Shown one piece after another: positions 1 to 64,000 of a DNA stretch of 64,000 bases (position 1 is the stretch's first letter; the number at the start of each line of letters is the position of its first letter). The stretch spans positions 1-64,000 of the forward strand of contig JARGXX010000121.1 in the NCBI GenBank assembly GCA_030374765.1, in the 5' to 3' direction. Origin of the DNA: Agarophyton chilense (Eukaryota > Rhodophyta > Florideophyceae > Gracilariales > Gracilariaceae). The notes below the pieces were generated by a model. It made no database searches, was not told the DNA's origin, and saw only the letters and a program-made list of their open reading frames with translations. The translations under genes were made by a program, and so were the position numbers.

Positions 1-521
1 CCTCGTAAACTCTCACCACACCCCTCATATCATCGCATACGCCTGCTTAAACCCATATCAAGCGTCATTGCAAAACCGAAAAGCCTAATGATGTTTCACT
101 AAACACCTTCACTCGCCCACAACGCTTCTTCTTCACTGCACCGTGTCACAAACTCATGTACATTCAACTTTTCAATTTCAACCAAGTACTCTAAAAAACC
201 AACTTTCTCACCACTCTCCTTCCTATACAGATGCTACTAATTCTCGGAAGTGCACCAAAACATGTCTTTCCACAAACATGTCTGTCGCACCCTTTACGCG
301 AGCTCGTTCACCTTTCAAATTCCACAGTATTCGCCTGTGGTAGTGTAAGGTTGGGCGACGCTAGAAAAGGCGTTCAGCCCCAACAGGTTCAATAACCTTC
401 GTTTCCGCCGGTATAAAGCCGTGAGAGGGAGACACAGGCATGGGAATCGGCTCTATACAGCGTCTATGGCCTTGGTACGGCGCCTGGTAGAAGAGAAACG
501 AGTTTGCTCACATTGAGTGAA

Positions 522-664
522 ATTGCCTGCGGGCACTTTTGGTCAACTGCGAATTACGGCTCATAATTTGCACCCCGAAAGTGCGAAATAATAATGCAAA
601 TCAACAATCGGGGTGCAAATTATGAGCCGTAATTCGCAGTTGAAATTTATTGCCTGCAGGCAAT
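522..664. mobile_element. Short inverted-repeat element (MITE-like), copy 1
   Basis: A perfect 36-bp inverted repeat lies at 543-578 and 608-643 around a 29-bp loop. An outer, nearly matching pair (ATTGCCTGCGGGC at 522-534 and its near-complement at 652-664) extends the element to 143 bp. There is no coding capacity. I could not identify a target-site duplication. It could be a non-autonomous DNA transposon or a structural hairpin of the tandem unit; the long perfect stem means little decay. Confidence 0.6.
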
Positions 665-1295
665 CCCAATCCCCCTTTTGACTACGTCTGCCCACATCCA
701 AAAACACCCCCCTGGGCCCCCCCAACACCCCGTTTTTCGCCTTCGCCCACACGCCCCTCCCTACATTTGCGCCACACTCGTAAACTCTCACCACACCCCT
801 CATATCTCGCATACGCCTGCTTAAAACCATATCAAGCGTCATTGCAAAACCGAAAGCCTAATGATGTTTCACTAAACACCTTCACTCGCCCACAACGCTT
901 CTTCTTCACTGCACCGTGTCACAACTCATGTACATTCAACTTTTCAATTTCAACCAAGTACTCTAAAAAACCAAACTTTCTCACCACTCTCCTTTCTATA
1001 CAGATGCTACTAATTCTCGGAAGTGCACCAAAACATGTCTTTCCACAAACATGTCTGTCGGCACCCTTTACGCAAGCTCGTTCACCTTTCAAATTCCACA
1101 GTATTCGCCTGTGGTAGTGTAAGGTTGGGCGACGCTAGAAAAGGCGTTCAGCCCCAACAGGTTCAATAACCTTCGTTTCCGCCGGTATAAAGCCGTGAGA
1201 GGGAGACACAGGCATGGGAATCGGCTCTATACAGCGTCTATGGCCTTGGTACGGCGCCTGGTAGAAGAGAAACGAGTTTGCTCACATTGAGTGAA

Positions 1296-1438
1296 ATTGC
1301 CTGCGGGCACTTTTGGTCAACTGCGAATTACGGCTCATAATTTGCACCCCGAAAGTGCGAAATAATAATGCAAATCAACAATCGGGGTGCAAATTATGAG
1401 CCGTAATTCGCAGTTGAAATTTATTGCCTGCAGGCAAT
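1296..1438. mobile_element. Short inverted-repeat element (MITE-like), copy 2
   Basis: This is the same 143-bp structure as at 522-664, here with the perfect arms at 1317-1352 and 1382-1417. It was carried along by the tandem duplication, because the flanks are duplicated too, so it is not an independent insertion. Confidence 0.6.
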
Positions 1439-1449
1439 CCCCCTTTTGC

Positions 1450-1880
1450 TCCCTCAAACTGCATCTCACGTTAACCGACCCCGACCGTATTTGAGCTGTC
1501 GGCTATCGCTCTTCTGCAGTCCTCTCCGCTTGGCAACGTTCGCCTTTCGAAACTTTGTCGTTGTTTCAGCGGTGTTGCTTGTTTTGGATTCTTGCGCCCG
1601 CTGCGGTATCGAGTTACGATCAAGAACGGCTTTGACGTACACGCACCCGCTAAAGCCCAAGACCTCACCATTGCGCAAACCCCTACACGGCCCCGCTCTT
1701 TGAACCCCTAAACCCCACGACCCCTTCAATCAAGACGCCCTTGCACAACTTCAGCCCCCGAATTCCCCTTCAAAAGAACAAGTCTCTCTTCGTTCAATCA
1801 CCCCCCCTTCTATCTCTCTATCTCCGCCCCAGCCTTCTCCACCGACACTTCGAATATCTCTCCAAGTTCCGTCTTACAAG
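1450..1880 (+). promoter_or_regulatory. Upstream region of the methyltransferase gene
   Basis: This 430-bp stretch has no supported gene. Its last 140 bases are strongly pyrimidine-rich, like the leader in front of the helicase gene at about 5990-6046. This is likely promoter and 5' leader; no TATA box or defined operator is seen. Confidence 0.3.
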
Positions 1881-3488
1881 ATGGTCACCACCGAAGGTCT
1901 CATTGGTTTGTTCTTGCCGCTGCGCGACGCGTACGCCCGCATGCGCCCCGATGATCCCAACGCCCGCGCGCTCCAGTACCTGGACTTGGTCTACTTCGCA
2001 GTTCAGAACCGAGGCTCTGTGCCAGCTGCAGAGGAAGTTTGCTCCTTGGTCGTGCCATCTGAAAAGCACGGCAAGTACACCAACACGGAGATACAACACA
2101 GCCTCCTCAAAAACAACTACTTTTCTCAGGTGTACCTCATGGCCAGATGTGTGGACCTCGACGATGGTAGCAACGACCGGCGTCTCAGGGACTTGTACCA
2201 GCTCTACCTCCAAATCCAAGCTTCAAGCAATACTTCTGAGCAGCAACCGTCTTCTGCTGCTGGTAATGGTACCACCCGTGCAAGTGCTCGTTCTTCCAAT
2301 GCGCCTACAAATCGCCGCCGCCCCAGCCGTCAAGTCGACTTGCTCATTCCGAAAACGGCTCTCTTGTCGTCCTTCCTCAAATCGCGCATTCTGCCTCCGC
2401 AGTCGCAAACTTCCAAGGACAGTCGCTCACGATTCTCCACTACCGTTGAGGCATCTCGTTTTGAAATGGTTTTGTACCTGTCGATGATCTACACTCTCAA
2501 ACGCGAGAAACTCAAATCGCGCCAGACCAAGAAACAACGCCTCAATACCGGCGTTGCAACCGCGACCTCTATGTTGCCTTCGTTGCAAAACTTTAAGCAC
2601 GAAACGTGCGAGCGAATTTCATTTGTCGTGCACAAGCTTGTGACCTCTTGGAATGTGTTCTGCCGCCATCTTGGGTATGACTCACTGGAGCACATGCTCG
2701 CTCCGTACATCTTGTTCGACAGCAACACCCTAACCTACCACGCTCTCGAACGCCGCGGCGAAGGCTACGCCCCTTTATCGCAAACTACCACATTTGCCAA
2801 GAACGCACAGCCTTCCAAAGTCCAATCTGAAGTGGACAGCGTCGCCTGGTCCCACACCGACGAGGTTGACCGCAATCTACGCGTGCTAGCTTCCGAATTT
2901 TTGAACGACCTTCACCGCCTGCTTTTCAACGACTTCCTATACGAAATGGATGAAACCGCTCGCTGGCAATCTTTGACGCAATTCGAGTATAACTCGACCG
3001 TCGACGTGTACCCTCACCGCTTCACGACGTTCGGTCTGCCACTTTGGACCCCGATTCGAATGGCCATGGTCGGCCCTATTCCAGGCCAACCCCTCAACCC
3101 GGTCGTGGAGATAGCCAAAAAAGAAGCCGAGTTGGTGGACATCATTATGAACGAGTCACAGCAGCAACCTCCGCCTGATCCGGGAGCGCCACTACCGTCG
3201 TCGTCGGAACGCGCCAACGCCGCTGGTCCCTCACCTCCTCCCCAACCCCCAATCTTCCCTACAACGTCAACGAAACTCGCGTCCTCCCGCCGCACTCCTT
3301 CACCCAAACTACTACTCTCAACGCTCTACAAGAGGCGGAGGACGAAATGGAAAAGCATATTCGCCTCTACGGTGTCGATTTCAAAGAATTCGTACAGGTG
3401 GATATTATCAAACGAACTACCGCCTCATCTCCAGTCGGAGCAGTGCAACTGGTCCTCACCGACCCGCCTTACAACATTCGGTCCTTAG
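1881..3488 (+). CDS. Hypothetical protein, probable N-terminal part of the methyltransferase-SET protein
   Basis: The open frame starts at the ATG at 1881, right after a pyrimidine-rich leader, and encodes 535 residues. I recognise no domain. The body (about residues 1-430) is mixed helical sequence without membrane segments. Residues ~440-465 form a Ser/Pro-rich linker. Near base ~3240, in a C-rich stretch, the protein-like character moves from this frame to the frame of the next ORF, which is coding-like from about 3242. The last ~80 residues of this ORF therefore look spurious. The simplest reading is one gene of about 1065 codons with a -1 frame change, a short intron or a sequence error at ~3230-3255. 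The role of the N-terminal region is unknown. Confidence 0.6.
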   Translation: MVTTEGLIGLFLPLRDAYARMRPDDPNARALQYLDLVYFAVQNRGSVPAAEEVCSLVVPSEKHGKYTNTEIQHSLLKNNYFSQVYLMARCVDLDDGSNDRRLRDLYQLYLQIQASSNTSEQQPSSAAGNGTTRASARSSNAPTNRRRPSRQVDLLIPKTALLSSFLKSRILPPQSQTSKDSRSRFSTTVEASRFEMVLYLSMIYTLKREKLKSRQTKKQRLNTGVATATSMLPSLQNFKHETCERISFVVHKLVTSWNVFCRHLGYDSLEHMLAPYILFDSNTLTYHALERRGEGYAPLSQTTTFAKNAQPSKVQSEVDSVAWSHTDEVDRNLRVLASEFLNDLHRLLFNDFLYEMDETARWQSLTQFEYNSTVDVYPHRFTTFGLPLWTPIRMAMVGPIPGQPLNPVVEIAKKEAELVDIIMNESQQQPPPDPGAPLPSSSERANAAGPSPPPQPPIFPTTSTKLASSRRTPSPKLLLSTLYKRRRTKWKSIFASTVSISKNSYRWILSNELPPHLQSEQCNWSSPTRLTTFGP

Positions 3489-5077
3489 CTGGCCGCCACA
3501 ACAGCAACCACGACGCCATTTCCCAAGACGATATGAAGCGCACGGCGCAGGTTATTGGCGAGCTGTTGTGCCCTGGCGGCCACTTTATTCTCTTTTGCTC
3601 CATTCGCCAGTTCAGGCCGTGGTTGTCGTGCTTCAAGAGCATTTCCGAGTCCCATACTGCGCTGTTCAAGGTGGACCCTGTGCCGTTGGTTTTCGTCCGC
3701 GCCGCCTCCCATCCTACTGGGAGCCACCGCGGGCTGCGAACGTCGCCGTTGCCCATCACCGAGTACGCCATTCACGGCATCAAAACGGGGCTCACTCACG
3801 ATGAAAACCTGGCTCGCGTAAACCTCGTCAACTACAACTACGTTCCTTCTCGCTACCCGGCTTACAAGAACGTGATTGATAACGTGCCGGGACTAGCCGC
3901 TGGCGAGACCCTGCGTTGGAATCGCCTGCATTCTGTCACCAACAATCACAACGCCGTCACTGAAAAAGTACGCCCGGAGCAGAAGAGTCGTGCTCTACTC
4001 AAGGAACTCATAAGCCGCTATTCTCAGCCTGGCGACATGGTGGTGGATTTATTTGCCGGAACGGGTTCCACCGCTTTGGCGTGCATGGAGCTCCCAGGTC
4101 ACAGACGCTTTTTGGGGTGCGAGAAAGACGCAGTGTGTTACGCTCACGCAAAACACAATGCTGTCGTTCACTTTATCAAAACCGTTTTACAGAACAGCAC
4201 CGACATTGAAGTGCCGCACCATCTCATCGCCAAGTTCAATCGCCTAGTTCGCTCACTACCGAACACGGACCTGCGATCGAAATACCTTTGGACCGCGCCT
4301 CCCGGTCTGCCACAGTACCAAATTTTTCCTGCGCCGCTCGCTTCCTTTCTCTGCAACTTGTGGAAAGACCGTGAGTTTGCAGCCGTTTGCCGCACTAAAC
4401 CGGTGCATGAATGGCCGCGAGAGAAACAGGGCCTTCTCACTCAGATTGATCCGGCTACGTTACTTGCCATAGAAGGGTATGCCCATGGAGTGTATACCAA
4501 AAAGTCCGACATCCGACACCCCTTGGCGGGAGACGGGGTCTTTGCCGCACGCCAGTTTAATGAAGGCGACACCGTGTGCTACTTTTATGGAACTCTCGTC
4601 TACCACGACCTCTCCAAACGCTCCGCCACACAGTCTTCGTATGCCAACGGTTTGCTCGCCGTCACCGTGGAGCGCTTCAACTCCACTTCCATGGAAATCC
4701 GAGTGACAGGTCCGGACTTTGTCAGACTGCCCACCCCGGGAGACCGTGGAACCCACTCCATGTGGATCACGCCTGCCCCGTTCTGTGTTGGCGGAATCAT
4801 CAATGATGCCCAATACCGCCCAGAGGACCTCGACATTCAGGCCTTACGGGACAAGGTACTCCCCAACCCTCGCACACCAAATGTAGTAGCGCGCCTTTCG
4901 TCTACTTTGAAAAACTCAAAGTCAGGAATCCAAGACTACCACCTTATCACAATAGTAGCCACCCGAACCATCGAGCGAGAAGAAGAAGTGCTAATAGACT
5001 ATGGAAACGACTACGCTCATTGGCCCAGGGTTCCAAAACCACAAACACACACCTTTCATGTGGATCTTGTAGATTAG
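3347..5077 (+). CDS. Beta-class amino-DNA-methyltransferase fused to a SET domain
   Basis: The 576-residue frame has a DPPY catalytic motif at residues 39-42 and an AdoMet-binding DLFAGTGS motif at 234-241. The order, catalytic motif before AdoMet motif, is that of bacterial beta-class N6-adenine or N4-cytosine methyltransferases; DPPY favours N6-adenine. From about residue 380 a SET domain follows: GDGVF at 395-399, an IND variant in place of the usual NH core, and an EEEVLIDYG segment ending at 550-553. The product may methylate both DNA and a lysine on histones. Coding-like sequence in this frame reaches upstream to ~3242, so the ATG at 3347 is probably internal and the true N terminus lies in the preceding ORF. 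The OrsD-RecQ gene follows on the same strand about 970 bp downstream. Domain calls rest on motifs read by eye; substrate is inference. Confidence 0.75.
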   Translation: MEKHIRLYGVDFKEFVQVDIIKRTTASSPVGAVQLVLTDPPYNIRSLAGRHNSNHDAISQDDMKRTAQVIGELLCPGGHFILFCSIRQFRPWLSCFKSISESHTALFKVDPVPLVFVRAASHPTGSHRGLRTSPLPITEYAIHGIKTGLTHDENLARVNLVNYNYVPSRYPAYKNVIDNVPGLAAGETLRWNRLHSVTNNHNAVTEKVRPEQKSRALLKELISRYSQPGDMVVDLFAGTGSTALACMELPGHRRFLGCEKDAVCYAHAKHNAVVHFIKTVLQNSTDIEVPHHLIAKFNRLVRSLPNTDLRSKYLWTAPPGLPQYQIFPAPLASFLCNLWKDREFAAVCRTKPVHEWPREKQGLLTQIDPATLLAIEGYAHGVYTKKSDIRHPLAGDGVFAARQFNEGDTVCYFYGTLVYHDLSKRSATQSSYANGLLAVTVERFNSTSMEIRVTGPDFVRLPTPGDRGTHSMWITPAPFCVGGIINDAQYRPEDLDIQALRDKVLPNPRTPNVVARLSSTLKNSKSGIQDYHLITIVATRTIEREEEVLIDYGNDYAHWPRVPKPQTHTFHVDLVD

Positions 5078-6046
5078 TTGTTTCTTTTCTTTCTCAGTAG
5101 AACACAACTAAAAACTAAACCTTCTCTCCTAAGAACAACCACGCGCAAACTCTCTTCCTTCATTCGTTTTAAAAACAGAAAACCTATAACCTTCTTCTTC
5201 GGCCCCCACTGCCACGCCCCGCAACATCTCACTTCTTTTGCCAAACACCATCATAACGTTACACAGTGCGCATACTGTAACACATAGCACCCCTCCTACC
5301 CACGTCACATGTAGCACCATTTTTCCAAAATCAACGGTCAAACATGTCGCATATGCATATATGAGCTCAACCGCGGTGCAGCACCGCTTGTGCTCAAACT
5401 AATACGTGTGTACGATACGCCACCACCGCCACTAGTTAGCCGTTCTGAAAACGTCATGCTTCACAACAAGTTGCCACATTGCCGCACAACATCCGCTGGC
5501 GCACCCGATCGCGCGCCAGCTCGTTCTAAACCTCCGTCCATTTACACACAAGTCCGAACCCACCCTGAAAACTTCTGCCCTCCCCCAACCCGACTCCACC
5601 ACCGCGCAGCCCCATCTCTTCTCTGTGCTGCCCTTTTTCCCCTTCCCGCTCCCCCCCTGCACGGAAACCACGCCCCTTACACAAAATCACTCTCCTCAAT
5701 GGGGCGGAGGCCAATGAGCTTTATTGTGACACACTCCTCCCCACAACCCCACAGTCATACACCGGGAATGAATGACCTGCAATACCAAATAGTATCGTGA
5801 AGGTTCCCTTTTACAGTATGCCATTTGCTCAAGCCAGCCACACGCGCCCTCCCCCAAAACACCAAACCGCCTTTCTCCAATTACCCTCGCCCCACCTATT
5901 TACTACTTATACTGCTATATCGGCAGTGAACCCGTCCATTTCGCTGATGCTCCCAAACTCGATTGTGTTTGTTTGTGTGTGTCTTTCTTTGCGTCTTCAA
6001 AAACAATCCTCCCAAGCGTCTTCTTCTCTCTCTTACACGTTCAGTT
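5078..6046. other. Intergenic region between the methyltransferase and helicase genes
   Basis: No gene is supported here. A short palindrome, GCGGTGCAGCACCGC, lies near 5374-5388. The last ~60 bases are pyrimidine-rich and look like the leader of the downstream gene. Overlapping open frames at 5390-6162 are low-complexity Pro/Ser-rich and show no protein signature. Confidence 0.4.
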
Positions 6047-9000
6047 ATGTCGCAAAACAGCTTATCCTCCGCCGGCGAACATGGCTTGCCCGTGTTCATC
6101 CCCTCTTCGGTGCACAGCCCACCGAGGGCTGCGGTGAACATCTCACCGCCCACTCCCCCTAATCCCCTGCTCCCCCCACCGCCTCCGCCCGTGGCGCGTG
6201 ACGCCCATGCTCAACCCCATTCCGACTTACCCGTTACCGACGCAAATGCAGCCGACGATTCTTCCTCTTTTATCATGGCACTCGGTACCATTGTGAATAT
6301 GGGTATTCATTCTATTGGGTTCTTTCCGTTGTGCGTCAACTGCCAGTGTGGGCTGCCGTCTGCCCGCGCAATCCAACATCACTTGCGCAAACAGCACTCC
6401 ATCCCTTTGGAAATTGCAAGTCCCATGTCAATGGCAATCCTGCACGAGGTGCACACCTTGCGCAACAACTCTAACGTTGCCCCCGTGTGGCAAAAGTATC
6501 GCCCCCAACACAACGCTCAATTTGTGTCCGGGCCCTCTACGTTCCTCACGCCCCTGGCACACATTGCCATTCACAATGGCTATCAGTGCCCGCTCTGCAA
6601 ATTCTGCTACCTCGACCCCGTTCGTTTGCAAGCGCATCTGATCGAATGCCACAATATGTCGCCTGCGGTTGCCCAGCCACACCTTGACCGTACCGTCTCG
6701 TCGGGCCGTATTGCCTTGCAGACAGTGTACGGCGGCGTTCGTCGCCGTTTATTCCCCGTTACCAATGCTCAACCCATAGGCTGCTTGTCCAAAACTTTCC
6801 AGGTTCCGCAGGCGCCTGCGGCACGGCCTGAGACCCCCCCGGCGCAGCCTGTTTGTCTCCAACCACCCCATCGTCCAGTGGCAACGACTGCCAAAGGCAT
6901 CGAGCCCCCGCTTCAACACATTAACCACTTTTTACAAAAGTTCAACACCGGCGCTCCTTGTTCGCAATCAGACCCTTTGCTTCGTCACCACTCGGAGAAG
7001 AATTCTTTCATCACCTTTTCCAAGTTTGACATCGTTCTTCACTCGCTTCATGTTCATCTGGATGTGGCGGCTCAACTATCCAGAACTGGCACAACGCCCA
7101 CATCCGCTGAAAGCACCATCACCCACCACATCTTCGACTACCTCTCTCAGGTGAACATTTTGGTTAGTAAGACCTCCCTGGCTTTCTTGGACCGCCTCAA
7201 CAAGCGCACCGACACAGCTTTTAAAACTGTCTCCACTGAAACCCTCAAGCGTTACGCTTCACACATTTCCCGTTTGCTTGTGTTTACTCACAGGACAAGG
7301 GCAAACCTCCCTCATCTCGTACCCGACTCAGACCTCATGTACTGCTACACTACTTCCGTGTTGGATGCCATTCGCATGTCTTCCTCTGGTGAGCTCCCCG
7401 CTCCCTTTCCTCCAACCCAACATGGCCCAGCGGTCCATAGCGCGCTCAAGCCCTTCTTGCTTCAATCTTTAGCGCCATACCACTCTTTGGATCTCCTCTC
7501 CGTTCGCAACTTCATTGCTTGCGCAAGCGTGATAAGCACCGACCCCAACCCGCCTATCGCTGCCCCCTTGCCGTCTGACCGCACGCCTGAGCCTTACGAC
7601 ACGGTCATTTCTCACGACCCCAACAATACCTCCTTTCGTTTTGCAGCCGCCTCAGATGTGACGCACCTCCTCGCCGCTCTTCAATATGGCATCTGTGCCT
7701 GCGCCATACACGAACTGCACGTGCTCTCCAAATCTTCTCCCCTGTTGCAACCTGCCACCCCTGCTTCCGAACGCCCAGTTCACGTTCAAGAACGCATGCG
7801 TACCATCGACGCGGCAATCGACGCTGATTCCAACAACGCCCTTTCGTTTGTCAGAAAGACACTCACGCTTGCAATGTCCATATCCTCTCGCGAGGAAATG
7901 TTCGTTTCTTTCCACAATTGTGATGTTCACCCGTCCTGCGGCATAGTGCGTGACACTCACCTCGCCCTCTCAGAAGTCGGCTCTTTGGTTTTAACTCTAC
8001 ACAAAGAAATACAACATACTCTTCACAACGACCTGCTTCTTGGCCACGCTCTGCCAACCGGTTTCACAAACGCGCTACACTCACTTCAGGACGACTCCTT
8101 CAACAAAAGCCCAGGCTTTTCTTTCCTTACCAACCTCAACAACCGCCCATTTATCGAACAAAACATGGCTTTCGTTTTCACTTGTCTCACGTCTTCCATG
8201 CCCCACAACTCCAACACCGACCACACTCCGTTTCTTCCGCAACGCAAGCAAAACGGTACCTTTCCCCGCACACAACTGCCCACAACCGACATTTTGGGCA
8301 CCGATATGTTCACGCATGCGTTGTCGAGGTGGCTCTCATGTGCACAGAAAATCCAAGAACGCCTGTTGGTTGCGCTACACCTTTCGTCGGGCTCTCCTGC
8401 GCGCGGCACAGAGATTGAGACATACCGTATCCACAACGACCAACACTTTCAACGTTGTCTCATGCTCATCGACAAATCGCCTGTCCTCATTTGCCGGTAC
8501 ATGAAAACGCGAAACAGCAAAGGGGCCGCCACTCCGATTGCTCGCTTTCCCGATGCCCAAACATCCCGTCTTCTGCTCATGTACTTGACTCTGATACGTC
8601 CGTTTGAAGCATATATCGTCCGCTGCCTACACGGAGGAAACTGTTTCCAGATGCATTGGAAAATGCTGTTCGCCAACTGCGGAATTCCGTATGCCGCAAA
8701 CACCATCCGCTCGATAATCAGCTCTCACTTGAGCAAACGCGGTTTCCCGATATCCTTCAACGACTATAGAAACTTCACCGTGGGAATGACCAACACAGTT
8801 TCCAATGTCACCGCATCTTCTGTAGCCGATCACATCTTGGAAGAGCTATTGACCACTGCCCATGGCCAGGCGGGCCACTCTGCGCACACCGCCGCTTTTC
8901 TTTACGCTCGTACACCACATGACATATCCGGTTTGCAGCACTCTCAACTTTCCAAATATCGCGAGTGGTCCAGCAAATGGCACCAGTATCTCGGTCTTCT

Positions 9001-11590
9001 TCTTAATGCTCCCCTCACCCAACAACAACAACAACAACAACACCACAGAAAACGTCCGGTTACTGACACAGTTCTACCTACACCTGAACCAAAGCGCTCC
9101 ATCCATACATCGCAGCCAACCCCGTCCCCTCCCACTGACCGCTCTGCGATCCCCCATTCTCAAATCAACCTAAACCTGGCCGCCTCTCATCCTTTCAATC
9201 CACATCCGCCTGCTTTTATGGCAGCCGCCATACCGCGCGGTGGAGCTTCTCTCTTACAACAACCGCTTGTGACCTACGAACATATTACATCAGAAATGCT
9301 CCGAGCACTAAGACAGGCACTTTCCAACGACTCCGCTTTATTCAAGTCCCACCAACAATTTGTGAACACAGCGGCCGTGTACAACAGGCTTTCCAACATG
9401 CTACTACTCCAGCCGACTGGATCTGGAAAAACACTATCTCTTCTGCTCCCCGTCTTCATGGAAAAGGGCAAATACTCCACCGTTCTCATCACCCCTCTCA
9501 CAGCCTTGCTCAGTGAATACGAACTGCGCGCTCAGCTCTTCGGCCTTCGTGCTTCTCGTACACCCACCCCTCCCGGATCGCACTCCTTTGCCGACATTTA
9601 CATCTTTTCCGCTGAAAGACTTTCTCTTCCTTCTTTTACAGAGTTCACCACGCGACTGATCGCCGCCGACCGCCTCGCCCGCATTGCCATCGATGAATGT
9701 CACTTATTTCTTTTATGGCAACACTTTCGCCCGTGCTTGGCCAACCTCCACAACTGCTTCGGCCATATTCCCACAAAGATCCCTCGCGTGCTTTTAAGCG
9801 CGACAGTGCCGCCGCGCGACCGCCCCCTTCTTCTGTCGCAGCTGCACATCCCGAACGCGCATGTGTACGCTTCTTCGACTGCAAGAAACAACATTTCTTT
9901 TGTCGTGTATCAGCTAAGCTCAGCCCCCAGCACTTCGCGTGCCACACGCTTTCGCGCCGCTCATGGCCACTTTCAGGATGTGTTTGGATACCTGCTTCAG
10001 CTGGGCGTCTCAATCATGCAAGAGCATGTGGCTCGATTGCTTCACTCGTCGGCTGACACAACCCTAGCTCGCGTTCTTATATTCTCGTTAACACGCCCGG
10101 CTGCCGAAGCTGTCCATGAAGCTCTCGCCGCTTCGCGTTCTTCTTTTGGTGCCCTTAAACAATCCACTACTGTCACGGTTCTCCTGTACCATTCTGGTCT
10201 CTCCGATGTTCGTAAACGCCGGGCTCACACCCTTTGGAACTCTCCGCCTTCTTCCAGCGCACCCACAACCAACCACATTCTCTTCATGGTTTGCACCTCT
10301 TCTTTTGGTACGGGCATCGACGTTCCCAACGTTCGCCTGGTTTTCAACTTTGGTGGAGTAGCGAGTCTTTGCGACCTCGCGCAACAGGCCGGCAGGGCCG
10401 GCCGCGATGGAAACCCATCCACTTGCGTCACCATTTATTTCCAGCCCTACTTCAAACTCGTTACGGAAACTCTTTCTTCGTCCTCATCCAACACAAATGC
10501 GTTTGAGGAGCCCAATCGCATATACAACCAAGCACTTTCCACGGAGCGTTGGTTGGAAGCGCAGCATTGGGTCGAATGCAAATCTGTTTGTCGAAGGAAC
10601 GCCCTCTATTTCCACATGGACGGAAAAGAACCAGGCATCTGTCTCTTCTCTCCTTCGGTTCTTAATTGCGATATTTGCAATAGCATCGCAGCTGTCTCCC
10701 CCTCTCCCACCCCGGAACGAAGCTCCGTTTCCGCTACCCCTTCTGCCTCTCAGCACGCCCAATCCATTTCACCGTCACCCAGCGCTTCCCCACAAACGCC
10801 CACGCCGCCAAAAAACCGTGCCAATCAATCAAACAGAACATCCTTAAACAACCAAAACACCAACACCAACGGCGGCCCAACACAAAGCCCCAAACCCCAC
10901 GCCAGTCGTCCACCACGACCCCCCACCTCCACTCCATCGCCGTTGCTGACAACCACGCATCCATCCGCAGCGACCCAATCGCCCACTGTCGCTCATTCTC
11001 AATCTCAGTCGCACTCTGCCACCTTCTTTTACACCTTGGAACGAAAAACACCGCAACAAATCGTGTCACACTTCGAGGAGCTCTCCCGCCGACTTGCCCC
11101 TCTCTGTGTGCCATGCTTGCTGCACGAAAAAACGCAAGTGCACTTGACGGACACTCATGCATGCCCCCATTCCCGTCAACGATGCTTCAGATGCTTTTCG
11201 CCGCACCATATATCGCGCAACTGCAGGTTCGATAAATCACCTCAAGGAACCTGCTACCGTTGCCATCTCGGATTCTGCAAGGGACTCAAAACTCATTCTC
11301 AACCGCACACTTTTGGAACAAGACACTGCATCTTCATTTCGCTCTATCAACTGGCATGGGTCTTGTGGCGAACATGCTCCAAAACTCGCTCCGAAATTGC
11401 ACTCCACCTCTTTGACGGCCGCATGCAATCCAAGTTCAACTCCATTTCCCAATCCTCCCAAGATTCCTCACCCCTCCACCTTGAAATAGACGCCATGTTT
11501 CATGATTGGTTAACACACAACAACCACTTTGCCGTACCCAACATTCTACGCCTTGCAGCTTGGTGGAAGTCAACCACAACACTCATTTAA
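6047..11590 (+). CDS. OrsD zinc-finger, RecQ-like helicase (telomere-linked-helicase type)
   Basis: The first in-frame ATG at 6047 gives 1847 residues in one exon. Two OrsD-like zinc fingers come first: C96/C99 with the HHLRKQH ending, and a second at about 182-206. The central region (~640-1000) holds SPARGTE (R786), DYR (R908) and GHSAHTAAFLYAR (H944, Y953), resembling a tyrosine recombinase. The helicase core has Walker A QPTGSGKT at 1122-1129, DECH at 1216-1219, SAT at 1251-1253 and QQAGRAGRDG from 1446. A Cys-rich segment follows, then a Pro/Ser/Thr-rich stretch and a CCHC knuckle, CFRCFSPHHISRNC, from 1713. A CAA run near 9020 encodes polyglutamine. The order matches the large fungal telomere-linked RecQ helicases, and telomere-like repeats begin 420 bp downstream. 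It probably unwinds DNA in the nucleus; recombinase activity is speculative. Confidence 0.85.
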   Translation: MSQNSLSSAGEHGLPVFIPSSVHSPPRAAVNISPPTPPNPLLPPPPPPVARDAHAQPHSDLPVTDANAADDSSSFIMALGTIVNMGIHSIGFFPLCVNCQCGLPSARAIQHHLRKQHSIPLEIASPMSMAILHEVHTLRNNSNVAPVWQKYRPQHNAQFVSGPSTFLTPLAHIAIHNGYQCPLCKFCYLDPVRLQAHLIECHNMSPAVAQPHLDRTVSSGRIALQTVYGGVRRRLFPVTNAQPIGCLSKTFQVPQAPAARPETPPAQPVCLQPPHRPVATTAKGIEPPLQHINHFLQKFNTGAPCSQSDPLLRHHSEKNSFITFSKFDIVLHSLHVHLDVAAQLSRTGTTPTSAESTITHHIFDYLSQVNILVSKTSLAFLDRLNKRTDTAFKTVSTETLKRYASHISRLLVFTHRTRANLPHLVPDSDLMYCYTTSVLDAIRMSSSGELPAPFPPTQHGPAVHSALKPFLLQSLAPYHSLDLLSVRNFIACASVISTDPNPPIAAPLPSDRTPEPYDTVISHDPNNTSFRFAAASDVTHLLAALQYGICACAIHELHVLSKSSPLLQPATPASERPVHVQERMRTIDAAIDADSNNALSFVRKTLTLAMSISSREEMFVSFHNCDVHPSCGIVRDTHLALSEVGSLVLTLHKEIQHTLHNDLLLGHALPTGFTNALHSLQDDSFNKSPGFSFLTNLNNRPFIEQNMAFVFTCLTSSMPHNSNTDHTPFLPQRKQNGTFPRTQLPTTDILGTDMFTHALSRWLSCAQKIQERLLVALHLSSGSPARGTEIETYRIHNDQHFQRCLMLIDKSPVLICRYMKTRNSKGAATPIARFPDAQTSRLLLMYLTLIRPFEAYIVRCLHGGNCFQMHWKMLFANCGIPYAANTIRSIISSHLSKRGFPISFNDYRNFTVGMTNTVSNVTASSVADHILEELLTTAHGQAGHSAHTAAFLYARTPHDISGLQHSQLSKYREWSSKWHQYLGLLLNAPLTQQQQQQQHHRKRPVTDTVLPTPEPKRSIHTSQPTPSPPTDRSAIPHSQINLNLAASHPFNPHPPAFMAAAIPRGGASLLQQPLVTYEHITSEMLRALRQALSNDSALFKSHQQFVNTAAVYNRLSNMLLLQPTGSGKTLSLLLPVFMEKGKYSTVLITPLTALLSEYELRAQLFGLRASRTPTPPGSHSFADIYIFSAERLSLPSFTEFTTRLIAADRLARIAIDECHLFLLWQHFRPCLANLHNCFGHIPTKIPRVLLSATVPPRDRPLLLSQLHIPNAHVYASSTARNNISFVVYQLSSAPSTSRATRFRAAHGHFQDVFGYLLQLGVSIMQEHVARLLHSSADTTLARVLIFSLTRPAAEAVHEALAASRSSFGALKQSTTVTVLLYHSGLSDVRKRRAHTLWNSPPSSSAPTTNHILFMVCTSSFGTGIDVPNVRLVFNFGGVASLCDLAQQAGRAGRDGNPSTCVTIYFQPYFKLVTETLSSSSSNTNAFEEPNRIYNQALSTERWLEAQHWVECKSVCRRNALYFHMDGKEPGICLFSPSVLNCDICNSIAAVSPSPTPERSSVSATPSASQHAQSISPSPSASPQTPTPPKNRANQSNRTSLNNQNTNTNGGPTQSPKPHASRPPRPPTSTPSPLLTTTHPSAATQSPTVAHSQSQSHSATFFYTLERKTPQQIVSHFEELSRRLAPLCVPCLLHEKTQVHLTDTHACPHSRQRCFRCFSPHHISRNCRFDKSPQGTCYRCHLGFCKGLKTHSQPHTFGTRHCIFISLYQLAWVLWRTCSKTRSEIALHLFDGRMQSKFNSISQSSQDSSPLHLEIDAMFHDWLTHNNHFAVPNILRLAAWWKSTTTLI

Positions 11591-11617
11591 GCACGATTTT
11601 AGATTCCAACCCGGTAC

Positions 11618-11623
11618 AATAAA
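11618..11623 (+). terminator. Polyadenylation signal AATAAA
   Basis: A perfect AATAAA lies 28 bases after the stop codon of the OrsD-RecQ gene, a usual place for the signal of a short 3' UTR. This is motif-only evidence. Confidence 0.45.
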
Positions 11624-12009
11624 CACCCATTCTTCTTTCTCCATTTTGCTTTCAACTCTCTTCCTTGCCACAGAAAACCACATTTCCTCCTCTTTATACT
11701 TAAGTATAACGCCAAACACCCCATATTCGACCGTTACATTACACCCAACCCAGCAACAAGCGTTATTCAAACGACTCTATCTCCAGCTCAACCTCAGCCC
11801 CTAAATACCCCAACTCCGCCTCAAAAATACAGTGTAACGAAACAACCTACACTCTATATCAGTCCTACACATAAAGCCCAGTACACTTATCGAATGCAGG
11901 TCGCTCAACACAGAACTTTATCCAACCACCGCAGATATCGAGTACACCCTCAAACAATCTGTTCACCACGCATTCGTACTATACTGGAACTTGACGTCTC
12001 GACTCTAGA
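11624..12009. other. Gene-free spacer before the telomere-like tract
   Basis: I see no gene and no repeat in these ~390 bases. They separate the helicase gene from the first CCCCTAAA-like tract. Confidence 0.4.
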
Positions 12010-12345
12010 CTCCTAAAACCCCTAAAATCCAATAAACGCAAAGCTTCCCCTAAAACCCCTAAAGCCCTCCAGCCCCTAAACAATGTTTTCCTCTCCGTAA
12101 ATAAAAAATCCCATAAAGGTAAAGTTTCCCCTAAACCCCCTGAACCCCTGAACCCCTGAACCTCTAAAACCCCTAAAACCCTACACAATGTTTTCCTCTC
12201 CGTAACTTCAAAATCCCATAAAGGTAAAGCTTCTCCTAAAACCCCTAAACCCCTAAACCCCTAAACCCCTAAACCCCTGAAACCTGTAAAAGCCCGTACA
12301 CAATGGTTTCCTCTACGAAAACGTAAACTCCCGTAGGCCCTGACC
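12010..12345. repeat. Interstitial telomere-like tract 1 with a higher-order unit
   Basis: CCCCTAAA and close variants alternate with a ~50-base non-telomeric block that begins ACAATG and contains TTTCCTCT. The block occurs at 12,080, 12,185 and 12,300, so the tract is a three-fold higher-order repeat of about 105-115 bp. The C-rich strand is on top, which places the corresponding chromosome end toward lower coordinates. Confidence 0.8.
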
Positions 12346-12579
12346 GATAGCTACTTAGTGGCGATGCCACTGTTGGACAAACCTTAACGTCATAAGAATC
12401 TACCTGTCATCGTTAAGCATACGTCATCCCTACCTCACTAAACGCACTGCACGCGTCTTCTTTAGCTGAGAGTGTGGCGCCAGCACTCGCGTGACCTACT
12501 ACTCACCACACTCAACCTACATTGAACTTGACAATACCAACGAATATCGACCCCCAGTGTTGCCGGATATGAAAACCAT

Positions 12580-13165
12580 CCTAGAACCAAGCGCAAACGC
12601 ACCTTTTTCAGCCGCGTACACGACCCCAAAAACGCACATACAAAACGCCTGACAATGTGCCATCTGCCTCCACGAAATCGCCACAGAACCAAGCGCAAAC
12701 GCATAACACAACCCTTTCTTTTGATAAAAATTTCGCACATTATCCAGCTTACAACACAGCTCGACTGTGCAGCGGAGATGTGGCTGAAACCAAGCGCCTT
12801 TGAGTGCCACACTCGACGCACGCCTCCACGTTGTGCAGCAAAAATGTTACAATAAAACATGTGCAAACGCAGGATTTGGCAGAAAGCCCAGCGCGCCTAA
12901 AATTTATGATTTTTTCAAATGCAAATATTGCGAAAATGGGTGCTGCGCGCCAACATCTGGCAATTCGCGCGCTACGTTACCCGAACGAAGCGCCTGAGCG
13001 CAATTAGCCACGATTTTTTGAGCGTGCCAATGTGTCATACGCGCTCTCCAGCACAACGTTTTCCATCCAGGGGGTCAAAATCGCACATACGTCGAATGCA
13101 GCGCGTGGCGCTTGGTGTATGTAATTACCAAGCGCTACTGACAACTGCGTTTTACCAAGCGCCAG
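12580..13165. repeat. Cluster of the 9-mer ACCAAGCGC
   Basis: ACCAAGCGC occurs at 12586, 12688, 12789, 13127 and 13154 on the plus strand and at 13108-13116 on the minus strand. Six copies in 580 bp is far above chance for a 9-mer, and the first three are about 100 bp apart. The surrounding sequence is gene-free and looks like degenerate subtelomeric repeat. It could be a protein-binding array or decayed tandem repeats. Confidence 0.55.
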
Positions 13166-13261
13166 CCCACACTTACAACCTGTAATATATATAGGGGAAC
13201 AGTTGCAAGTCGATTAGTACCTTAAATGGAAACGTCGCAAGTCCATAAGTCAAGCCAATAT

Positions 13262-13336
13262 GAGTACGTTTAGCTCAGTGGTTAATATTTGTTAATATTT
13301 TCCACAAGTCGTGGGTTCAATTCCCATTGTTTGCAG
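13262..13336 (+). pseudogene. tRNA-derived sequence (tRNA-Lys-like or SINE head)
   Basis: TAGCTCAGTGG at 13271 resembles the A box and GGGTTCAATTCCC at 13313 the B box of the internal RNA polymerase III promoter. The TpsiC arm pairs (GTGGG with CCCAT). Acceptor ends do not pair and there is no clean anticodon stem, so this is not a working tRNA. It may be a decayed tRNA or the head of a SINE; the AT-rich stretch to ~13440 could be its body. Confidence 0.5.
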
Positions 13337-13486
13337 GACAATTACAATTAGGAGTAGCGCCCCTAATATCATGTAATTAGCTTAATGACGAGGTAACACT
13401 TGCAATTAAGGTTTGGCCACCCCTAATTAGCAAATTAAGTTCCTCCAGAGCACAGCGACGCCGCACATTCCCACCGCATTTCTTAA

Positions 13487-13797
13487 CACCTAAACCCTAA
13501 ACCCCTAAACCCCTAAAACCCCTAAAACCCCTAAAACCCCCTAAACCCCTAAACCCCTAAACCCCTAAACCCCTAAACCCCCTAAACCCCTAAAACCCCT
13601 AAACCCCTAAAAACCCCTAAACCCCTAAACCCCTAAACCCCTAAACCCCTAAACCCCTAAACCCCTAAACCCCTAAAACCCCTAAAACCCCTAAACCCCT
13701 ACGCCCTAAACCCCTAAACCCCCTAAACCCCTAACCCCTAAAACCCCTAAACCCCTAAAACCCCTAAAACCCTAAACCCCTAAACCCCTAAACCGTA
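13487..13797. repeat. Interstitial telomere-like tract 2, (CCCCTAAA)n
   Basis: About 310 bp of CCCCTAAA repeats with occasional one-base length changes (CCCTAAA, CCCCCTAAA, CCCCTAAAA). It is the most regular of the three tracts and has the same orientation as tract 1, C-rich strand on top. The G-strand unit would be TTTAGGGG. Confidence 0.9.
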
Positions 13798-13967
13798 AAA
13801 CCGCCTTAAACGATGCTAAAACGGCAGCTGATTCGTTAACCGCTTGTTTTCAAAATATTCTCATACGAGTTAGTGACTTTTCATATCTTTTTTCTTTACT
13901 TTTCGAAATCCCCCAATGTATAATTTTAGTTGTCCCTGGCGCCACTACAATACTTATATAGTTTTTA

Positions 13968-14378
13968 TTACTGAATATGTAGTATTTGTATTGTTTGGAT
14001 TTCCATGGCAACATTCATTTTATTAAAACTCAGTTCAACCATAAACCACGTAAATGATTTAAGCTTCAATTTGCCTGCCACATCTAAGTGACAGCCAACG
14101 AGTTCACCTCGCCGACAGATCGTAGTGTCCGATGCTCCCCAGTCTTTATCCGGACCGCTGTCTTTCGCGATAGTAACATCTTTGAAGCTGAGGTCATGGT
14201 TTCTCTTGATAGGCATGGGGCCGAGAGCCAACGACTCTAAACCCCTGTCTGTCAGTTTAAACTGAAACGGTTGTCCTTCTTTCACAAGTGCTCGCTCATC
14301 AGGTACAGTACACCCTTTCAGTTTTCTAACGAGGTATCGCTGCAAACCAATGTCCATGGTATAGGTTGCGTGCGACAC
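13968..14378 (-). CDS. Small hypothetical protein
   Basis: This is a 136-residue open frame with no recognised domain or membrane segment. It has ordinary mixed composition and lies 460 bp downstream of the minus-strand 557-residue gene, so it could be a small gene of the same element. It could equally be a chance frame. Confidence 0.3.
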   Translation of the reverse strand: MSHATYTMDIGLQRYLVRKLKGCTVPDERALVKEGQPFQFKLTDRGLESLALGPMPIKRNHDLSFKDVTIAKDSGPDKDWGASDTTICRRGELVGCHLDVAGKLKLKSFTWFMVELSFNKMNVAMEIQTIQILHIQ

Positions 14379-14837
14379 TGCAAGTGCAAGACTTAATTCC
14401 GCGGAACCCTCTGTACACTACACGGGCATTCAGAACAACGCATGCTGTCCCCTAACGCAGATGCTAAACACCCTTCCATGCGTCGTGCATGCACTCATAC
14501 ATGCAATGACAATGTGCGTATCAACTAGTTTTAATTTCACCCGTTGTCAATAGTTTTCTCTTTCAAACTGCAATCTACATTTTCTTTATCTTTGCACCAA
14601 CATTATTCACATTGGAAACGACGGTGCTGGTATATCATGGTTTCTTTCGACTTGTTCTGGCCCTCAAGATCTCTGTTTCGTTCTACAGAAGTGAGTACTT
14701 CCTTTTCGTACTCGTCTTCGCTATTGAACGTCCTTCAATCTCCGATATCCTGTGTTGTATTATACGATGATTTCCTCATTTAAACCCCATAGTCCTACGT
14801 CTTCTCCCTGTTCAAAACCCCAATCTTCTTTTGACTG
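14379..14837. other. Gene-free spacer
   Basis: I see no gene, RNA or repeat in these ~460 bases. They probably include the 3' end of the minus-strand gene that ends at 14838. Confidence 0.35.
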
Positions 14838-16511
14838 TCATGTCTCTTGGTCTTGACCGTTCTCGCTTGCGGTACTATCTTCAGGAGATGAGCTTTCAGT
14901 ATGATCAGAGCATGAGCCTTCCGATGATGAGCTTTCCTCCTCCTCCTGAATGCTGTCACTACTGTTTGAACTATCATCTTCTTCCATCATCTTCTCCTTC
15001 ACCAAAACATTCAACTCGCAAAGATCTAAGGGGTACTGAATGCCATCTTTTAAAAGAGAGTCAACGTAGGTGTATAGATCTTTCTCTAAAAACCATTGTT
15101 TGTTATGTCCGAACCACATTCGAATCTCTGGTGTTGCGCCACCATCTTCATACGTAACTCCCTCAACCCATTTCACTAACTTGAGAACAGGGTTTTTCAA
15201 ATATACATCTTCCATTCGCAGCAGTCCTGGTACTGCATCGTACATATTCCGCAAAAGCATTTTTCTAAATTCAGAGTTGATCTTAATATCCATTACCGTA
15301 GGAATTGTACCAACAACCCCTTCTCTCGCGCTCTTCCCATGGCGATGCAGAATGTTGAAGTTAACAATATCCATGTTCTGTAGAAACGACGGCGTCAAAA
15401 ACTCCGTACGACTGTCAATCTCGTCGATACCGGGCAAAATATCGGATTCTTCTCTACAGCAAAAGTCCATTACTTCGTTTCCCAATCGCTCTGCTTTCAA
15501 TAAGTATCCAAAAACCTGTACTTTGTATCTTTGGGGTCCTCCAAACCGTACAGCCAAAGTGCTAGGAAGGATTAGACATGAACCCACTGTCATAAAGAAA
15601 GTCCTTGACTCGTTTGACTGCATCGGGCGCAAAGGCGCAACAAACTCATAGTACAGCCCGGACTCTCCCCTTTTCGCTGTGTGCCCGGTTACTATCTGTT
15701 CTGTGACAGTGACGTATATTCCGATACCCTCCAACTCACTAGCAAAAAAACCGCCTGAGGAAGTAGGAAAAAGAGTGTAGACCACGTAAGATCCAGTGGC
15801 CTTATTCTCCGAAGATTCCTTCGCATTACGCTGCCAACGCCCGGGACTGTCTTCTCGCTCGTTTACGGGAAGCACGGTCTTGGGGGAGATAATTAGGCTT
15901 CTCGATGTCTCAATTTGGTAACTGGATATGTCTTCGTCGATTACCCTTATGAAATCCTGCATGCCCTGGATAGGATACAGCACAATGTTGAACCTGCAAC
16001 GTACACTCGTCAGAACCTGTAGATTGCGAAACTTCGGCATCACATCCGTAGTACATCCGTACTTCTCCTCAACTATACCACGCTCTAGCACTCTTGATAC
16101 AGCAAGCTGATGAAGAACAATAATCTTTTCCAACACACCAACATGGTCTCTTCGTGGCGCAAACCTTACAATAAAGCTCTTTCCAATCGGACCTTTGTAG
16201 TCGAAATCCATCATTTGTGGCGCCTGCATGGAAGATAGGTTACTCCGCATATCTCCTTTATCAAACTTGTACTCTAGATATTGGTCTATTTCACAATAAT
16301 CACTCGGTGACAAATGGTGTATGGTAAGTCCGAATCCGAATCCTTTCAGAAGACCGTCATAGGCAGCTTTCCATGATCCACACTTCACATCACTTGCTGG
16401 GAGCGCCGGCTTATGAGGAAGCGGGCGATCGTCAACCAAGATTTGTAAAAGAGGTTGAGGCCCCTTGCCAAGGTGATCTACAGCCTGAGATGAAACATTA
16501 ATAGATGTCAT
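14838..16511 (-). CDS. Hypothetical protein with acidic Ser/Glu/Asp-rich C-terminal tail
   Basis: From the first ATG (16511) the frame encodes 557 residues in one exon. I recognise no known domain. Residues up to ~500 are ordinary globular-looking sequence. The last ~50 are a run of Ser, Glu and Asp, like nuclear proteins that contact basic partners. The next gene, on the opposite strand from 18187, encodes a Ulp1-type peptidase, and a tyrosine recombinase gene lies beyond it. The three genes share length class, single-exon structure and position between two telomere-like tracts, so I infer that they belong together. The function of this one is unknown. Confidence 0.6.
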   Translation of the reverse strand: MTSINVSSQAVDHLGKGPQPLLQILVDDRPLPHKPALPASDVKCGSWKAAYDGLLKGFGFGLTIHHLSPSDYCEIDQYLEYKFDKGDMRSNLSSMQAPQMMDFDYKGPIGKSFIVRFAPRRDHVGVLEKIIVLHQLAVSRVLERGIVEEKYGCTTDVMPKFRNLQVLTSVRCRFNIVLYPIQGMQDFIRVIDEDISSYQIETSRSLIISPKTVLPVNEREDSPGRWQRNAKESSENKATGSYVVYTLFPTSSGGFFASELEGIGIYVTVTEQIVTGHTAKRGESGLYYEFVAPLRPMQSNESRTFFMTVGSCLILPSTLAVRFGGPQRYKVQVFGYLLKAERLGNEVMDFCCREESDILPGIDEIDSRTEFLTPSFLQNMDIVNFNILHRHGKSAREGVVGTIPTVMDIKINSEFRKMLLRNMYDAVPGLLRMEDVYLKNPVLKLVKWVEGVTYEDGGATPEIRMWFGHNKQWFLEKDLYTYVDSLLKDGIQYPLDLCELNVLVKEKMMEEDDSSNSSDSIQEEEESSSSEGSCSDHTESSSPEDSTASENGQDQET

Positions 16512-16956
16512 GCTCGCGGTTATTGAAGTAACCGCACATAAGTCCCGTAACACGAAGAAATGTATGGTGCAACAAAATGGATATCGAGTGTAGCATGCTC
16601 CCCTGTGTAGTGTAGTATATCACGAACTACGTCAGTCTGATAGTTGGCGCACGAACCAATCGCTTACGCGAGAGTACCGTGTTGGGGGTAATCCAGGATA
16701 AAAACGGTGTACGAGAGAAGCGGCTGGTCTTTGTGAACGTAGGCACAGGTTCTAACCTTCGAGACAGAAAGCAGAAGGCTTCCTGTTAGGGAGATGGGAC
16801 GCGGATGTCACTGTTGGCGAGAGTCGCAATTGTTAAGCGCGGAAGTACAACTCCCAGAAGAGGCCTCAGTGTATGTGAAGGCACGGGTGCGATAACATGA
16901 GATAGGGGCTGCGTGTGAGGGTGTTGGAGAGCGGGCGCGTTGTTAAAGGCTAAGGC
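16512..16956. other. Intergenic region upstream of the 557-residue gene
   Basis: I see no gene here. The region probably contains the promoter of the minus-strand gene. It runs into a pair of direct repeats at 16,957. Confidence 0.35.
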
Positions 16957-17650
16957 CTGATGAGCCCGGGATCGGCGAACGTGAATGGAAGCCGGAAGTG
17001 AGGCACCATGATCACAGAAAACGCTGTCACAGGCACCAAATGATTTCAAGAAAACGAAGCAAAGTAGGGCACCAAGTGCCGTCGGCAGATTTGGGGCCGG
17101 GCTCTAGGGGCTGCATGGCGCAGTGCTATTAAGTTCAATTTTTTAGATTGGTTTTTGAGTTCCAAATCCAGGAGCGAATCTGCCACTCGATCTGTCGGCC
17201 ATTTCATAATAATACTTATTTTTCGATTCCGATGCTGCTCGCAAAATGGGGGATTCTGTCCTCCAAGTGAGCGGCTGTGCAGTCCAGTTTCCAAAAAAAT
17301 GGACTGATGAGCCCAGAATGTGCAAACGTCAATCAAAGCCAAAACTGTAGCACCATGATCGCGCAAAACGCCGCCACGGGCGTCAAAAGATTTAAAAAAA
17401 AGCCAAAAAGGGCACCAAGTGCGGGTGGCAGATTTGGTGCGTGGTTCTAGGGGCGCCATGGCGCACTGCAATTAAGCTCAATTTTCTAGATTTTTTTTTG
17501 ATTTCCAAATCGAGGATTGAATCCTCCAATCGATCTGTCGGCCATTTCAGAAAATTCTTTTTTTTCAATTCGAATGCTGCTTCCAAAATGAAAGATTCCG
17601 TCTTCCAAATGAGCAGTTGCGCCTTCAAGTTTTCTGAAAAATTTTGTGCG
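16957..17650. repeat. Two diverged ~347-bp direct repeats
   Basis: The segment 16,957-17,303 recurs, clearly diverged, at 17,304-17,650. Shared landmarks are GATGAGCCC, GCACCATGATC (17,003 and 17,350), GGGCACCAAGTGC and CGATCTGTCGGCCATTTCA. Open frames on the minus strand here are repeats of each other without protein signatures. The pair lies between two divergent genes and may be regulatory or an element remnant. Confidence 0.7.
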
Positions 17651-18186
17651 CAGTAAAGAGTACACAAGCGCTGCACCTCCATTACGTGCAATGCCACATG
17701 CTGGTATGTGCTCCTGATCTGCGCCGTTCTTTTAGAGCACGTGGGTGAAAGAATGCTAGGGGAATTCGCTGCGCTTCGCTGCGGCTGTTCTAAGTCTCTA
17801 CACGTCGGCTCTCTTTCCCACTCATACTGTCTGCTTCGTCAAATGCCTCTAGTCGCCAGTCGGCCGTGGTGAGACCACACCGAACCGACGTTCTTTCCTA
17901 ATACAACAGCGTTTTCCTGGATTCTAATGGACCCTCCCGAGCAGTACATCTATGACATAGTCCAAAGCCTTCGTTGTTTCTCGTTCTCACATTGATCACT
18001 GTGGCATCGCTCCGAAAAAGAGATCTTTTTGGTACACGATACGCGCCATACTTGTCCTACTATCTAGAGCGCATTGGATATAGTTTCTCTGGTTGTCCTT
18101 CAAACACAAACCGTACTATATTACTCCACAGGAATACTTTTACACATCCTCTGCGCTTCTTCAAAAGTATCATCTCCATAAAGCAC
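17651..18186 (+). other. Leader region of the Ulp1-type gene with a 22-codon ORF
   Basis: A 22-codon ORF runs from the ATG at 17927 to 17995. It overlaps the open stretch upstream of the main gene in another frame. It could be an upstream ORF or a first exon. The main frame is open back to ~17974 but has no ATG before 18187. Confidence 0.35.
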
Positions 18187-20913
18187 ATGGATTCTTTCGA
18201 AAGGGAGCTTTATCAATGCATTCTGAGAGGAAGATCCTCCGAGGTATTTTTGGGATGTATTGATCTGTTTATAGGCCCCATTATCGGACGCAGCACCTCA
18301 CCGCTTAGACTTTTTCAGGTCTCCAAAGAAATCAGGGCCCCATCTGAGTTTCGACTTTCAGACCCACTGCTGATCGTGAAAGGTATGAAGGGTGTTAGCC
18401 AGGGGAAGCTCCTTGTCCTCAGTGGTTCTCATAGACTGATAGTGAGTGCAAGGCAAATGCTGATTCCTTTGTTACCGTATCAAATAATCGACTTCTCATC
18501 ACTTCACGGAAAATTGAACCTTAGAACTCATGAAGCTCTTATTACTCACCATATAGAATCGCTTCAACCCCGCCCACAAACGTATGGAATCATGCAGCAA
18601 GTGGTTCTATATGGAAAGCTGAAGGAGTACTGGCTCTGGCAGGAAAGCAATAGACTTTCACAGACAAGAAGCGCGAAACCAAAATCCATGACACATTCAA
18701 AGCTGCTTAAACTCTACAAAGGACTTCAAGATCTAACGGGTGACTCGAGCAAATACGCCATTGCTTTTCTTGATTCAAATATGGCAATGAATACTTTAAG
18801 AGGGTACATGTCCGGCGCCGATCGACTTCTCGAGGCCGACGTTGTTTCGGACCTTTGTGTAATAGAAGATTGCGGAGATTCGAAGTTCACTCGAACCACA
18901 CTGAATACTTTGAAGAGATGGCCCGTGGAAAATATAAGAAGAACAGTATCTCTGTGGCTTTCGCAAAGAAGTGAAGGAATGAAATTCATCTGCCAGTTTT
19001 CTGATATCACTGGAAGTGAAGTGGACGGGAAAAAAAGGGGAAGAAAAAGAAAGTATGAGCAAGGAGACACAAGCACGCAAACGTTCCGAACCAAGCCTCC
19101 TAAAGGCTGGGAGCACTATATTGATTGGAGTACTCCGGGATGCGTTGCGCTTTTAGATGAACTTGACCTCATTATACGTAATGAACCAGTGAAGGAAGAT
19201 CCGGATATCAAGGAAGGACGTATACATGTACTCGATGGCACTGAAGAGAAGAGAAAAATTATCAACATGGTGAGGGCAGAGCTGGAGAAGAAGAGGGATA
19301 TTGAAGAAGATGTAGAAGAGTTCAATCTTATACAAATGATCAACAATGCAATCGATGTGCTTGAGACCGAGGGACTGAAGGAAGCTCGACTACTCGTGGA
19401 TGGTGGTACCTGCCAGGAATCTTTCACCTTGGGGAAGAGCGACATGAAATCTATCCAAGCCCTCACAATGGCAAGCGACGAAACGCTTTTATTCATTTTG
19501 AATTTTCTTAACAACTGGACTATGGAATCAATTTCGGAGGTGTACATTTTGCCTTCTATTCTAGTTAGCGGCTGGTGGGACAGTGTTTTCATGGAAGGCA
19601 GCCCTGAGTTGGATGAACTGATTCGAAAGGTGCAGGAACACAAGAATACAAAACAGAATGCTCACGAGATTGTCTGGGACTCGAATATCACCGTCGTCAT
19701 GTTTTGTGGCAGCAATCACTGGTCTATAGCCGTCGTTGCTAATCTCCCGCGACTACTGTACGACCTTGAACACGAGGATGGGTGCTCAAGTGAACCAGTG
19801 CCAGAAAGAGAAAGGAAGACGCATGTGTATTGCTTGGATAGTATGGGGAGCAGTTCCCCTCACAAGGGTCTAGACTCAAACTTGATCCACTATCTGGTAG
19901 CAAGCTATCCAGGAAAGCGCTGTGTATCCAGTTCTACGTTGAGCCGTTTTATTTCAGTGGTCAGTCTTAGGAAAGCTCTTCAGAAGCGCCTGGAATGTGG
20001 ATTCTACGCTACCTACCATATTTCTTTGGTCGCTAAAAACTTCAGTATCTTCCTGGGTGGTTCTGTGACACAAGTTGAACAATATATGAAGATGTGTTAT
20101 TCGAAGTACACATTTACACAGTACAGTCATGACATCCAGGCGCGTCTCAAACTACTTTGCATAGCATACGACAAACAATCACCAAAACCGATCAGGAGCA
20201 CTGTTTACCTTTGGGATGACGACAACGCACATGTGCGAACACTGCCTCTTTCAGAAACGAATGATATTATCCAGGCACAATCTGCCAACGGACCTCCAAC
20301 CTTCGGAAAGCCAGACCCATGCAAAGAGCACTTTGATGAAGGCCCTGTACTCGCAAATAGTGACAAACATTTCGAAAAATGTTCCTGGATCCCTTCTCTC
20401 CAGCAACAACGCTTAGACAGTACGCAGTGTATGTCGACATCTGAGCCTGAGTTTCTTGTACGCAGTATGTCAGAGAGAGCCATCAAGGCCATTGGCAATG
20501 AAGAGGATTTAAAGAAGAAAACGAGTATTCCCCGACTTTTGAATGAGCCAGAGATGAAGAAAGTGAGAGAAGAGCTTGACGATGAGGCCACTATACGAAG
20601 CAAAGTTGAACGAATCATTTCTACGGTGCCTCCAGGACTTGAAAGAGAACAAGACAAGCAGAGGAAGGTTTCACCTCCTGCAAATAGCCAACCACTTCCA
20701 AGCTGCGAGCGCCTGATTCGGAGAGTAAGCAAAGTGCATAGAATTCAGGGTGAAGAAATTTCTGAGTCGGCACCGAGATGGAGCCAAATCATACAAGAAG
20801 GTGGGTATCTAGTACACAAGGTTGAAGATAATGAGATGAAGATGGAGTGGGAAGCATGCATGAAGAATGCCGAGGATCTGGTGAATCGTATGAAGAAAAG
20901 CAGGTCGATCTAA
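18187..20913 (+). CDS. Ulp1-like (C48) cysteine peptidase with coiled or charged tail
   Basis: The first in-frame ATG gives 908 residues; numbers below count from the open-frame start at 17974. The C48 triad is visible: His582 in SNHWSIAVV, Asp622 in YCLDSMG and Cys675 in LECGFYATYH, the usual H-D-C order of SUMO/ubiquitin-like proteases. A basic patch KKRGRKRKYE near residue 350 may be a nuclear localisation signal. The C-terminal ~200 residues are charged and probably helical. Ulp1 domains are often carried by large eukaryotic DNA transposons, and this gene converges on a tyrosine recombinase gene 340 bp away. The likely role is cleavage of a SUMO-like modifier in the nucleus, or service to the mobile element. 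The long N-terminal region (~500 residues) is unrecognised. Confidence 0.75.
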   Translation: MDSFERELYQCILRGRSSEVFLGCIDLFIGPIIGRSTSPLRLFQVSKEIRAPSEFRLSDPLLIVKGMKGVSQGKLLVLSGSHRLIVSARQMLIPLLPYQIIDFSSLHGKLNLRTHEALITHHIESLQPRPQTYGIMQQVVLYGKLKEYWLWQESNRLSQTRSAKPKSMTHSKLLKLYKGLQDLTGDSSKYAIAFLDSNMAMNTLRGYMSGADRLLEADVVSDLCVIEDCGDSKFTRTTLNTLKRWPVENIRRTVSLWLSQRSEGMKFICQFSDITGSEVDGKKRGRKRKYEQGDTSTQTFRTKPPKGWEHYIDWSTPGCVALLDELDLIIRNEPVKEDPDIKEGRIHVLDGTEEKRKIINMVRAELEKKRDIEEDVEEFNLIQMINNAIDVLETEGLKEARLLVDGGTCQESFTLGKSDMKSIQALTMASDETLLFILNFLNNWTMESISEVYILPSILVSGWWDSVFMEGSPELDELIRKVQEHKNTKQNAHEIVWDSNITVVMFCGSNHWSIAVVANLPRLLYDLEHEDGCSSEPVPERERKTHVYCLDSMGSSSPHKGLDSNLIHYLVASYPGKRCVSSSTLSRFISVVSLRKALQKRLECGFYATYHISLVAKNFSIFLGGSVTQVEQYMKMCYSKYTFTQYSHDIQARLKLLCIAYDKQSPKPIRSTVYLWDDDNAHVRTLPLSETNDIIQAQSANGPPTFGKPDPCKEHFDEGPVLANSDKHFEKCSWIPSLQQQRLDSTQCMSTSEPEFLVRSMSERAIKAIGNEEDLKKKTSIPRLLNEPEMKKVREELDDEATIRSKVERIISTVPPGLEREQDKQRKVSPPANSQPLPSCERLIRRVSKVHRIQGEEISESAPRWSQIIQEGGYLVHKVEDNEMKMEWEACMKNAEDLVNRMKKSRSI

Positions 20914-21255
20914 TGGCCCAAGGTTCATGGTACGGTCGTATGTTCTATCTGTCTCTCTTTTCAGATTCCAAGACATAAAATGCAAGGCTGCAAATTTCGA
21001 CAAGGGATCGGCGTTCAACATTTTACCTCTTGTTGCAAACGGATTATCGAGTGAATACATTCTACCTATCCATTCTATAGAGTTTGTTTCTTTCCCGCTG
21101 AACAATGCATCTCCGAGAGATCACAGTAGTGCGCATCATTTACGTTATTCCCTACTTTCTCACCGCGTTTTCTATATCATGGCTCGGAAATGTATCAAGC
21201 GCAGAACTCTCCGTTGCGACCCTTTCTGAACAGAGCATTTCTATCGAACTTTTTC
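20914..21255. other. Convergent intergenic region
   Basis: This gap of 342 bases lies between the stop codons of two convergent genes. I see no gene; it must hold both 3' ends. Confidence 0.4.
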
Positions 21256-23862
21256 CTAAATCTCCTCCTCATCGTCTTCAAAGAGTTGAAACCCACCACT
21301 GGAGAGTTCATCATCATCATCATCATCATCACTGTCACGTCCAATATTTCCCCTTATCACGTTGTCTTTCTCTGGAGTACCTGCCTCACTTACTCCGCGC
21401 TTCACTGGTTTGTCGTCATCTTCTTCATTGAGGACAATGCAAAAATGCTTTGAGATAAGGTCCATGGTTTCCTTGAAGTCAGTGGAGTAGCAAGCAGCAT
21501 ACGTACAGCGCAATTGCTCAACTGATGTGTTCATTTGCTTTGCAACCAATCCCAAAAACTTTTCCTCAGACATGGATTTACCAAGCGATCCAGAACGAAA
21601 CTGATGCAGCATTGATGTGGCGTAGCTGGCGCGCAATGTCATTGCAGTAACTGATTTCAGATCGGGATCTATTTCGCGCATGAACATCTTGATGGAATTT
21701 GAAACATTGGCTGTGGTAAGAAAGTCCCCGTACCGTGAATGCAAGAGAAGTGGCTGACCAGTCTTAGATATCAACTGATCGTTTCTACTGCGATGTAGAA
21801 GAATTGGTCGTACTACTTTGACGTGGAATCGAAGGTATGACACAATCATGCAGGGAAAGTTAACATTCGGAATGTCTAGCGCTCTTGCCGTCTTCTCTGA
21901 AAGCGTGTTGATACCGAGTGTATTTCCGCCATTGCCACCAGCCCTCCCCATTTCCTTGAGCTCTTTCTTAGTCGGACACTGAAGTTTTGCATATGCCTGT
22001 GGCCGTTGTCCTCCACCGCACAAAGCAAGGAGAGCTAGAAAGTTGATGCACCATTTGTCGAGGAGCCCTTGGTTCTTTTGCATCTTCTGCACGCTCTTCT
22101 CATGGCCTTTGCCATTGACATCGGCTGCAAAATTGTTACAAATATCTGAGAGACGACCTCGCGCAAGCCGAACCCCGCGCTTGATATGATCCTCAGTGAC
22201 AATCATATGATTTTGAACGCGTTTCTCAGCCGCCTGCTTCATTCGAGATTCCTTTCGGGCACGTGTTTTAGCGGCGTTGAAGGTTGTACTCAAAAACATC
22301 ATAACCCTTTCCAAGTCAGAAATCTTTTCGGCATTCGTTACGTACCTCATTCTGGCAAACCTGCACACATTGAGGAGTGTGTTGCACTTTGAAGCCACAG
22401 TGCAGCAGGATGCCATGGAAATGAAGTGGTTGATGAAACACTTCATAAGGTTCTCATTTGAAACACATGAAAACAACGAGTTCTTCCGCCATCCCGAAGA
22501 TCGGCGCATCACACAAGCAGAAATACACCAGCGCATAAACTGCCCGGTGATTGACTTCACCAACATAAAACTGGTTCCACTGGAAACATTCATCAGTTCG
22601 CGTGTTTTGTATTTCAGGGAATAGATCTCTTTCAGGTCCTCACAGTTTTCAGGTGTAATTCTGAGACCTGCGTAGGCTGTGAGGCCCTTCCCGACCCTAG
22701 GACATTTCTCCTTCAGCAGAGCGATGGGGCTCGTGAAGAATTCTGGGTCACGAAGGAGCGTATCACGAATCATCATGTGCCACTTTTCTTTGGATGATAA
22801 TTGTTGCCCTGGATCCTTGTGTGTGATCATCAGATCGGGGGCGTTGACCTCGTCTACCTTCCCGTAACCATAAGCACGTCTGGAATTGAATTTCGAACGG
22901 TAGATATCTGCTCGGGAGTGCCAATATGCATCATTCATCTGATCCAGCTCTCTCTCTTGATCTTCGAGAAGACCTGTTAAATCCATGGGTTTTAATTCTT
23001 CACCATCATCTGTGTTTTCTGCTTTCACTCCTTCCTCTTCTCCAATAATATCAACAGTTCTTCCGTCGATGTGGTTCGAGAGCCCCGTTTCATCCTCATT
23101 TTCCCCTTCTCCGTGCTCTTCGGAGTCACTAAAGCTCAAGCGCTGGGGCTTTTCTTTTGACGAAACAAGAACTTTCCCGTCATTTGTTGTATCTCCCACG
23201 GGTTTCTCGAATGCAGGCGGCTGTTCGCCGGAATCACGTGGCGGTAGATAGTGGACATCTTCATGATACTCTCCTTCATCTTCCCATGCTCTCTGCATCT
23301 CATTGTGACCGAAATGTGGAGCATGGTGGGGGTTTCTCATCTTTGTTGTAGATGGAAGCTCGGGAACCACCGACTTCAATCGGTTCTTTCTATTACTCCT
23401 TGTCGTATTGCTAGGATTGGGTTCTAAATCAGACTGTGATGCAAGTGAGGAAGACAAAGTGCCTGGTGGGGTTGCCTTTTTCTTTTTCTTTCGAGGGCCT
23501 TCGTCTTCATTATCGCTTTGAGGAGCATGGAGAGCTTTTTTCACCTGTTGCATAGACGGCAACTCGGGACCCGCAGACGTCAATCGGTTCTTTCTATTTT
23601 TCCTTTCCACAGTGCTTGGATGTAGAACTGAATCAGACGGGGATCCAAGGGAGGAAGACAGATCATCGGGTGGCGTTGCCTGGTTCTTTTTATTTCGAGG
23701 GCATTGGTCTTCATTTTCGCCTCTTCTCGATTGTTTTTGGCGGTGTCTTTCGTGTGTTTCCGACTGGCCTTCACGTCGTGAAAGCTTATATTGTGGTTCG
23801 GGAGATTCTGTGTCGGACGAGATTCCGTAGACGGTGTTAAAAAACCCGGCCGCGTTCGTCAT
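21256..23862 (-). CDS. Crypton-like tyrosine recombinase
   Basis: An ATG at 23862 opens an 868-residue single-exon frame. Residues 1-330 are charged and low-complexity, with an internal duplication: ~50-117 and ~118-184 both run NED..PR.KK..ATPP...SSSL, then NRKNRL, then PELPS. The C-terminal half matches tyrosine recombinases: Arg620 in GGGQRPQAYAKL (first catalytic Arg), Arg744 in TLRASYAT (second Arg) and Tyr788 in LRCTYAACY (nucleophile). The His before the second Arg is replaced by Met741. A poly-Asp stretch ends the protein. Crypton transposons use one such enzyme to move through a circular intermediate. The adjacent Ulp1-type gene suggests a larger, multi-gene Crypton-like element. It could instead be a domesticated recombinase. 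Confidence 0.7.
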   Translation of the reverse strand: MTNAAGFFNTVYGISSDTESPEPQYKLSRREGQSETHERHRQKQSRRGENEDQCPRNKKNQATPPDDLSSSLGSPSDSVLHPSTVERKNRKNRLTSAGPELPSMQQVKKALHAPQSDNEDEGPRKKKKKATPPGTLSSSLASQSDLEPNPSNTTRSNRKNRLKSVVPELPSTTKMRNPHHAPHFGHNEMQRAWEDEGEYHEDVHYLPPRDSGEQPPAFEKPVGDTTNDGKVLVSSKEKPQRLSFSDSEEHGEGENEDETGLSNHIDGRTVDIIGEEEGVKAENTDDGEELKPMDLTGLLEDQERELDQMNDAYWHSRADIYRSKFNSRRAYGYGKVDEVNAPDLMITHKDPGQQLSSKEKWHMMIRDTLLRDPEFFTSPIALLKEKCPRVGKGLTAYAGLRITPENCEDLKEIYSLKYKTRELMNVSSGTSFMLVKSITGQFMRWCISACVMRRSSGWRKNSLFSCVSNENLMKCFINHFISMASCCTVASKCNTLLNVCRFARMRYVTNAEKISDLERVMMFLSTTFNAAKTRARKESRMKQAAEKRVQNHMIVTEDHIKRGVRLARGRLSDICNNFAADVNGKGHEKSVQKMQKNQGLLDKWCINFLALLALCGGGQRPQAYAKLQCPTKKELKEMGRAGGNGGNTLGINTLSEKTARALDIPNVNFPCMIVSYLRFHVKVVRPILLHRSRNDQLISKTGQPLLLHSRYGDFLTTANVSNSIKMFMREIDPDLKSVTAMTLRASYATSMLHQFRSGSLGKSMSEEKFLGLVAKQMNTSVEQLRCTYAACYSTDFKETMDLISKHFCIVLNEEDDDKPVKRGVSEAGTPEKDNVIRGNIGRDSDDDDDDDELSSGGFQLFEDDEEEI

Positions 23863-25019
23863 CGCTCAAAGACTGCCTAAAAACGTGAAGAGTTTGGAAT
23901 GCAGAACGCAACTGTAGGGTTTAGAAGACGTAAGAACCGGATAATAAAAAAAGAGAGGAAATGCAACAGAAGCCGAAGACACTCATCCCGGGTTGGGGAC
24001 AATGTACAAACGAGAAAAGACTCGACTACTACCCTGAGAAACACGAGCTGGCTCTGAAATACTTCTTTTCTGCGAAGATGAGAGCATGGACTGTGCGCAG
24101 GGAGCACAGGGTACACAAACTGGACTTCTCGCTTGTTCCTTACAGAATCCAAATTCACAGTTTATACAGGAAGACGACGGCATTGATGCTTCTACCTTTT
24201 CAGTTCATGCCAAAGTGTATGTACGCGCGTCAGGTTTGTACCTCTTTAATTTCAATTCCAATATCGCCAACTTGCACGGGAACTGATGGATCTCATGGGG
24301 GGGCTCTTTAATTTCTCTTCCAGTATGTAGGCAGTGGAGGTACCACTTGAGAGGTGTATTCGCCAAAACTGATCTCATATTTGCAGTTTGGAATGTATAT
24401 CTGATCATGTGGGGAAGACAGGGAGTTTGTCTGTGCTGCACTGTATACAATCAAGGGAAGGACTGCGCAAGATAGGTAACTCCTCCATCTTTGAGGATCA
24501 TACATATATTCACGCATTGCCGAAAACATGTGTCACGCTAGATCCGTGCTGTATGACGCTTGAGGTGTTGGTGATCTCGTTTCATTCTAAAAATCGTCAG
24601 ACCCCATTGAAACTAAACTGCCAACATCTGCATGAAGTCCTAAAACCCCTACGTCTTCTTCTGAGGCGAGAACCAAAGTCCCGATTTCTGCAACTCGTTG
24701 TTGTGTTGCCTTTGCAAGCGATTATAACGCGAAGAAAAAAACATGGAGTTGTGCGCGTAGTAATGCTTAGGTATTTTTTGCTCATCAGCCCACTCTGACA
24801 TCTTTCTGCTACAAAAAACCATTAGTAGTATAGTAGAAAAAGCTGATGGCTATTCTGGAACGACTAGACTCTTATAAAAGAACAGATTCCAATTTCAAGT
24901 CGTAGTCGTTTAGAAAGCCCTCGGCAATTTTGGGCAAGAATGAAAAACAAAATACAGCAGCGATTGTGAAGAACTCCTTTGTAAACACTGCATGACGCCC
25001 ATGGCCAGTGAGAGCCATG
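23863..25019. other. Gene-poor region downstream of the recombinase promoter
   Basis: Open frames at 23961-24311 and 24388-24798 have no recognisable protein features, and I do not call them. A tRNA-like repeat follows at 25,020. This may be the outer flank of the Crypton-like element; no terminal repeat was found. Confidence 0.35.
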
Positions 25020-25100
25020 CAGTGTGACGAGAATTGAACCCACGATCTCCGGCGGCGTAGCACAGTGTGCAGGGCCAGTGCACACTGTACTACGCCAGCG
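25020..25100 (-). pseudogene. tRNA-Ala-like sequence, probably SINE-derived
   Basis: On the minus strand TGGCGTAGTACAG (A box-like, 25,097-25,085) is followed by a perfect 5-bp anticodon-type stem GTGCA/TGCAC around the loop CTGGCCC (anticodon GGC). A B box, GTGGGTTCAATTC, lies at 25,044-25,031. The variable region is far too long and the TpsiC stem is poorly paired, so it is not a working tRNA. The same B-box wording occurs at 13,313. A SINE head is the best reading. Confidence 0.5.
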
Positions 25101-25424
25101 GATTTCGCTTGGTCAACCATCGACCAGCGGTCCAATTTAATCTAAACTGCGGTCTTACGGTATCCCAATATCCTATGCACAAACCCCTAAACATCGGTAT
25201 GTGTACACAAACACGTATCACAGAGCGAGAGCGGTGGACAACGTGTCATTGGTTTCCAGCGTGTAGTGAACGTGTAATGTATGTCCACGGAAGAGTTCGC
25301 TACGTGTGCCACGTGTTGTCTAGAATGGAGGATACACTCCTCCATTCCCAATTTGAGGATGGTTGCCACAAAAAATCAACCTCAAATCTGACAAAGATGA
25401 TGTCCATCTTCTGAATCCTGTTTA

Positions 25425-25910
25425 AAACGGGAAACAACCGGGGAAAAAGAGTAAAACCCCGTAAACCCAGGTATTTCTCATTCCGTAAAACCGATACACC
25501 CCTGAAAACCCCGATGAAAACCCTTTAAACCGATTAAACCGGGTATTTGTTAAACCATAAATCCGATAAAACCCTTAAAAACCCAAATAAAAACCCTTTA
25601 AACCTCAAAAACACATTTTCGAGTTTCGTCAATCCTTATGAAAACCTTTAAAACCGGGAAAACACAATTGCTTCTATTCTAAAACCCCTGAAAACCATGA
25701 AAACCATGGTAACCCTTTTAAACCCAATCTTAAAACCTTGAAAAACCCTAAAACCAAAAAAAGCTCTCTACAAAACATAGAAAACACAAAAAACCTCGTC
25801 AAACACATTTCCCGGTTTCGCGTTCTCCTTCGAAAAACTAATTCCAAATTCCTAAAACCGCGTAAAACAATACGAAAACCGCACTTAAACCGAAAAACCA
25901 CCCCTATAGT
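25425..25910. repeat. Degenerate telomere-like tract 3
   Basis: About 490 bp in which AAACCC-like words recur every ~8-10 bases with many substitutions. Orientation is the same as tracts 1 and 2 (C-rich strand on top). Decay is much greater, so it looks older. An open frame from 25738 is only the repeat read as protein. Confidence 0.6.
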
Positions 25911-26371
25911 TATAGTAGAAAGAACCCAAATCCGAAGCTTTTCGAAAATTAGATCAGATCATCTAGCGGCCACCATGTTCAACTGTACACTTTGGATTTC
26001 TCTAAGATCCTCCCTCACACGTCTTCCTACGTGTTTAGCCGCGTTACATGCGCGTGCAACGTGTAGTCCAGTGCCCAGAGATGAGTTTGGTATGGCAACT
26101 GTCACAAGTTCATACACACCCGTGGTGTCTCAGACACCCGTTTTGTCTCAGACACCCGTTTTGTCTCGGACAACCTCCATTTTTGGCACCTTCTATCGCG
26201 CTTTTCTAGTCTCGATCAGACTTGCATTTGCGGTGTACTGAGGCCTGCTATTCGGTAGATTTAATCAAAATACATGTCTGGCTGCTTGACCTGCGCCACA
26301 GCATAATTTTTACAATTTTTTGTCTGGCCGGCCCTGTTTTCAACTCAGACACAGACATCAAAAAATTCATT
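25911..26371. other. Gene-free region with a short tandem repeat
   Basis: GTCTCAGACACCCGTTTT is repeated about 2.5 times at 26,127-26,170. I support no gene here. The last bases lead into a possible Tc1/mariner remnant. Confidence 0.35.
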
Positions 26372-26403
26372 GATTTTTCAGCATGCCAAAACACCAATAT
26401 ATT
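26372..26403 (+). pseudogene. Possible upstream piece of a Tc1/mariner transposase
   Basis: The frame reads IFQHAKTPIYS, which resembles the family segment around the second catalytic Asp (like FQHDNAPIHTS), with the Asp position already changed to Ala. It ends exactly where the LTR element begins, and the matching continuation lies beyond the element at 33,527. The match is only ~11 codons, so this is tentative. Confidence 0.35.
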
Positions 26404-26722
26404 CAGGTTTTCGCCCCTGTATTGGGTTTCTTTTGTTGTTTCGCCCCTTTTCTGGTTCTCGGCTCTGGTGCTTGTTAGTGCCCGACCCTCGCCCCGTTTT
26501 TACTCTTCGCCGGATTTCCCCCCATTCTTTGGGATACCCATACCCATTCCCGATCCAACGGTTTCTACCCCTCACCTCCGTCGGTACTGCTGGAATCCGC
26601 CGTGGGAGTTACACCCCACACTACGGGTGGAACGGAGGGCTCTGTCTCTGAGTCTGCCTCCCCCAGGGAGCAAGGCTTTGAACACCTTGAGAGCACTTCC
26701 CGTCGCCGGGTTTTGCTCCACA
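26404..26722 (+). repeat. Left end repeat of chromovirus 1, with primer-binding site after it
   Basis: It matches 33,208-33,526 closely and ends in CTCCACA. Directly after it, at 26,725, is TGGTCTCCCGAGTTAG, a primer-binding site beginning with TGG, nearly the same as in the other two chromoviruses of the window. Confidence 0.8.
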
Positions 26723-26949
26723 AGTGGTCTCCCGAGTTAGAATCCGTTCTCGGACTTTTGGGTTGGTCCTCCACGTGTTGGAATATCTCTTGGAAGAGGA
26801 AGCACCGTCGTGAAGATTTGTTGTAGTGGTCCCCTTGGGAAAGGGTGGAATTAGTTTTTAATTTTGTTTTGTGTTACGTCATCCGTTCTCCGGGAATTTC
26901 GTGATCGAATTTCATCGTTACCCCGAATCTTCGGTGTCGTGTCTGCAGC

Positions 26950-28872
26950 ATGTCGCCGCCTACCCGTGGTTCCAGGACTGGATCGAACCGTCAAGCGGAT
27001 TCAGTGCCCCCGGCCCCGCCTAGGTCAAGGAGCTCAATTCCCGAAGGTCGGAACGATTCCGGTATCGATCCGGACACTCGGAGAACACCCTCAGTGGTTT
27101 CAGGTTCTCGGGAGGTCGTGGCTGTGGGCCCAGCTCCAGTGGTGGAGACCCCCTCAGCAGCACCCCAAAGTCGGGCCGACCCTGAATTACAGCGCCTGGA
27201 GACTCGAATTGATATCGCCAAAGCAGCTCACATCGAGCTCCTTCAGGAGGTTACTACCCTCCGCCTCAAGGTGGAGGATGCCCAGGTACGGGGAGTCGCC
27301 GATGACCTTCGTACGCTGAGGAGGGATGTGAACTCCCTTTTGGAAAGCTTTGGTACCCCTGGGGTCTTTATCCAGGAGTACCGGAGCCTCGTGGAGGAAC
27401 ACCGCGTGCAAGCGGAACGCTTCCGAGCTCGGCTGGACACCCTCGAGGCCATTATCCGTATGGACGGAGACACAGAAGCCTCGAAGGATAAACTCGACGT
27501 TTTGGAAGACGAAGAACACCGCTCGGCTAAACGGGACCGCCACAAGTCCAAGAAGAGGGTTCACCTCCAAGAGGATTTATCGGATTCCGATCCCAATCGC
27601 TCGTCATCGAGTTCGTCCTCCGAATCTTCGGATAGTGAAGATGGACGCCGGTCATCCCGGGCGACTCGGTCGAAGGCTACTTACATCTCTCAAGGGGCAA
27701 TCCGTACCCGGAAGAAGGGTAGGAAACACCTTGGATTAAGGGAGCTGAAGCTGACGAATCCTCTCTATCGGAAGCTGCTATCGTACCGCTATTACCGGTT
27801 GGATAACCCTTCGGGAGATCGAGCATCCCGCGGAACGGGTAAGGTCAAGGACTACATCAAAATGCTGAGCATCACCCTACAGAAGAGGGAGTTCACAGAA
27901 ACAGACCCAATTCTGGTGCTCGATTTCTTTGCGAGGTTCGTCCAGGAGGCTGACATCCTCGGTATGAGTGAAACGCAAGCGTATCTTGCATTACCCTATT
28001 TCTTAAAGGGGATGGCTGAAGACCAGTTCAACTCCGTCCGTGTATCATCCCGAGCCTCGGAAGGGGGAGTCACGTGCTGGCCCGAAGCGGTGCTGTACCT
28101 CTTGAGGTCATACGCTACTGGAAATGCGATTCAGGAAGCAACCCTTGCATTAAGGGATACGCGGCAGAAGCCGATGGAAACCGAAACGGTGTATTCAACT
28201 CGCTTGAATAAAGCGTTTCACCGATGCCGGAATGTATTCCCCGCCTACGAGAGATGCTCCATGTTTGTGGATGGTTTGGACCCCGCGATAAGGGCATTGG
28301 TTGCCCGACATCGGGAAGAGAAGCGCAAGCTGACCTACTTGGAATTGGTTCAGTTTGCCCAGGCTGAGGGGGATACTCTCCGTGCCCGGCAGAACCGAAA
28401 AAGTCGGCCGACAAGTGCACTCCTCGCCGATGGAGGTAACTTGTCTTCGTCACTCGCAGGAAGCCCTGCCCCTGTGGGGGTCAATGATAACATTCACTTC
28501 ATGGGAAGTAACCCCGAATCTATGGGTACGTCTGAGTTGCCGTCGACATCCGCTCCGACTACGGATGAAGACCCTGCGCTCTATACCCAAGGACGGAGGG
28601 TGCCAGCCGCATCGCTACCTTTTGCAAATACCGCTGCTCGGTTCTCTCGCCCCGGATGGAGGGATACAGCACCACATCGCGTGGATTCACGTCCACAACC
28701 GAACCCGGCAGAGCTGATTTGCTATTTGTGTTACCTCCGTGGTCATAAAGCACCAGACTGCACATTTCCCCTGCGGGAGGGTTCACGAATTATCGCTCAG
28801 TACGAGGCTCTGACCCCTGAGGAGAAAGCTCGAGTCCCAAGTAGGTCCTATGAGAAACAAAGGATACTCTGA
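26950..28872 (+). CDS. Gag of chromovirus 1
   Basis: This block encodes 640 residues and looks whole as an open frame. It has an early coiled-coil-like region (~80-170), a charged Ser/Asp/Arg-rich stretch (~195-240), a capsid-like middle and a CCHC zinc knuckle (CYLCYLRGHKAPDC) near 28,720-28,765. It is clearly related to the gag of chromovirus 2, sharing for example KGRKHLGLRELKLTNPLYRK-type wording. Gag forms the particle that packages the element RNA. Confidence 0.85.
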   Translation: MSPPTRGSRTGSNRQADSVPPAPPRSRSSIPEGRNDSGIDPDTRRTPSVVSGSREVVAVGPAPVVETPSAAPQSRADPELQRLETRIDIAKAAHIELLQEVTTLRLKVEDAQVRGVADDLRTLRRDVNSLLESFGTPGVFIQEYRSLVEEHRVQAERFRARLDTLEAIIRMDGDTEASKDKLDVLEDEEHRSAKRDRHKSKKRVHLQEDLSDSDPNRSSSSSSSESSDSEDGRRSSRATRSKATYISQGAIRTRKKGRKHLGLRELKLTNPLYRKLLSYRYYRLDNPSGDRASRGTGKVKDYIKMLSITLQKREFTETDPILVLDFFARFVQEADILGMSETQAYLALPYFLKGMAEDQFNSVRVSSRASEGGVTCWPEAVLYLLRSYATGNAIQEATLALRDTRQKPMETETVYSTRLNKAFHRCRNVFPAYERCSMFVDGLDPAIRALVARHREEKRKLTYLELVQFAQAEGDTLRARQNRKSRPTSALLADGGNLSSSLAGSPAPVGVNDNIHFMGSNPESMGTSELPSTSAPTTDEDPALYTQGRRVPAASLPFANTAARFSRPGWRDTAPHRVDSRPQPNPAELICYLCYLRGHKAPDCTFPLREGSRIIAQYEALTPEEKARVPSRSYEKQRIL

Positions 28873-29991
28873 GCTCACCTGGCTGACAGGGATATAGAAC
28901 TTGTACCCGCGAACGGATAACAACCGGTCCCCTTCGAGGCAGCTGCACCGAATTCGGTGGGGTCCGCTTCGAAAAAGTAAACTTCGGATACTCCCGAACC
29001 TGGGCCCGCTCCCTCAAGGGCCCAGTCAACGAACTCTTACAGAGTTACTCCCCCACCGGAGGTAATCAAGCCTCCTGGATCTCCGCCGAAGGAGGGGGGG
29101 GAGGACTTAGTTTCTTCGCATGACGATGTTTCGGCGTCAGCCAGTCGCCCTAACAGGGAATCTAGTTCCCACAGTGAGACGGCGAGCCCGACCGAGCCGG
29201 CGACAGAGAAGTCACAACCCCAGCGTATGGGTAGTGACATCACCGCAGACCCAGCCGAGCACGACATTCAGAAAAGATGACGAAAACCCACCTAGGGAGA
29301 GTCGTATGGAGAACTCCGCACCCGGAACGCCTACAGAGCCGACGATCACCCGCCGCCGCGGAAGAGACACTGAGGTGTCGCACACTCAAACCCCGCTTTC
29401 TCGGGAACGAGCTGTGTCAGCGGACCCGCAAGGGGAAGATCTCGACGACGAGGTTGATCAAATTTGGCTCTCCGTTATGGAATGGGAATAAGAACTCCTA
29501 TGGGGACACTGGAACCCTCAGGAATGGGAAAGAAATGAGTGAGACCCGTCGGGGACAGCTCAGGAGAGTGCTAGCGCGCGCCGAAAGCGCCACCTCACAT
29601 CCGCTTGCAGAGTGGCAACCGGCGCCCGCACATTTATGTGGCCCACGTCGATATGGCACCGAGCCAATCAAAAGGCTCTGACGACCAAACGTCGCGCAAA
29701 CCGCCTCCGTCGCACGGCGCGTTGCACCAGAGCAACCTTTGTCCCCGTAGCTCGGGTTGACGTTGAAGTCTTACCCCCCTGAGACTGGAGACGCTTCCGC
29801 GTCGCGTTTTCTCAACTGTCACGGAATCTAAGAACACCTTTGTTATCGGGAAGATCTCAGCTTTAAGAAAAACCTAAAAGTGGGCCGTTTTGACTCCGTA
29901 GACGGAAGTTACAACGTAGCCCACAGGCCACTCGGCGCCGTTTGGACGAAGTGCTGAGACCCGCTCGCAACACGTAAAAGAACCCACCGGG

Positions 29992-30282
29992 GTGTGTCTA
30001 GACCCTACGTTGACACCCTCAATGGAACTAGAGCGTTCCAAGATGGAAGAGAAGCCCGAACAGGGAAAAGTGTACCCGCAGGAATTCGTTATCGATCGCA
30101 TCGTGCGTCACATCTACACCCCCGAGGAAGAAGTTCGCTACCAAGTCCGATGGTACGGATTATCGCCTGAGGAGGATACAGTGGAACCCATTGAGTACCT
30201 TCCGAGGTCTAAGGTTTTATCCTATCACCGATGCGCTCGGGTAACCTTGCCTCCAAATCTGGATCGTGCCCAAGTCGGGTAA
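29992..30282 (+). other. Chromodomain piece of chromovirus 1
   Basis: The segment reads FVIDRIVRH, then YQVRWYGLSPEEDTVEP, then YLPRSKVLSYHR. This is the chromodomain that chromoviruses carry at the end of integrase to steer insertion to marked chromatin. It places the element in the chromovirus clade although most of pol is not seen. Confidence 0.8.
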
Positions 30283-30864
30283 ACCACCACGAGAACTGGT
30301 GTGGATGCGACCTCGAAGTGAGGAAGATGTTGGACCTCTGAAGAGGAATTGAGGAGAGTATCCCGAAGAACACGTATTGAGAGGGAAGGTCTACTGGCGC
30401 TCGGCCTAGCGCCGTTAACCGGGGAACACAACACCGGTTATCGGGACAGTTTATAATGAAAAAGGAAAAGAAGACCCACGAAGTGGAGAAGAAGATTAAG
30501 AAGAAGATTGGACCCTAGGAAGGGAGGAAGTCGAAGACGAAGATGAAGAAGATCCTAAGAAGGAAGAAGACGAAATAGAAGTTAAGATCCTAGGAAGGAA
30601 GAAGAAAAGAAGTTATGCAAATATCAGAAGTTTACTATTGTCGCCAAGCTATGGACTCTACAATTGCCCGAAGGCGGAACTACGGAAAGCCCGAGGAGGG
30701 ACCCGCCCCACCGTTGGGATTATGACCCTGATGGTACGCCGAAGCGAAAGCCAACATCTGGCTCACATCCGTCATACCCGGGGGAATCGGAATGCCTGCG
30801 TTCACGAGGCCTTGTCGCACACTATCCGCTTGCGGAGTGGCAACCGGCGCCTGCGCAAGGGTGT

Positions 30865-32601
30865 TCACACCCCACCCTGGGGAGCAGATGAACCGCCGCC
30901 GGATGCATTCGCCGCCGCAGCTGAGGTCGTTCCCACTGGTTGGAAGGGTGCAGATGGCTCCACAGGGAGTACTCCACTAGGAGCTGGTACTTCGTTATCC
31001 AACGCTGGATCGTCCAGGTCTACTGGAGGCTCGTACTCGTAATCGTCGGTAAAAATGAACCCCGTCGGGTGTCCCACCGGCATCGGTCGAGGCGAGTCAA
31101 TCAGCGCCCGTTCTTGCGCCGCGCTGATGCGAACCCCTTCGAAGGGATTGTAGTAGACCCAGTTACCGGAGCCCGGATCGTACCGGCCAGGAGACTTGTC
31201 TCGCGCGGATCCTTCCCTTGCGGCCTGATTTGCCACTGGAACTCGATCCCATTGGGTGTTGTCGATCACGTCCAAGATTGGATACAGGTCCTGCACGTTG
31301 CTGGCCGAACCCAACGCTTGGACAAGGTCGATCTGGCGCATGATGGTCCGTGACATCGGAGGAATATACAAGATACGGAAATGGTCATGAGCATCCCAGA
31401 GCAGGTGCGCCGCTGCGCGGGCTGCCCAATCGGCTGCAACGAGGGCCCAGTATCCCGAGTTCGGGTCGTGCATCAAACGAGACCCGATATAGTAGATACA
31501 TGGGGGCAGTTCAGCAAAGCACCCTCGGGGGACCTCGACCTTACTCCACCAAGCTGGAAGGGGCACGAATCGCCCAACCTTCGCCGTGTTACGGATACGC
31601 TCCAGTTCCACGTGAGGATACGGGACAAGGAACCCGAAACGGGAGCACGAGCGGCGCTCGAAGCGCACGCGTCGATCCAACCCATACTGGGTAAACTGCC
31701 GCTGAAGGTACCTGAATTCAGCCCGAAGGATGGGACGACTCCATTGGAGCATATCTTCTCGGAGGGGAAAACCCGGTCCGCGGAACTCCGCTTCGGGAAA
31801 GGCTGCCAGGTTATCCCCGTAGGAGACCTCACCGTACGTGCGGTAATAGGCGACATCGAACCCGTACTCCGGGGGAACCAGATGGTCAAAGCGTGACCTC
31901 TCCAATCGCTGGTAGGCCAGAGCCGCAATCGCTGCGCGCGCCTTGTCCAGGGACTCCCCGCGACTGCGGTATAGATACTGAGGCTCTATGGCTACCCGCG
32001 CTTTCCAATCGGGAGAACGTACAACCTCAACAGGTAGGCCACCCGGCAATAAGCCGTCCTCCACGTAGGAGTCGATGAGCTCATCGTCGCGAACCGCTGT
32101 CGGATGGAACCACGGAGCGCGGGAATATATCACCGGATCGGTAAGGGGACTCCACCTTCGAAAGGATTCGTTTGAAATCCAACCTCTGGAGTTTGCTACC
32201 AAGGGCATCGCATGAGCGGAGTTCCACGCCACCGCGTTGATGTCCAAATCCTCCTGAGGATGTCGGTTGCCCGCCGAGGCGGAAGGTTCGGTACCTGACG
32301 GAGCCGCATCCAAACCGGAGAAATATCCACCCTGCTGGGGAGCTTCGTTGTCCGCCGGCGCGGAGGCCGATGGCCCCGAGAGTGGGTTGATGACGTATGG
32401 GTTCATTCCCTTGAGAGGGCTAGTCGAAACCGCTGCTGCGAGAAGTTGCTTATCGCCGAAAGTCGGAGGAGTAGAAGAAAGTTGTACCGATGTGCCGGTT
32501 TTGTGGCGATCCTCAGAAGTGGTGAAGGACCCCATTGGGAGAACTATGTATAGTGATCGGAAAGCTCGACACCCGCGGCTCGGAATGTTCTTCCTCGTCA
32601 T
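30865..32601 (-). CDS. Antisense ORF of chromovirus 1 (unknown protein)
   Basis: A 578-residue open frame lies antisense to gag, between the chromodomain and the right LTR; its ATG abuts the polypurine tract. It looks whole. It is homologous to the antisense ORF of chromovirus 2, with about 45% identity by eye in the best region (for example RAEFRY, SRFG.LVPY, LPPWW or LPAWW, RGC..ELPP). I recognise no known domain, signal peptide or clear membrane anchor. The C-terminal ~100 residues are Pro/Ala/Ser-rich. It is not an envelope gene in the usual sense, because it lies on the other strand. A regulatory or accessory role is possible; function is unknown. Confidence 0.75.
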   Translation of the reverse strand: MTRKNIPSRGCRAFRSLYIVLPMGSFTTSEDRHKTGTSVQLSSTPPTFGDKQLLAAAVSTSPLKGMNPYVINPLSGPSASAPADNEAPQQGGYFSGLDAAPSGTEPSASAGNRHPQEDLDINAVAWNSAHAMPLVANSRGWISNESFRRWSPLTDPVIYSRAPWFHPTAVRDDELIDSYVEDGLLPGGLPVEVVRSPDWKARVAIEPQYLYRSRGESLDKARAAIAALAYQRLERSRFDHLVPPEYGFDVAYYRTYGEVSYGDNLAAFPEAEFRGPGFPLREDMLQWSRPILRAEFRYLQRQFTQYGLDRRVRFERRSCSRFGFLVPYPHVELERIRNTAKVGRFVPLPAWWSKVEVPRGCFAELPPCIYYIGSRLMHDPNSGYWALVAADWAARAAAHLLWDAHDHFRILYIPPMSRTIMRQIDLVQALGSASNVQDLYPILDVIDNTQWDRVPVANQAAREGSARDKSPGRYDPGSGNWVYYNPFEGVRISAAQERALIDSPRPMPVGHPTGFIFTDDYEYEPPVDLDDPALDNEVPAPSGVLPVEPSAPFQPVGTTSAAAANASGGGSSAPQGGV

Positions 32602-32614
32602 AAGGAGGGGGAGA

Positions 32615-33526
32615 TGTAGAGCAACGCCCAGTTAGGAAATACTTGAAGATGCAACTCATAGAATGAGGATTGAACCCTCCGAGGGTTATGATTATGATCC
32701 CCTCTAAGGTTTGCTGAGGTGGCACAGTTTTCCGGTTATATTTTGCCTATAAGGGAAATTCGGATAGCCCATGGTTGAATTGGCCCTGTGATACACGTGG
32801 CTTAATTTTGGCACCGATTTTCGGGTATTTGTAGAACGTTGGACTTTTGGGCCCTGGCAGTGGGATCTCCACGTGTATGGCCCTGAGCAGGTGTGCACTA
32901 CTTTAGAATTTAGTTAGTGGGCCCTACTTAGGGAGGCGAGATCTGACAGTCCGAGCTCAGAGTAAATGGGAACGAAGGTTGGTCTTCGATACCTTTAGAG
33001 GTTCTTCCTCGCCATCGTTTCGGCCTTACAACCCGGAACGGGCTCTGGTTAGCAACGCCTGCTTAGGGACACGACTCCACTTGGAGAGTGCTCACGTTTG
33101 GGTTCCGTACAACCATCTTCTTAGGACCGCTCAGACGACCTGCGTGCACGATACCCCGTGGGGGTTCTGCTTACTTGTTGCGTGCTTTTTGTTTTTCCTT
33201 TCGAGGACAGGTTTTCGCCCCTGTATTGGGTTTCTTTTGTTGTTTCGCCCCTTTTCTGGTTCTCGGGTCCGGCGCCTGTTAGTGCCCGACCCTCGCCCAG
33301 TTTTTCCTCTTCGCCGGATTTTCCCCCATTCTTTGGGATACCCATACCCATTCCCGATCCAACGGTTTCTACCCCTCACCTCCGTCGGTACTGCTGGAGT
33401 CTCCCGTGGGAGTTACACCCCACACTACGGGCGGAACGGAGGGCTCTGTCTCTGAGTCTGCCTCCCCCAAGGAGCAAGGCTTCGAACACCTTTAGAGCAC
33501 TTCCCGTCGCCGGGTTTTGCTCCACA
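32615..33526 (+). repeat. Right LTR of chromovirus 1
   Basis: The LTR is 912 bp, beginning TGTAGAGCAACGCC and ending CTCCACA, preceded by a polypurine tract. Its start resembles the LTR ends of chromovirus 2 and of the solo LTR at 46,123. It contains the shared word TTCGCCCCTGTATTGGG near 33,215. Confidence 0.8.
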
Positions 33527-33814
33527 GTGCATAAGTCCAATTCAATGAAATAGTGGTTAGATAGTCTAAATATGTCGGTTATGGAATGGCCAGCGCGCTC
33601 TCCTGACCTCAACCCTATCGAAATCATTTGGGGAATGTTGGCCCGAATGGTTTATGGGCAAGGAAGGCAATTTGATACAGTTTTTGATCTGAAAAATCGT
33701 ATCAAAGATTGCCGGGAAAAGATTGACTGTAATTCTATCAATCCTTTTATAGAATCAGTGCCAAAGCGTTTTATAAGTGGTATACAGCCCAGAGGAGCAA
33801 AAATAAACTACTGA
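33527..33814 (+). pseudogene. Tc1/mariner transposase C-terminal fragment
   Basis: The frame reads VHKSNSMK, an in-frame stop (TAG), WLDSLNMSVMEW, then PARSPDLNPIEIIWG, the hallmark around the last catalytic acidic residue of Tc1/mariner DDE transposases. About 95 codons remain. The stop and the loss of the N-terminal part make it non-functional. Chromovirus 1 separates it from its probable upstream piece at 26,372-26,403. Confidence 0.8.
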
Positions 33815-33847
33815 ACTCGGGTTTGAATAAAAAGGATGCAATAAAGG

Positions 33848-34785
33848 TGTAGTGCAACGCCAAGGGCGGCGGAAACACACGAAGATGTCCGAGTCTTCCT
33901 CCAAGGAGGGTAGCACGGCGACGGAGCCTCTCCGGAGTGAACACGACTAAGTCGGGGTTTAAGGCCGAGGTTCACCGACACGCCAAGCGGGGAGAGTGCG
34001 GGATGCTAGAAGGGAGCAGACCAGGTGTGAGCTGTATTTCACAGGAGTGGGCAAGTGATAAAGGGGGGACCACCCAGTGGGGGCGATCGGGGGCATGGGC
34101 CACGAGAGCCAAAAGAAATATGTAGCAAACCCAATACTGGGGCGAGAACACGGCAGTGGTATGAAAGATATACACGCTAACAGCGGTGAGTCTCCTGTTG
34201 ACGCAGGGTGGATAAGTCTACCGTTAGTAACGCGGCTTCACCTCCCTAGAGTGTGGAAGACTCGCGAAAGCGGAAAAAGACTTAGAGCCAAGAACCCTGG
34301 TTGTATGAAAGATATACACGCTAACAGCAGTGAGTCTCCTGTTGACGCAGGGTGGATAAGTCTACCGTTAGTAACGCGGCTTCACACCCGTAGAGTGTGG
34401 AAGACTCGCGAAAGCGGAAAAAGACTTAGAGCCAAGAACCCTGGTTGGGGAGGTTTACTGAGTGTCAGGGCGGGATCGCCCTGGCACCATATATTGTAAA
34501 ATACTGTAAAGAGCTCCCTAACCTAGTGTAATAAAGCTAAATAAACAGGGAAATATACAGCTATGCTGTTCCAACCTGTCCTGGGCCACCCGTGGTACAC
34601 GTGGGTAAGTCACACCCGAATCGGGGCCACGGCGCACGGCCGCCGGTGCACTTCGCGTACAACGCGTATACACCTGGCTACGCCAGCCCGCTAGTAGCGG
34701 TATTACTCATAGATCTCACAAGTATCGCCCGAGGCGGAAAAACAACCAAGTCCTGTAAAACGGCCCTCACGAGGATTGCATTTCA
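33848..34785 (-). repeat. 3' LTR of chromovirus 2
   Basis: This 938-bp direct repeat of 44,971-45,908 begins TGTAGTGCAACGCC and ends TTTCA on the plus strand. It contains its own tandem repeat: a ~144-bp unit at 34,160-34,303 is repeated at 34,304-34,446. Confidence 0.92.
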
Positions 34786-35054
34786 TATTTCCCTTCTGAG
34801 GCGCGAGTACGACATCCGCGATGGTGGGCAACGCGCCGAAACGAATGCATAAGAGTGCAACCAGCTCGCTGGGATCCACTTAATCCGATGCCAACAAACG
34901 CAGTGCGGCAAAACTCCAGTCCCCTGGCAACAACCGTTCTCAACGTTCCATCTCAACCGAATCCGCATCCTTGCGTGCCAGTCCTCCGATTCCTCGGCAT
35001 CGTCTTTAGCTTTGCCGGTCTCCTCTTCCGGTCATCCGGCCTCTTCGCTTACCG

Positions 35055-36758
35055 ATGAGCAACCAAAAAAATCAACCCAACCGTCTCCCTGCGGGGTATT
35101 TCTCCGGCTTCCGGTCCGCTCCGCTTCCGCAAAGCGCGTCATCGGCTGCGCCGCAGATTCCTATCGCGAACGTGGCTGCTGCTCCGTACGGAATGTTCCC
35201 CTCGAGAGGGTGGCCGCCATACGACATGCTTGTCGGGCGCCATCCTGGGCATCATGCGTCCGTTCTCCGGCTTGCGCCGTGGTTCCACCCGATTGCGGTG
35301 TCAAACGAAGCGCTCATAGCGATGTACACCGATGGAAACGGGATGCTTCCGGGCGATATTCCGGCCGTGGCGACAAATTCGTTGGATTGGCGACGCCGCG
35401 TAGCGGTTCCGGTCCACGGTGTGGCGCGCCGGGGTAGTGAAACCTCGGCTTCCGCTCATGCGGCCCCCGTCCTTCTTGGCCATCAACGGCTTCGCCGGGC
35501 TCATTTCGTATATCCCATCCCCGATGGTCTCGGCACCGACATTCGGCTTTACCGCACTCAAGGTGAGATTGGTTACGTCGACCGCCTGGCGGGTTTGGAA
35601 ACACTCTCGTGGAGGGGCATCCCGATAGCACGGCAAGAGGCCATGTGCTGGACGCGACCGATTATCCGGGCAGAATTCCGCTACATGCGTCGACTTGCGC
35701 GGGCCAACTTCCGTGCCCTGATCCGCTTCGAGAGTCGAGCACGATCCCGATTCGGGTATTTGGTCCCGTATCAGAACGTGGAGATCGAACGCCTTCGCGT
35801 TACCGACCGACGGGGTCGCTATGTCCTCCTTCCACCGTGGTGGTCGAACCTCGAGGCCTGCCGGGGCTGTTACATCGAGCTGCCACCAGTCATCACTTAT
35901 TACGGTTCGTACCTCTTCGAGGATCCCGAGTCCGGACTGTGGTCCGTGGTGATTACCGAATGGGCAGTCCGCGCGGCGGTGTTCATTCTCTGGGAGGTGT
36001 ATGACCAGTACAGACTGTGGTTCCTCCCGTTCCGGTTGAGGTCCGCGATTCGCAGCCTGGACCTGAGCATCCCACTTGGTGAAGTAACCAACGCCGAAGA
36101 AGTGGCGGATCTTCTCGATTACATCGACCAGTTGGACTGGACCACCGTTCCGATTGAACAAAGCGGGCGCACCGTGGGTAGCCGGGGTCAGGACCTGTCA
36201 CAAGGAAGGCGTACTCCCTTGGGAGGTGATTTCGTATACTTTGACCCTTGCGAAGGGCACGAAATCTCCGCGGAGGAAGCGAACGAACTCCGGTTTGCAC
36301 CACGCCATATACCCGAGGGGCATCCGATCGGTTTCGTGGACGCGGATGAATATTACCACGTCTACGACGGCAACGATCCAATGGTGGACAACGAACCCGA
36401 CGACGGGGAAGCGTACGCCGAGGCGGAGGTCGAGGGATCCGAAGCGGAAGGTCCCTATAACGCGGGGACGCCAGCCATGCCTTACGTGGATTTGGATAAC
36501 CCCGCGGGGGCTGGGTCGGAGTACGCGGTAGCTGGACAACCTCTGGTTCCACCGGTGAATCTCCCAAGTGGTGGGGCGTCCGCCCCAGGCGATGCGAGCT
36601 CTGCTCCGGCGGGTCAAGCGGCCGTGATCTCCCAGTTCCTGCGACAGGTGGGGCTGGGGACCAACGCAGCGAGTGGCGATGTTGTCGCGATGCGCGAGGC
36701 CTTGATCACCCGCCTCCAGGGAGGTAACCAACCCCGGGGAGATGAGCCGAACCCGTGA
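35055..36758 (+). CDS. Antisense ORF of chromovirus 2 (unknown protein)
   Basis: A 567-residue open frame from an ATG at 35,055 lies on the strand opposite to gag-pol, between the 3' LTR and the chromodomain end of pol. It looks whole. It aligns along most of its length with the antisense ORF of chromovirus 1; shared blocks include APWFHP, RPIxRAEFRY, SRFGxLVPY, a WWS motif, ELPP and a YDG/DDP-type acidic end. No known domain, signal peptide or catalytic motif is seen. The C-terminal ~110 residues are Pro/Gly/Ala-rich and acidic. Same place, same orientation and same protein family in two separate elements argue that it is a conserved part of this lineage. Confidence 0.8.
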   Translation: MSNQKNQPNRLPAGYFSGFRSAPLPQSASSAAPQIPIANVAAAPYGMFPSRGWPPYDMLVGRHPGHHASVLRLAPWFHPIAVSNEALIAMYTDGNGMLPGDIPAVATNSLDWRRRVAVPVHGVARRGSETSASAHAAPVLLGHQRLRRAHFVYPIPDGLGTDIRLYRTQGEIGYVDRLAGLETLSWRGIPIARQEAMCWTRPIIRAEFRYMRRLARANFRALIRFESRARSRFGYLVPYQNVEIERLRVTDRRGRYVLLPPWWSNLEACRGCYIELPPVITYYGSYLFEDPESGLWSVVITEWAVRAAVFILWEVYDQYRLWFLPFRLRSAIRSLDLSIPLGEVTNAEEVADLLDYIDQLDWTTVPIEQSGRTVGSRGQDLSQGRRTPLGGDFVYFDPCEGHEISAEEANELRFAPRHIPEGHPIGFVDADEYYHVYDGNDPMVDNEPDDGEAYAEAEVEGSEAEGPYNAGTPAMPYVDLDNPAGAGSEYAVAGQPLVPPVNLPSGGASAPGDASSAPAGQAAVISQFLRQVGLGTNAASGDVVAMREALITRLQGGNQPRGDEPNP

Positions 36759-36937
36759 CGGGGCACGCAATCCCGATGGGGATTTTTCCCTTGTGACTTA
36801 GAGTAGTATCCCGAGTGCTCGGTATTCCATCGATAGCTTCGAATAAAAACCAAGTGACTTGTGTAACCCAAAACCTTCCTTCACTAGCCTGTTCTCAAGC
36901 AAACCTACTTCTCTTTTCTCTTCCACCGAGGTGGGTG

Positions 36938-39900
36938 TTATCCCACCTGGGCTTTAACAACCGATGCCGGGATTCCCTTCCGCGTTCTGCGGTGATATGA
37001 CACCACTTTCGAACGTGGGAGATGTTCCATCGGCTCATCCGAATCCCATTCGGGCCCTAAACCGTACCAACGGACGAGGTATTGAATATAACCATCCGGA
37101 TGGTATGAGTGCTCCACTATGTAGTCGACCACGAACCTCTTCTCGTAGACTTCCCGCCCTTGCGGTGTACGCGTCACCGGACCAAACCGGTGTACGTCCG
37201 CAAGTGCGTGTGGGCTACTGTGCCCTTCCCCCGAGAGGTCCATGGGTTGGCGTTGCCTTTCCATGCCCTGGGTAGGGGAACGAACCAGGTTCCGGGTTGC
37301 CTTGGCCGCTTGGCGGGTTGCTTCCGCCAAGGCGTCATGACGAAGAGCGTCAGTTCGACGGCTTCGGCCGGAGGCCTTCTCATGGGGCAATTCTCCAAGT
37401 TTTTGGGTCGGAATGCTTTCCGACAGTTCTCGTGCAGAGGCCACCCTTCGGGGGAACGCGGACTCATCCCAAGGCTGGGTTTCGCGGTCGCGTTCCGCGA
37501 GTCGTCGGAGTGAAATCCGTCGCGACGCTGCTGGACTTGACGCGGGAGGCGGTTTCATCACGGGGCGTCGTGCCTTGCCGAGTGAGCCGCCTTGGGCGTT
37601 GATTGGCGTATCTCCCGAGCCGGGTTTCGTCTGGTCACGTGACAAGTCCGGCTGATGGCTGGGAGTACTCCGCGCCGTGCTGCGTTCCGCCTCCTCACGT
37701 GAGGGCGTGTGCAACGGCGCTGCCGGTATGTCTGCTCGCTTGGGCGACAAAGTACCGCGACGGGCGTGCAACTCCGGTTCAAACGTGCCTTCCTCACCAA
37801 CGGGCGGCGAAAAGCGCAGCGAGGAACCCCTGCGGGGAGCGAGTTCGTCCTCAACTATCTCTCTCGAGGGTTCAGCTTCACTCGGCGACGAGGTGCTTTC
37901 GTCCTTGACGGGCACATTCTCCGGGGTGACCGGTGCGCCTTCGACAGCGCTGTCGGGGTCAACCGAGACACTCGGAGTGCGTCCGCCACTGCGCGCGGGT
38001 TCTGAACGAGCATCAAGCGTGCTGGGTGTGAATCTCCCGTCTGCTACGGTGTGCTTGCCCGGCTTAGCCGGTGTGTCCTGCCGTACAGTACGAGGGACCA
38101 CTTCCGATCGATTAGACCTAGAGGGGCCTGCGAGGGCGTGCTCTAAGTTTTCCATCGTAGCTGGTGTCAACGAACCGTGACCGACGGGCTACGGGTCAAC
38201 GCTCGACGGCATAGCCGGTCCAGTATCGCGAGGGCAAACAGCATCCTGCGACGATTTCGGTTTCGCTTTGGCGAGATGGTTTCCACTACGTGGTTCGTCC
38301 TGTCGAGTAGAGTCCCCGTGGGGAGTGCGATCAGACGAAGATGCGGTGGCGCTTCCCATAGAGGGTTCAGCAACGGCTGTAGCGCGCAAATGCGGAGATG
38401 GCACGTCGGTAGACGGAACGTCCGGATCACCGTTGTTCTTGCTGGTGTGTCCAGGAGTCCGTGCACCACGGTTTTCATGACGCCACGAAGCGGTTTCCGT
38501 CTCTCGACGAGAGTTATGAGCCTCCTCCCCCTCCTGAGACGGAGCGGCATGGGGAGTGGTTGGAACGCCCAACGGGCCGGGGTAGACACCGCGCCGTGGC
38601 GTGAGAGAAGAAAGACCAATCTGGCCTTGATCCGATAAGATCGGCAAGTCAGAGAGTCCCCGGGTAGGGTGTGGTAACGCAGAAGGTCTGGAAACCACGG
38701 CAGTGGGCTGAGCCACTGTTGTGTGCCGAGCACCATCATCCTCAGAGAGGGATGGTTGACCCATTTCGGTTACTTCCAACGTCGGTGGGGGGGCGAGTAC
38801 AACGCGGTCGCGGGAGATCCGCTCATGAGCGTCGACAATTTCTACCACGATGGTGTCGTCTTTCACCGAAATGACCTTGTAAGGACCGTCCGCGACGGAA
38901 GAAAGCTTGTGGTTCTTTTCCTTTTCAGGGTTCCAGTACTCCTTACGGACGAAGACGAAGTCACCGGCTTTGATTGGCGGGGCCTTACCGCGTACACGAG
39001 AGTAGAAATCACGCTTGTAAGCGGCTTGAGCACGAGACATCGAGCTTCGGGCGACCGGGATCAGCTTCGTAGGCCACTCTTTCCACCTGTGGCGATAATC
39101 CTTCACGGACGGGAACGCATCCAGCGTGGGCTGGGGTTCTAACGCGACAGCGGGAGGAGGGCGGGACAAGACCAGTTCGAATGGAGTCAAGCCCGTAGTA
39201 CGGTGTACCTGCGTATTGTACGCGAACGTCAAGGCGTCGGTATATAAATCCCATGTCTTTGGGTGGTCGGCCGCGTAAGAACGGAGAGCCGCTAATGGCG
39301 TTCAGTTAAACCGCTCCACTTGCCCATTACACTGGGGGTGATAGGTCGTTGTGAACAGGTTCTTGATGTCAAGAATCCTGCACACGTCCTCGAAGAATCG
39401 CAATGCGAACTGTTTTCCGTTATCGGATAGAAGACTAACCGGCGGGCCGTACACGAATACCCAATGGGTTACAAATGCTTGTGCAACCGTGAAAGTGGAT
39501 ATCTTCCGTAAAGGTACGGCCCGAACCAGTTTTGAGAAACGATCCGTGATATCGAGAAAAAACTTATGCCCACGTCGTGTGGTGAGGAGCTCGCCAAGGA
39601 TGTCAATGGCGACAAACTCGAGAGGAGCCCGTGCCGGGAATAGTTTCAACTTCGTTGAGTACTTGCGAAGTTTCACCCGATTCTTAGCACATTCGGTACA
39701 AAACTGCACCGTTGCGTAGCAATCCAACGCCATGGCGGGCCAGTAGAAATTCCTTCGCAAAGTGAGGTAGAGCTTCCGTCCACCGGCGTGTCCACCAAGT
39801 TTCGCATAGTGCGATAGATGCAAAACTCTAGACTGTAGAGTATGCAGCACCACGACTTGTAGGGATGACTGAACCGTCCTGACGAGGTATCCAAGATCGT

Positions 39901-42642
39901 TCACCTCGAAAGGGAATTGTGCACCGCCATTAAGCCAGGCGCCAATCTTCGTACAGAAAGGGTCACCATGCTGTTCTCTGACCATCTCCTCCGGGGGTAT
40001 CGGCACAAAATTACCCGGCGGGGGTTTCTCTGAATCGTCCGAGACGAGCAATGCGTCAATATCATCATCCGATTCCGGGCTTTCGTTCCATTTATCGTGT
40101 AACCAATCCGGGTCCCCCGGTGTTCCATCGTCTACGACGAAGCAAGGTATATCCTCTTCATCGACGGCTAGAGCTTCCGCATTCGTGGGTAAACGCGAGA
40201 GCACGTCCGCTTGCGCGTTCTGAGTGCCCTTCTTGTAGATCACTTCAAAGTCGTATTCCGCAAGGCGGAGTCTCCAACGCATTAAGCGGCCTGACGGCTC
40301 TGAGATGGTCATGAGCCATCGTAGGAACGAGTGATCCGTGTAAAAGGTAAAGTGCACACCCATGAGGTAGTGGCGTAGTGTAGAGAGGGCCCACACAACT
40401 GCGAGGCACTCCTTTTCCGACACGGAGTAGTTCCGCTCGTGGACATTGAGCGAGCGTGACCAGTACCCAATGGGTTTGCGTTCTCCTTCGGGAGTAGTTT
40501 GAAAGAGCGCACAGCTTACCTGGTAGTCGCAAGAGTCCGTGTCTACGGAAAACGGTAATCTGGGTTTCTGTAACGATAGGATCGGTGCTGATGTGACAGC
40601 CTCCCTAAGGGAATTAAAAGCATCCGTCTGGGCGGATGTAAAGGGGTCCAGTTTAGGTGGTTGACGTTTCCGCGGAAGCGCGTTCAAGGGGGCCGCGATG
40701 TCAGCGAAGTTAGGGATAAACCGTCGGTAGATGTTGACCAATCCTAGAAAGGAGCGCAGTTTCGTCTGGCTAGCGGGTTCTTTCGCCTTGCGAAGGGGCC
40801 TCACTCGAGCTTCCTCGATCATTACACGTCCAGGACGGATAATGTGCCCAAGATACTTCACAGTATCGGTAAAGAACTCACATTTCCTCAGTTTGAGCGT
40901 TATTCCAGCATCACGTAGCGTGGTCATTATGACCCTGACATGGGTGAGATGGTCATCCAGATTGTCTGAGAATACAATGATATCGTCCAAATAGGCGAGG
41001 CAATTACGCCACTTAAAGCGGGCCAACAAAATGTCGATAGCACGCTAAAAGGTAGCGGGAGCATTGGTTAGACCAAAAGGCATCCGTTTGAAACGGTAGA
41101 GTCCCGAGTGACAGACAAACGCAGTCTTATCTTGGTCCTCCTCCCTAACGGGAACCTGCCAATATCCCCAATTGGCGTCCAAAGCCGTGAACACGGTAGC
41201 AGTGCCGAGACAGTCGATGTACTCATCCATTCGTGGGATCGGATACACGTCCTTGACGGTAACATTATTCAGGCGAAGGTAGTCGATGCAAAAGCGCCAG
41301 GACCCATCGGGTTTCGGATCCAGTACCACTGGGGATGCCCACGGCGACTGAGCCGGTTCGATCACTCCAGCTCGGAGCATTTTGTCCACTTGGAACTGTT
41401 CCTCTTCTCAAGCCTTGGGGCCTGCCCTGTAAGGGTGTTGAGCCACCGGTCGGGTGTTCGGCAATAAATCTATCCAGTGTTCCGTTGTATTTATCTCACC
41501 AAGAGAGCCATCCCACATTGTGGTAAACTCCCGTAACATCTCACGCAGACTTTCACGGTGTGACTCCGTTACATGACCGAGGTCGAGTTCCTTGAGTTCT
41601 TTCACGGGATCTACCCGGTCGTACCTCGTCGGAACGGGCTTCTTTTCTGTTTCGGCAAATTGTGATTCTAAATCATTCGGTGATTTGACGGCAGCTTCCT
41701 CCCCCTCCTTAGAGTGAACGAGACCGAGGACTTCGGCAGCCGTCAGCCTAGTGGGGACCATCGCAGTGGGGTGAGGCATTACCGATCCATTAACTTGGTT
41801 TTTCACCAGTGACTGGGGGTGGAGCCCAGATTGGCAACGAGCACGGTGAACGGCTTGTCTGGGACAATCTGCGTGACTCCATTCGCCACGGCGAGTTGAT
41901 ATCCATCGTACAGAGATGAGAGAGGCTGAATGACTCGTAAACCGTGTTGACGGGAAGTGACACGCACCCATACTTGGGACTCTGGCGAGATTCGGACAGA
42001 CGCAGCCACGCGGAGCTTGGTAGACTCCCGAGAAGCGGGTGGAGGTTCCTGCGCGGCAGGGAGCGGTACGTGCTTCTTGGAGGCACGCCACAGCGGAAGA
42101 CGGACAATCGGGACCGACGAGCCGTCTTCCATCTCAACATGCTTTAAGCAGGGCCTTATGGCGTCAACGAATCTGTCACAGAAGTCACATCCCAAGATGA
42201 TGGGGGCAGCCAATTTCCGGCATACAATAAAGTCGAGTTTCACCACGAAGGAGCCCAAGCGAACGACGAGAGCGACGGTTCCAACCGTTGACAATGGGTT
42301 GTTATTCGCGTCCGCGACGTCGGGCGCCACGCCAAGGCGGATCTGAGACCGCAAGGGCGGGGGCAGCAGCGACTCCACGATGAAATTCGGACCAATAACT
42401 GTGTCCAAAACAGTAAGGACTCGAACCATAAACTGGGTAGAAAGGCCAATGTCTGCATACACCTTGTAATTGCGCTTGGCCATTACTAAGACTCTATCCG
42501 CGAACTGGCGGTTAAGAACACATTTCCACGGTCGACGTAGAACACCAAAGTGTTCAGAGTCCACGTCTGAGACGGCCTGTTTCCTCGTGAGGATTGTGAC
42601 CGGGGAGCGAGGCGGAGACGCCTCGGGCGTCGTCAACCTCAC
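36938..42642 (-). other. Pol region of chromovirus 2
   Basis: Parts are read right to left. A protease-like segment lies around 42,100-42,420. Reverse transcriptase lies at about 40,900-41,390 (FCIDYLRLNNVTVKDVYPIP; YLDD near 40,985). RNase H is at ~40,150-40,560 (VDTDSCDYQVSCALF). The integrase zinc-binding part and catalytic core are at ~39,300-39,850 (FVAIDILGEL, SDNGKQF). A linker follows, then a chromodomain near 36,980-37,160 (FVVDYIVEH, QYLVRWYGLGPE). This is the standard chromovirus order. A few breaks are present. Confidence 0.88.
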
Positions 42643-42680
42643 TGTTGGGGAGCCCTCTCCCGAAGGGGAGACTCCCGAAA

Positions 42681-44873
42681 TCAGTTTTCCTGAGTCCCAT
42701 CCGCCTGGGGCGGGGCCTCAGAATTCTGAACCACTAGCAATGGGGCGCCAGCGGCGGGGTTTGAAGGAACGGGGCGGTGGTCGGGAGCCTGCTCGGCAGG
42801 GTAAAGCAACGCATTGCGCGGTTTCGCCTCCGGAATACTCCGTGGAAAACCGATCTTCGCTTGACGATACGACGTCATCGGAACAATCCGCTTTTCCACT
42901 GGGGTCAACGCCTCATAATTACCGATTAATCGGGCTACTTCCCTCATGGTGAGGATACAGTCCGGTGAAATGTGACCGTGTTCGTAGCATATGTGGCATA
43001 TGAGTCCCGGACGTGAGGGCTGCAAACCGGAGCGAGCATCCGTGAACTTCACCGCCTTGCGGGTATCCTTCCATCCAGGGCGACTCTGTCGGAGCGCACC
43101 GTTTGAATACGGGATGCGAGATCCGTGAACACGGGGAGAGTCTGCGTACAGCAGGGGTCCATCCTGGGCCGTGTCATATGAGTCGTCCGTCGTAGACGGT
43201 AGTTCGGTTGTCGGGACCGAATGGATATCGCTTCGGGCGAAGTGTACGTTGTCGTACTCCTGTTGGGGGCGCTCAATCGCAACTAGCGATAGGGATGGCG
43301 AATTTGTTTCCATCACCAACGCCTTGGCGGTTCGCGACCTGTGTCCGGGGGCACGAGCTCTTAAAGCGTCATCTTCCGCTTGCGCGTGTTGGACCAACTC
43401 CAGATATGTGGTCTTCCTTCGGTCTTCCCGGTAACGGGCCACGAGTGTTCGGATAGCGGGGTCCAGTGCATCGATGAACATGGTGCAGCGCTCTCTGGCG
43501 GAGGGTACGTTCCCACTACGTTGGAAAGCCTTGTTCAGGCGCACCGAGAATTCGGTTTCCGTTTCTCCAGACTTCTGGCGCGTATCGCGAAGAGCGAGAA
43601 TGGACGACTGAATCGCGTGATTAGTGGCGTAGGACCTCAAGAGGTATTGTACTGCTTCTGGCCAGCAGGTTACTCCTCCTTCGGAGGCTCTAGACGAACC
43701 TCTTACAGAGTTGTATTTATCCTCGGCGAGGCCTTTCATAAAGTACGGGAGTGCAATAAACGCCTCTCCTTCGGTCATACCGAGAATATTTGCTTCGGCG
43801 ACGAACCTCGCAAGGAAATACAACACCAAAATGGGGTCTTCTCCAGAAAAGCTCTGGTTCCTGAGAGACAGTTGCATACGCTTTATGCAATCCTTCACTC
43901 TACCCGTGGCACGGGGCGTGCGATCCAAAGAGAAGTTCTCTAGCCGATAGTATCGGTAAAAAACCAACTTCTTGTACAGGGGGTTGGTGCATTTCAGCTC
44001 CTTCAACCCGGAGTGTTTCCTTCCCTTCTCGCGGGCGCGGATCACACCTCGGGTGGCAGACGACCGTTTAGAACGGGATGAACGCCTGCGATGGCCATCG
44101 TCAAAAAACTAATCTGACGAGTCCGACCCATTTGAATGGTGAGAGCCACGCGACGACCGTGAGGAGTTCGACCAGTCCGATTCATCGCTGTCACGCTTTC
44201 CACGCCGACGGTGGGTATCTTCCCTTTTCCTCTCGTGTTTCGCTTGGTGCGACACAGCAACCGGCTTCTCCGGGACGTCTCCCATCAAGATGGTTTGCTT
44301 TAACCTCTGGAGACGGGCGCTAACACAATTGAATCGGGTCTCGACACCTTCCACGTAAGCGAAGGGACCACCAAAACATTCCAACAGGGTGTTGACGTCC
44401 GCCCGCAACAAGCGGAGGTCGTCAACCACTTCCTTCATAGAAGAGCCATCACAACTGGAACGCAGGGCTTCGAACTCTTCCACGAAAGCATTGTGTGCTT
44501 CCCGCATTACGCGGATCTGCTGCCTCACACTTGAGGTGGTGTCGATGTGGAACTCGTTTTTCTGGGCCTTTTCGTCGGCAGGAGCCGGGTCATTCACGGC
44601 AGGGGCCGGTCCAGTACCGGAATTGGGTCCATTCTTCGACGCCTTAGGCGGTAGCTTGTTGTTCTTGGAGGAGTTCGACCCCTTACTCTTGCCTTTCGGA
44701 GCGGCTTGAGGTAAAGGCGGGGGAACCCTTCCAGTGTCCGCAGGCACCACGTCATTGACGGAACGGCTCCGCGTGATCGCTGGTTCCGCTTCCGACGGTA
44801 GTCGTGACATGGTTGTAGCGTTGAGCACAAAGAATAGGACAACAAAAACTTCCACCAAGTGGGTCCAAACCAA
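42681..44873 (-). other. Gag region of chromovirus 2
   Basis: The gag includes a Ser/Asp/Arg-rich stretch, a capsid-like region similar to chromovirus 1 gag (KGRKHSGLKELKCTNPLYKK), and a CCHC zinc knuckle CHICYEHGHISPDC near 42,960-43,005. It is followed by the protease region in the usual order. It begins ~95 bp inside the 5' LTR, after the primer-binding site. Confidence 0.85.
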
Positions 44874-44970
44874 GAAATTGGAAAGCAGATCTCGACGAAA
44901 GAAGACAGCACAACAATGTGAAAAGCAACCAAACCAGGTCCCCCTAGCCTTCTAAGTCGGGAGACCAGTT

Positions 44971-45908
44971 TGTAGTGCAACGCCAAGGGCGGCGGAAACA
45001 CACGAAGATGTCCGAGTCTTCCTCCAAGGAGGGTGGCACGGCGACGGAGCCTCTCCGGAGTGAACACGACTAAGTCGGGGTGTAAGGCCGAGGTTCACCG
45101 GCACGCCAAGCGGGGAGAATGCGGGATGCTAGAAGGGAGCAGACCAGGTGTGAGCTGTATTTCACGGGAGTGGGCAAGTGATAAAGGGGGGACCATCCAG
45201 TGGGGGCGATCGGGGGCATGGGCCACGAGAGCCAAAAGAAATATGTAGCAAACCCAATACTGGGGCGAGAACACGGCAGTGGTATGAAAGATATACACGC
45301 TAACAGCGGTGAGTCTCCTGTTGACGCAGGGTGGATAAGTCTACCGTTAGTAACGCGGCTTCACCTCCCTAGAGTGTGGAAGACTCGCGAAAGCGGAAAA
45401 AGACTTAGAGCCAAGAACCCTGGTTGTATGAAAGATATACACGCTAACAGCAGTGAGTCTCCTGTTGACGCAGGGTGGATAAGTCTACCGTTAGTAACGC
45501 GGCTTCACACCCGTAGAGTGTGGAAGACTCGCGAAAGCGGAAAAAGACTTTGAGCCAAGAACCCTGGTTGGGGAGGTTTACTGAGTGTCAGGGCGGGATC
45601 GCCCTGGCACTATATAGTGTAAAATACTGTAAAGAGCTCCCTAACCTAGTGTAATAAAGCTAAATAAATAGAGAAATATACAGCTATGCTGTGCCAACCT
45701 GTCCTGGGCCACCCGTGGTACACGTGGGTAAGTCACACCCGAATCCGGGCCACGGCGCACGGCCGCCGGTGCACTTCGCGTACAACGCGTATACACCTGG
45801 CTACGCCAGCCCGCTAGTAGCGGTATTACTCATAGATCTCACAAGTATCGCCCGAGGCGGAAAAACAACCAAGTCCTGTAAAACTGCCCTCACGAGGGCT
45901 GCACTTCA
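44971..45908 (-). repeat. 5' LTR of chromovirus 2
   Basis: This 938-bp LTR is nearly identical to 33,848-34,785, including the internal ~144-bp tandem repeat (from 45,283 and 45,427). The primer-binding site lies three bases inside. Confidence 0.92.
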
Positions 45909-46122
45909 AAAGGTTATGATTTTGAAACAGTTTTTATACTTGAAAATTTTTTCACACTAGCCAGAACGTCGATTTTTGAAAATTTTGCGCGAGGGATATG
46001 TCGTATACTGGCAGAAGGTCTGACCTTTGAGGTTGTCAATATACTGCAATGACCTTCTAGGTGATGGATGCGAGGGATCATCGGCCACGCAGCTCCGGGC
46101 GAGCTACCATCTAGGTGTTGTC

Positions 46123-47008
46123 TGAAGGACAACGCCCTTCAAGGGGGTTTCTTCGCAGGACTTAGAAGTTTCGCTCGCTTGAGGAATAGCTTGAGCTATG
46201 ACAACCTATACCGCTATTGCGTGCTGACGGCCGGTTAGGACCGGAAGTGCACACGGGTGGAACACGTGGACTGCACGGAGGCCAACGCTCGAGTACGAGG
46301 CGTGCCACACGTGGCCCGGATTCTACCTAATGGTTAGTATTATTTAGTAATTTTTAGTATTTATTTGGCTACGCTATCGCTATTTGTTGTCTTTTTTCGG
46401 GCGCGCGCTCACTGTCAGGGGCCGCGCGCCACACTACTTAGAGGTTGAGCACTGCTCCCCAGTAAAGACCCTCTTGGGAGATCCCAAGGAAGGAGTCTTG
46501 GCTCTGAACGTTTCGCCTTCGGCGCGTCTTCAGCGCATACTGCGTGAGCGCCCGTGGCACGTTAGTTCATCCACCTCTCTGTCGACCTGAGTGCTACCAC
46601 CACCGTGGGTTCATATTCAATCGCCGACATTTGTCGTAGTGTCGCCCCTGTATAGGGTTTCGCCCCCATTTTCCTCTTGTTCTCCTTTTTGGCTCTCGTG
46701 AGTGGCCGCACCACTCACCTCGCTCGTCCACCTCATACGAGTGTTTCCTCGCTCCCTTTCCGACAATCGCCGTGGTATCGCTCTGCATAGGATTGGTCAC
46801 ACCCCGGACTGTGCCGTGCTCCCCAAAACACTCTAGGTATATCCCGCCGGATTGGCCTCGGTCTTACACCCGACTCCGTCGTGCCTTTCCAGAGTGGCTC
46901 TGTTTCTGTGCTCCGCTGGGACGCGTCTCCTCCGCCTGAGGCGTGTCTCTCAAGAGAGGAAGATCCCGAACATCTTCGTGGCGTCTCCGCTCCAAGCGTT
47001 GTCCTACA
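46123..47008 (+). mobile_element. Solo LTR of a related chromovirus, inserted in the left LTR of chromovirus 3
   Basis: This 886-bp insert begins TGAAGGACAACGCCC, ends GTCCTACA and is flanked by a perfect 5-bp duplication TTGTC at 46,118-46,122 and 47,009-47,013. Its start resembles the LTR of chromovirus 1, and it contains the shared word TCGCCCCTGTATAGGG near 46,640. The matching uninterrupted sequence is in the right LTR at ~54,965, which confirms the insertion. Confidence 0.85.
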
Positions 47009-47013
47009 TTGTC

Positions 47014-47523
47014 AGCCACGTGTAGTGTTTACATGTACCTTCTGGTTGAGTAATTGTTAGTAATTGTAATTGTAATTATATTAATTCTAGTACAGTAGTG
47101 GAGTGGCCACTTGGAACTGTAGCCAGTGCTGGCCAGGTCTCCGACACTAGGTCAGAGACCGTGCCTTGCTGGTACCTTCCGGGTGATCTGGAGAGTGCAG
47201 TCCACAGCATATAGGGAATTGCACCTCCTCGACCCTAGTCTGATAAAGACAGGCACCACTTGGGTCACAACTATACCTTTTGGTTCATTGTTTCTCAACT
47301 ACCACATAGGTTTTACCGCACGTCGACGCTTACCATCGTTCACCTACACGGTATAGGCTAGTTGCTCCGCCGTTTGCCCCTGCGGGGTTTCACAGGGCCC
47401 TATTATCATCGAGGTTTATCAATTCTACCTTCTAAGGTGGAGCGTCTCAACGCTTTCTACGGTTGAGCGTCACCACGCTCCCGAGACAAGACAGTAGCAT
47501 ACCCCAGAGGTGATTGTACGACA
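47014..47523 (+). repeat. Second part of the left LTR of chromovirus 3
   Basis: It matches 54,965-55,468 of the right LTR; the first part is 45,999-46,122. It ends GTACGACA, with the primer-binding site three to four bases later. Confidence 0.85.
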
Positions 47524-47670
47524 ATTTGGTCTCCCGACTTGGAAAGTATTTTTAGGTTTCGTCGTACCTTCACGGTTCACACGAGATTCCGAGAAGGATT
47601 GGACGCTCGTACACCTATTTGGTTTCAAGAAATCGTTCAAAGCAATACAGGATACCACTATTGGTCACAA

Positions 47671-49590
47671 ATGGAACGAACTAAAAAAAATACGCGTGGG
47701 GCAAGCGCCCCGCCAAGCCATAAAGGTTTTAAAGGAGCCCCATCGGCTCAACCGATTCTGGAGAACCACGAGGAGCTACTCCGGCACCCTTGGGAGAAAG
47801 CCGTAAAGGTACATGTTCCGCCACCTATGGGAACGGAACCTCAAAGTGGATTACCTATTGAGGTTGCAGCAGAGGAGGTATGGCCTCAGCTCGAAGAGCG
47901 AGCGAAAGCTCTCGACACCCTTGCGGTCGAGGATGCATTAACCATAAAAGAGAAGTCGGATACCCGGATGGTTCAGCCCTCAATGGACGTCGATGCATTT
48001 ACCCGTATTGTGGTTGACCGAGCAGCTCAAGAGCTATTGGACAGGATACCTGCAATGTTGAAACAGTGTCTATTTACAGATGCTAGGGAGCATGTTTACC
48101 GCGCTGTGCAGGACCTTTGGGTTTCCGAGGGATTCGCAGAATCCTGACCTACACAGGTGAACATCGCAAAGCGCATACCACAAGGGTTCCAAATGGGTCA
48201 TTCCACCCTTTCCAAACACTTACCTACTCATAGTGAGTACCTACAAGGTCCAAGGCAGAGTCAAGAGGTCCCGGGGAAGGTAGATCTTCAAGACATTTAT
48301 CTGCCACAAATTACTGGTTTCGTTCAAAAGGATACCCATGGAAGGGGTCCTAAGGACGATTCGTCTGACTCGTTGGATGAGCGACGGAGAAACCGAAAAG
48401 GTAAGAAGCGGAGGACAAAGAGGGGAAAGCATCGAGAGGATGATTCAGACCCCGACTCGTCGAACTCCAGTTCCGATACGAGGTCATCGTCGGATGATGA
48501 CCATAAAGGTATGAAGAAGAAGAAACCGAACAGGTCGACAAGGAAGTCGTCGAAAAAGAACCGAAAAGGTAAAAATCGATACATTGAGTCGCCCGACTTT
48601 GAGTCGGACACAGAAATGGACCTGGAGGTGCACCAACCGTTGAACGATATGTTCACCAAAGCGGTTGATTACAGGACTTGGCACCACAAGAAGTTCAGCT
48701 TCTAAATCGGTGACACAACCTTCACAGGTACGGATCCCATTTCGGTGATTGAGGTTCTACAGAAGTTCAAGCTTGAATGTGACCAAAATAGTTTTTCCGA
48801 GGGCGCTGCGATGTGGCTATTTCAGTTTTACCTGAAAGGACAAGCGTACTACTTACTGCAAGGTAGGCTCCGCGGCAATACCTTGGCGATGGATGGGGAT
48901 TCACAGAGATGTCGGAGTCACAATCAGAAGTGGTCAATTTCCTTTTGGAAACATACTTCACCGATGAGGTGATCCAAGAGGCTTACTCGGAAGTCCTCGC
49001 TTACCAGCAAATGTCTGGGCAAACAAAATTGGAGTTTTCGCTCGCGTTGTGGAATCTGGCAACCCGTTGTGGTAATGTGCTCACTACCTCTAGGCTGAAG
49101 TTGCTATTTGACGACAATGTCAACAAAGCGATCCGTTCCCAGGTACGCAACTACCTGGCCACTAACCGAAAGGTAGAATACAATGGGCTGGCTCGATACT
49201 CCCAGGGCCTTGGGGATACCCTTGGGCTGGGAAAGAGACCAGCCGTGCCTCCAACCTCGAAGGATAAACCGAAATGGTCGGTCTTGGAAACTGAAGATAC
49301 CACAACCTCAGAGGGTAGCCCGCACTTCGAAGTACCTACAGGGACCGCTATCCACAGGGTAGCGACCAAGTGGCGGTACTCACAACCTTCGACGGTAGGT
49401 AATTGGTCGTCAACGCGTACACCAAACTCAGTACAATCGCCGCCAAGGGCGATGAGCTCTCCGAGGATGCAGGGAGCGAGCTCCCATAACTCGTCACCCA
49501 CACCCTACGCCACTGCTCCTACCAGCCAGGTTTCGAAGACCTCCACAATGGTAACGCGAGACGCCCAAACTGGAGGCCTCGTTTGATGGT
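47671..49590 (+). other. Gag region of chromovirus 3
   Basis: The region begins near an ATG at 47,671 and contains a helical N-terminal part, a very charged Asp/Ser/Lys/Arg-rich stretch (48,340-48,600) and a capsid-like part (48,750-49,250). It is broken. The charged stretch parallels that of the gag of chromoviruses 1 and 2. Confidence 0.65.
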
Positions 49591-49914
49591 TCTGTCTCGC
49601 GACAGACCATTTCGCAAACAATTGCGCTAACTTACCTCCAGGGATGAGAGACCAGTTGATTCAGGCTCGCATGCGGGATCACCAACGCCTCTATAAGTCT
49701 TCAACGCAGGCACCAAATAGGTTGAAACCCCGTCCACCGGTACAGGTCAATACCATCGAGGAAACACCAAACTTGGACTCAACCCCTCCCGTACGGGAGG
49801 AAAACACCGAACGGTTGGCGTAATAGCCGAACCCATCCTGCAACCGGAAGGCCAATCGATACCCAGAACCCTGAAGGTGGAAAAAACACGTCACAACCAG
49901 TTTCGGTTTGTCAT

Positions 49915-52900
49915 ATGAAGTACAGCAACTATAAAGTGCGTGCTTCAATGTGTTTCTCCGATCACCGTGCGGTTCCAGTCACCTGCGTCTTGGATACGGT
50001 GGCCAGTCGAAACGTCCTGAACTCCCGCTTCATACCTGAGGCGCTACTTCGGAACTTGAGCCGACCTCCCGACAACAACCCGCTGGTGGATGCAAATGAG
50101 CGCCCATTAAACCTTCAAGGTATGCTCACCACTGGGGTGCAGCTCGGATACCTCAAGCTAAGACTAAAATTCTTTATTTTCGACCGTTTACCAACAGATT
50201 GCCTACTAGGTACGAACTTCATTGACAGACATGTCAAAGAATTACTTCCTGGTTCCCTTACCATTTTCACGGGGGACGAATTGCCATTTTAGTTAATACG
50301 GGAACCAAACGGGGATGGTTCTTAAAACCGAAGAAGACGATATCCACCGAAACGGTCTCCAACAAAGTGCACATTACCAAACAGGTTGTTATCCCGCTAA
50401 TGCACCAAATATTGGTGCCGGTCTCTTGTGCAACCCCCGGGGTGGTCATACTACAAAACCATCCGAGGTTAGAACATCGACACCTCACCTTGATGGCCAA
50501 CGGGATTATCGAAAACACCCAAATCAATCCTTTAAGGTGTTTCTCAGTAACTTCAGCCGTCACGACGTGAAGTTGCCGAAAAATACCAATGTTGGCATCG
50601 CCCTACCGGCACCACAAGGGGTCTTCACCGTACCTCACACTGATCTCGGCGAGGTCGCCTTCGATAAGGAAGGGGGGTGCTCAAATGCGTCCACAACCAG
50701 AAAGGTATCGATAAGAACCAACTTGTAATCAAAGCTAATCGATAAGGCATCGGTAGACAAAGAAATGGAACCTGACCCTGAGAGGCATTGAAAAGGTACA
50801 GTTTAGATCGGTGAGGATAACGGAGAACTGCGAGGCCGTATTCTCTACCTTCTGGAGGAGTTCGAAACCATGTGGTCAGGCCATCTGGGCCAAATTAAGG
50901 CCACACAGCATCGCGTCGAGCTTCTCCCTGACTCGAAGCCGATTCATCAGCAACCATACTGTGCAGGTCCGAATGCGAGAGAATTAGAACTCAAAGAAGT
51001 GGAGCGAATGCTCCAAGAAGGTGTAATTGAACCAGCCAACTCAGATTGGGCTCGTCTCGTTGTTTTGGTTCTGAAGAAAGGGGATAAACGTATGAATTTT
51101 TGTGTGGACTACAGGAGGCTCAATAGCGTGACCATCAGGGGTTCGTATCCAATACCTAGAATGGATGAGTGCATCGACTCCTTGGGAGATGCGCAGATAT
51201 TTACCACGTTGGATGCCAATTGTGGTTACTGGCAGGTACCTGTAGGTGAGGAAGATCGAGACAAAAAGACCTCCACGTTCCACGCAGGTTTGTTTCGCTT
51301 CACGCAAATTCCATACGGGTTGCGCGATGCCCCAGCCATCTTTCAAAGGGCACTGGACATCATCCTTTCGAAGGTTAAATAGACAACCGCCTTGGTATAC
51401 ATCGATGATTTAATCATCTATTCTAGATCGGTAGAAGAGAATTTTGCTCACGTACGCACCGTATTAACCCTCCTAGCTGAGGAGGGGGTGACGCTGAAGC
51501 TACACAAATGCGCCTTCTTTACCAGAACGGTTGAATACCTGGGCCACATCATAGGCCCTGGTACCCTAGAGGTTGCGTCAAGCAACATTAGAGCCGTACA
51601 GGAGGTCAACTTTCCACGATCCCAGAGAGACGTACGATCCTTCATAGGTTTATGTAATGTCTATCGTCGCTTCGTGAAGGGATTCGCGAAAATAGCGGCT
51701 CCCCTCAATAAGAAGCTCCAGAATAATGAACCTGAACGGTTTGAGAATCTATCGAACGACGAAAGGGATACCTTTGAGGAATTGACACGAGCGCTGTTGT
51801 CGCTGGCAATCTTAGCGTTACCGAAAACAGGTCTACCGCACACGCTGGGTACAGATGCATCCCAGGCCCAAATTGGTTGTTGTCTCATGCAGGAGCAGCA
51901 CAACGGAGACAAACTACCTATAGGGCACTGAAGCCGCGCTATGAATGAGGCGGAGCAGAACTACACGGTAACCGAGAAGGAATGTCTAGCAGTAGTTTGG
52001 AGCATGTTGATGCTCCTTCCATACCTTTATGGTGAGCTCTTTACGTTGCGCACGGACCACGACGCCTTGAGGTGGATCCTCGGCCTCGCAGATGCGTCTG
52101 GTAGACTTGCCCGGTGGAGGTTGAGACTGTCGGTGTTTGAATACGACGTACAGTACCGTCCAGGTATCAAGCACAAAATAGCTGATGCTATGTCACGCTT
52201 CAACACCTCAGGGCTAGAGACAGAACCGGTGGATGATTTTATCCCTTAATTTTTGGTGTCATCAAACCAAAATGGTACCGGCGAACACCTAGAAGGATGT
52301 TGGGGCTTACCTGACGAAGGTGCTTTGCGGAACACTGAAATGGCGACGCAGATACTGACCCCAGAGGAAACGAACGTCATGCCTGTAACCCGAGAGGAGT
52401 TTGTACGAGAACAGGCGCAGGATGCGTACTGCAGAACCCTGGCTGACCAAATTATTTTCAAAGGATCACCATTCGATGTGGACTACAATGGGGACATCGT
52501 GATAAGGTCAACCTTGGATTGTAGCTTTCACAACGTGGTTCCGAAATCGCTGCGCCCGAGAGTCTTGTATCTCGCGCAGTACCCGCGACTATCGGGAGAC
52601 CCCGGTTCCACCAGAATCTATTACAACTTGAGGCAACAGTTCTATTGGCCTCATATGGTCCATGATGTCTATACCTTTGTAGTTCAATGCAAATCTTGTG
52701 TTCGTACCCGCGGTGGTATTTGGAAGCATCGAAAGTACCTCAAGCTGTTTCCAGCAGGGGGTCCACTGAAGTTTGTTGCGATAGACCTTCTAGGACCACT
52801 TCCCAAAACCCAGAATGGGTATCAGCACATTCTACTGATCACCGATAGGTTCTCGAAGCTCATGAGAGCGATACCTTTAGAGGAGACGAAGTCAACCACG

Positions 52901-54103
52901 CTGGTGATCGCGATCCTCAACAATTGGGGCTACCCATATGGTGCACCACTGTACCTACTTACAGATAATGGTTCAAACCTGGCATCGAAGTTCTGCAAAG
53001 CAGTCTGTAACCTCTTGGGTATGAAGCACTACTTCACAACTGCCTACCACCCGCAGACGAACGTACAGGTCCAGCGCTTTAACCACACATTGGTATCGAG
53101 GATACGACACTATACAGAAGAGTTCCAAACTGGGTGGCATGAGCTGGTGCAACCGCTCATCTACTCGTATAACCTTCAGGTACACCGGTCAACGCAGACC
53201 ACTCCCTTTGATTTGGTTCTTTCGCGACAACCCCCAGGTATTGTAGTGCAGGGAGATCATACCACCAGCACTGCAGCTGGCGCACTGACCTCTACCAAGG
53301 TGAAGCAGAATACCCTTGTGTTGCTGAGGAGGGCTCTCAAACATGCAGAGAGGCGCCTCACTGCCGCCCAGAAGCGGTACAAGGGCGAATATGATTGTAG
53401 GGTAATTAAAGTGGTCTCTGTATCATCGGGACAATATGTCTACATAGATAACCCAATTTCAGGTAAAAGACCACGACCGGGTGATGAAGCGGTGGATGAA
53501 GCTATTGATAGAGATATCAATCCGAATCTTCTCCCCAAATCAGTGGGACCTTAAAAGGTATTGAACGCATCAGACCACACCGTTACGGTTGACCAGGACG
53601 GAATACCGATTACGATATCAATTGACCGTATTACGGTAGCACCTGAAACGGTTCAACATCGCACGGAGGCAGGCACCTCAGCCCGAGAGCCCAGAGCGGT
53701 AGCTCTGCGCACTCGACCCTCGGAGAACCCCACCCCAATTCAGCTGAATGATGAATTAAAACGAGATGATCCGGATTACATCCCTCTAACAGTGACGGAA
53801 ATGGAACCTCACACGGTAATAGCAGAAGATCCCGACCCGGCTCCCACGCACGAAGCTCCCAACTCGGAACATATGAACCCTCGAGGTGGCGTTCCCCCGA
53901 AAGATCAGGATAAAACCTCAGAAGAATTTCCCGTTGACAGTCTTTTGAACCACACGCGAACCTATAATGGTCTGGAGTACACCGTCATATGGTACGGCTG
54001 GGGCCCAGAAGGGGACACCCTCGAACCCCCAGTCGCAATACCCCCACATTTCCGTATCAGGTATTGGCGCCGTCGCAAGGAGCCGATGCCTGCAGACTGC
54101 TAA
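49915..54103 (+). other. Pol region of chromovirus 3
   Basis: Protease-like segment about 49,915-50,290. Reverse transcriptase about 50,900-51,470 (FCVDYRRLNSVTIRG; YIDD near 51,400). RNase H about 51,840-52,210. Integrase with its zinc-binding part near 52,600-52,720 and catalytic core 52,760-53,100 (FVAIDLLGPL, LTDNGSN, YHPQTN). Chromodomain near 53,925-54,090 (YTVIWYGWGPEGDTLEP). It is broken at several places. Confidence 0.85.
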
Positions 54104-54841
54104 CCTTAGACCTTCGTGGTACTCAGGCCTAAGGAAGGGGGGGAAAGGCCTCGTTTTCCGCAGAAGGTGGACACATATGCGTGTCAGATGACCTACAAGG
54201 GAGGACACGAAAGAACAACCGAATGTAACAGTAGAAGAGATAAGAAGAGGCAACAATTTCCTTTAAGAGGGAAACACTAAGGAAGTCAAGTGGCAGGCGG
54301 CCGACACAAGAACCTCAAAGGTAAAGCGACAGAAAGTCTAGCCCCCGAATCCGGGAGTAGAAGGACCTGTCGGTCGAGGAGCAGTGGGATTGAGAGGACC
54401 CGTGTTATTGACTACCACAAAGGAAAACTGGCAGTAATGCTAGGAGCCATTGACATAGCAGGTAGCGAAGGAGCGTTAGCCCTGCCACTGGGGAGAGGTG
54501 CGATATCAACTTCGTTGAACGGTGGGCTATGCGGAAGCAGACTCGCAAGCACACAGGGGTCCACTACCGAAAAGGTGTCCGCGAGCGCGCTATTGACACT
54601 GCATCGTCCTCATGACAGTCCTTACCTTAATGGTTGTCGCTCAATTCGTGCGCCACCGTCGTCGCTCGCACTCCCCAACAGACACTGGCACCAAGTTCTG
54701 AAACTCATGGGATCACGCATCGCGCACCGTGAGCAACCGCCGGCGGACACCACTCCGATTCCCGCGCCTCTGTTGCTCGCTATACCTTTATGTTTTGATG
54801 TAAAGAGACAAGGGGCGTGTCTAAATGCTAGGAAGGGGGTC

Positions 54842-55468
54842 TGGCGTATAGTGGCAGAAGTTCTGACCTTTGAGGTTGTCAATATACTACAATGACCTTG
54901 TAGGTGATGGATGCGAGGGATCATCGGCCATGCAGCTCTGGGCGAGGTACCATCGAGGTGTTGTCAGCCACGTGTAGTGTTGAAATGTACCTTCTGGTTG
55001 AGTAATTGTTAGTGATAGCAGTTGTAATTATGTGTATTTTAGTGAAGTAGTTGAGTGGCCACCTGGCACTATAGCCAGTGCTGGCCAGGTCTCTGACACT
55101 AGGTCAGAGACCGTGCCTTGCTGTCGCCTCCCAGGTGATTTGGAGAGTGCAGTTCACTGGGAACTGCACCTGCCCCATCCTTATCTGATAAAGGCAGGCA
55201 TCACTTCGGTCACGACTATACCTTTTGGTTCATTGTTTCTCAATTACCACACAGGCTTTCCCGCGCGTCGACGCGTACCATCGTTTACCTACACGTTATA
55301 GGCTAGTCGTCCTGCGGTTTGCCCCTGCGGGTTTTCACGTTGCCCTGTTACCATCGAGGTTTACTACGTCTACCTTCTAAGATTGAGCGTCAACACGCCC
55401 CTTACGGTTGAGTGTCACTACGCTCCCGAGACAAGACAGTATCATACCCCAGAGGTGATTGTACGACA
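54842..55468 (+). repeat. Right LTR of chromovirus 3
   Basis: This 627-bp LTR begins TGGCGTATAGTGG after a polypurine tract and ends GTACGACA. It is the uninterrupted version of the split left LTR. Confidence 0.85.
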
Positions 55469-55656
55469 CATGCAAGGATACTACACGTACTCAACAGACT
55501 TCAGTGCGGGTGTGCAGGCGGGGAGCGTAAAAAACATTCAAGCGTCGCAATAGAGCCTTCGATCCGCGCCATAGCAAACTGCTTCTTTCGGCATTTTCTG
55601 CCTCAACAGCACCCGAAACATGCCTGACCCTGAACTATCAATGCTGAAATGCCACT

Positions 55657-56157
55657 CTACCGGCTCTGTGCCAGCGTTAAAGAAACTTTCGTGCCCGAAC
55701 GCATCCACACCAAATGAGCTGGAACCCAGCGCTTGCCGCTTTCACAAAATAACACCATAGATTCTACTAAAAGACCAATCGCCGTCATTGAAAGTTGTTG
55801 CAGCACTTTCATAGTGCTTGGAATCCCCGATAGAACTGGTCTTTTCATTAGTGCATTTTTGTTTTCATGAAACACTGCATATATCGTGTAACAACCAATT
55901 CTAAACCCAATCATGACGTCTAAATAGATCGCTCCACTTAACATTCGAAGTGTGACGGTTAAACGTAATTTGGTTGAAATTGTTTTCCAACGAGATCGTT
56001 GTACCATGTATGACTTTTTGAGTATAAGAGGTACAATTTCTTCGTGCAAATGTTCATAAATGTCTTTCAAGACCCTGAAAGCCCTTCTAAATGTTCGTGC
56101 ATTGAGTCGTAACTCAATCTGTTCGATTTCGACGCGTTTTTCAGAAGAGTTGGACAA
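55657..56157 (-). pseudogene. PIF/Harbinger-like transposase N-terminal fragment
   Basis: A 166-residue frame contains FRRAFRVLKDIYEHLHEEI and, about 40 residues later, KLRLTVTLRMLSGAIYLDV with GFRIGCYTIYAVFHE. These resemble the N-terminal and helix-turn-helix part of DDE_4-type (PIF/Harbinger) transposases. No catalytic DDE core is seen downstream, so this is a remnant. Sequence before its start and after its end shows other fragments in shifted frames, consistent with decay. Confidence 0.45.
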
Positions 56158-56285
56158 CGTACTGCTAACGGCTTATGCCTTGAGTTAGTTCGCGTTGACA
56201 GTTGCAACGCATGTTTGTAGAATTCTAGTATAGCGAAATATTTTATAATTGTTGAGGTGGCATTGAAACACAAAGAGGGTCCCAT

Positions 56286-57348
56286 TTTCTATGGTTAGCG
56301 TCGATTCTTTCGGTGAAGTACAGCCACTATTAACACCAAAACACGACAGGAGAGATGACCGTCAAGCACATGATGCTGAAGACGTCTGATCCTAGCCAAA
56401 TGAGCGCGACGACGGTACAAGATACTGTGTGCTCTGTGGTGCTTTCAATTCCCTTGGCATGGGAAGCACATCAGTGCACATGCTTACCGCATGAGAGTTC
56501 GGGCGCAGAATAGAGCAGGCATGTGCACAAAAACGGAGAGGGCGATGTCGTCGGTCCAAAGCTAGGGGGGCTTTTCAACCTCTGATCGGTCTGTCGAAAA
56601 CGTTAATTTACAGACGTTTATTAAGAAAATTTCAAAATATCACGTTCACTTCACTTCACTTCACGCTCGTTCACGCTTGTTAAGAACGACCCTGAAGCTC
56701 GCGCCACGCGCCCTATCTACTTGATACTGTAAAGTTGAAAGCGATCTCCGCGGGGCGATTAAAACCATACGTTGTCAAAGTTTCAGAAACAATGGATCTT
56801 TGATCCCTCGGAGCCCCCTCGGTACTCGAGCTATGCTGCGGGAAGCAGTAGAAGGCAGAGCGAGAGGGCTGTCGGTATAATTTCTAGTATGCGGTTGTAA
56901 CGCTCGGTGGAATTGAGGAACATGGAACGAGTACAAGGTGTCCCCCCTTGCTCCTCTGTCCTCAGAGTCTCGAGGTGGAGCATGGGTGAGGTCCAGTATG
57001 CAACGCCGGGGGCATTGCGCTAGGTGGCAATCTTGTATAGCACACTTCCCGCCTTGTTGCGATACAACAAAATATGATTTCTTGGAGTGCGGCCGAATCA
57101 TCTACAACTACTGACCCTAAGCCCGATATTTTTTGGCGCATCTTCCTCGAGGGCCAATCCTTTCAAAAAATCTCACCTACGTGCCCTCATCATTTTGCGA
57201 GTACCCATCTTTTCCCTTTCGAGAACTGCGCACGCTCCAAAACGCTGCCGGATTTGCGACGTCACTGCTTTCATCTAAAAGTGTGAAACCTTGACGCGGA
57301 ACTCGACGTGTCACCTCTCTCCGGACAGCGTGGACGACTTCCGCTCAG
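56286..57348. other. Gene-free region
   Basis: Open frames at 56,775-57,101 (minus) and 57,074-57,286 (plus) have no protein features. A short TTCAC repeat lies near 56,650. Nothing else is recognised; LTR remains of the copia fossil cannot be excluded. Confidence 0.3.
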
Positions 57349-57360
57349 ATGAATCTATCG

Positions 57361-57738
57361 ATGGCTCGCACTAAGCAGACGGCTCGCAAATCTGTTGGCG
57401 CAAAACCCTCACGGCGCCAGCTTGCAGGCAAGGCGGCAAAAATCACAAACGAGACACATCTTAACCAATACCTTAACAAGAATATTTTCAAGCTTCTCTA
57501 TTCCAAACTGCAGCGAAGCGTTAAAAAAATCTACGAAATCATATTCGAGAGCAGCAACAACCTCGTGCGATTTAGCGAAAACGAAACCATTATTTTGCTC
57601 AGGCGCACGAAAACTCATTTTATCCGGCGGTTTCGTGTCATGCACTTTGGAGGGTTGATGCTGTTCCGATTGGGCTTACAGAGGTTTTGGATGACGACGA
57701 CGATCCTGATACCAGAATTGAGTACAACGATTGCATGA
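57361..57738 (+). pseudogene. ORF with a histone H3-like N-terminal tail
   Basis: The frame opens with [21 protein letters not shown], almost the canonical H3 tail ([21 protein letters not shown]), including the residues equivalent to K4, K9, S10 and K14. After about 27 residues the similarity stops: none of the H3 fold (YRPGTVALREIRRYQ and following) is present in any frame. The rest, ~100 residues, is unrecognised. It could be a decayed, partly replaced H3 gene, or a protein that gained an H3-mimic tail. A second ATG four codons upstream (57,349) is in frame. The peptidase-like gene starts ~150 bp downstream. Confidence 0.5.
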
Positions 57739-57894
57739 TCGAAAAAAAAATAGTTTTCGAGAGGAGGGCTTGGTGTGATTAAGGACCAACTCTATGCTCT
57801 TGAGCATGAAACTAACGTAGTGTGCCGCATAGATAAACACAATTTCTGACCCGAGTACAGTCAGGCAGTTTGAGGTGGCGCATCGACAAGTAGG

Positions 57895-58689
57895 GTGGCG
57901 TATGATAGGGAAGAAACAGAAGATACCTTCAATTGGGGAGGCGAGGACCGGTATGAATTGATCAAGAGCATTCTGGCTATTTTCAGCGCATATCCAGGTC
58001 AATGGCCCACTGTGCACCATTCGGAAAGGAGGATGCCATCTTCGGGCGTCCGAAGTTTCCATCTCCGTCATACGTCCGTGCAGTTTCGCGACCAGACGTT
58101 TCTATGCCTTGGAGCTTCTTTAAGTAATGCCTTAGCTCTCACCATTGGGACCGATATGGCTCCAGAGTGTTGGGCGTATCTCATCGATCGGGCTAGGAAA
58201 AACTCAGACGATAATGAGGTATATCTGAACGCCATTTCAGGTCTTGGGTTTGATGATGTTATTGAGCTTGAGCATTGGAACCGGAAGGCGCAAAGAAAGG
58301 TTCGAGGGAAGTTTCGGGACCTCAAGGATATGCAGGGGTTCGTGAAGGAAAGGATCCGTGTTGTTAGCCTCGAGTATCTTCGTGATGGGACAGGACACCG
58401 AGAAGAAAACTTTGATTTGGATGACTTTCTAGATAGCGGAAAAGTCTTCCTTGCCTGTCTTCAGGCTATTGACGGATACCTGCATGCAATTTTCATAGAT
58501 GGGGAACGCAACGTGATAATTGATCCAGTGGAGAAGTATCACTTGGATTTCACTCAGTTTGCCCTGAAGTCCTGTATAGGATCCGACTGTTCTTTCAGTC
58601 ACATTGCGGACTGTCGCGTAGTGCGCTTGCTCTCAGAGAGGAAGGGTTGGAAACGCACTCGCCGCGGGAATGAACGTCGTCACCATTAA
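57895..58689 (+). CDS. Possible papain-fold cysteine peptidase
   Basis: A 264-residue frame shows the set expected of C39-like or other papain-fold peptidases: Gln67 and Cys71 in DQTFLCLGASLSNAL, His197 in GYLHAIFID and Asp210 in NVIIDPVEKY. The spacing (Cys, then His ~125 residues later, then Asp 13 further) is plausible. The frame opens at GTG after a stop at 57,871; the first ATG is at residue 47, so the true start is unclear and an upstream exon is possible. A copia fossil lies just downstream on the other strand, so the gene could belong to a mobile element. No transmembrane segment is seen. Function is inferred from the triad only. Confidence 0.45.
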   Translation: MAYDREETEDTFNWGGEDRYELIKSILAIFSAYPGQWPTVHHSERRMPSSGVRSFHLRHTSVQFRDQTFLCLGASLSNALALTIGTDMAPECWAYLIDRARKNSDDNEVYLNAISGLGFDDVIELEHWNRKAQRKVRGKFRDLKDMQGFVKERIRVVSLEYLRDGTGHREENFDLDDFLDSGKVFLACLQAIDGYLHAIFIDGERNVIIDPVEKYHLDFTQFALKSCIGSDCSFSHIADCRVVRLLSERKGWKRTRRGNERRHH

Positions 58690-58730
58690 GGTTCTTCAAA
58701 CAGTGTCTGAAATCTTTGCCATATTAGATC

Positions 58731-60450
58731 CTAAGCTTTAGGGTTCCATGCCCCATGATGGTGTTCGAGGGTAGATATGATACCTTGGCTGAGTATTCCT
58801 TGAACCATAGCTTGGTTCAATTGAGTAAATGAATGATGATTTCCCTTTGTTAACGCGTCAGCTAAGTTGAGGCTTCCCGCTATCCAACGCATGGAGGATA
58901 TTTCTCCAGCTTCGAAGGAGTCACGGAGGCGCGACACGGTGGGGCGCAATCAGTAGTCTTGGTATTCGTGAAGGGTAGTGATCGTTGAGTACAAACCAAA
59001 TGAGTCGACGTAAAGGACGAGCGAACCGAAATCCGATACAAGAACTTCCATGCATTCCCTAAGTAGTATGGATCTGTCTGCGGATTCTGCTTCCGCAAGA
59101 ATTTCAGCACCAGTTGAACAAAAGGATATGCGTCCTTGCTTCGCGCTATGCCAGTCGACGATGTGGTTGGGAACGTTCTCACCTTGGGAGGAGGCGATGC
59201 CACTGATGTAGCCAGTTTGACCGTAGGATGATTTTCCAGTGCTGGCGTCAGAGAACGTCACTATGTGGCAAGCTTTCATGTTATCCGACACCATCGCGGA
59301 TCTCGGAGCCATGTACCTCACGACCGGACGTAGCTTAAAGACGAGGTTGAGGATCTGGTTTGCCTGCAGAAGAGGCCTAACGCGCATCTCTTGGACCAGC
59401 TGCTGCATGAAGCTGGCAGCGTACGCAGCTTGAGGCAGCACACCATGGCCGAGGTAGTGACGTTTTCCAGCAAAAGACTGGATCTCTCGGACTTCTTGTT
59501 GGGGGCATAGATCCTCGGACTGCTTCCTCATATCCCTCGAGATCGGAATGGGGGCGAGCTTTTCCATAAACTCTGCCATGGATATCTCGATCAAGAAGTC
59601 TTCATAATGCCGAATCCAAAGGCGGCTGAAGATAATCTCGTTCTCAAAGAGTGCTCTGCAAACCTTTAAGCGAGCTGAGGGAGCCTTGGAGAATGTGTTC
59701 ATCTCACTCTTTGATCCGGCAAGGAGAAGATCGTCCACAAATTTGGCCAGGAGTAGAGATATACGTCCGTGGTTTTCCGACAACATAAACATCTGGGGCA
59801 TACCAGGGACAGTCTCTCCATCAAACTTCGTCACGAAGAAGTGATCGGAGGAGATGATATTTGCATTTCGCGGGAGTCCTTTGATGGAGATCGGCTTGTA
59901 TGCCTCGGCTTCAGAGTAGTTTCTCTTCTCTGTTTCGATGGCCTTGTCGATTATCCATAGCAGGGCGAACTGGAGTTTAGCTTCTGTGGCTGGTTGGTCT
60001 CCAATAACCTTCTTCATCCTTTCGAGAGTTCTTTGCTCTGGAGACAATAGATTTTCGCCATTGGTAGGGAACCTAAGCGAGGTGTCACCAACATCTCTGC
60101 AGAGTTGAGGGTTCCCGATATCCATTGAAGGTGCGTTCAAAGACTATTGTTGTCTTCCTTTGAAGCGAAGAAGGATGAAGAGAACGGATGCAGAGACCCC
60201 AAGTTTGGTTCGTTCGATATGTTTGGGTCGAAACTCAAAAGGTATTTTATGTTCTTCACAGCAAAGTCTGTGAATTATTCATCAAGAAATGGCAGAAGAG
60301 AAGAACAAACGGCATCATTACTTTCTTCGAGAACTGTAATCGGTTCTTCTTGGGCGTTAGTATCCGGGAAGGACCAGTATCCAAGCTCGTGTTTGTCCGG
60401 TTCCTGGAAAACGGATGAACGCGGGACAAACCTTATTTCATCGTAGGCGA
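58731..60450 (-). mobile_element. Copia (Ty1) fossil, pol region, broken
   Basis: Read on the minus strand: a piece from before the reverse transcriptase (AYDEIRFVPRSSVF, ~60,440), reverse transcriptase with KFVDDLLLAGS near 59,720, and copia-type RNase H (FSDASTGKSSYG, near 59,250; DWHSAKQGRISFCSTGAE; WIAGSLNLADALTKG near 58,860). Gag, integrase core and LTRs were not identified. A few breaks; age is not estimable without LTRs. Confidence 0.75.
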
Positions 60451-61319
60451 TCTAATGCTTCGTGTAGCGCAATGACTGTTGGGTCAGCGTACGGGTCTCG
60501 ACTGGTGGTAGCGTGGTAGAGCGGGTCCTAACGTTCGAATCCTTAACGGTGGCACTCCCAGAGTAATTGGTGCAATGGGCTGGCGTTTACTGCGTAGTCC
60601 TACACGTTGAAGGTACGGAAACGATGGCTTGAAGACCAAACGGTGGAACAAATATATTAAAGGGGGTTATTTAGTATCCTAACGGTGCCTACCGTACTTT
60701 AAGAAAGAAGCGTCACTCGAGCAAAGTAAATAGTACTGGCAAGGCGCTGAGATCTCATTGGCACTGTACTGCGTATCTATTACACTAATTAAAACAAGTT
60801 AATAATCTACATGAGTCCACCTGAGGTCGACCCGTACACTTGTCACCTGCAAGATCCTTCGGGGCCCGGCGGCTTACAGGGCTCAACCGCTATCATCGTT
60901 CCTTCACATATCTCCCTCCTTAGGATTCGACCGTCACGGTGGAGTTCAGATGGCCTCTTGATTGACACAGGGGATGCAAGCACTTCGTTGCTTCCGGTAC
61001 CGTTGGGCGCAACTGGACGTCGCGTCTTCGTAGCCTGCGGGGATGCAGGGTAGCGCGAGCTGACCACAGGCGCCGAAGGGAAATTAATTCGCCTAAGGAA
61101 TGAAACTCCCACGCGCCGTGAGCGCTGGCCATAGGGGCATCGGCAGAGTATTCCTCGCGCTGCGTTTCCGAGACGGTCCATTGCCTTCTTTCTTAGTCTC
61201 CGTTCTTCCTTAGTCGACCCTCCGCGCTTCGTCTACCGTGATTCACGCCTTTCAGTCCATCTGGGTCGATTCAGTTACTTCCTTTTACCATCGTGGTACT
61301 TTTCCATTGGTCGCGCGCG
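60451..61319. other. Gene-free region between the copia fossil and the antisense-ORF relative
   Basis: I support no gene here. A B box-like GTTCGAATCC lies near 60,532 but no tRNA folds. If the following fossil belongs to an LTR element like chromoviruses 1 and 2, this stretch could hold its LTR; no partner copy is inside the window. Confidence 0.3.
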
Positions 61320-63464
61320 ATGGCGGACCCGCCTTATAAGCCTGTCGGATACGCCGTACTTCCTTTGGACTATGCAGCCTCTGTCGGCTCTTTCATCTAT
61401 TTCCCGGCGGACCAACCTGGAGCCAGCGGTACCATGACTTCGAACAACCCAGCGGGGAGCTTGACAGGATACCAAGTGGCCTACGAACGTCCTGGGGACC
61501 GCTATGAACATACCATCAGACGGAACTCGCGGGCAGTGCGTCATGCCGTTCTTCCGTCCTCTGTGGAAGAATACCAAAGGTTTTGCCATATGTATCTCGA
61601 CGCCCGAAGGTTTGCCAAGATAACCTATTTCCGGAGGGGCAGCAATATCGCCCGCAGCGTCTCGTGGTATAACCGATGGTTGCATTGTCCCGTGGATCCG
61701 CGTTTGGCGAGAAGATATCTCACCCTCATCCAAGCGGACATGCCATACGTCCGCTGCAAGGAGGAAGCCGAATACCAGTTCAGGGTGAACAAACGCCTCT
61801 CGGACCTACACGCGGACTTCATCTCGCTTCATATGCGCTTTCCTCCGGCTGGTCACCACCTGTCGGCGCCTTCGTGATTCCGGCCACCGTTCGACCACTT
61901 ATTCTGGATGTCCAACCGGGTCTGTTAGAACGAGTTGCATGAGCCCCATTGTCGTTTGCGTCATTCTCTAGAGGGTTTCTTCTGTTGGCACCAGGTTGAG
62001 TTCCACGACATGAGCACCGACAAACGCCTTCCATGGTGACTCTCGCTTCTCCACGAAGATGAGAACCCATGGGCTTTGTATTGGCGTGTCTCGCCGCTTT
62101 TTATGGTTCCCACGACGTCCGTGGTGGCGTACCACTCGTTTAAACTCATGGAAGCTGACAATGACCGAAGGTCGTGGCTGTCGTGGCTGTCTTGGCAGGT
62201 ACTCTTCGTGGAGTTCAGCGTGATGTCCTTTCTGGCCTTTCTGCATACCGCGAAGTACGGAATTGGTGGTAATGTCCATTCGGAGGATTGGAGGGTGTGG
62301 TACGATAGGAACATACCCGGTCTTCGAAGTCGCCTAATTCCGCTCCCGGACATCATGATCCGCGTCTTAAGGAACCTGGGCATACAAAACATCGTCCGTG
62401 CGACTCAGTTCGACGTCGAGGAGACCGGGGAACTTTTGGATCATGTCCTACAGGTGAAGTGGGGCAAGACCCCCAGGTTCCGTTGGTATGACTGGGATAC
62501 CGACTCATTCACGCCGATTCCGCTGCATCCGCAGGGTCGGAACGAGGCTCGTGCCTATCCCGCCAAGCCTTTGAGGAATCAACCATCGGACATTCCGAGG
62601 CGCCATGTACCCAACTATTATCCGAAGACCGTCGGTTTGGATCCTCTGTGCTTCGAGCCTGATGGGAAATCCACGCCGTTAGTTCCTGCTGGTATGTCCG
62701 ACAGAGAATCCTTCGGTGAAGATCCCTTCGTCCTACTCATGGAGAGCATTCCTCTTACGGTCGAGTCCGCTGTGATGTTGCCGACCGCTTCCCCTCCTCC
62801 AGCTCCTTAGGATGAGCTCTCGTGTGAGCCGCCCGTCGCCCAAGTGAATATTCCTCCTGGCAAGGTTACTGTCTAAACCGAAAGTCCTGTAGGCGAGGCA
62901 CTTGCTCAAAATTCCATCGGGGGCGTCGACTTTGCTCCGTCCTTTCCATTGGTCCACTTTCCTGCTTCGGTGACGGCTGACGCCGCGGATCTCCGTCATT
63001 TCTGCCATACTGTTTGTATCACGGCCTCGATGGATATTGCAACAGTCTTGAGGGAAGCATGCTCCTGGGCGCGTCTCTCGGCTCGCTACGCCACGCTTGC
63101 CCAAAAGGGTCAGGACCTGAAGACCGCCATGGTGAATATCCTGCAGCAGAATACGCAGGCGATACCTCAGAGGGTTACTGCCGACTTGGATGTCTGGTAT
63201 TGTCTCAATTTGAGTGACCGGGATGTTTCCGATGGTGAGAATAGTTCCTCAGGTGAATCTACGTCGAAGGAGCGTGCTCGGCTCGCTGGGGCCGATTCAG
63301 GTGGTCTAGATGACTCCTCGGGTGACCCTAGTCCCGGTTTCGCTCCTTCAGGTTCAAATGAGGACGACGGAGTTACTCCTGCGCTGCTCCAGTGGGTCCT
63401 GTTGGTGTTCGAAGCGCTTTTGCGAACCTTAAGATCATACCAAGGGCTGTTAGGCATCTGTTAG
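61320..63464 (+). other. Broken, distant relative of the chromovirus antisense ORF
   Basis: The block begins at ATGGCGGACCCGCC and keeps protein-like character to ~63,464, with about four breaks. Similarity to the antisense ORFs of chromoviruses 1 and 2 is weak but ordered: AEYQFRVNKRL against AEFRYMRRLAR, ELLDHV then W against DLLDYI then W, and a later HVP or HIP word. The last ~170 residues (from ~62,950) are acidic and Ser-rich and end in a hydrophobic stretch. By analogy, pol of its parent element would lie beyond the right edge on the minus strand. Confidence 0.4.
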
Positions 63465-64000
63465 TTACTCGCGTAAGTTAAATAAGGTAGTGCTAGTGCT
63501 TTCCCAAGGTCTTTCTTGCATCTCAAATGTGCGTGACTCGGGACGGCGTCCCATCTTGAGAGCGTCCCCGGTCTTCTTCAGGGGTCTCCGAAGGATTGAA
63601 TTTGTTCCCTGATGCGGGAGCTACGACGAACCCTTGTGCTCCGGCGAACCGTCGTGTCGAGAGGCAGTTTCGGAGGCGTTTTGGGACTACTCGGACAAAT
63701 GGTTGGATTGGCCTTTGGCAGGAAAGGTTCCGCAGCACAACATCCGTCAGCTTTCCATACCGTACTAGATCCTAGATCACCACCCATTTTTTAACACCGT
63801 CCCAGACTTCCCATTTTGTGGGAGCTTTCGAGCCAGACCCGGCAGCTCCTGTATACACGGATCGTCTCTCCGCTACGCCAAAGGCGCTCCACTCTGTATA
63901 GTGACCTGAGAGGGGGTGCTCATTCCAGTGACTAACACCCCACTGTTCACCTGTACTGCATTAAATGAATCACAGAGTTTTATTATGCATGAAGTTGTCC
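63465..64000. other. Right end of the window, no gene called
   Basis: A minus-strand frame near 63,580-63,790 reads RRSTRVRRSSRIREQ, wording common in LTR-element pol linkers, but it is too short to call. Nothing else is recognised. Confidence 0.25.

What the first reader, a model, noticed from the sequence alone, without database searches (positions are those of the whole stretch)
30865..36758. Two different chromoviruses carry a homologous ~570-residue ORF antisense to gag-pol
The 578-residue minus-strand ORF of chromovirus 1 and the 567-residue plus-strand ORF of chromovirus 2 are homologous (about 45% identity by eye in the best part). Each lies antisense to gag-pol, between the chromodomain and the 3' LTR. 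Antisense ORFs are known in some plant Tat-type elements, but I recognise no family for this protein. Both are open over their full length, even in chromovirus 1, where most of pol is not recognisable. That suggests selection, or an element maintained in trans.
Basis: partly seen in the sequence, partly recalled or inferred. Interest (0 to 1): 0.88.

Follow-up and report, generated by a model that had tools for sequence, protein, structure and literature searches.

The report
Antisense accessory gene in algal retrotransposons
Several families of jumping elements in a genome that is likely of a red seaweed carry, on the strand opposite to their own genes, a related gene for a protein of no known family that selection has preserved and that likely helps or controls the elements' spread.

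Summary
The two antisense ORFs are homologous (BLASTP 41% over 449 aa, E 3e-105) and lie between chromodomain and 3' LTR of two Gypsy chromoviruses. The host is likely a red alga close to Agarophyton (Gracilaria) chilense. Two more families in this genome carry the gene in the same place; 26-base probes count 246, 82 and 217 sites for families 1-3. No Pfam, PDB or fold match passed a cut-off, and plant TRP28 is absent. Between families dN/dS is 0.26-0.42. Within families, mutations private to one copy are near neutral while shared ones are depleted of amino-acid changes (fam1 p=2e-4, fam2 p=0.02, fam3 not significant). Window element 1 is a copy with an internal pol deletion and a C-terminally broken aORF; three copies sharing its pol junction also share a deletion inside the aORF, at separate sites, presumably helped in trans. 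I read it as an accessory gene, predicted to be transcribed from the 3' LTR side, likely a nuclear regulator. The kind is known from plants and a fungus; the protein family, the chromovirus setting and the red-algal host appear new.

The parts
26404..26722 (+). Element 1 (family 1): truncated 5' LTR
   Evidence: 95.6% identical to 33208-33526 over 319 bp; the LTR of another copy (L083) is longer
26950..28872 (+). Element 1: gag-like ORF, 640 codons
   Evidence: ORF; no Pfam match; reads like the first ORF of L042
28979..28980 (+). Element 1: approximate junction of the internal pol deletion
   Evidence: 36 of 40 scored matches to 28600-30600 begin at query 380-387, 4 of 40 cross it
30070..30282 (+). 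Element 1: chromodomain-like stretch
   Evidence: 55.7% identical over 70 aa to the chromodomain stretch of family 2
30865..32601 (-). Antisense ORF (aORF) of element 1; likely start at residue 23 (about 32535); C-terminal end broken in this copy
32602..32614 (+). Element 1: probable polypurine tract
   Evidence: purine run just before TGTAGAGC; by eye
32615..33526 (+). Element 1: 3' LTR (start inferred, end shown)
   Evidence: 32901-33526 matches the 5' LTR of another copy at 95%; start from purine tract and TG
33848..34785 (-). Element 2 (family 2): 3' LTR; AAAGG flank at 33843-33847
   Evidence: 98.2% identical to 44971-45908 over 938 bp
35055..36758 (+). Antisense ORF (aORF) of element 2, 567 codons
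36842..36847 (+). AATAAA after the aORF stop: candidate poly(A) signal of an antisense mRNA
   Evidence: present in 27 of 30 family 2 copies and, 52 bases past the stop, in 19 of 20 mapped family 3 copies
36938..38170 (-). Element 2: chromodomain ORF
   Evidence: PF00385, E 1.6e-5, at the cut-off
39302..41029 (-). Element 2: RT, RNase H and integrase ORF
   Evidence: PF00078, PF17917, PF17921, PF00665
42681..44045 (-). Element 2: gag-like ORF
   Evidence: ORF similar by eye to the element 1 gag; no Pfam match
44971..45908 (-). Element 2: 5' LTR; AAAGG flank at 45909-45913

Best explanation
It is a protein-coding accessory gene of a group of chromodomain Gypsy retrotransposons, kept by purifying selection, predicted to be transcribed against gag-pol from the 3' LTR side and likely to act as a nuclear regulator of the element. 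Shown: a homologous ORF at the same place and strand in four families; constraint on its protein between families, and within two of three families tested; hundreds of copies; no match to a known domain. Inferred: its own antisense mRNA (about 80 and 270 bases between likely start codon and LTR in families 1 and 2; AATAAA after the stop in families 2 and 3 only); supply of the protein in trans to defective copies; and a nuclear role (no clear membrane segment, an acidic tail that is poorly predicted, a C-terminal helix pair with sub-threshold resemblance to Ish1, and analogy with the nuclear Grande gene23 protein).
For: Homology 41%, E 3e-105. Same place and strand in L039 and L040. dN/dS 0.26-0.42 for six family pairs, codon-position identity about 0.5, 0.6, 0.33 for most pairs. 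Private omega 0.98, 0.85, 0.85 against shared 0.41, 0.56, 0.77; Fisher 2e-4, 0.02, 0.18, pooled 1e-4. The only other frame with low shared omega in families 1 and 2 is the mirrored sense frame, which holds 19-30 stops. Sites: 246, 82, 217. AATAAA kept in 27 of 30 and 19 of 20 copies. aORF and chromodomain identities rank the families alike.
Against: No RNA or protein data. Family 3 is not significant on its own (p 0.18), and one sense-strand frame there has a lower p (0.04). Family 2 loses significance without CpG-type positions (p 0.12; family 1 stays at 0.01). dS between families is near saturation. Copies with an aORF deletion have been multiplied, so it is not needed in cis. AATAAA is absent after the stop in families 1 and 4. 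The nuclear role rests on weak hints; the models have pLDDT 60 and 59.
Confidence: 0.58

Rival explanations
1. The antisense transcript, not the protein, is what matters: it pairs with the sense genomic RNA over about 1.7 kb, makes double-stranded RNA and damps the element; the ORF is incidental.
For: A sense genomic RNA would run through the complement of the whole aORF (layout). The review PMC7264820 raises this for plant elements.
Against: Constraint follows codons: dN/dS 0.26-0.42 between families and depletion of shared amino-acid changes in families 1 and 2. An RNA role alone does not predict this. Both roles may coexist.
Confidence: 0.15
2. The protein is a self-limiting inhibitor: it lowers transposition when copies are many, as a truncated Gag does for Ty1 (recalled).
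For: Copies that lost the aORF have been multiplied; the gene is present in hundreds of sites.
Against: Copies with the aORF vastly outnumber the four seen without it. Element-level selection would favour losing a pure inhibitor, yet four diverged families keep it.
Confidence: 0.15
3. It is a host or foreign gene picked up once and carried along without function in the element.
For: No function is known; about half of the sampled copies are broken.
Against: Four families with dS 1.6-2.7 still share the frame. A passenger would show shared omega near 1; families 1 and 2 show 0.41 and 0.56.
Confidence: 0.09
4. It is an envelope-like gene in reverse orientation.
For: Position between pol and 3' LTR.
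Against: Antisense strand; no clear membrane segment: the highest 19-residue hydropathy is 0.89 and 1.57 in the two window ORFs and 1.64 among the eight proteins examined.
Confidence: 0.03

Closest known systems
[quoted passage not shown] also fungal Boty (review PMC7264820, parts 1 and 2 of 3 read)
   Same: Place, strand, presence in many copies and in related families, protein of unknown function; the Grande protein is reported to be nuclear
   Different: No Pfam match in common: PF04195 is absent in 15 of 15 relatives; chromovirus setting; likely red-algal host. The plant and fungal proteins were not aligned here
TRP28 (PF04195) antisense ORFs of Retand elements (PMC11963269, passages)
   Different: Retand is non-chromovirus and limited to flowering plants in that paper; no PF04195 here
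HBZ of HTLV-1 and antisense proteins of related retroviruses (passages of PMC11963269, and recalled)
   Same: Antisense coding at the 3' end, nuclear regulator
   Different: No bZIP match in Pfam here; no sequence relation seen
Ish1 domain (PF10281)
   Same: Helix-pair piece of similar length at the C-terminal end
   Different: Below the curated cut-off; 3 of 8 pieces match weakly

Membership tests
Antisense aORF of LTR retrotransposons (aORF-3R) | ORF between pol and 3' LTR, antisense to gag-pol | tested here: met
   Families 1 and 2 with LTRs in the window; families 3 and 4 antisense after the chromodomain ORF, LTRs not delimited
Antisense aORF of LTR retrotransposons (aORF-3R) | conserved in many copies and across related families | tested here: met
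Antisense aORF of LTR retrotransposons (aORF-3R) | antisense transcription | not testable with these tools
   no RNA data held
Retand TRP28 antisense ORF | TRP28 domain, PF04195 | tested here: not met
   no match up to E 5 in 15 of 15 proteins (HMMER filters drop most matches above about 0.1)
Retand TRP28 antisense ORF | non-chromovirus Gypsy lineage | tested here: not met
   chromodomain PF00385 in family 2; similar stretches in families 1, 3, 4
Chromovirus (Ty3/Gypsy) | RT, RNase H, integrase and chromodomain in pol | tested here: met
   family 2; RT tree not built
Envelope-like gene | sense strand and membrane-spanning segment | tested here: not met
   antisense; hydropathy scan
Ish1 domain PF10281 | score above the Pfam cut-off (26.6 bits) | tested here: inconclusive
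   3 of 8 C-terminal pieces match, best 18.6 bits, E 0.0024; 2 of 8 match DUF6127 instead

The most novel reading that the evidence does not exclude
Red-algal chromoviruses evolved, independently of plant Tat/Retand elements and of retroviruses, an antisense-coded trans-acting regulator of a new protein family, and a distant branch of the same family also serves a second, different high-copy repeat of the genome (window 62076-62810), so that it is a shared accessory toolkit of red-algal mobile elements.
Probability: 0.18. Interest if true: 0.82.

Novelty: new variant of a known kind. Interest (0 to 1): 0.62.

Why it matters
Antisense accessory genes in the same slot are described in plant Gypsy elements and one fungal element, and antisense genes in HTLV (PMC7264820, PMC11963269). 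A further case with no detected domain in common, in chromoviruses of a likely red alga, suggests that a protein coded against gag-pol is a recurrent solution for LTR elements. The frame occurs at hundreds of sites in this genome, yet no family in Pfam covers it. The comparison of private with shared mutations indicates that its protein has been preserved through replication, so function can be tested with RNA data and simple localisation work.

Tried and rejected
Known domains: Pfam, NCBIfam and PDB by sequence: nothing above a cut-off. The E3_binding matches (5 of 15 members) are sub-threshold and fall in the core. The C-terminal profile gave one PDB match at E 0.0073, a leucine-rich repeat protein with no single stretch significant: rejected. 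Structure: two AlphaFold2 models, pLDDT 60.5 and 59.0, mostly helical; Foldseek in PDB and BFVD and VIA-align gave nothing. A new fold is not shown, because the models are weak.

Relatives: IMG/VR gave 21 pattern matches, none a relative.

Coding on the other strand or chance: tested by frame. In families 1 and 2 only the mirrored sense frame shows like depletion, and it holds 19-30 stops per family (97). In family 3 the aORF frame (shared omega 0.77, p 0.18) is not distinguished: a sense frame has 0.76 (p 0.04) and frame +1 has 0.83. CpG effect tested. Control: the sense integrase-tail/chromodomain ORF of family 2 (29 copies) has shared omega 0.85, p 0.25, so the aORF looks more constrained than this stretch, and the test has limited power.

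Element 1 as a stable non-autonomous family with aORF: rejected. The three other copies with the same pol junction (C73, C80, C86), and one without it (C109), carry one shared deletion inside the aORF.

aORF in every Gypsy element of the genome: rejected for two examples: C113 (L084, 1741 bases past the integrase match; best tblastn E 0.023, not taken as a match) and the old third element of the window (profile search of ORFs of 40 aa or more).

Loci dropped before the N/S counts: family 1, 7 of 29 (L043, L044, L045, L049, L054, L055, L062); family 2, 1 of 30 (L030); family 3, 5 of 21 (L063, which did not map, L069, L071, L073, and L080, identical to L039).

Literature: PMC7264820 read in parts 1 and 2 of 3; PMC11963269 and PMC10388701 by passages; other papers only as search listings. 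No antisense ORF in red-algal retrotransposons showed up in the listings (open-licence PubMed Central only).
Full report
Where it is. The window is G000:C121:1-64000 of a 79.76-Mb, 135-contig assembly. The host was not given. A search with the family 3 protein core returned nine proteins, six of them named as Agarophyton chilense, at 56-89% identity. The published G. chilensis assembly has 76.07 Mb in 138 contigs and 66.2% repeats (PMC10388701, passages). So the host is likely this red alga or a near relative; this is inference.

The two elements. Element 1 (family 1) lies on + with a gag-like ORF 26950-28872, a chromodomain-like stretch at about 30070-30282 and the antisense ORF 30865-32601. 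Its 5' LTR is cut short, 26404-26722. Its 3' LTR probably runs 32615-33526, after a purine tract at 32602-32614; only the part from 32901 was matched to another copy's 5' LTR. Element 2 (family 2) lies on - with LTRs 33848-34785 and 44971-45908 (98.2% identical) and AAAGG on both flanks, which reads as a target-site duplication. It has RT, RNase H, integrase and chromodomain matches in Pfam and the antisense ORF 35055-36758.

The homology. BLASTP gives 41% over 449 aa, E 3e-105. A protein-database search gave three more relatives at 40-43%. Searching the genome with one of them (P0005) listed 83 scored matches that include two further families. In L039 (family 3) and L040 (family 4) an ORF of 608 and 637 codons (the latter counted from a TTG) lies antisense to an integrase-chromodomain ORF, tail to tail, 335 and 213 bases apart; in family 2 the gap is 179 bases, in element 1 about 580. 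In aORF and chromodomain alike, families 2 and 4 are closest (53% and 72%) and family 3 is farthest, as descent together with the element predicts. Integrase identities do not resolve families 1, 2 and 4 (59-64%).

Selection. Between families, Nei-Gojobori dN/dS is 0.26-0.42 with dS 1.6-2.7 (six pairs, one copy per family). These dS values are near saturation, but the codon-position pattern (for families 1 and 2: 0.51, 0.61, 0.33 identity) does not depend on the correction. Within families I split variants into private (one copy) and shared (two or more). Private variants are near neutral: omega 0.98, 0.85, 0.85 in families 1, 2, 3 (22, 29 and 16 usable copies), with private stops 13, 19, 15 against 13.3, 17.8, 23.2 expected. 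Shared variants have omega 0.41, 0.56, 0.77, with stops 0, 3, 2 against 2.4, 2.7, 4.2 expected. Fisher p values are 2e-4, 0.02, 0.18, pooled 1e-4. This is what is expected if insertions decay freely while the lineages that replicate keep the protein. Without CpG, TpG and CpA positions family 1 stays (p 0.01), family 2 does not (p 0.12). Family 3 alone shows nothing significant and its aORF frame does not stand out from other frames. The family 2 and 3 copies came from lists ranked by protein score, which biases their private N/S downwards; the family 1 copies came from DNA matches and L042.

Copy number and defective copies. Three 26-base probes find 246, 82 and 217 sites for families 1, 2 and 3 with up to two mismatches, and none with the pattern read backwards. 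Of the usable copies 11 of 22, 14 of 29 and 5 of 16 are free of stops and gaps. A fuller family 1 copy, L042, has gag, protease-RT-integrase ORFs and an aORF. In a search with 28600-30600, 4 of 40 scored matches cross the gag-to-tail junction of element 1 while 36 begin beyond it, so element 1 carries an internal pol deletion that has been copied. The other three, and one further copy without that junction (C109), share a deletion of about 950 bp inside the aORF, and the bases past their 3' LTRs differ, so they are separate insertions. Elements without pol and without a whole aORF have thus been multiplied. Supply in trans is the simple reading; it was not observed.

Expression. No RNA data were available. 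The likely family 1 start codon lies about 80 bases from the inferred LTR start and the family 2 start about 270 bases from its LTR, so an antisense promoter in or beside the 3' LTR is predicted. In the aORF direction AATAAA follows the stop in family 2 (83 bases past it in the window; 27 of 30 copies) and in family 3 (52 bases past it; 19 of 20 mapped copies, L063 unmapped), in both followed by a GACTT..GTGT-like block. In family 2 the block differs from the window copy at 1.4% of positions, the rest of the spacer at 7.3%, part of which comes from indels. Families 1 and 4 share AATAGTAAAC, or a one-base variant, instead. In all four the spacer has pyrimidine-rich stretches in the aORF direction.

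The protein. Neither window ORF has a Pfam match, no PDB sequence matches the full profile and no fold matches. The models (pLDDT 60.5 and 59.0) show a mostly helical core with low-confidence tails. The last third is acidic in seven of eight proteins examined, and no clear membrane segment was seen. Relatives from all four families end in a piece predicted as two helices in both models; three of eight such pieces match Ish1 below its cut-off. From these weak hints, and by analogy with Grande gene23 (reported nuclear, PMC7264820), I favour a nuclear regulatory role. That part is a guess of moderate strength; the accessory-gene part is better supported.

Known kinds. [quoted passage not shown] In Retand they carry TRP28 (PF04195) and the lineage is non-chromovirus (PMC11963269, passages). 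The present gene meets the positional definition, shows no PF04195 match in 15 of 15 relatives and sits in chromoviruses. I saw no report of it in red algae in nine literature listings. Verdict: new variant of a known kind.

Noticed in passing
window 62076-62810 (+): A 244-codon ORF of another high-copy repeat (150 scored of 698 candidates, 65-79% identity apart from itself) aligns in order with the aORF core by hhalign (probability 57%, P 1e-4). In my own run its score was 28.2 against a maximum of 24.0 in 60 shuffles and 22.9 for the best other window ORF, but its probability there was only 6%, and a profile search did not list it. A possible remote relative; its neighbour ORF 61293-61877 does not match.
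   Followed up: partly
window 47009-55458 (+): A third, older Gypsy element (LTR parts 85-88% identical; integrase 52253-53554) in which a profile search found no aORF.
   Followed up: partly
window 3347-11590 (+): ORFs with an N6/N4 DNA methylase plus SET domain (3347-5077) and a DEAD/Helicase_C plus OrsD-type domain (5963-11590), in a stretch of strong negative GC skew.
   Followed up: no
window 17974-23862: A Ulp1-type protease ORF (+) next to a minus-strand ORF 21256-23862 that reads by eye like a tyrosine recombinase (no Pfam match); perhaps a Crypton-like or other large mobile element.
   Followed up: no
window 12047-12284 and 13485-13794: Arrays of the telomere-like 8-mer CCCCTAAA inside the contig.
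   Followed up: no
window 30460-30610, 36755-36938; L039 7518-7857; L040 6001-6218: The spacer between pol stop and aORF stop holds purine-rich stretches in the gag-pol sense in all four families.
   Followed up: partly
window 34156-34447 and 45279-45570: Each LTR of element 2 holds two tandem copies of a 144-bp unit.
   Followed up: no
G000 C34:484232-485299, C114:5591-6658, C115:5324-6391 and 51904-52971: An integrase ORF next to a family 3 aORF occurs four times at 100% identity, three of them near contig ends, which suggests a recent segmental or terminal duplication.
   Followed up: no
window 33570-33800 (+): Between the two elements lies what reads by eye like a fragment of a Tc1/mariner-type transposase.
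   Followed up: no
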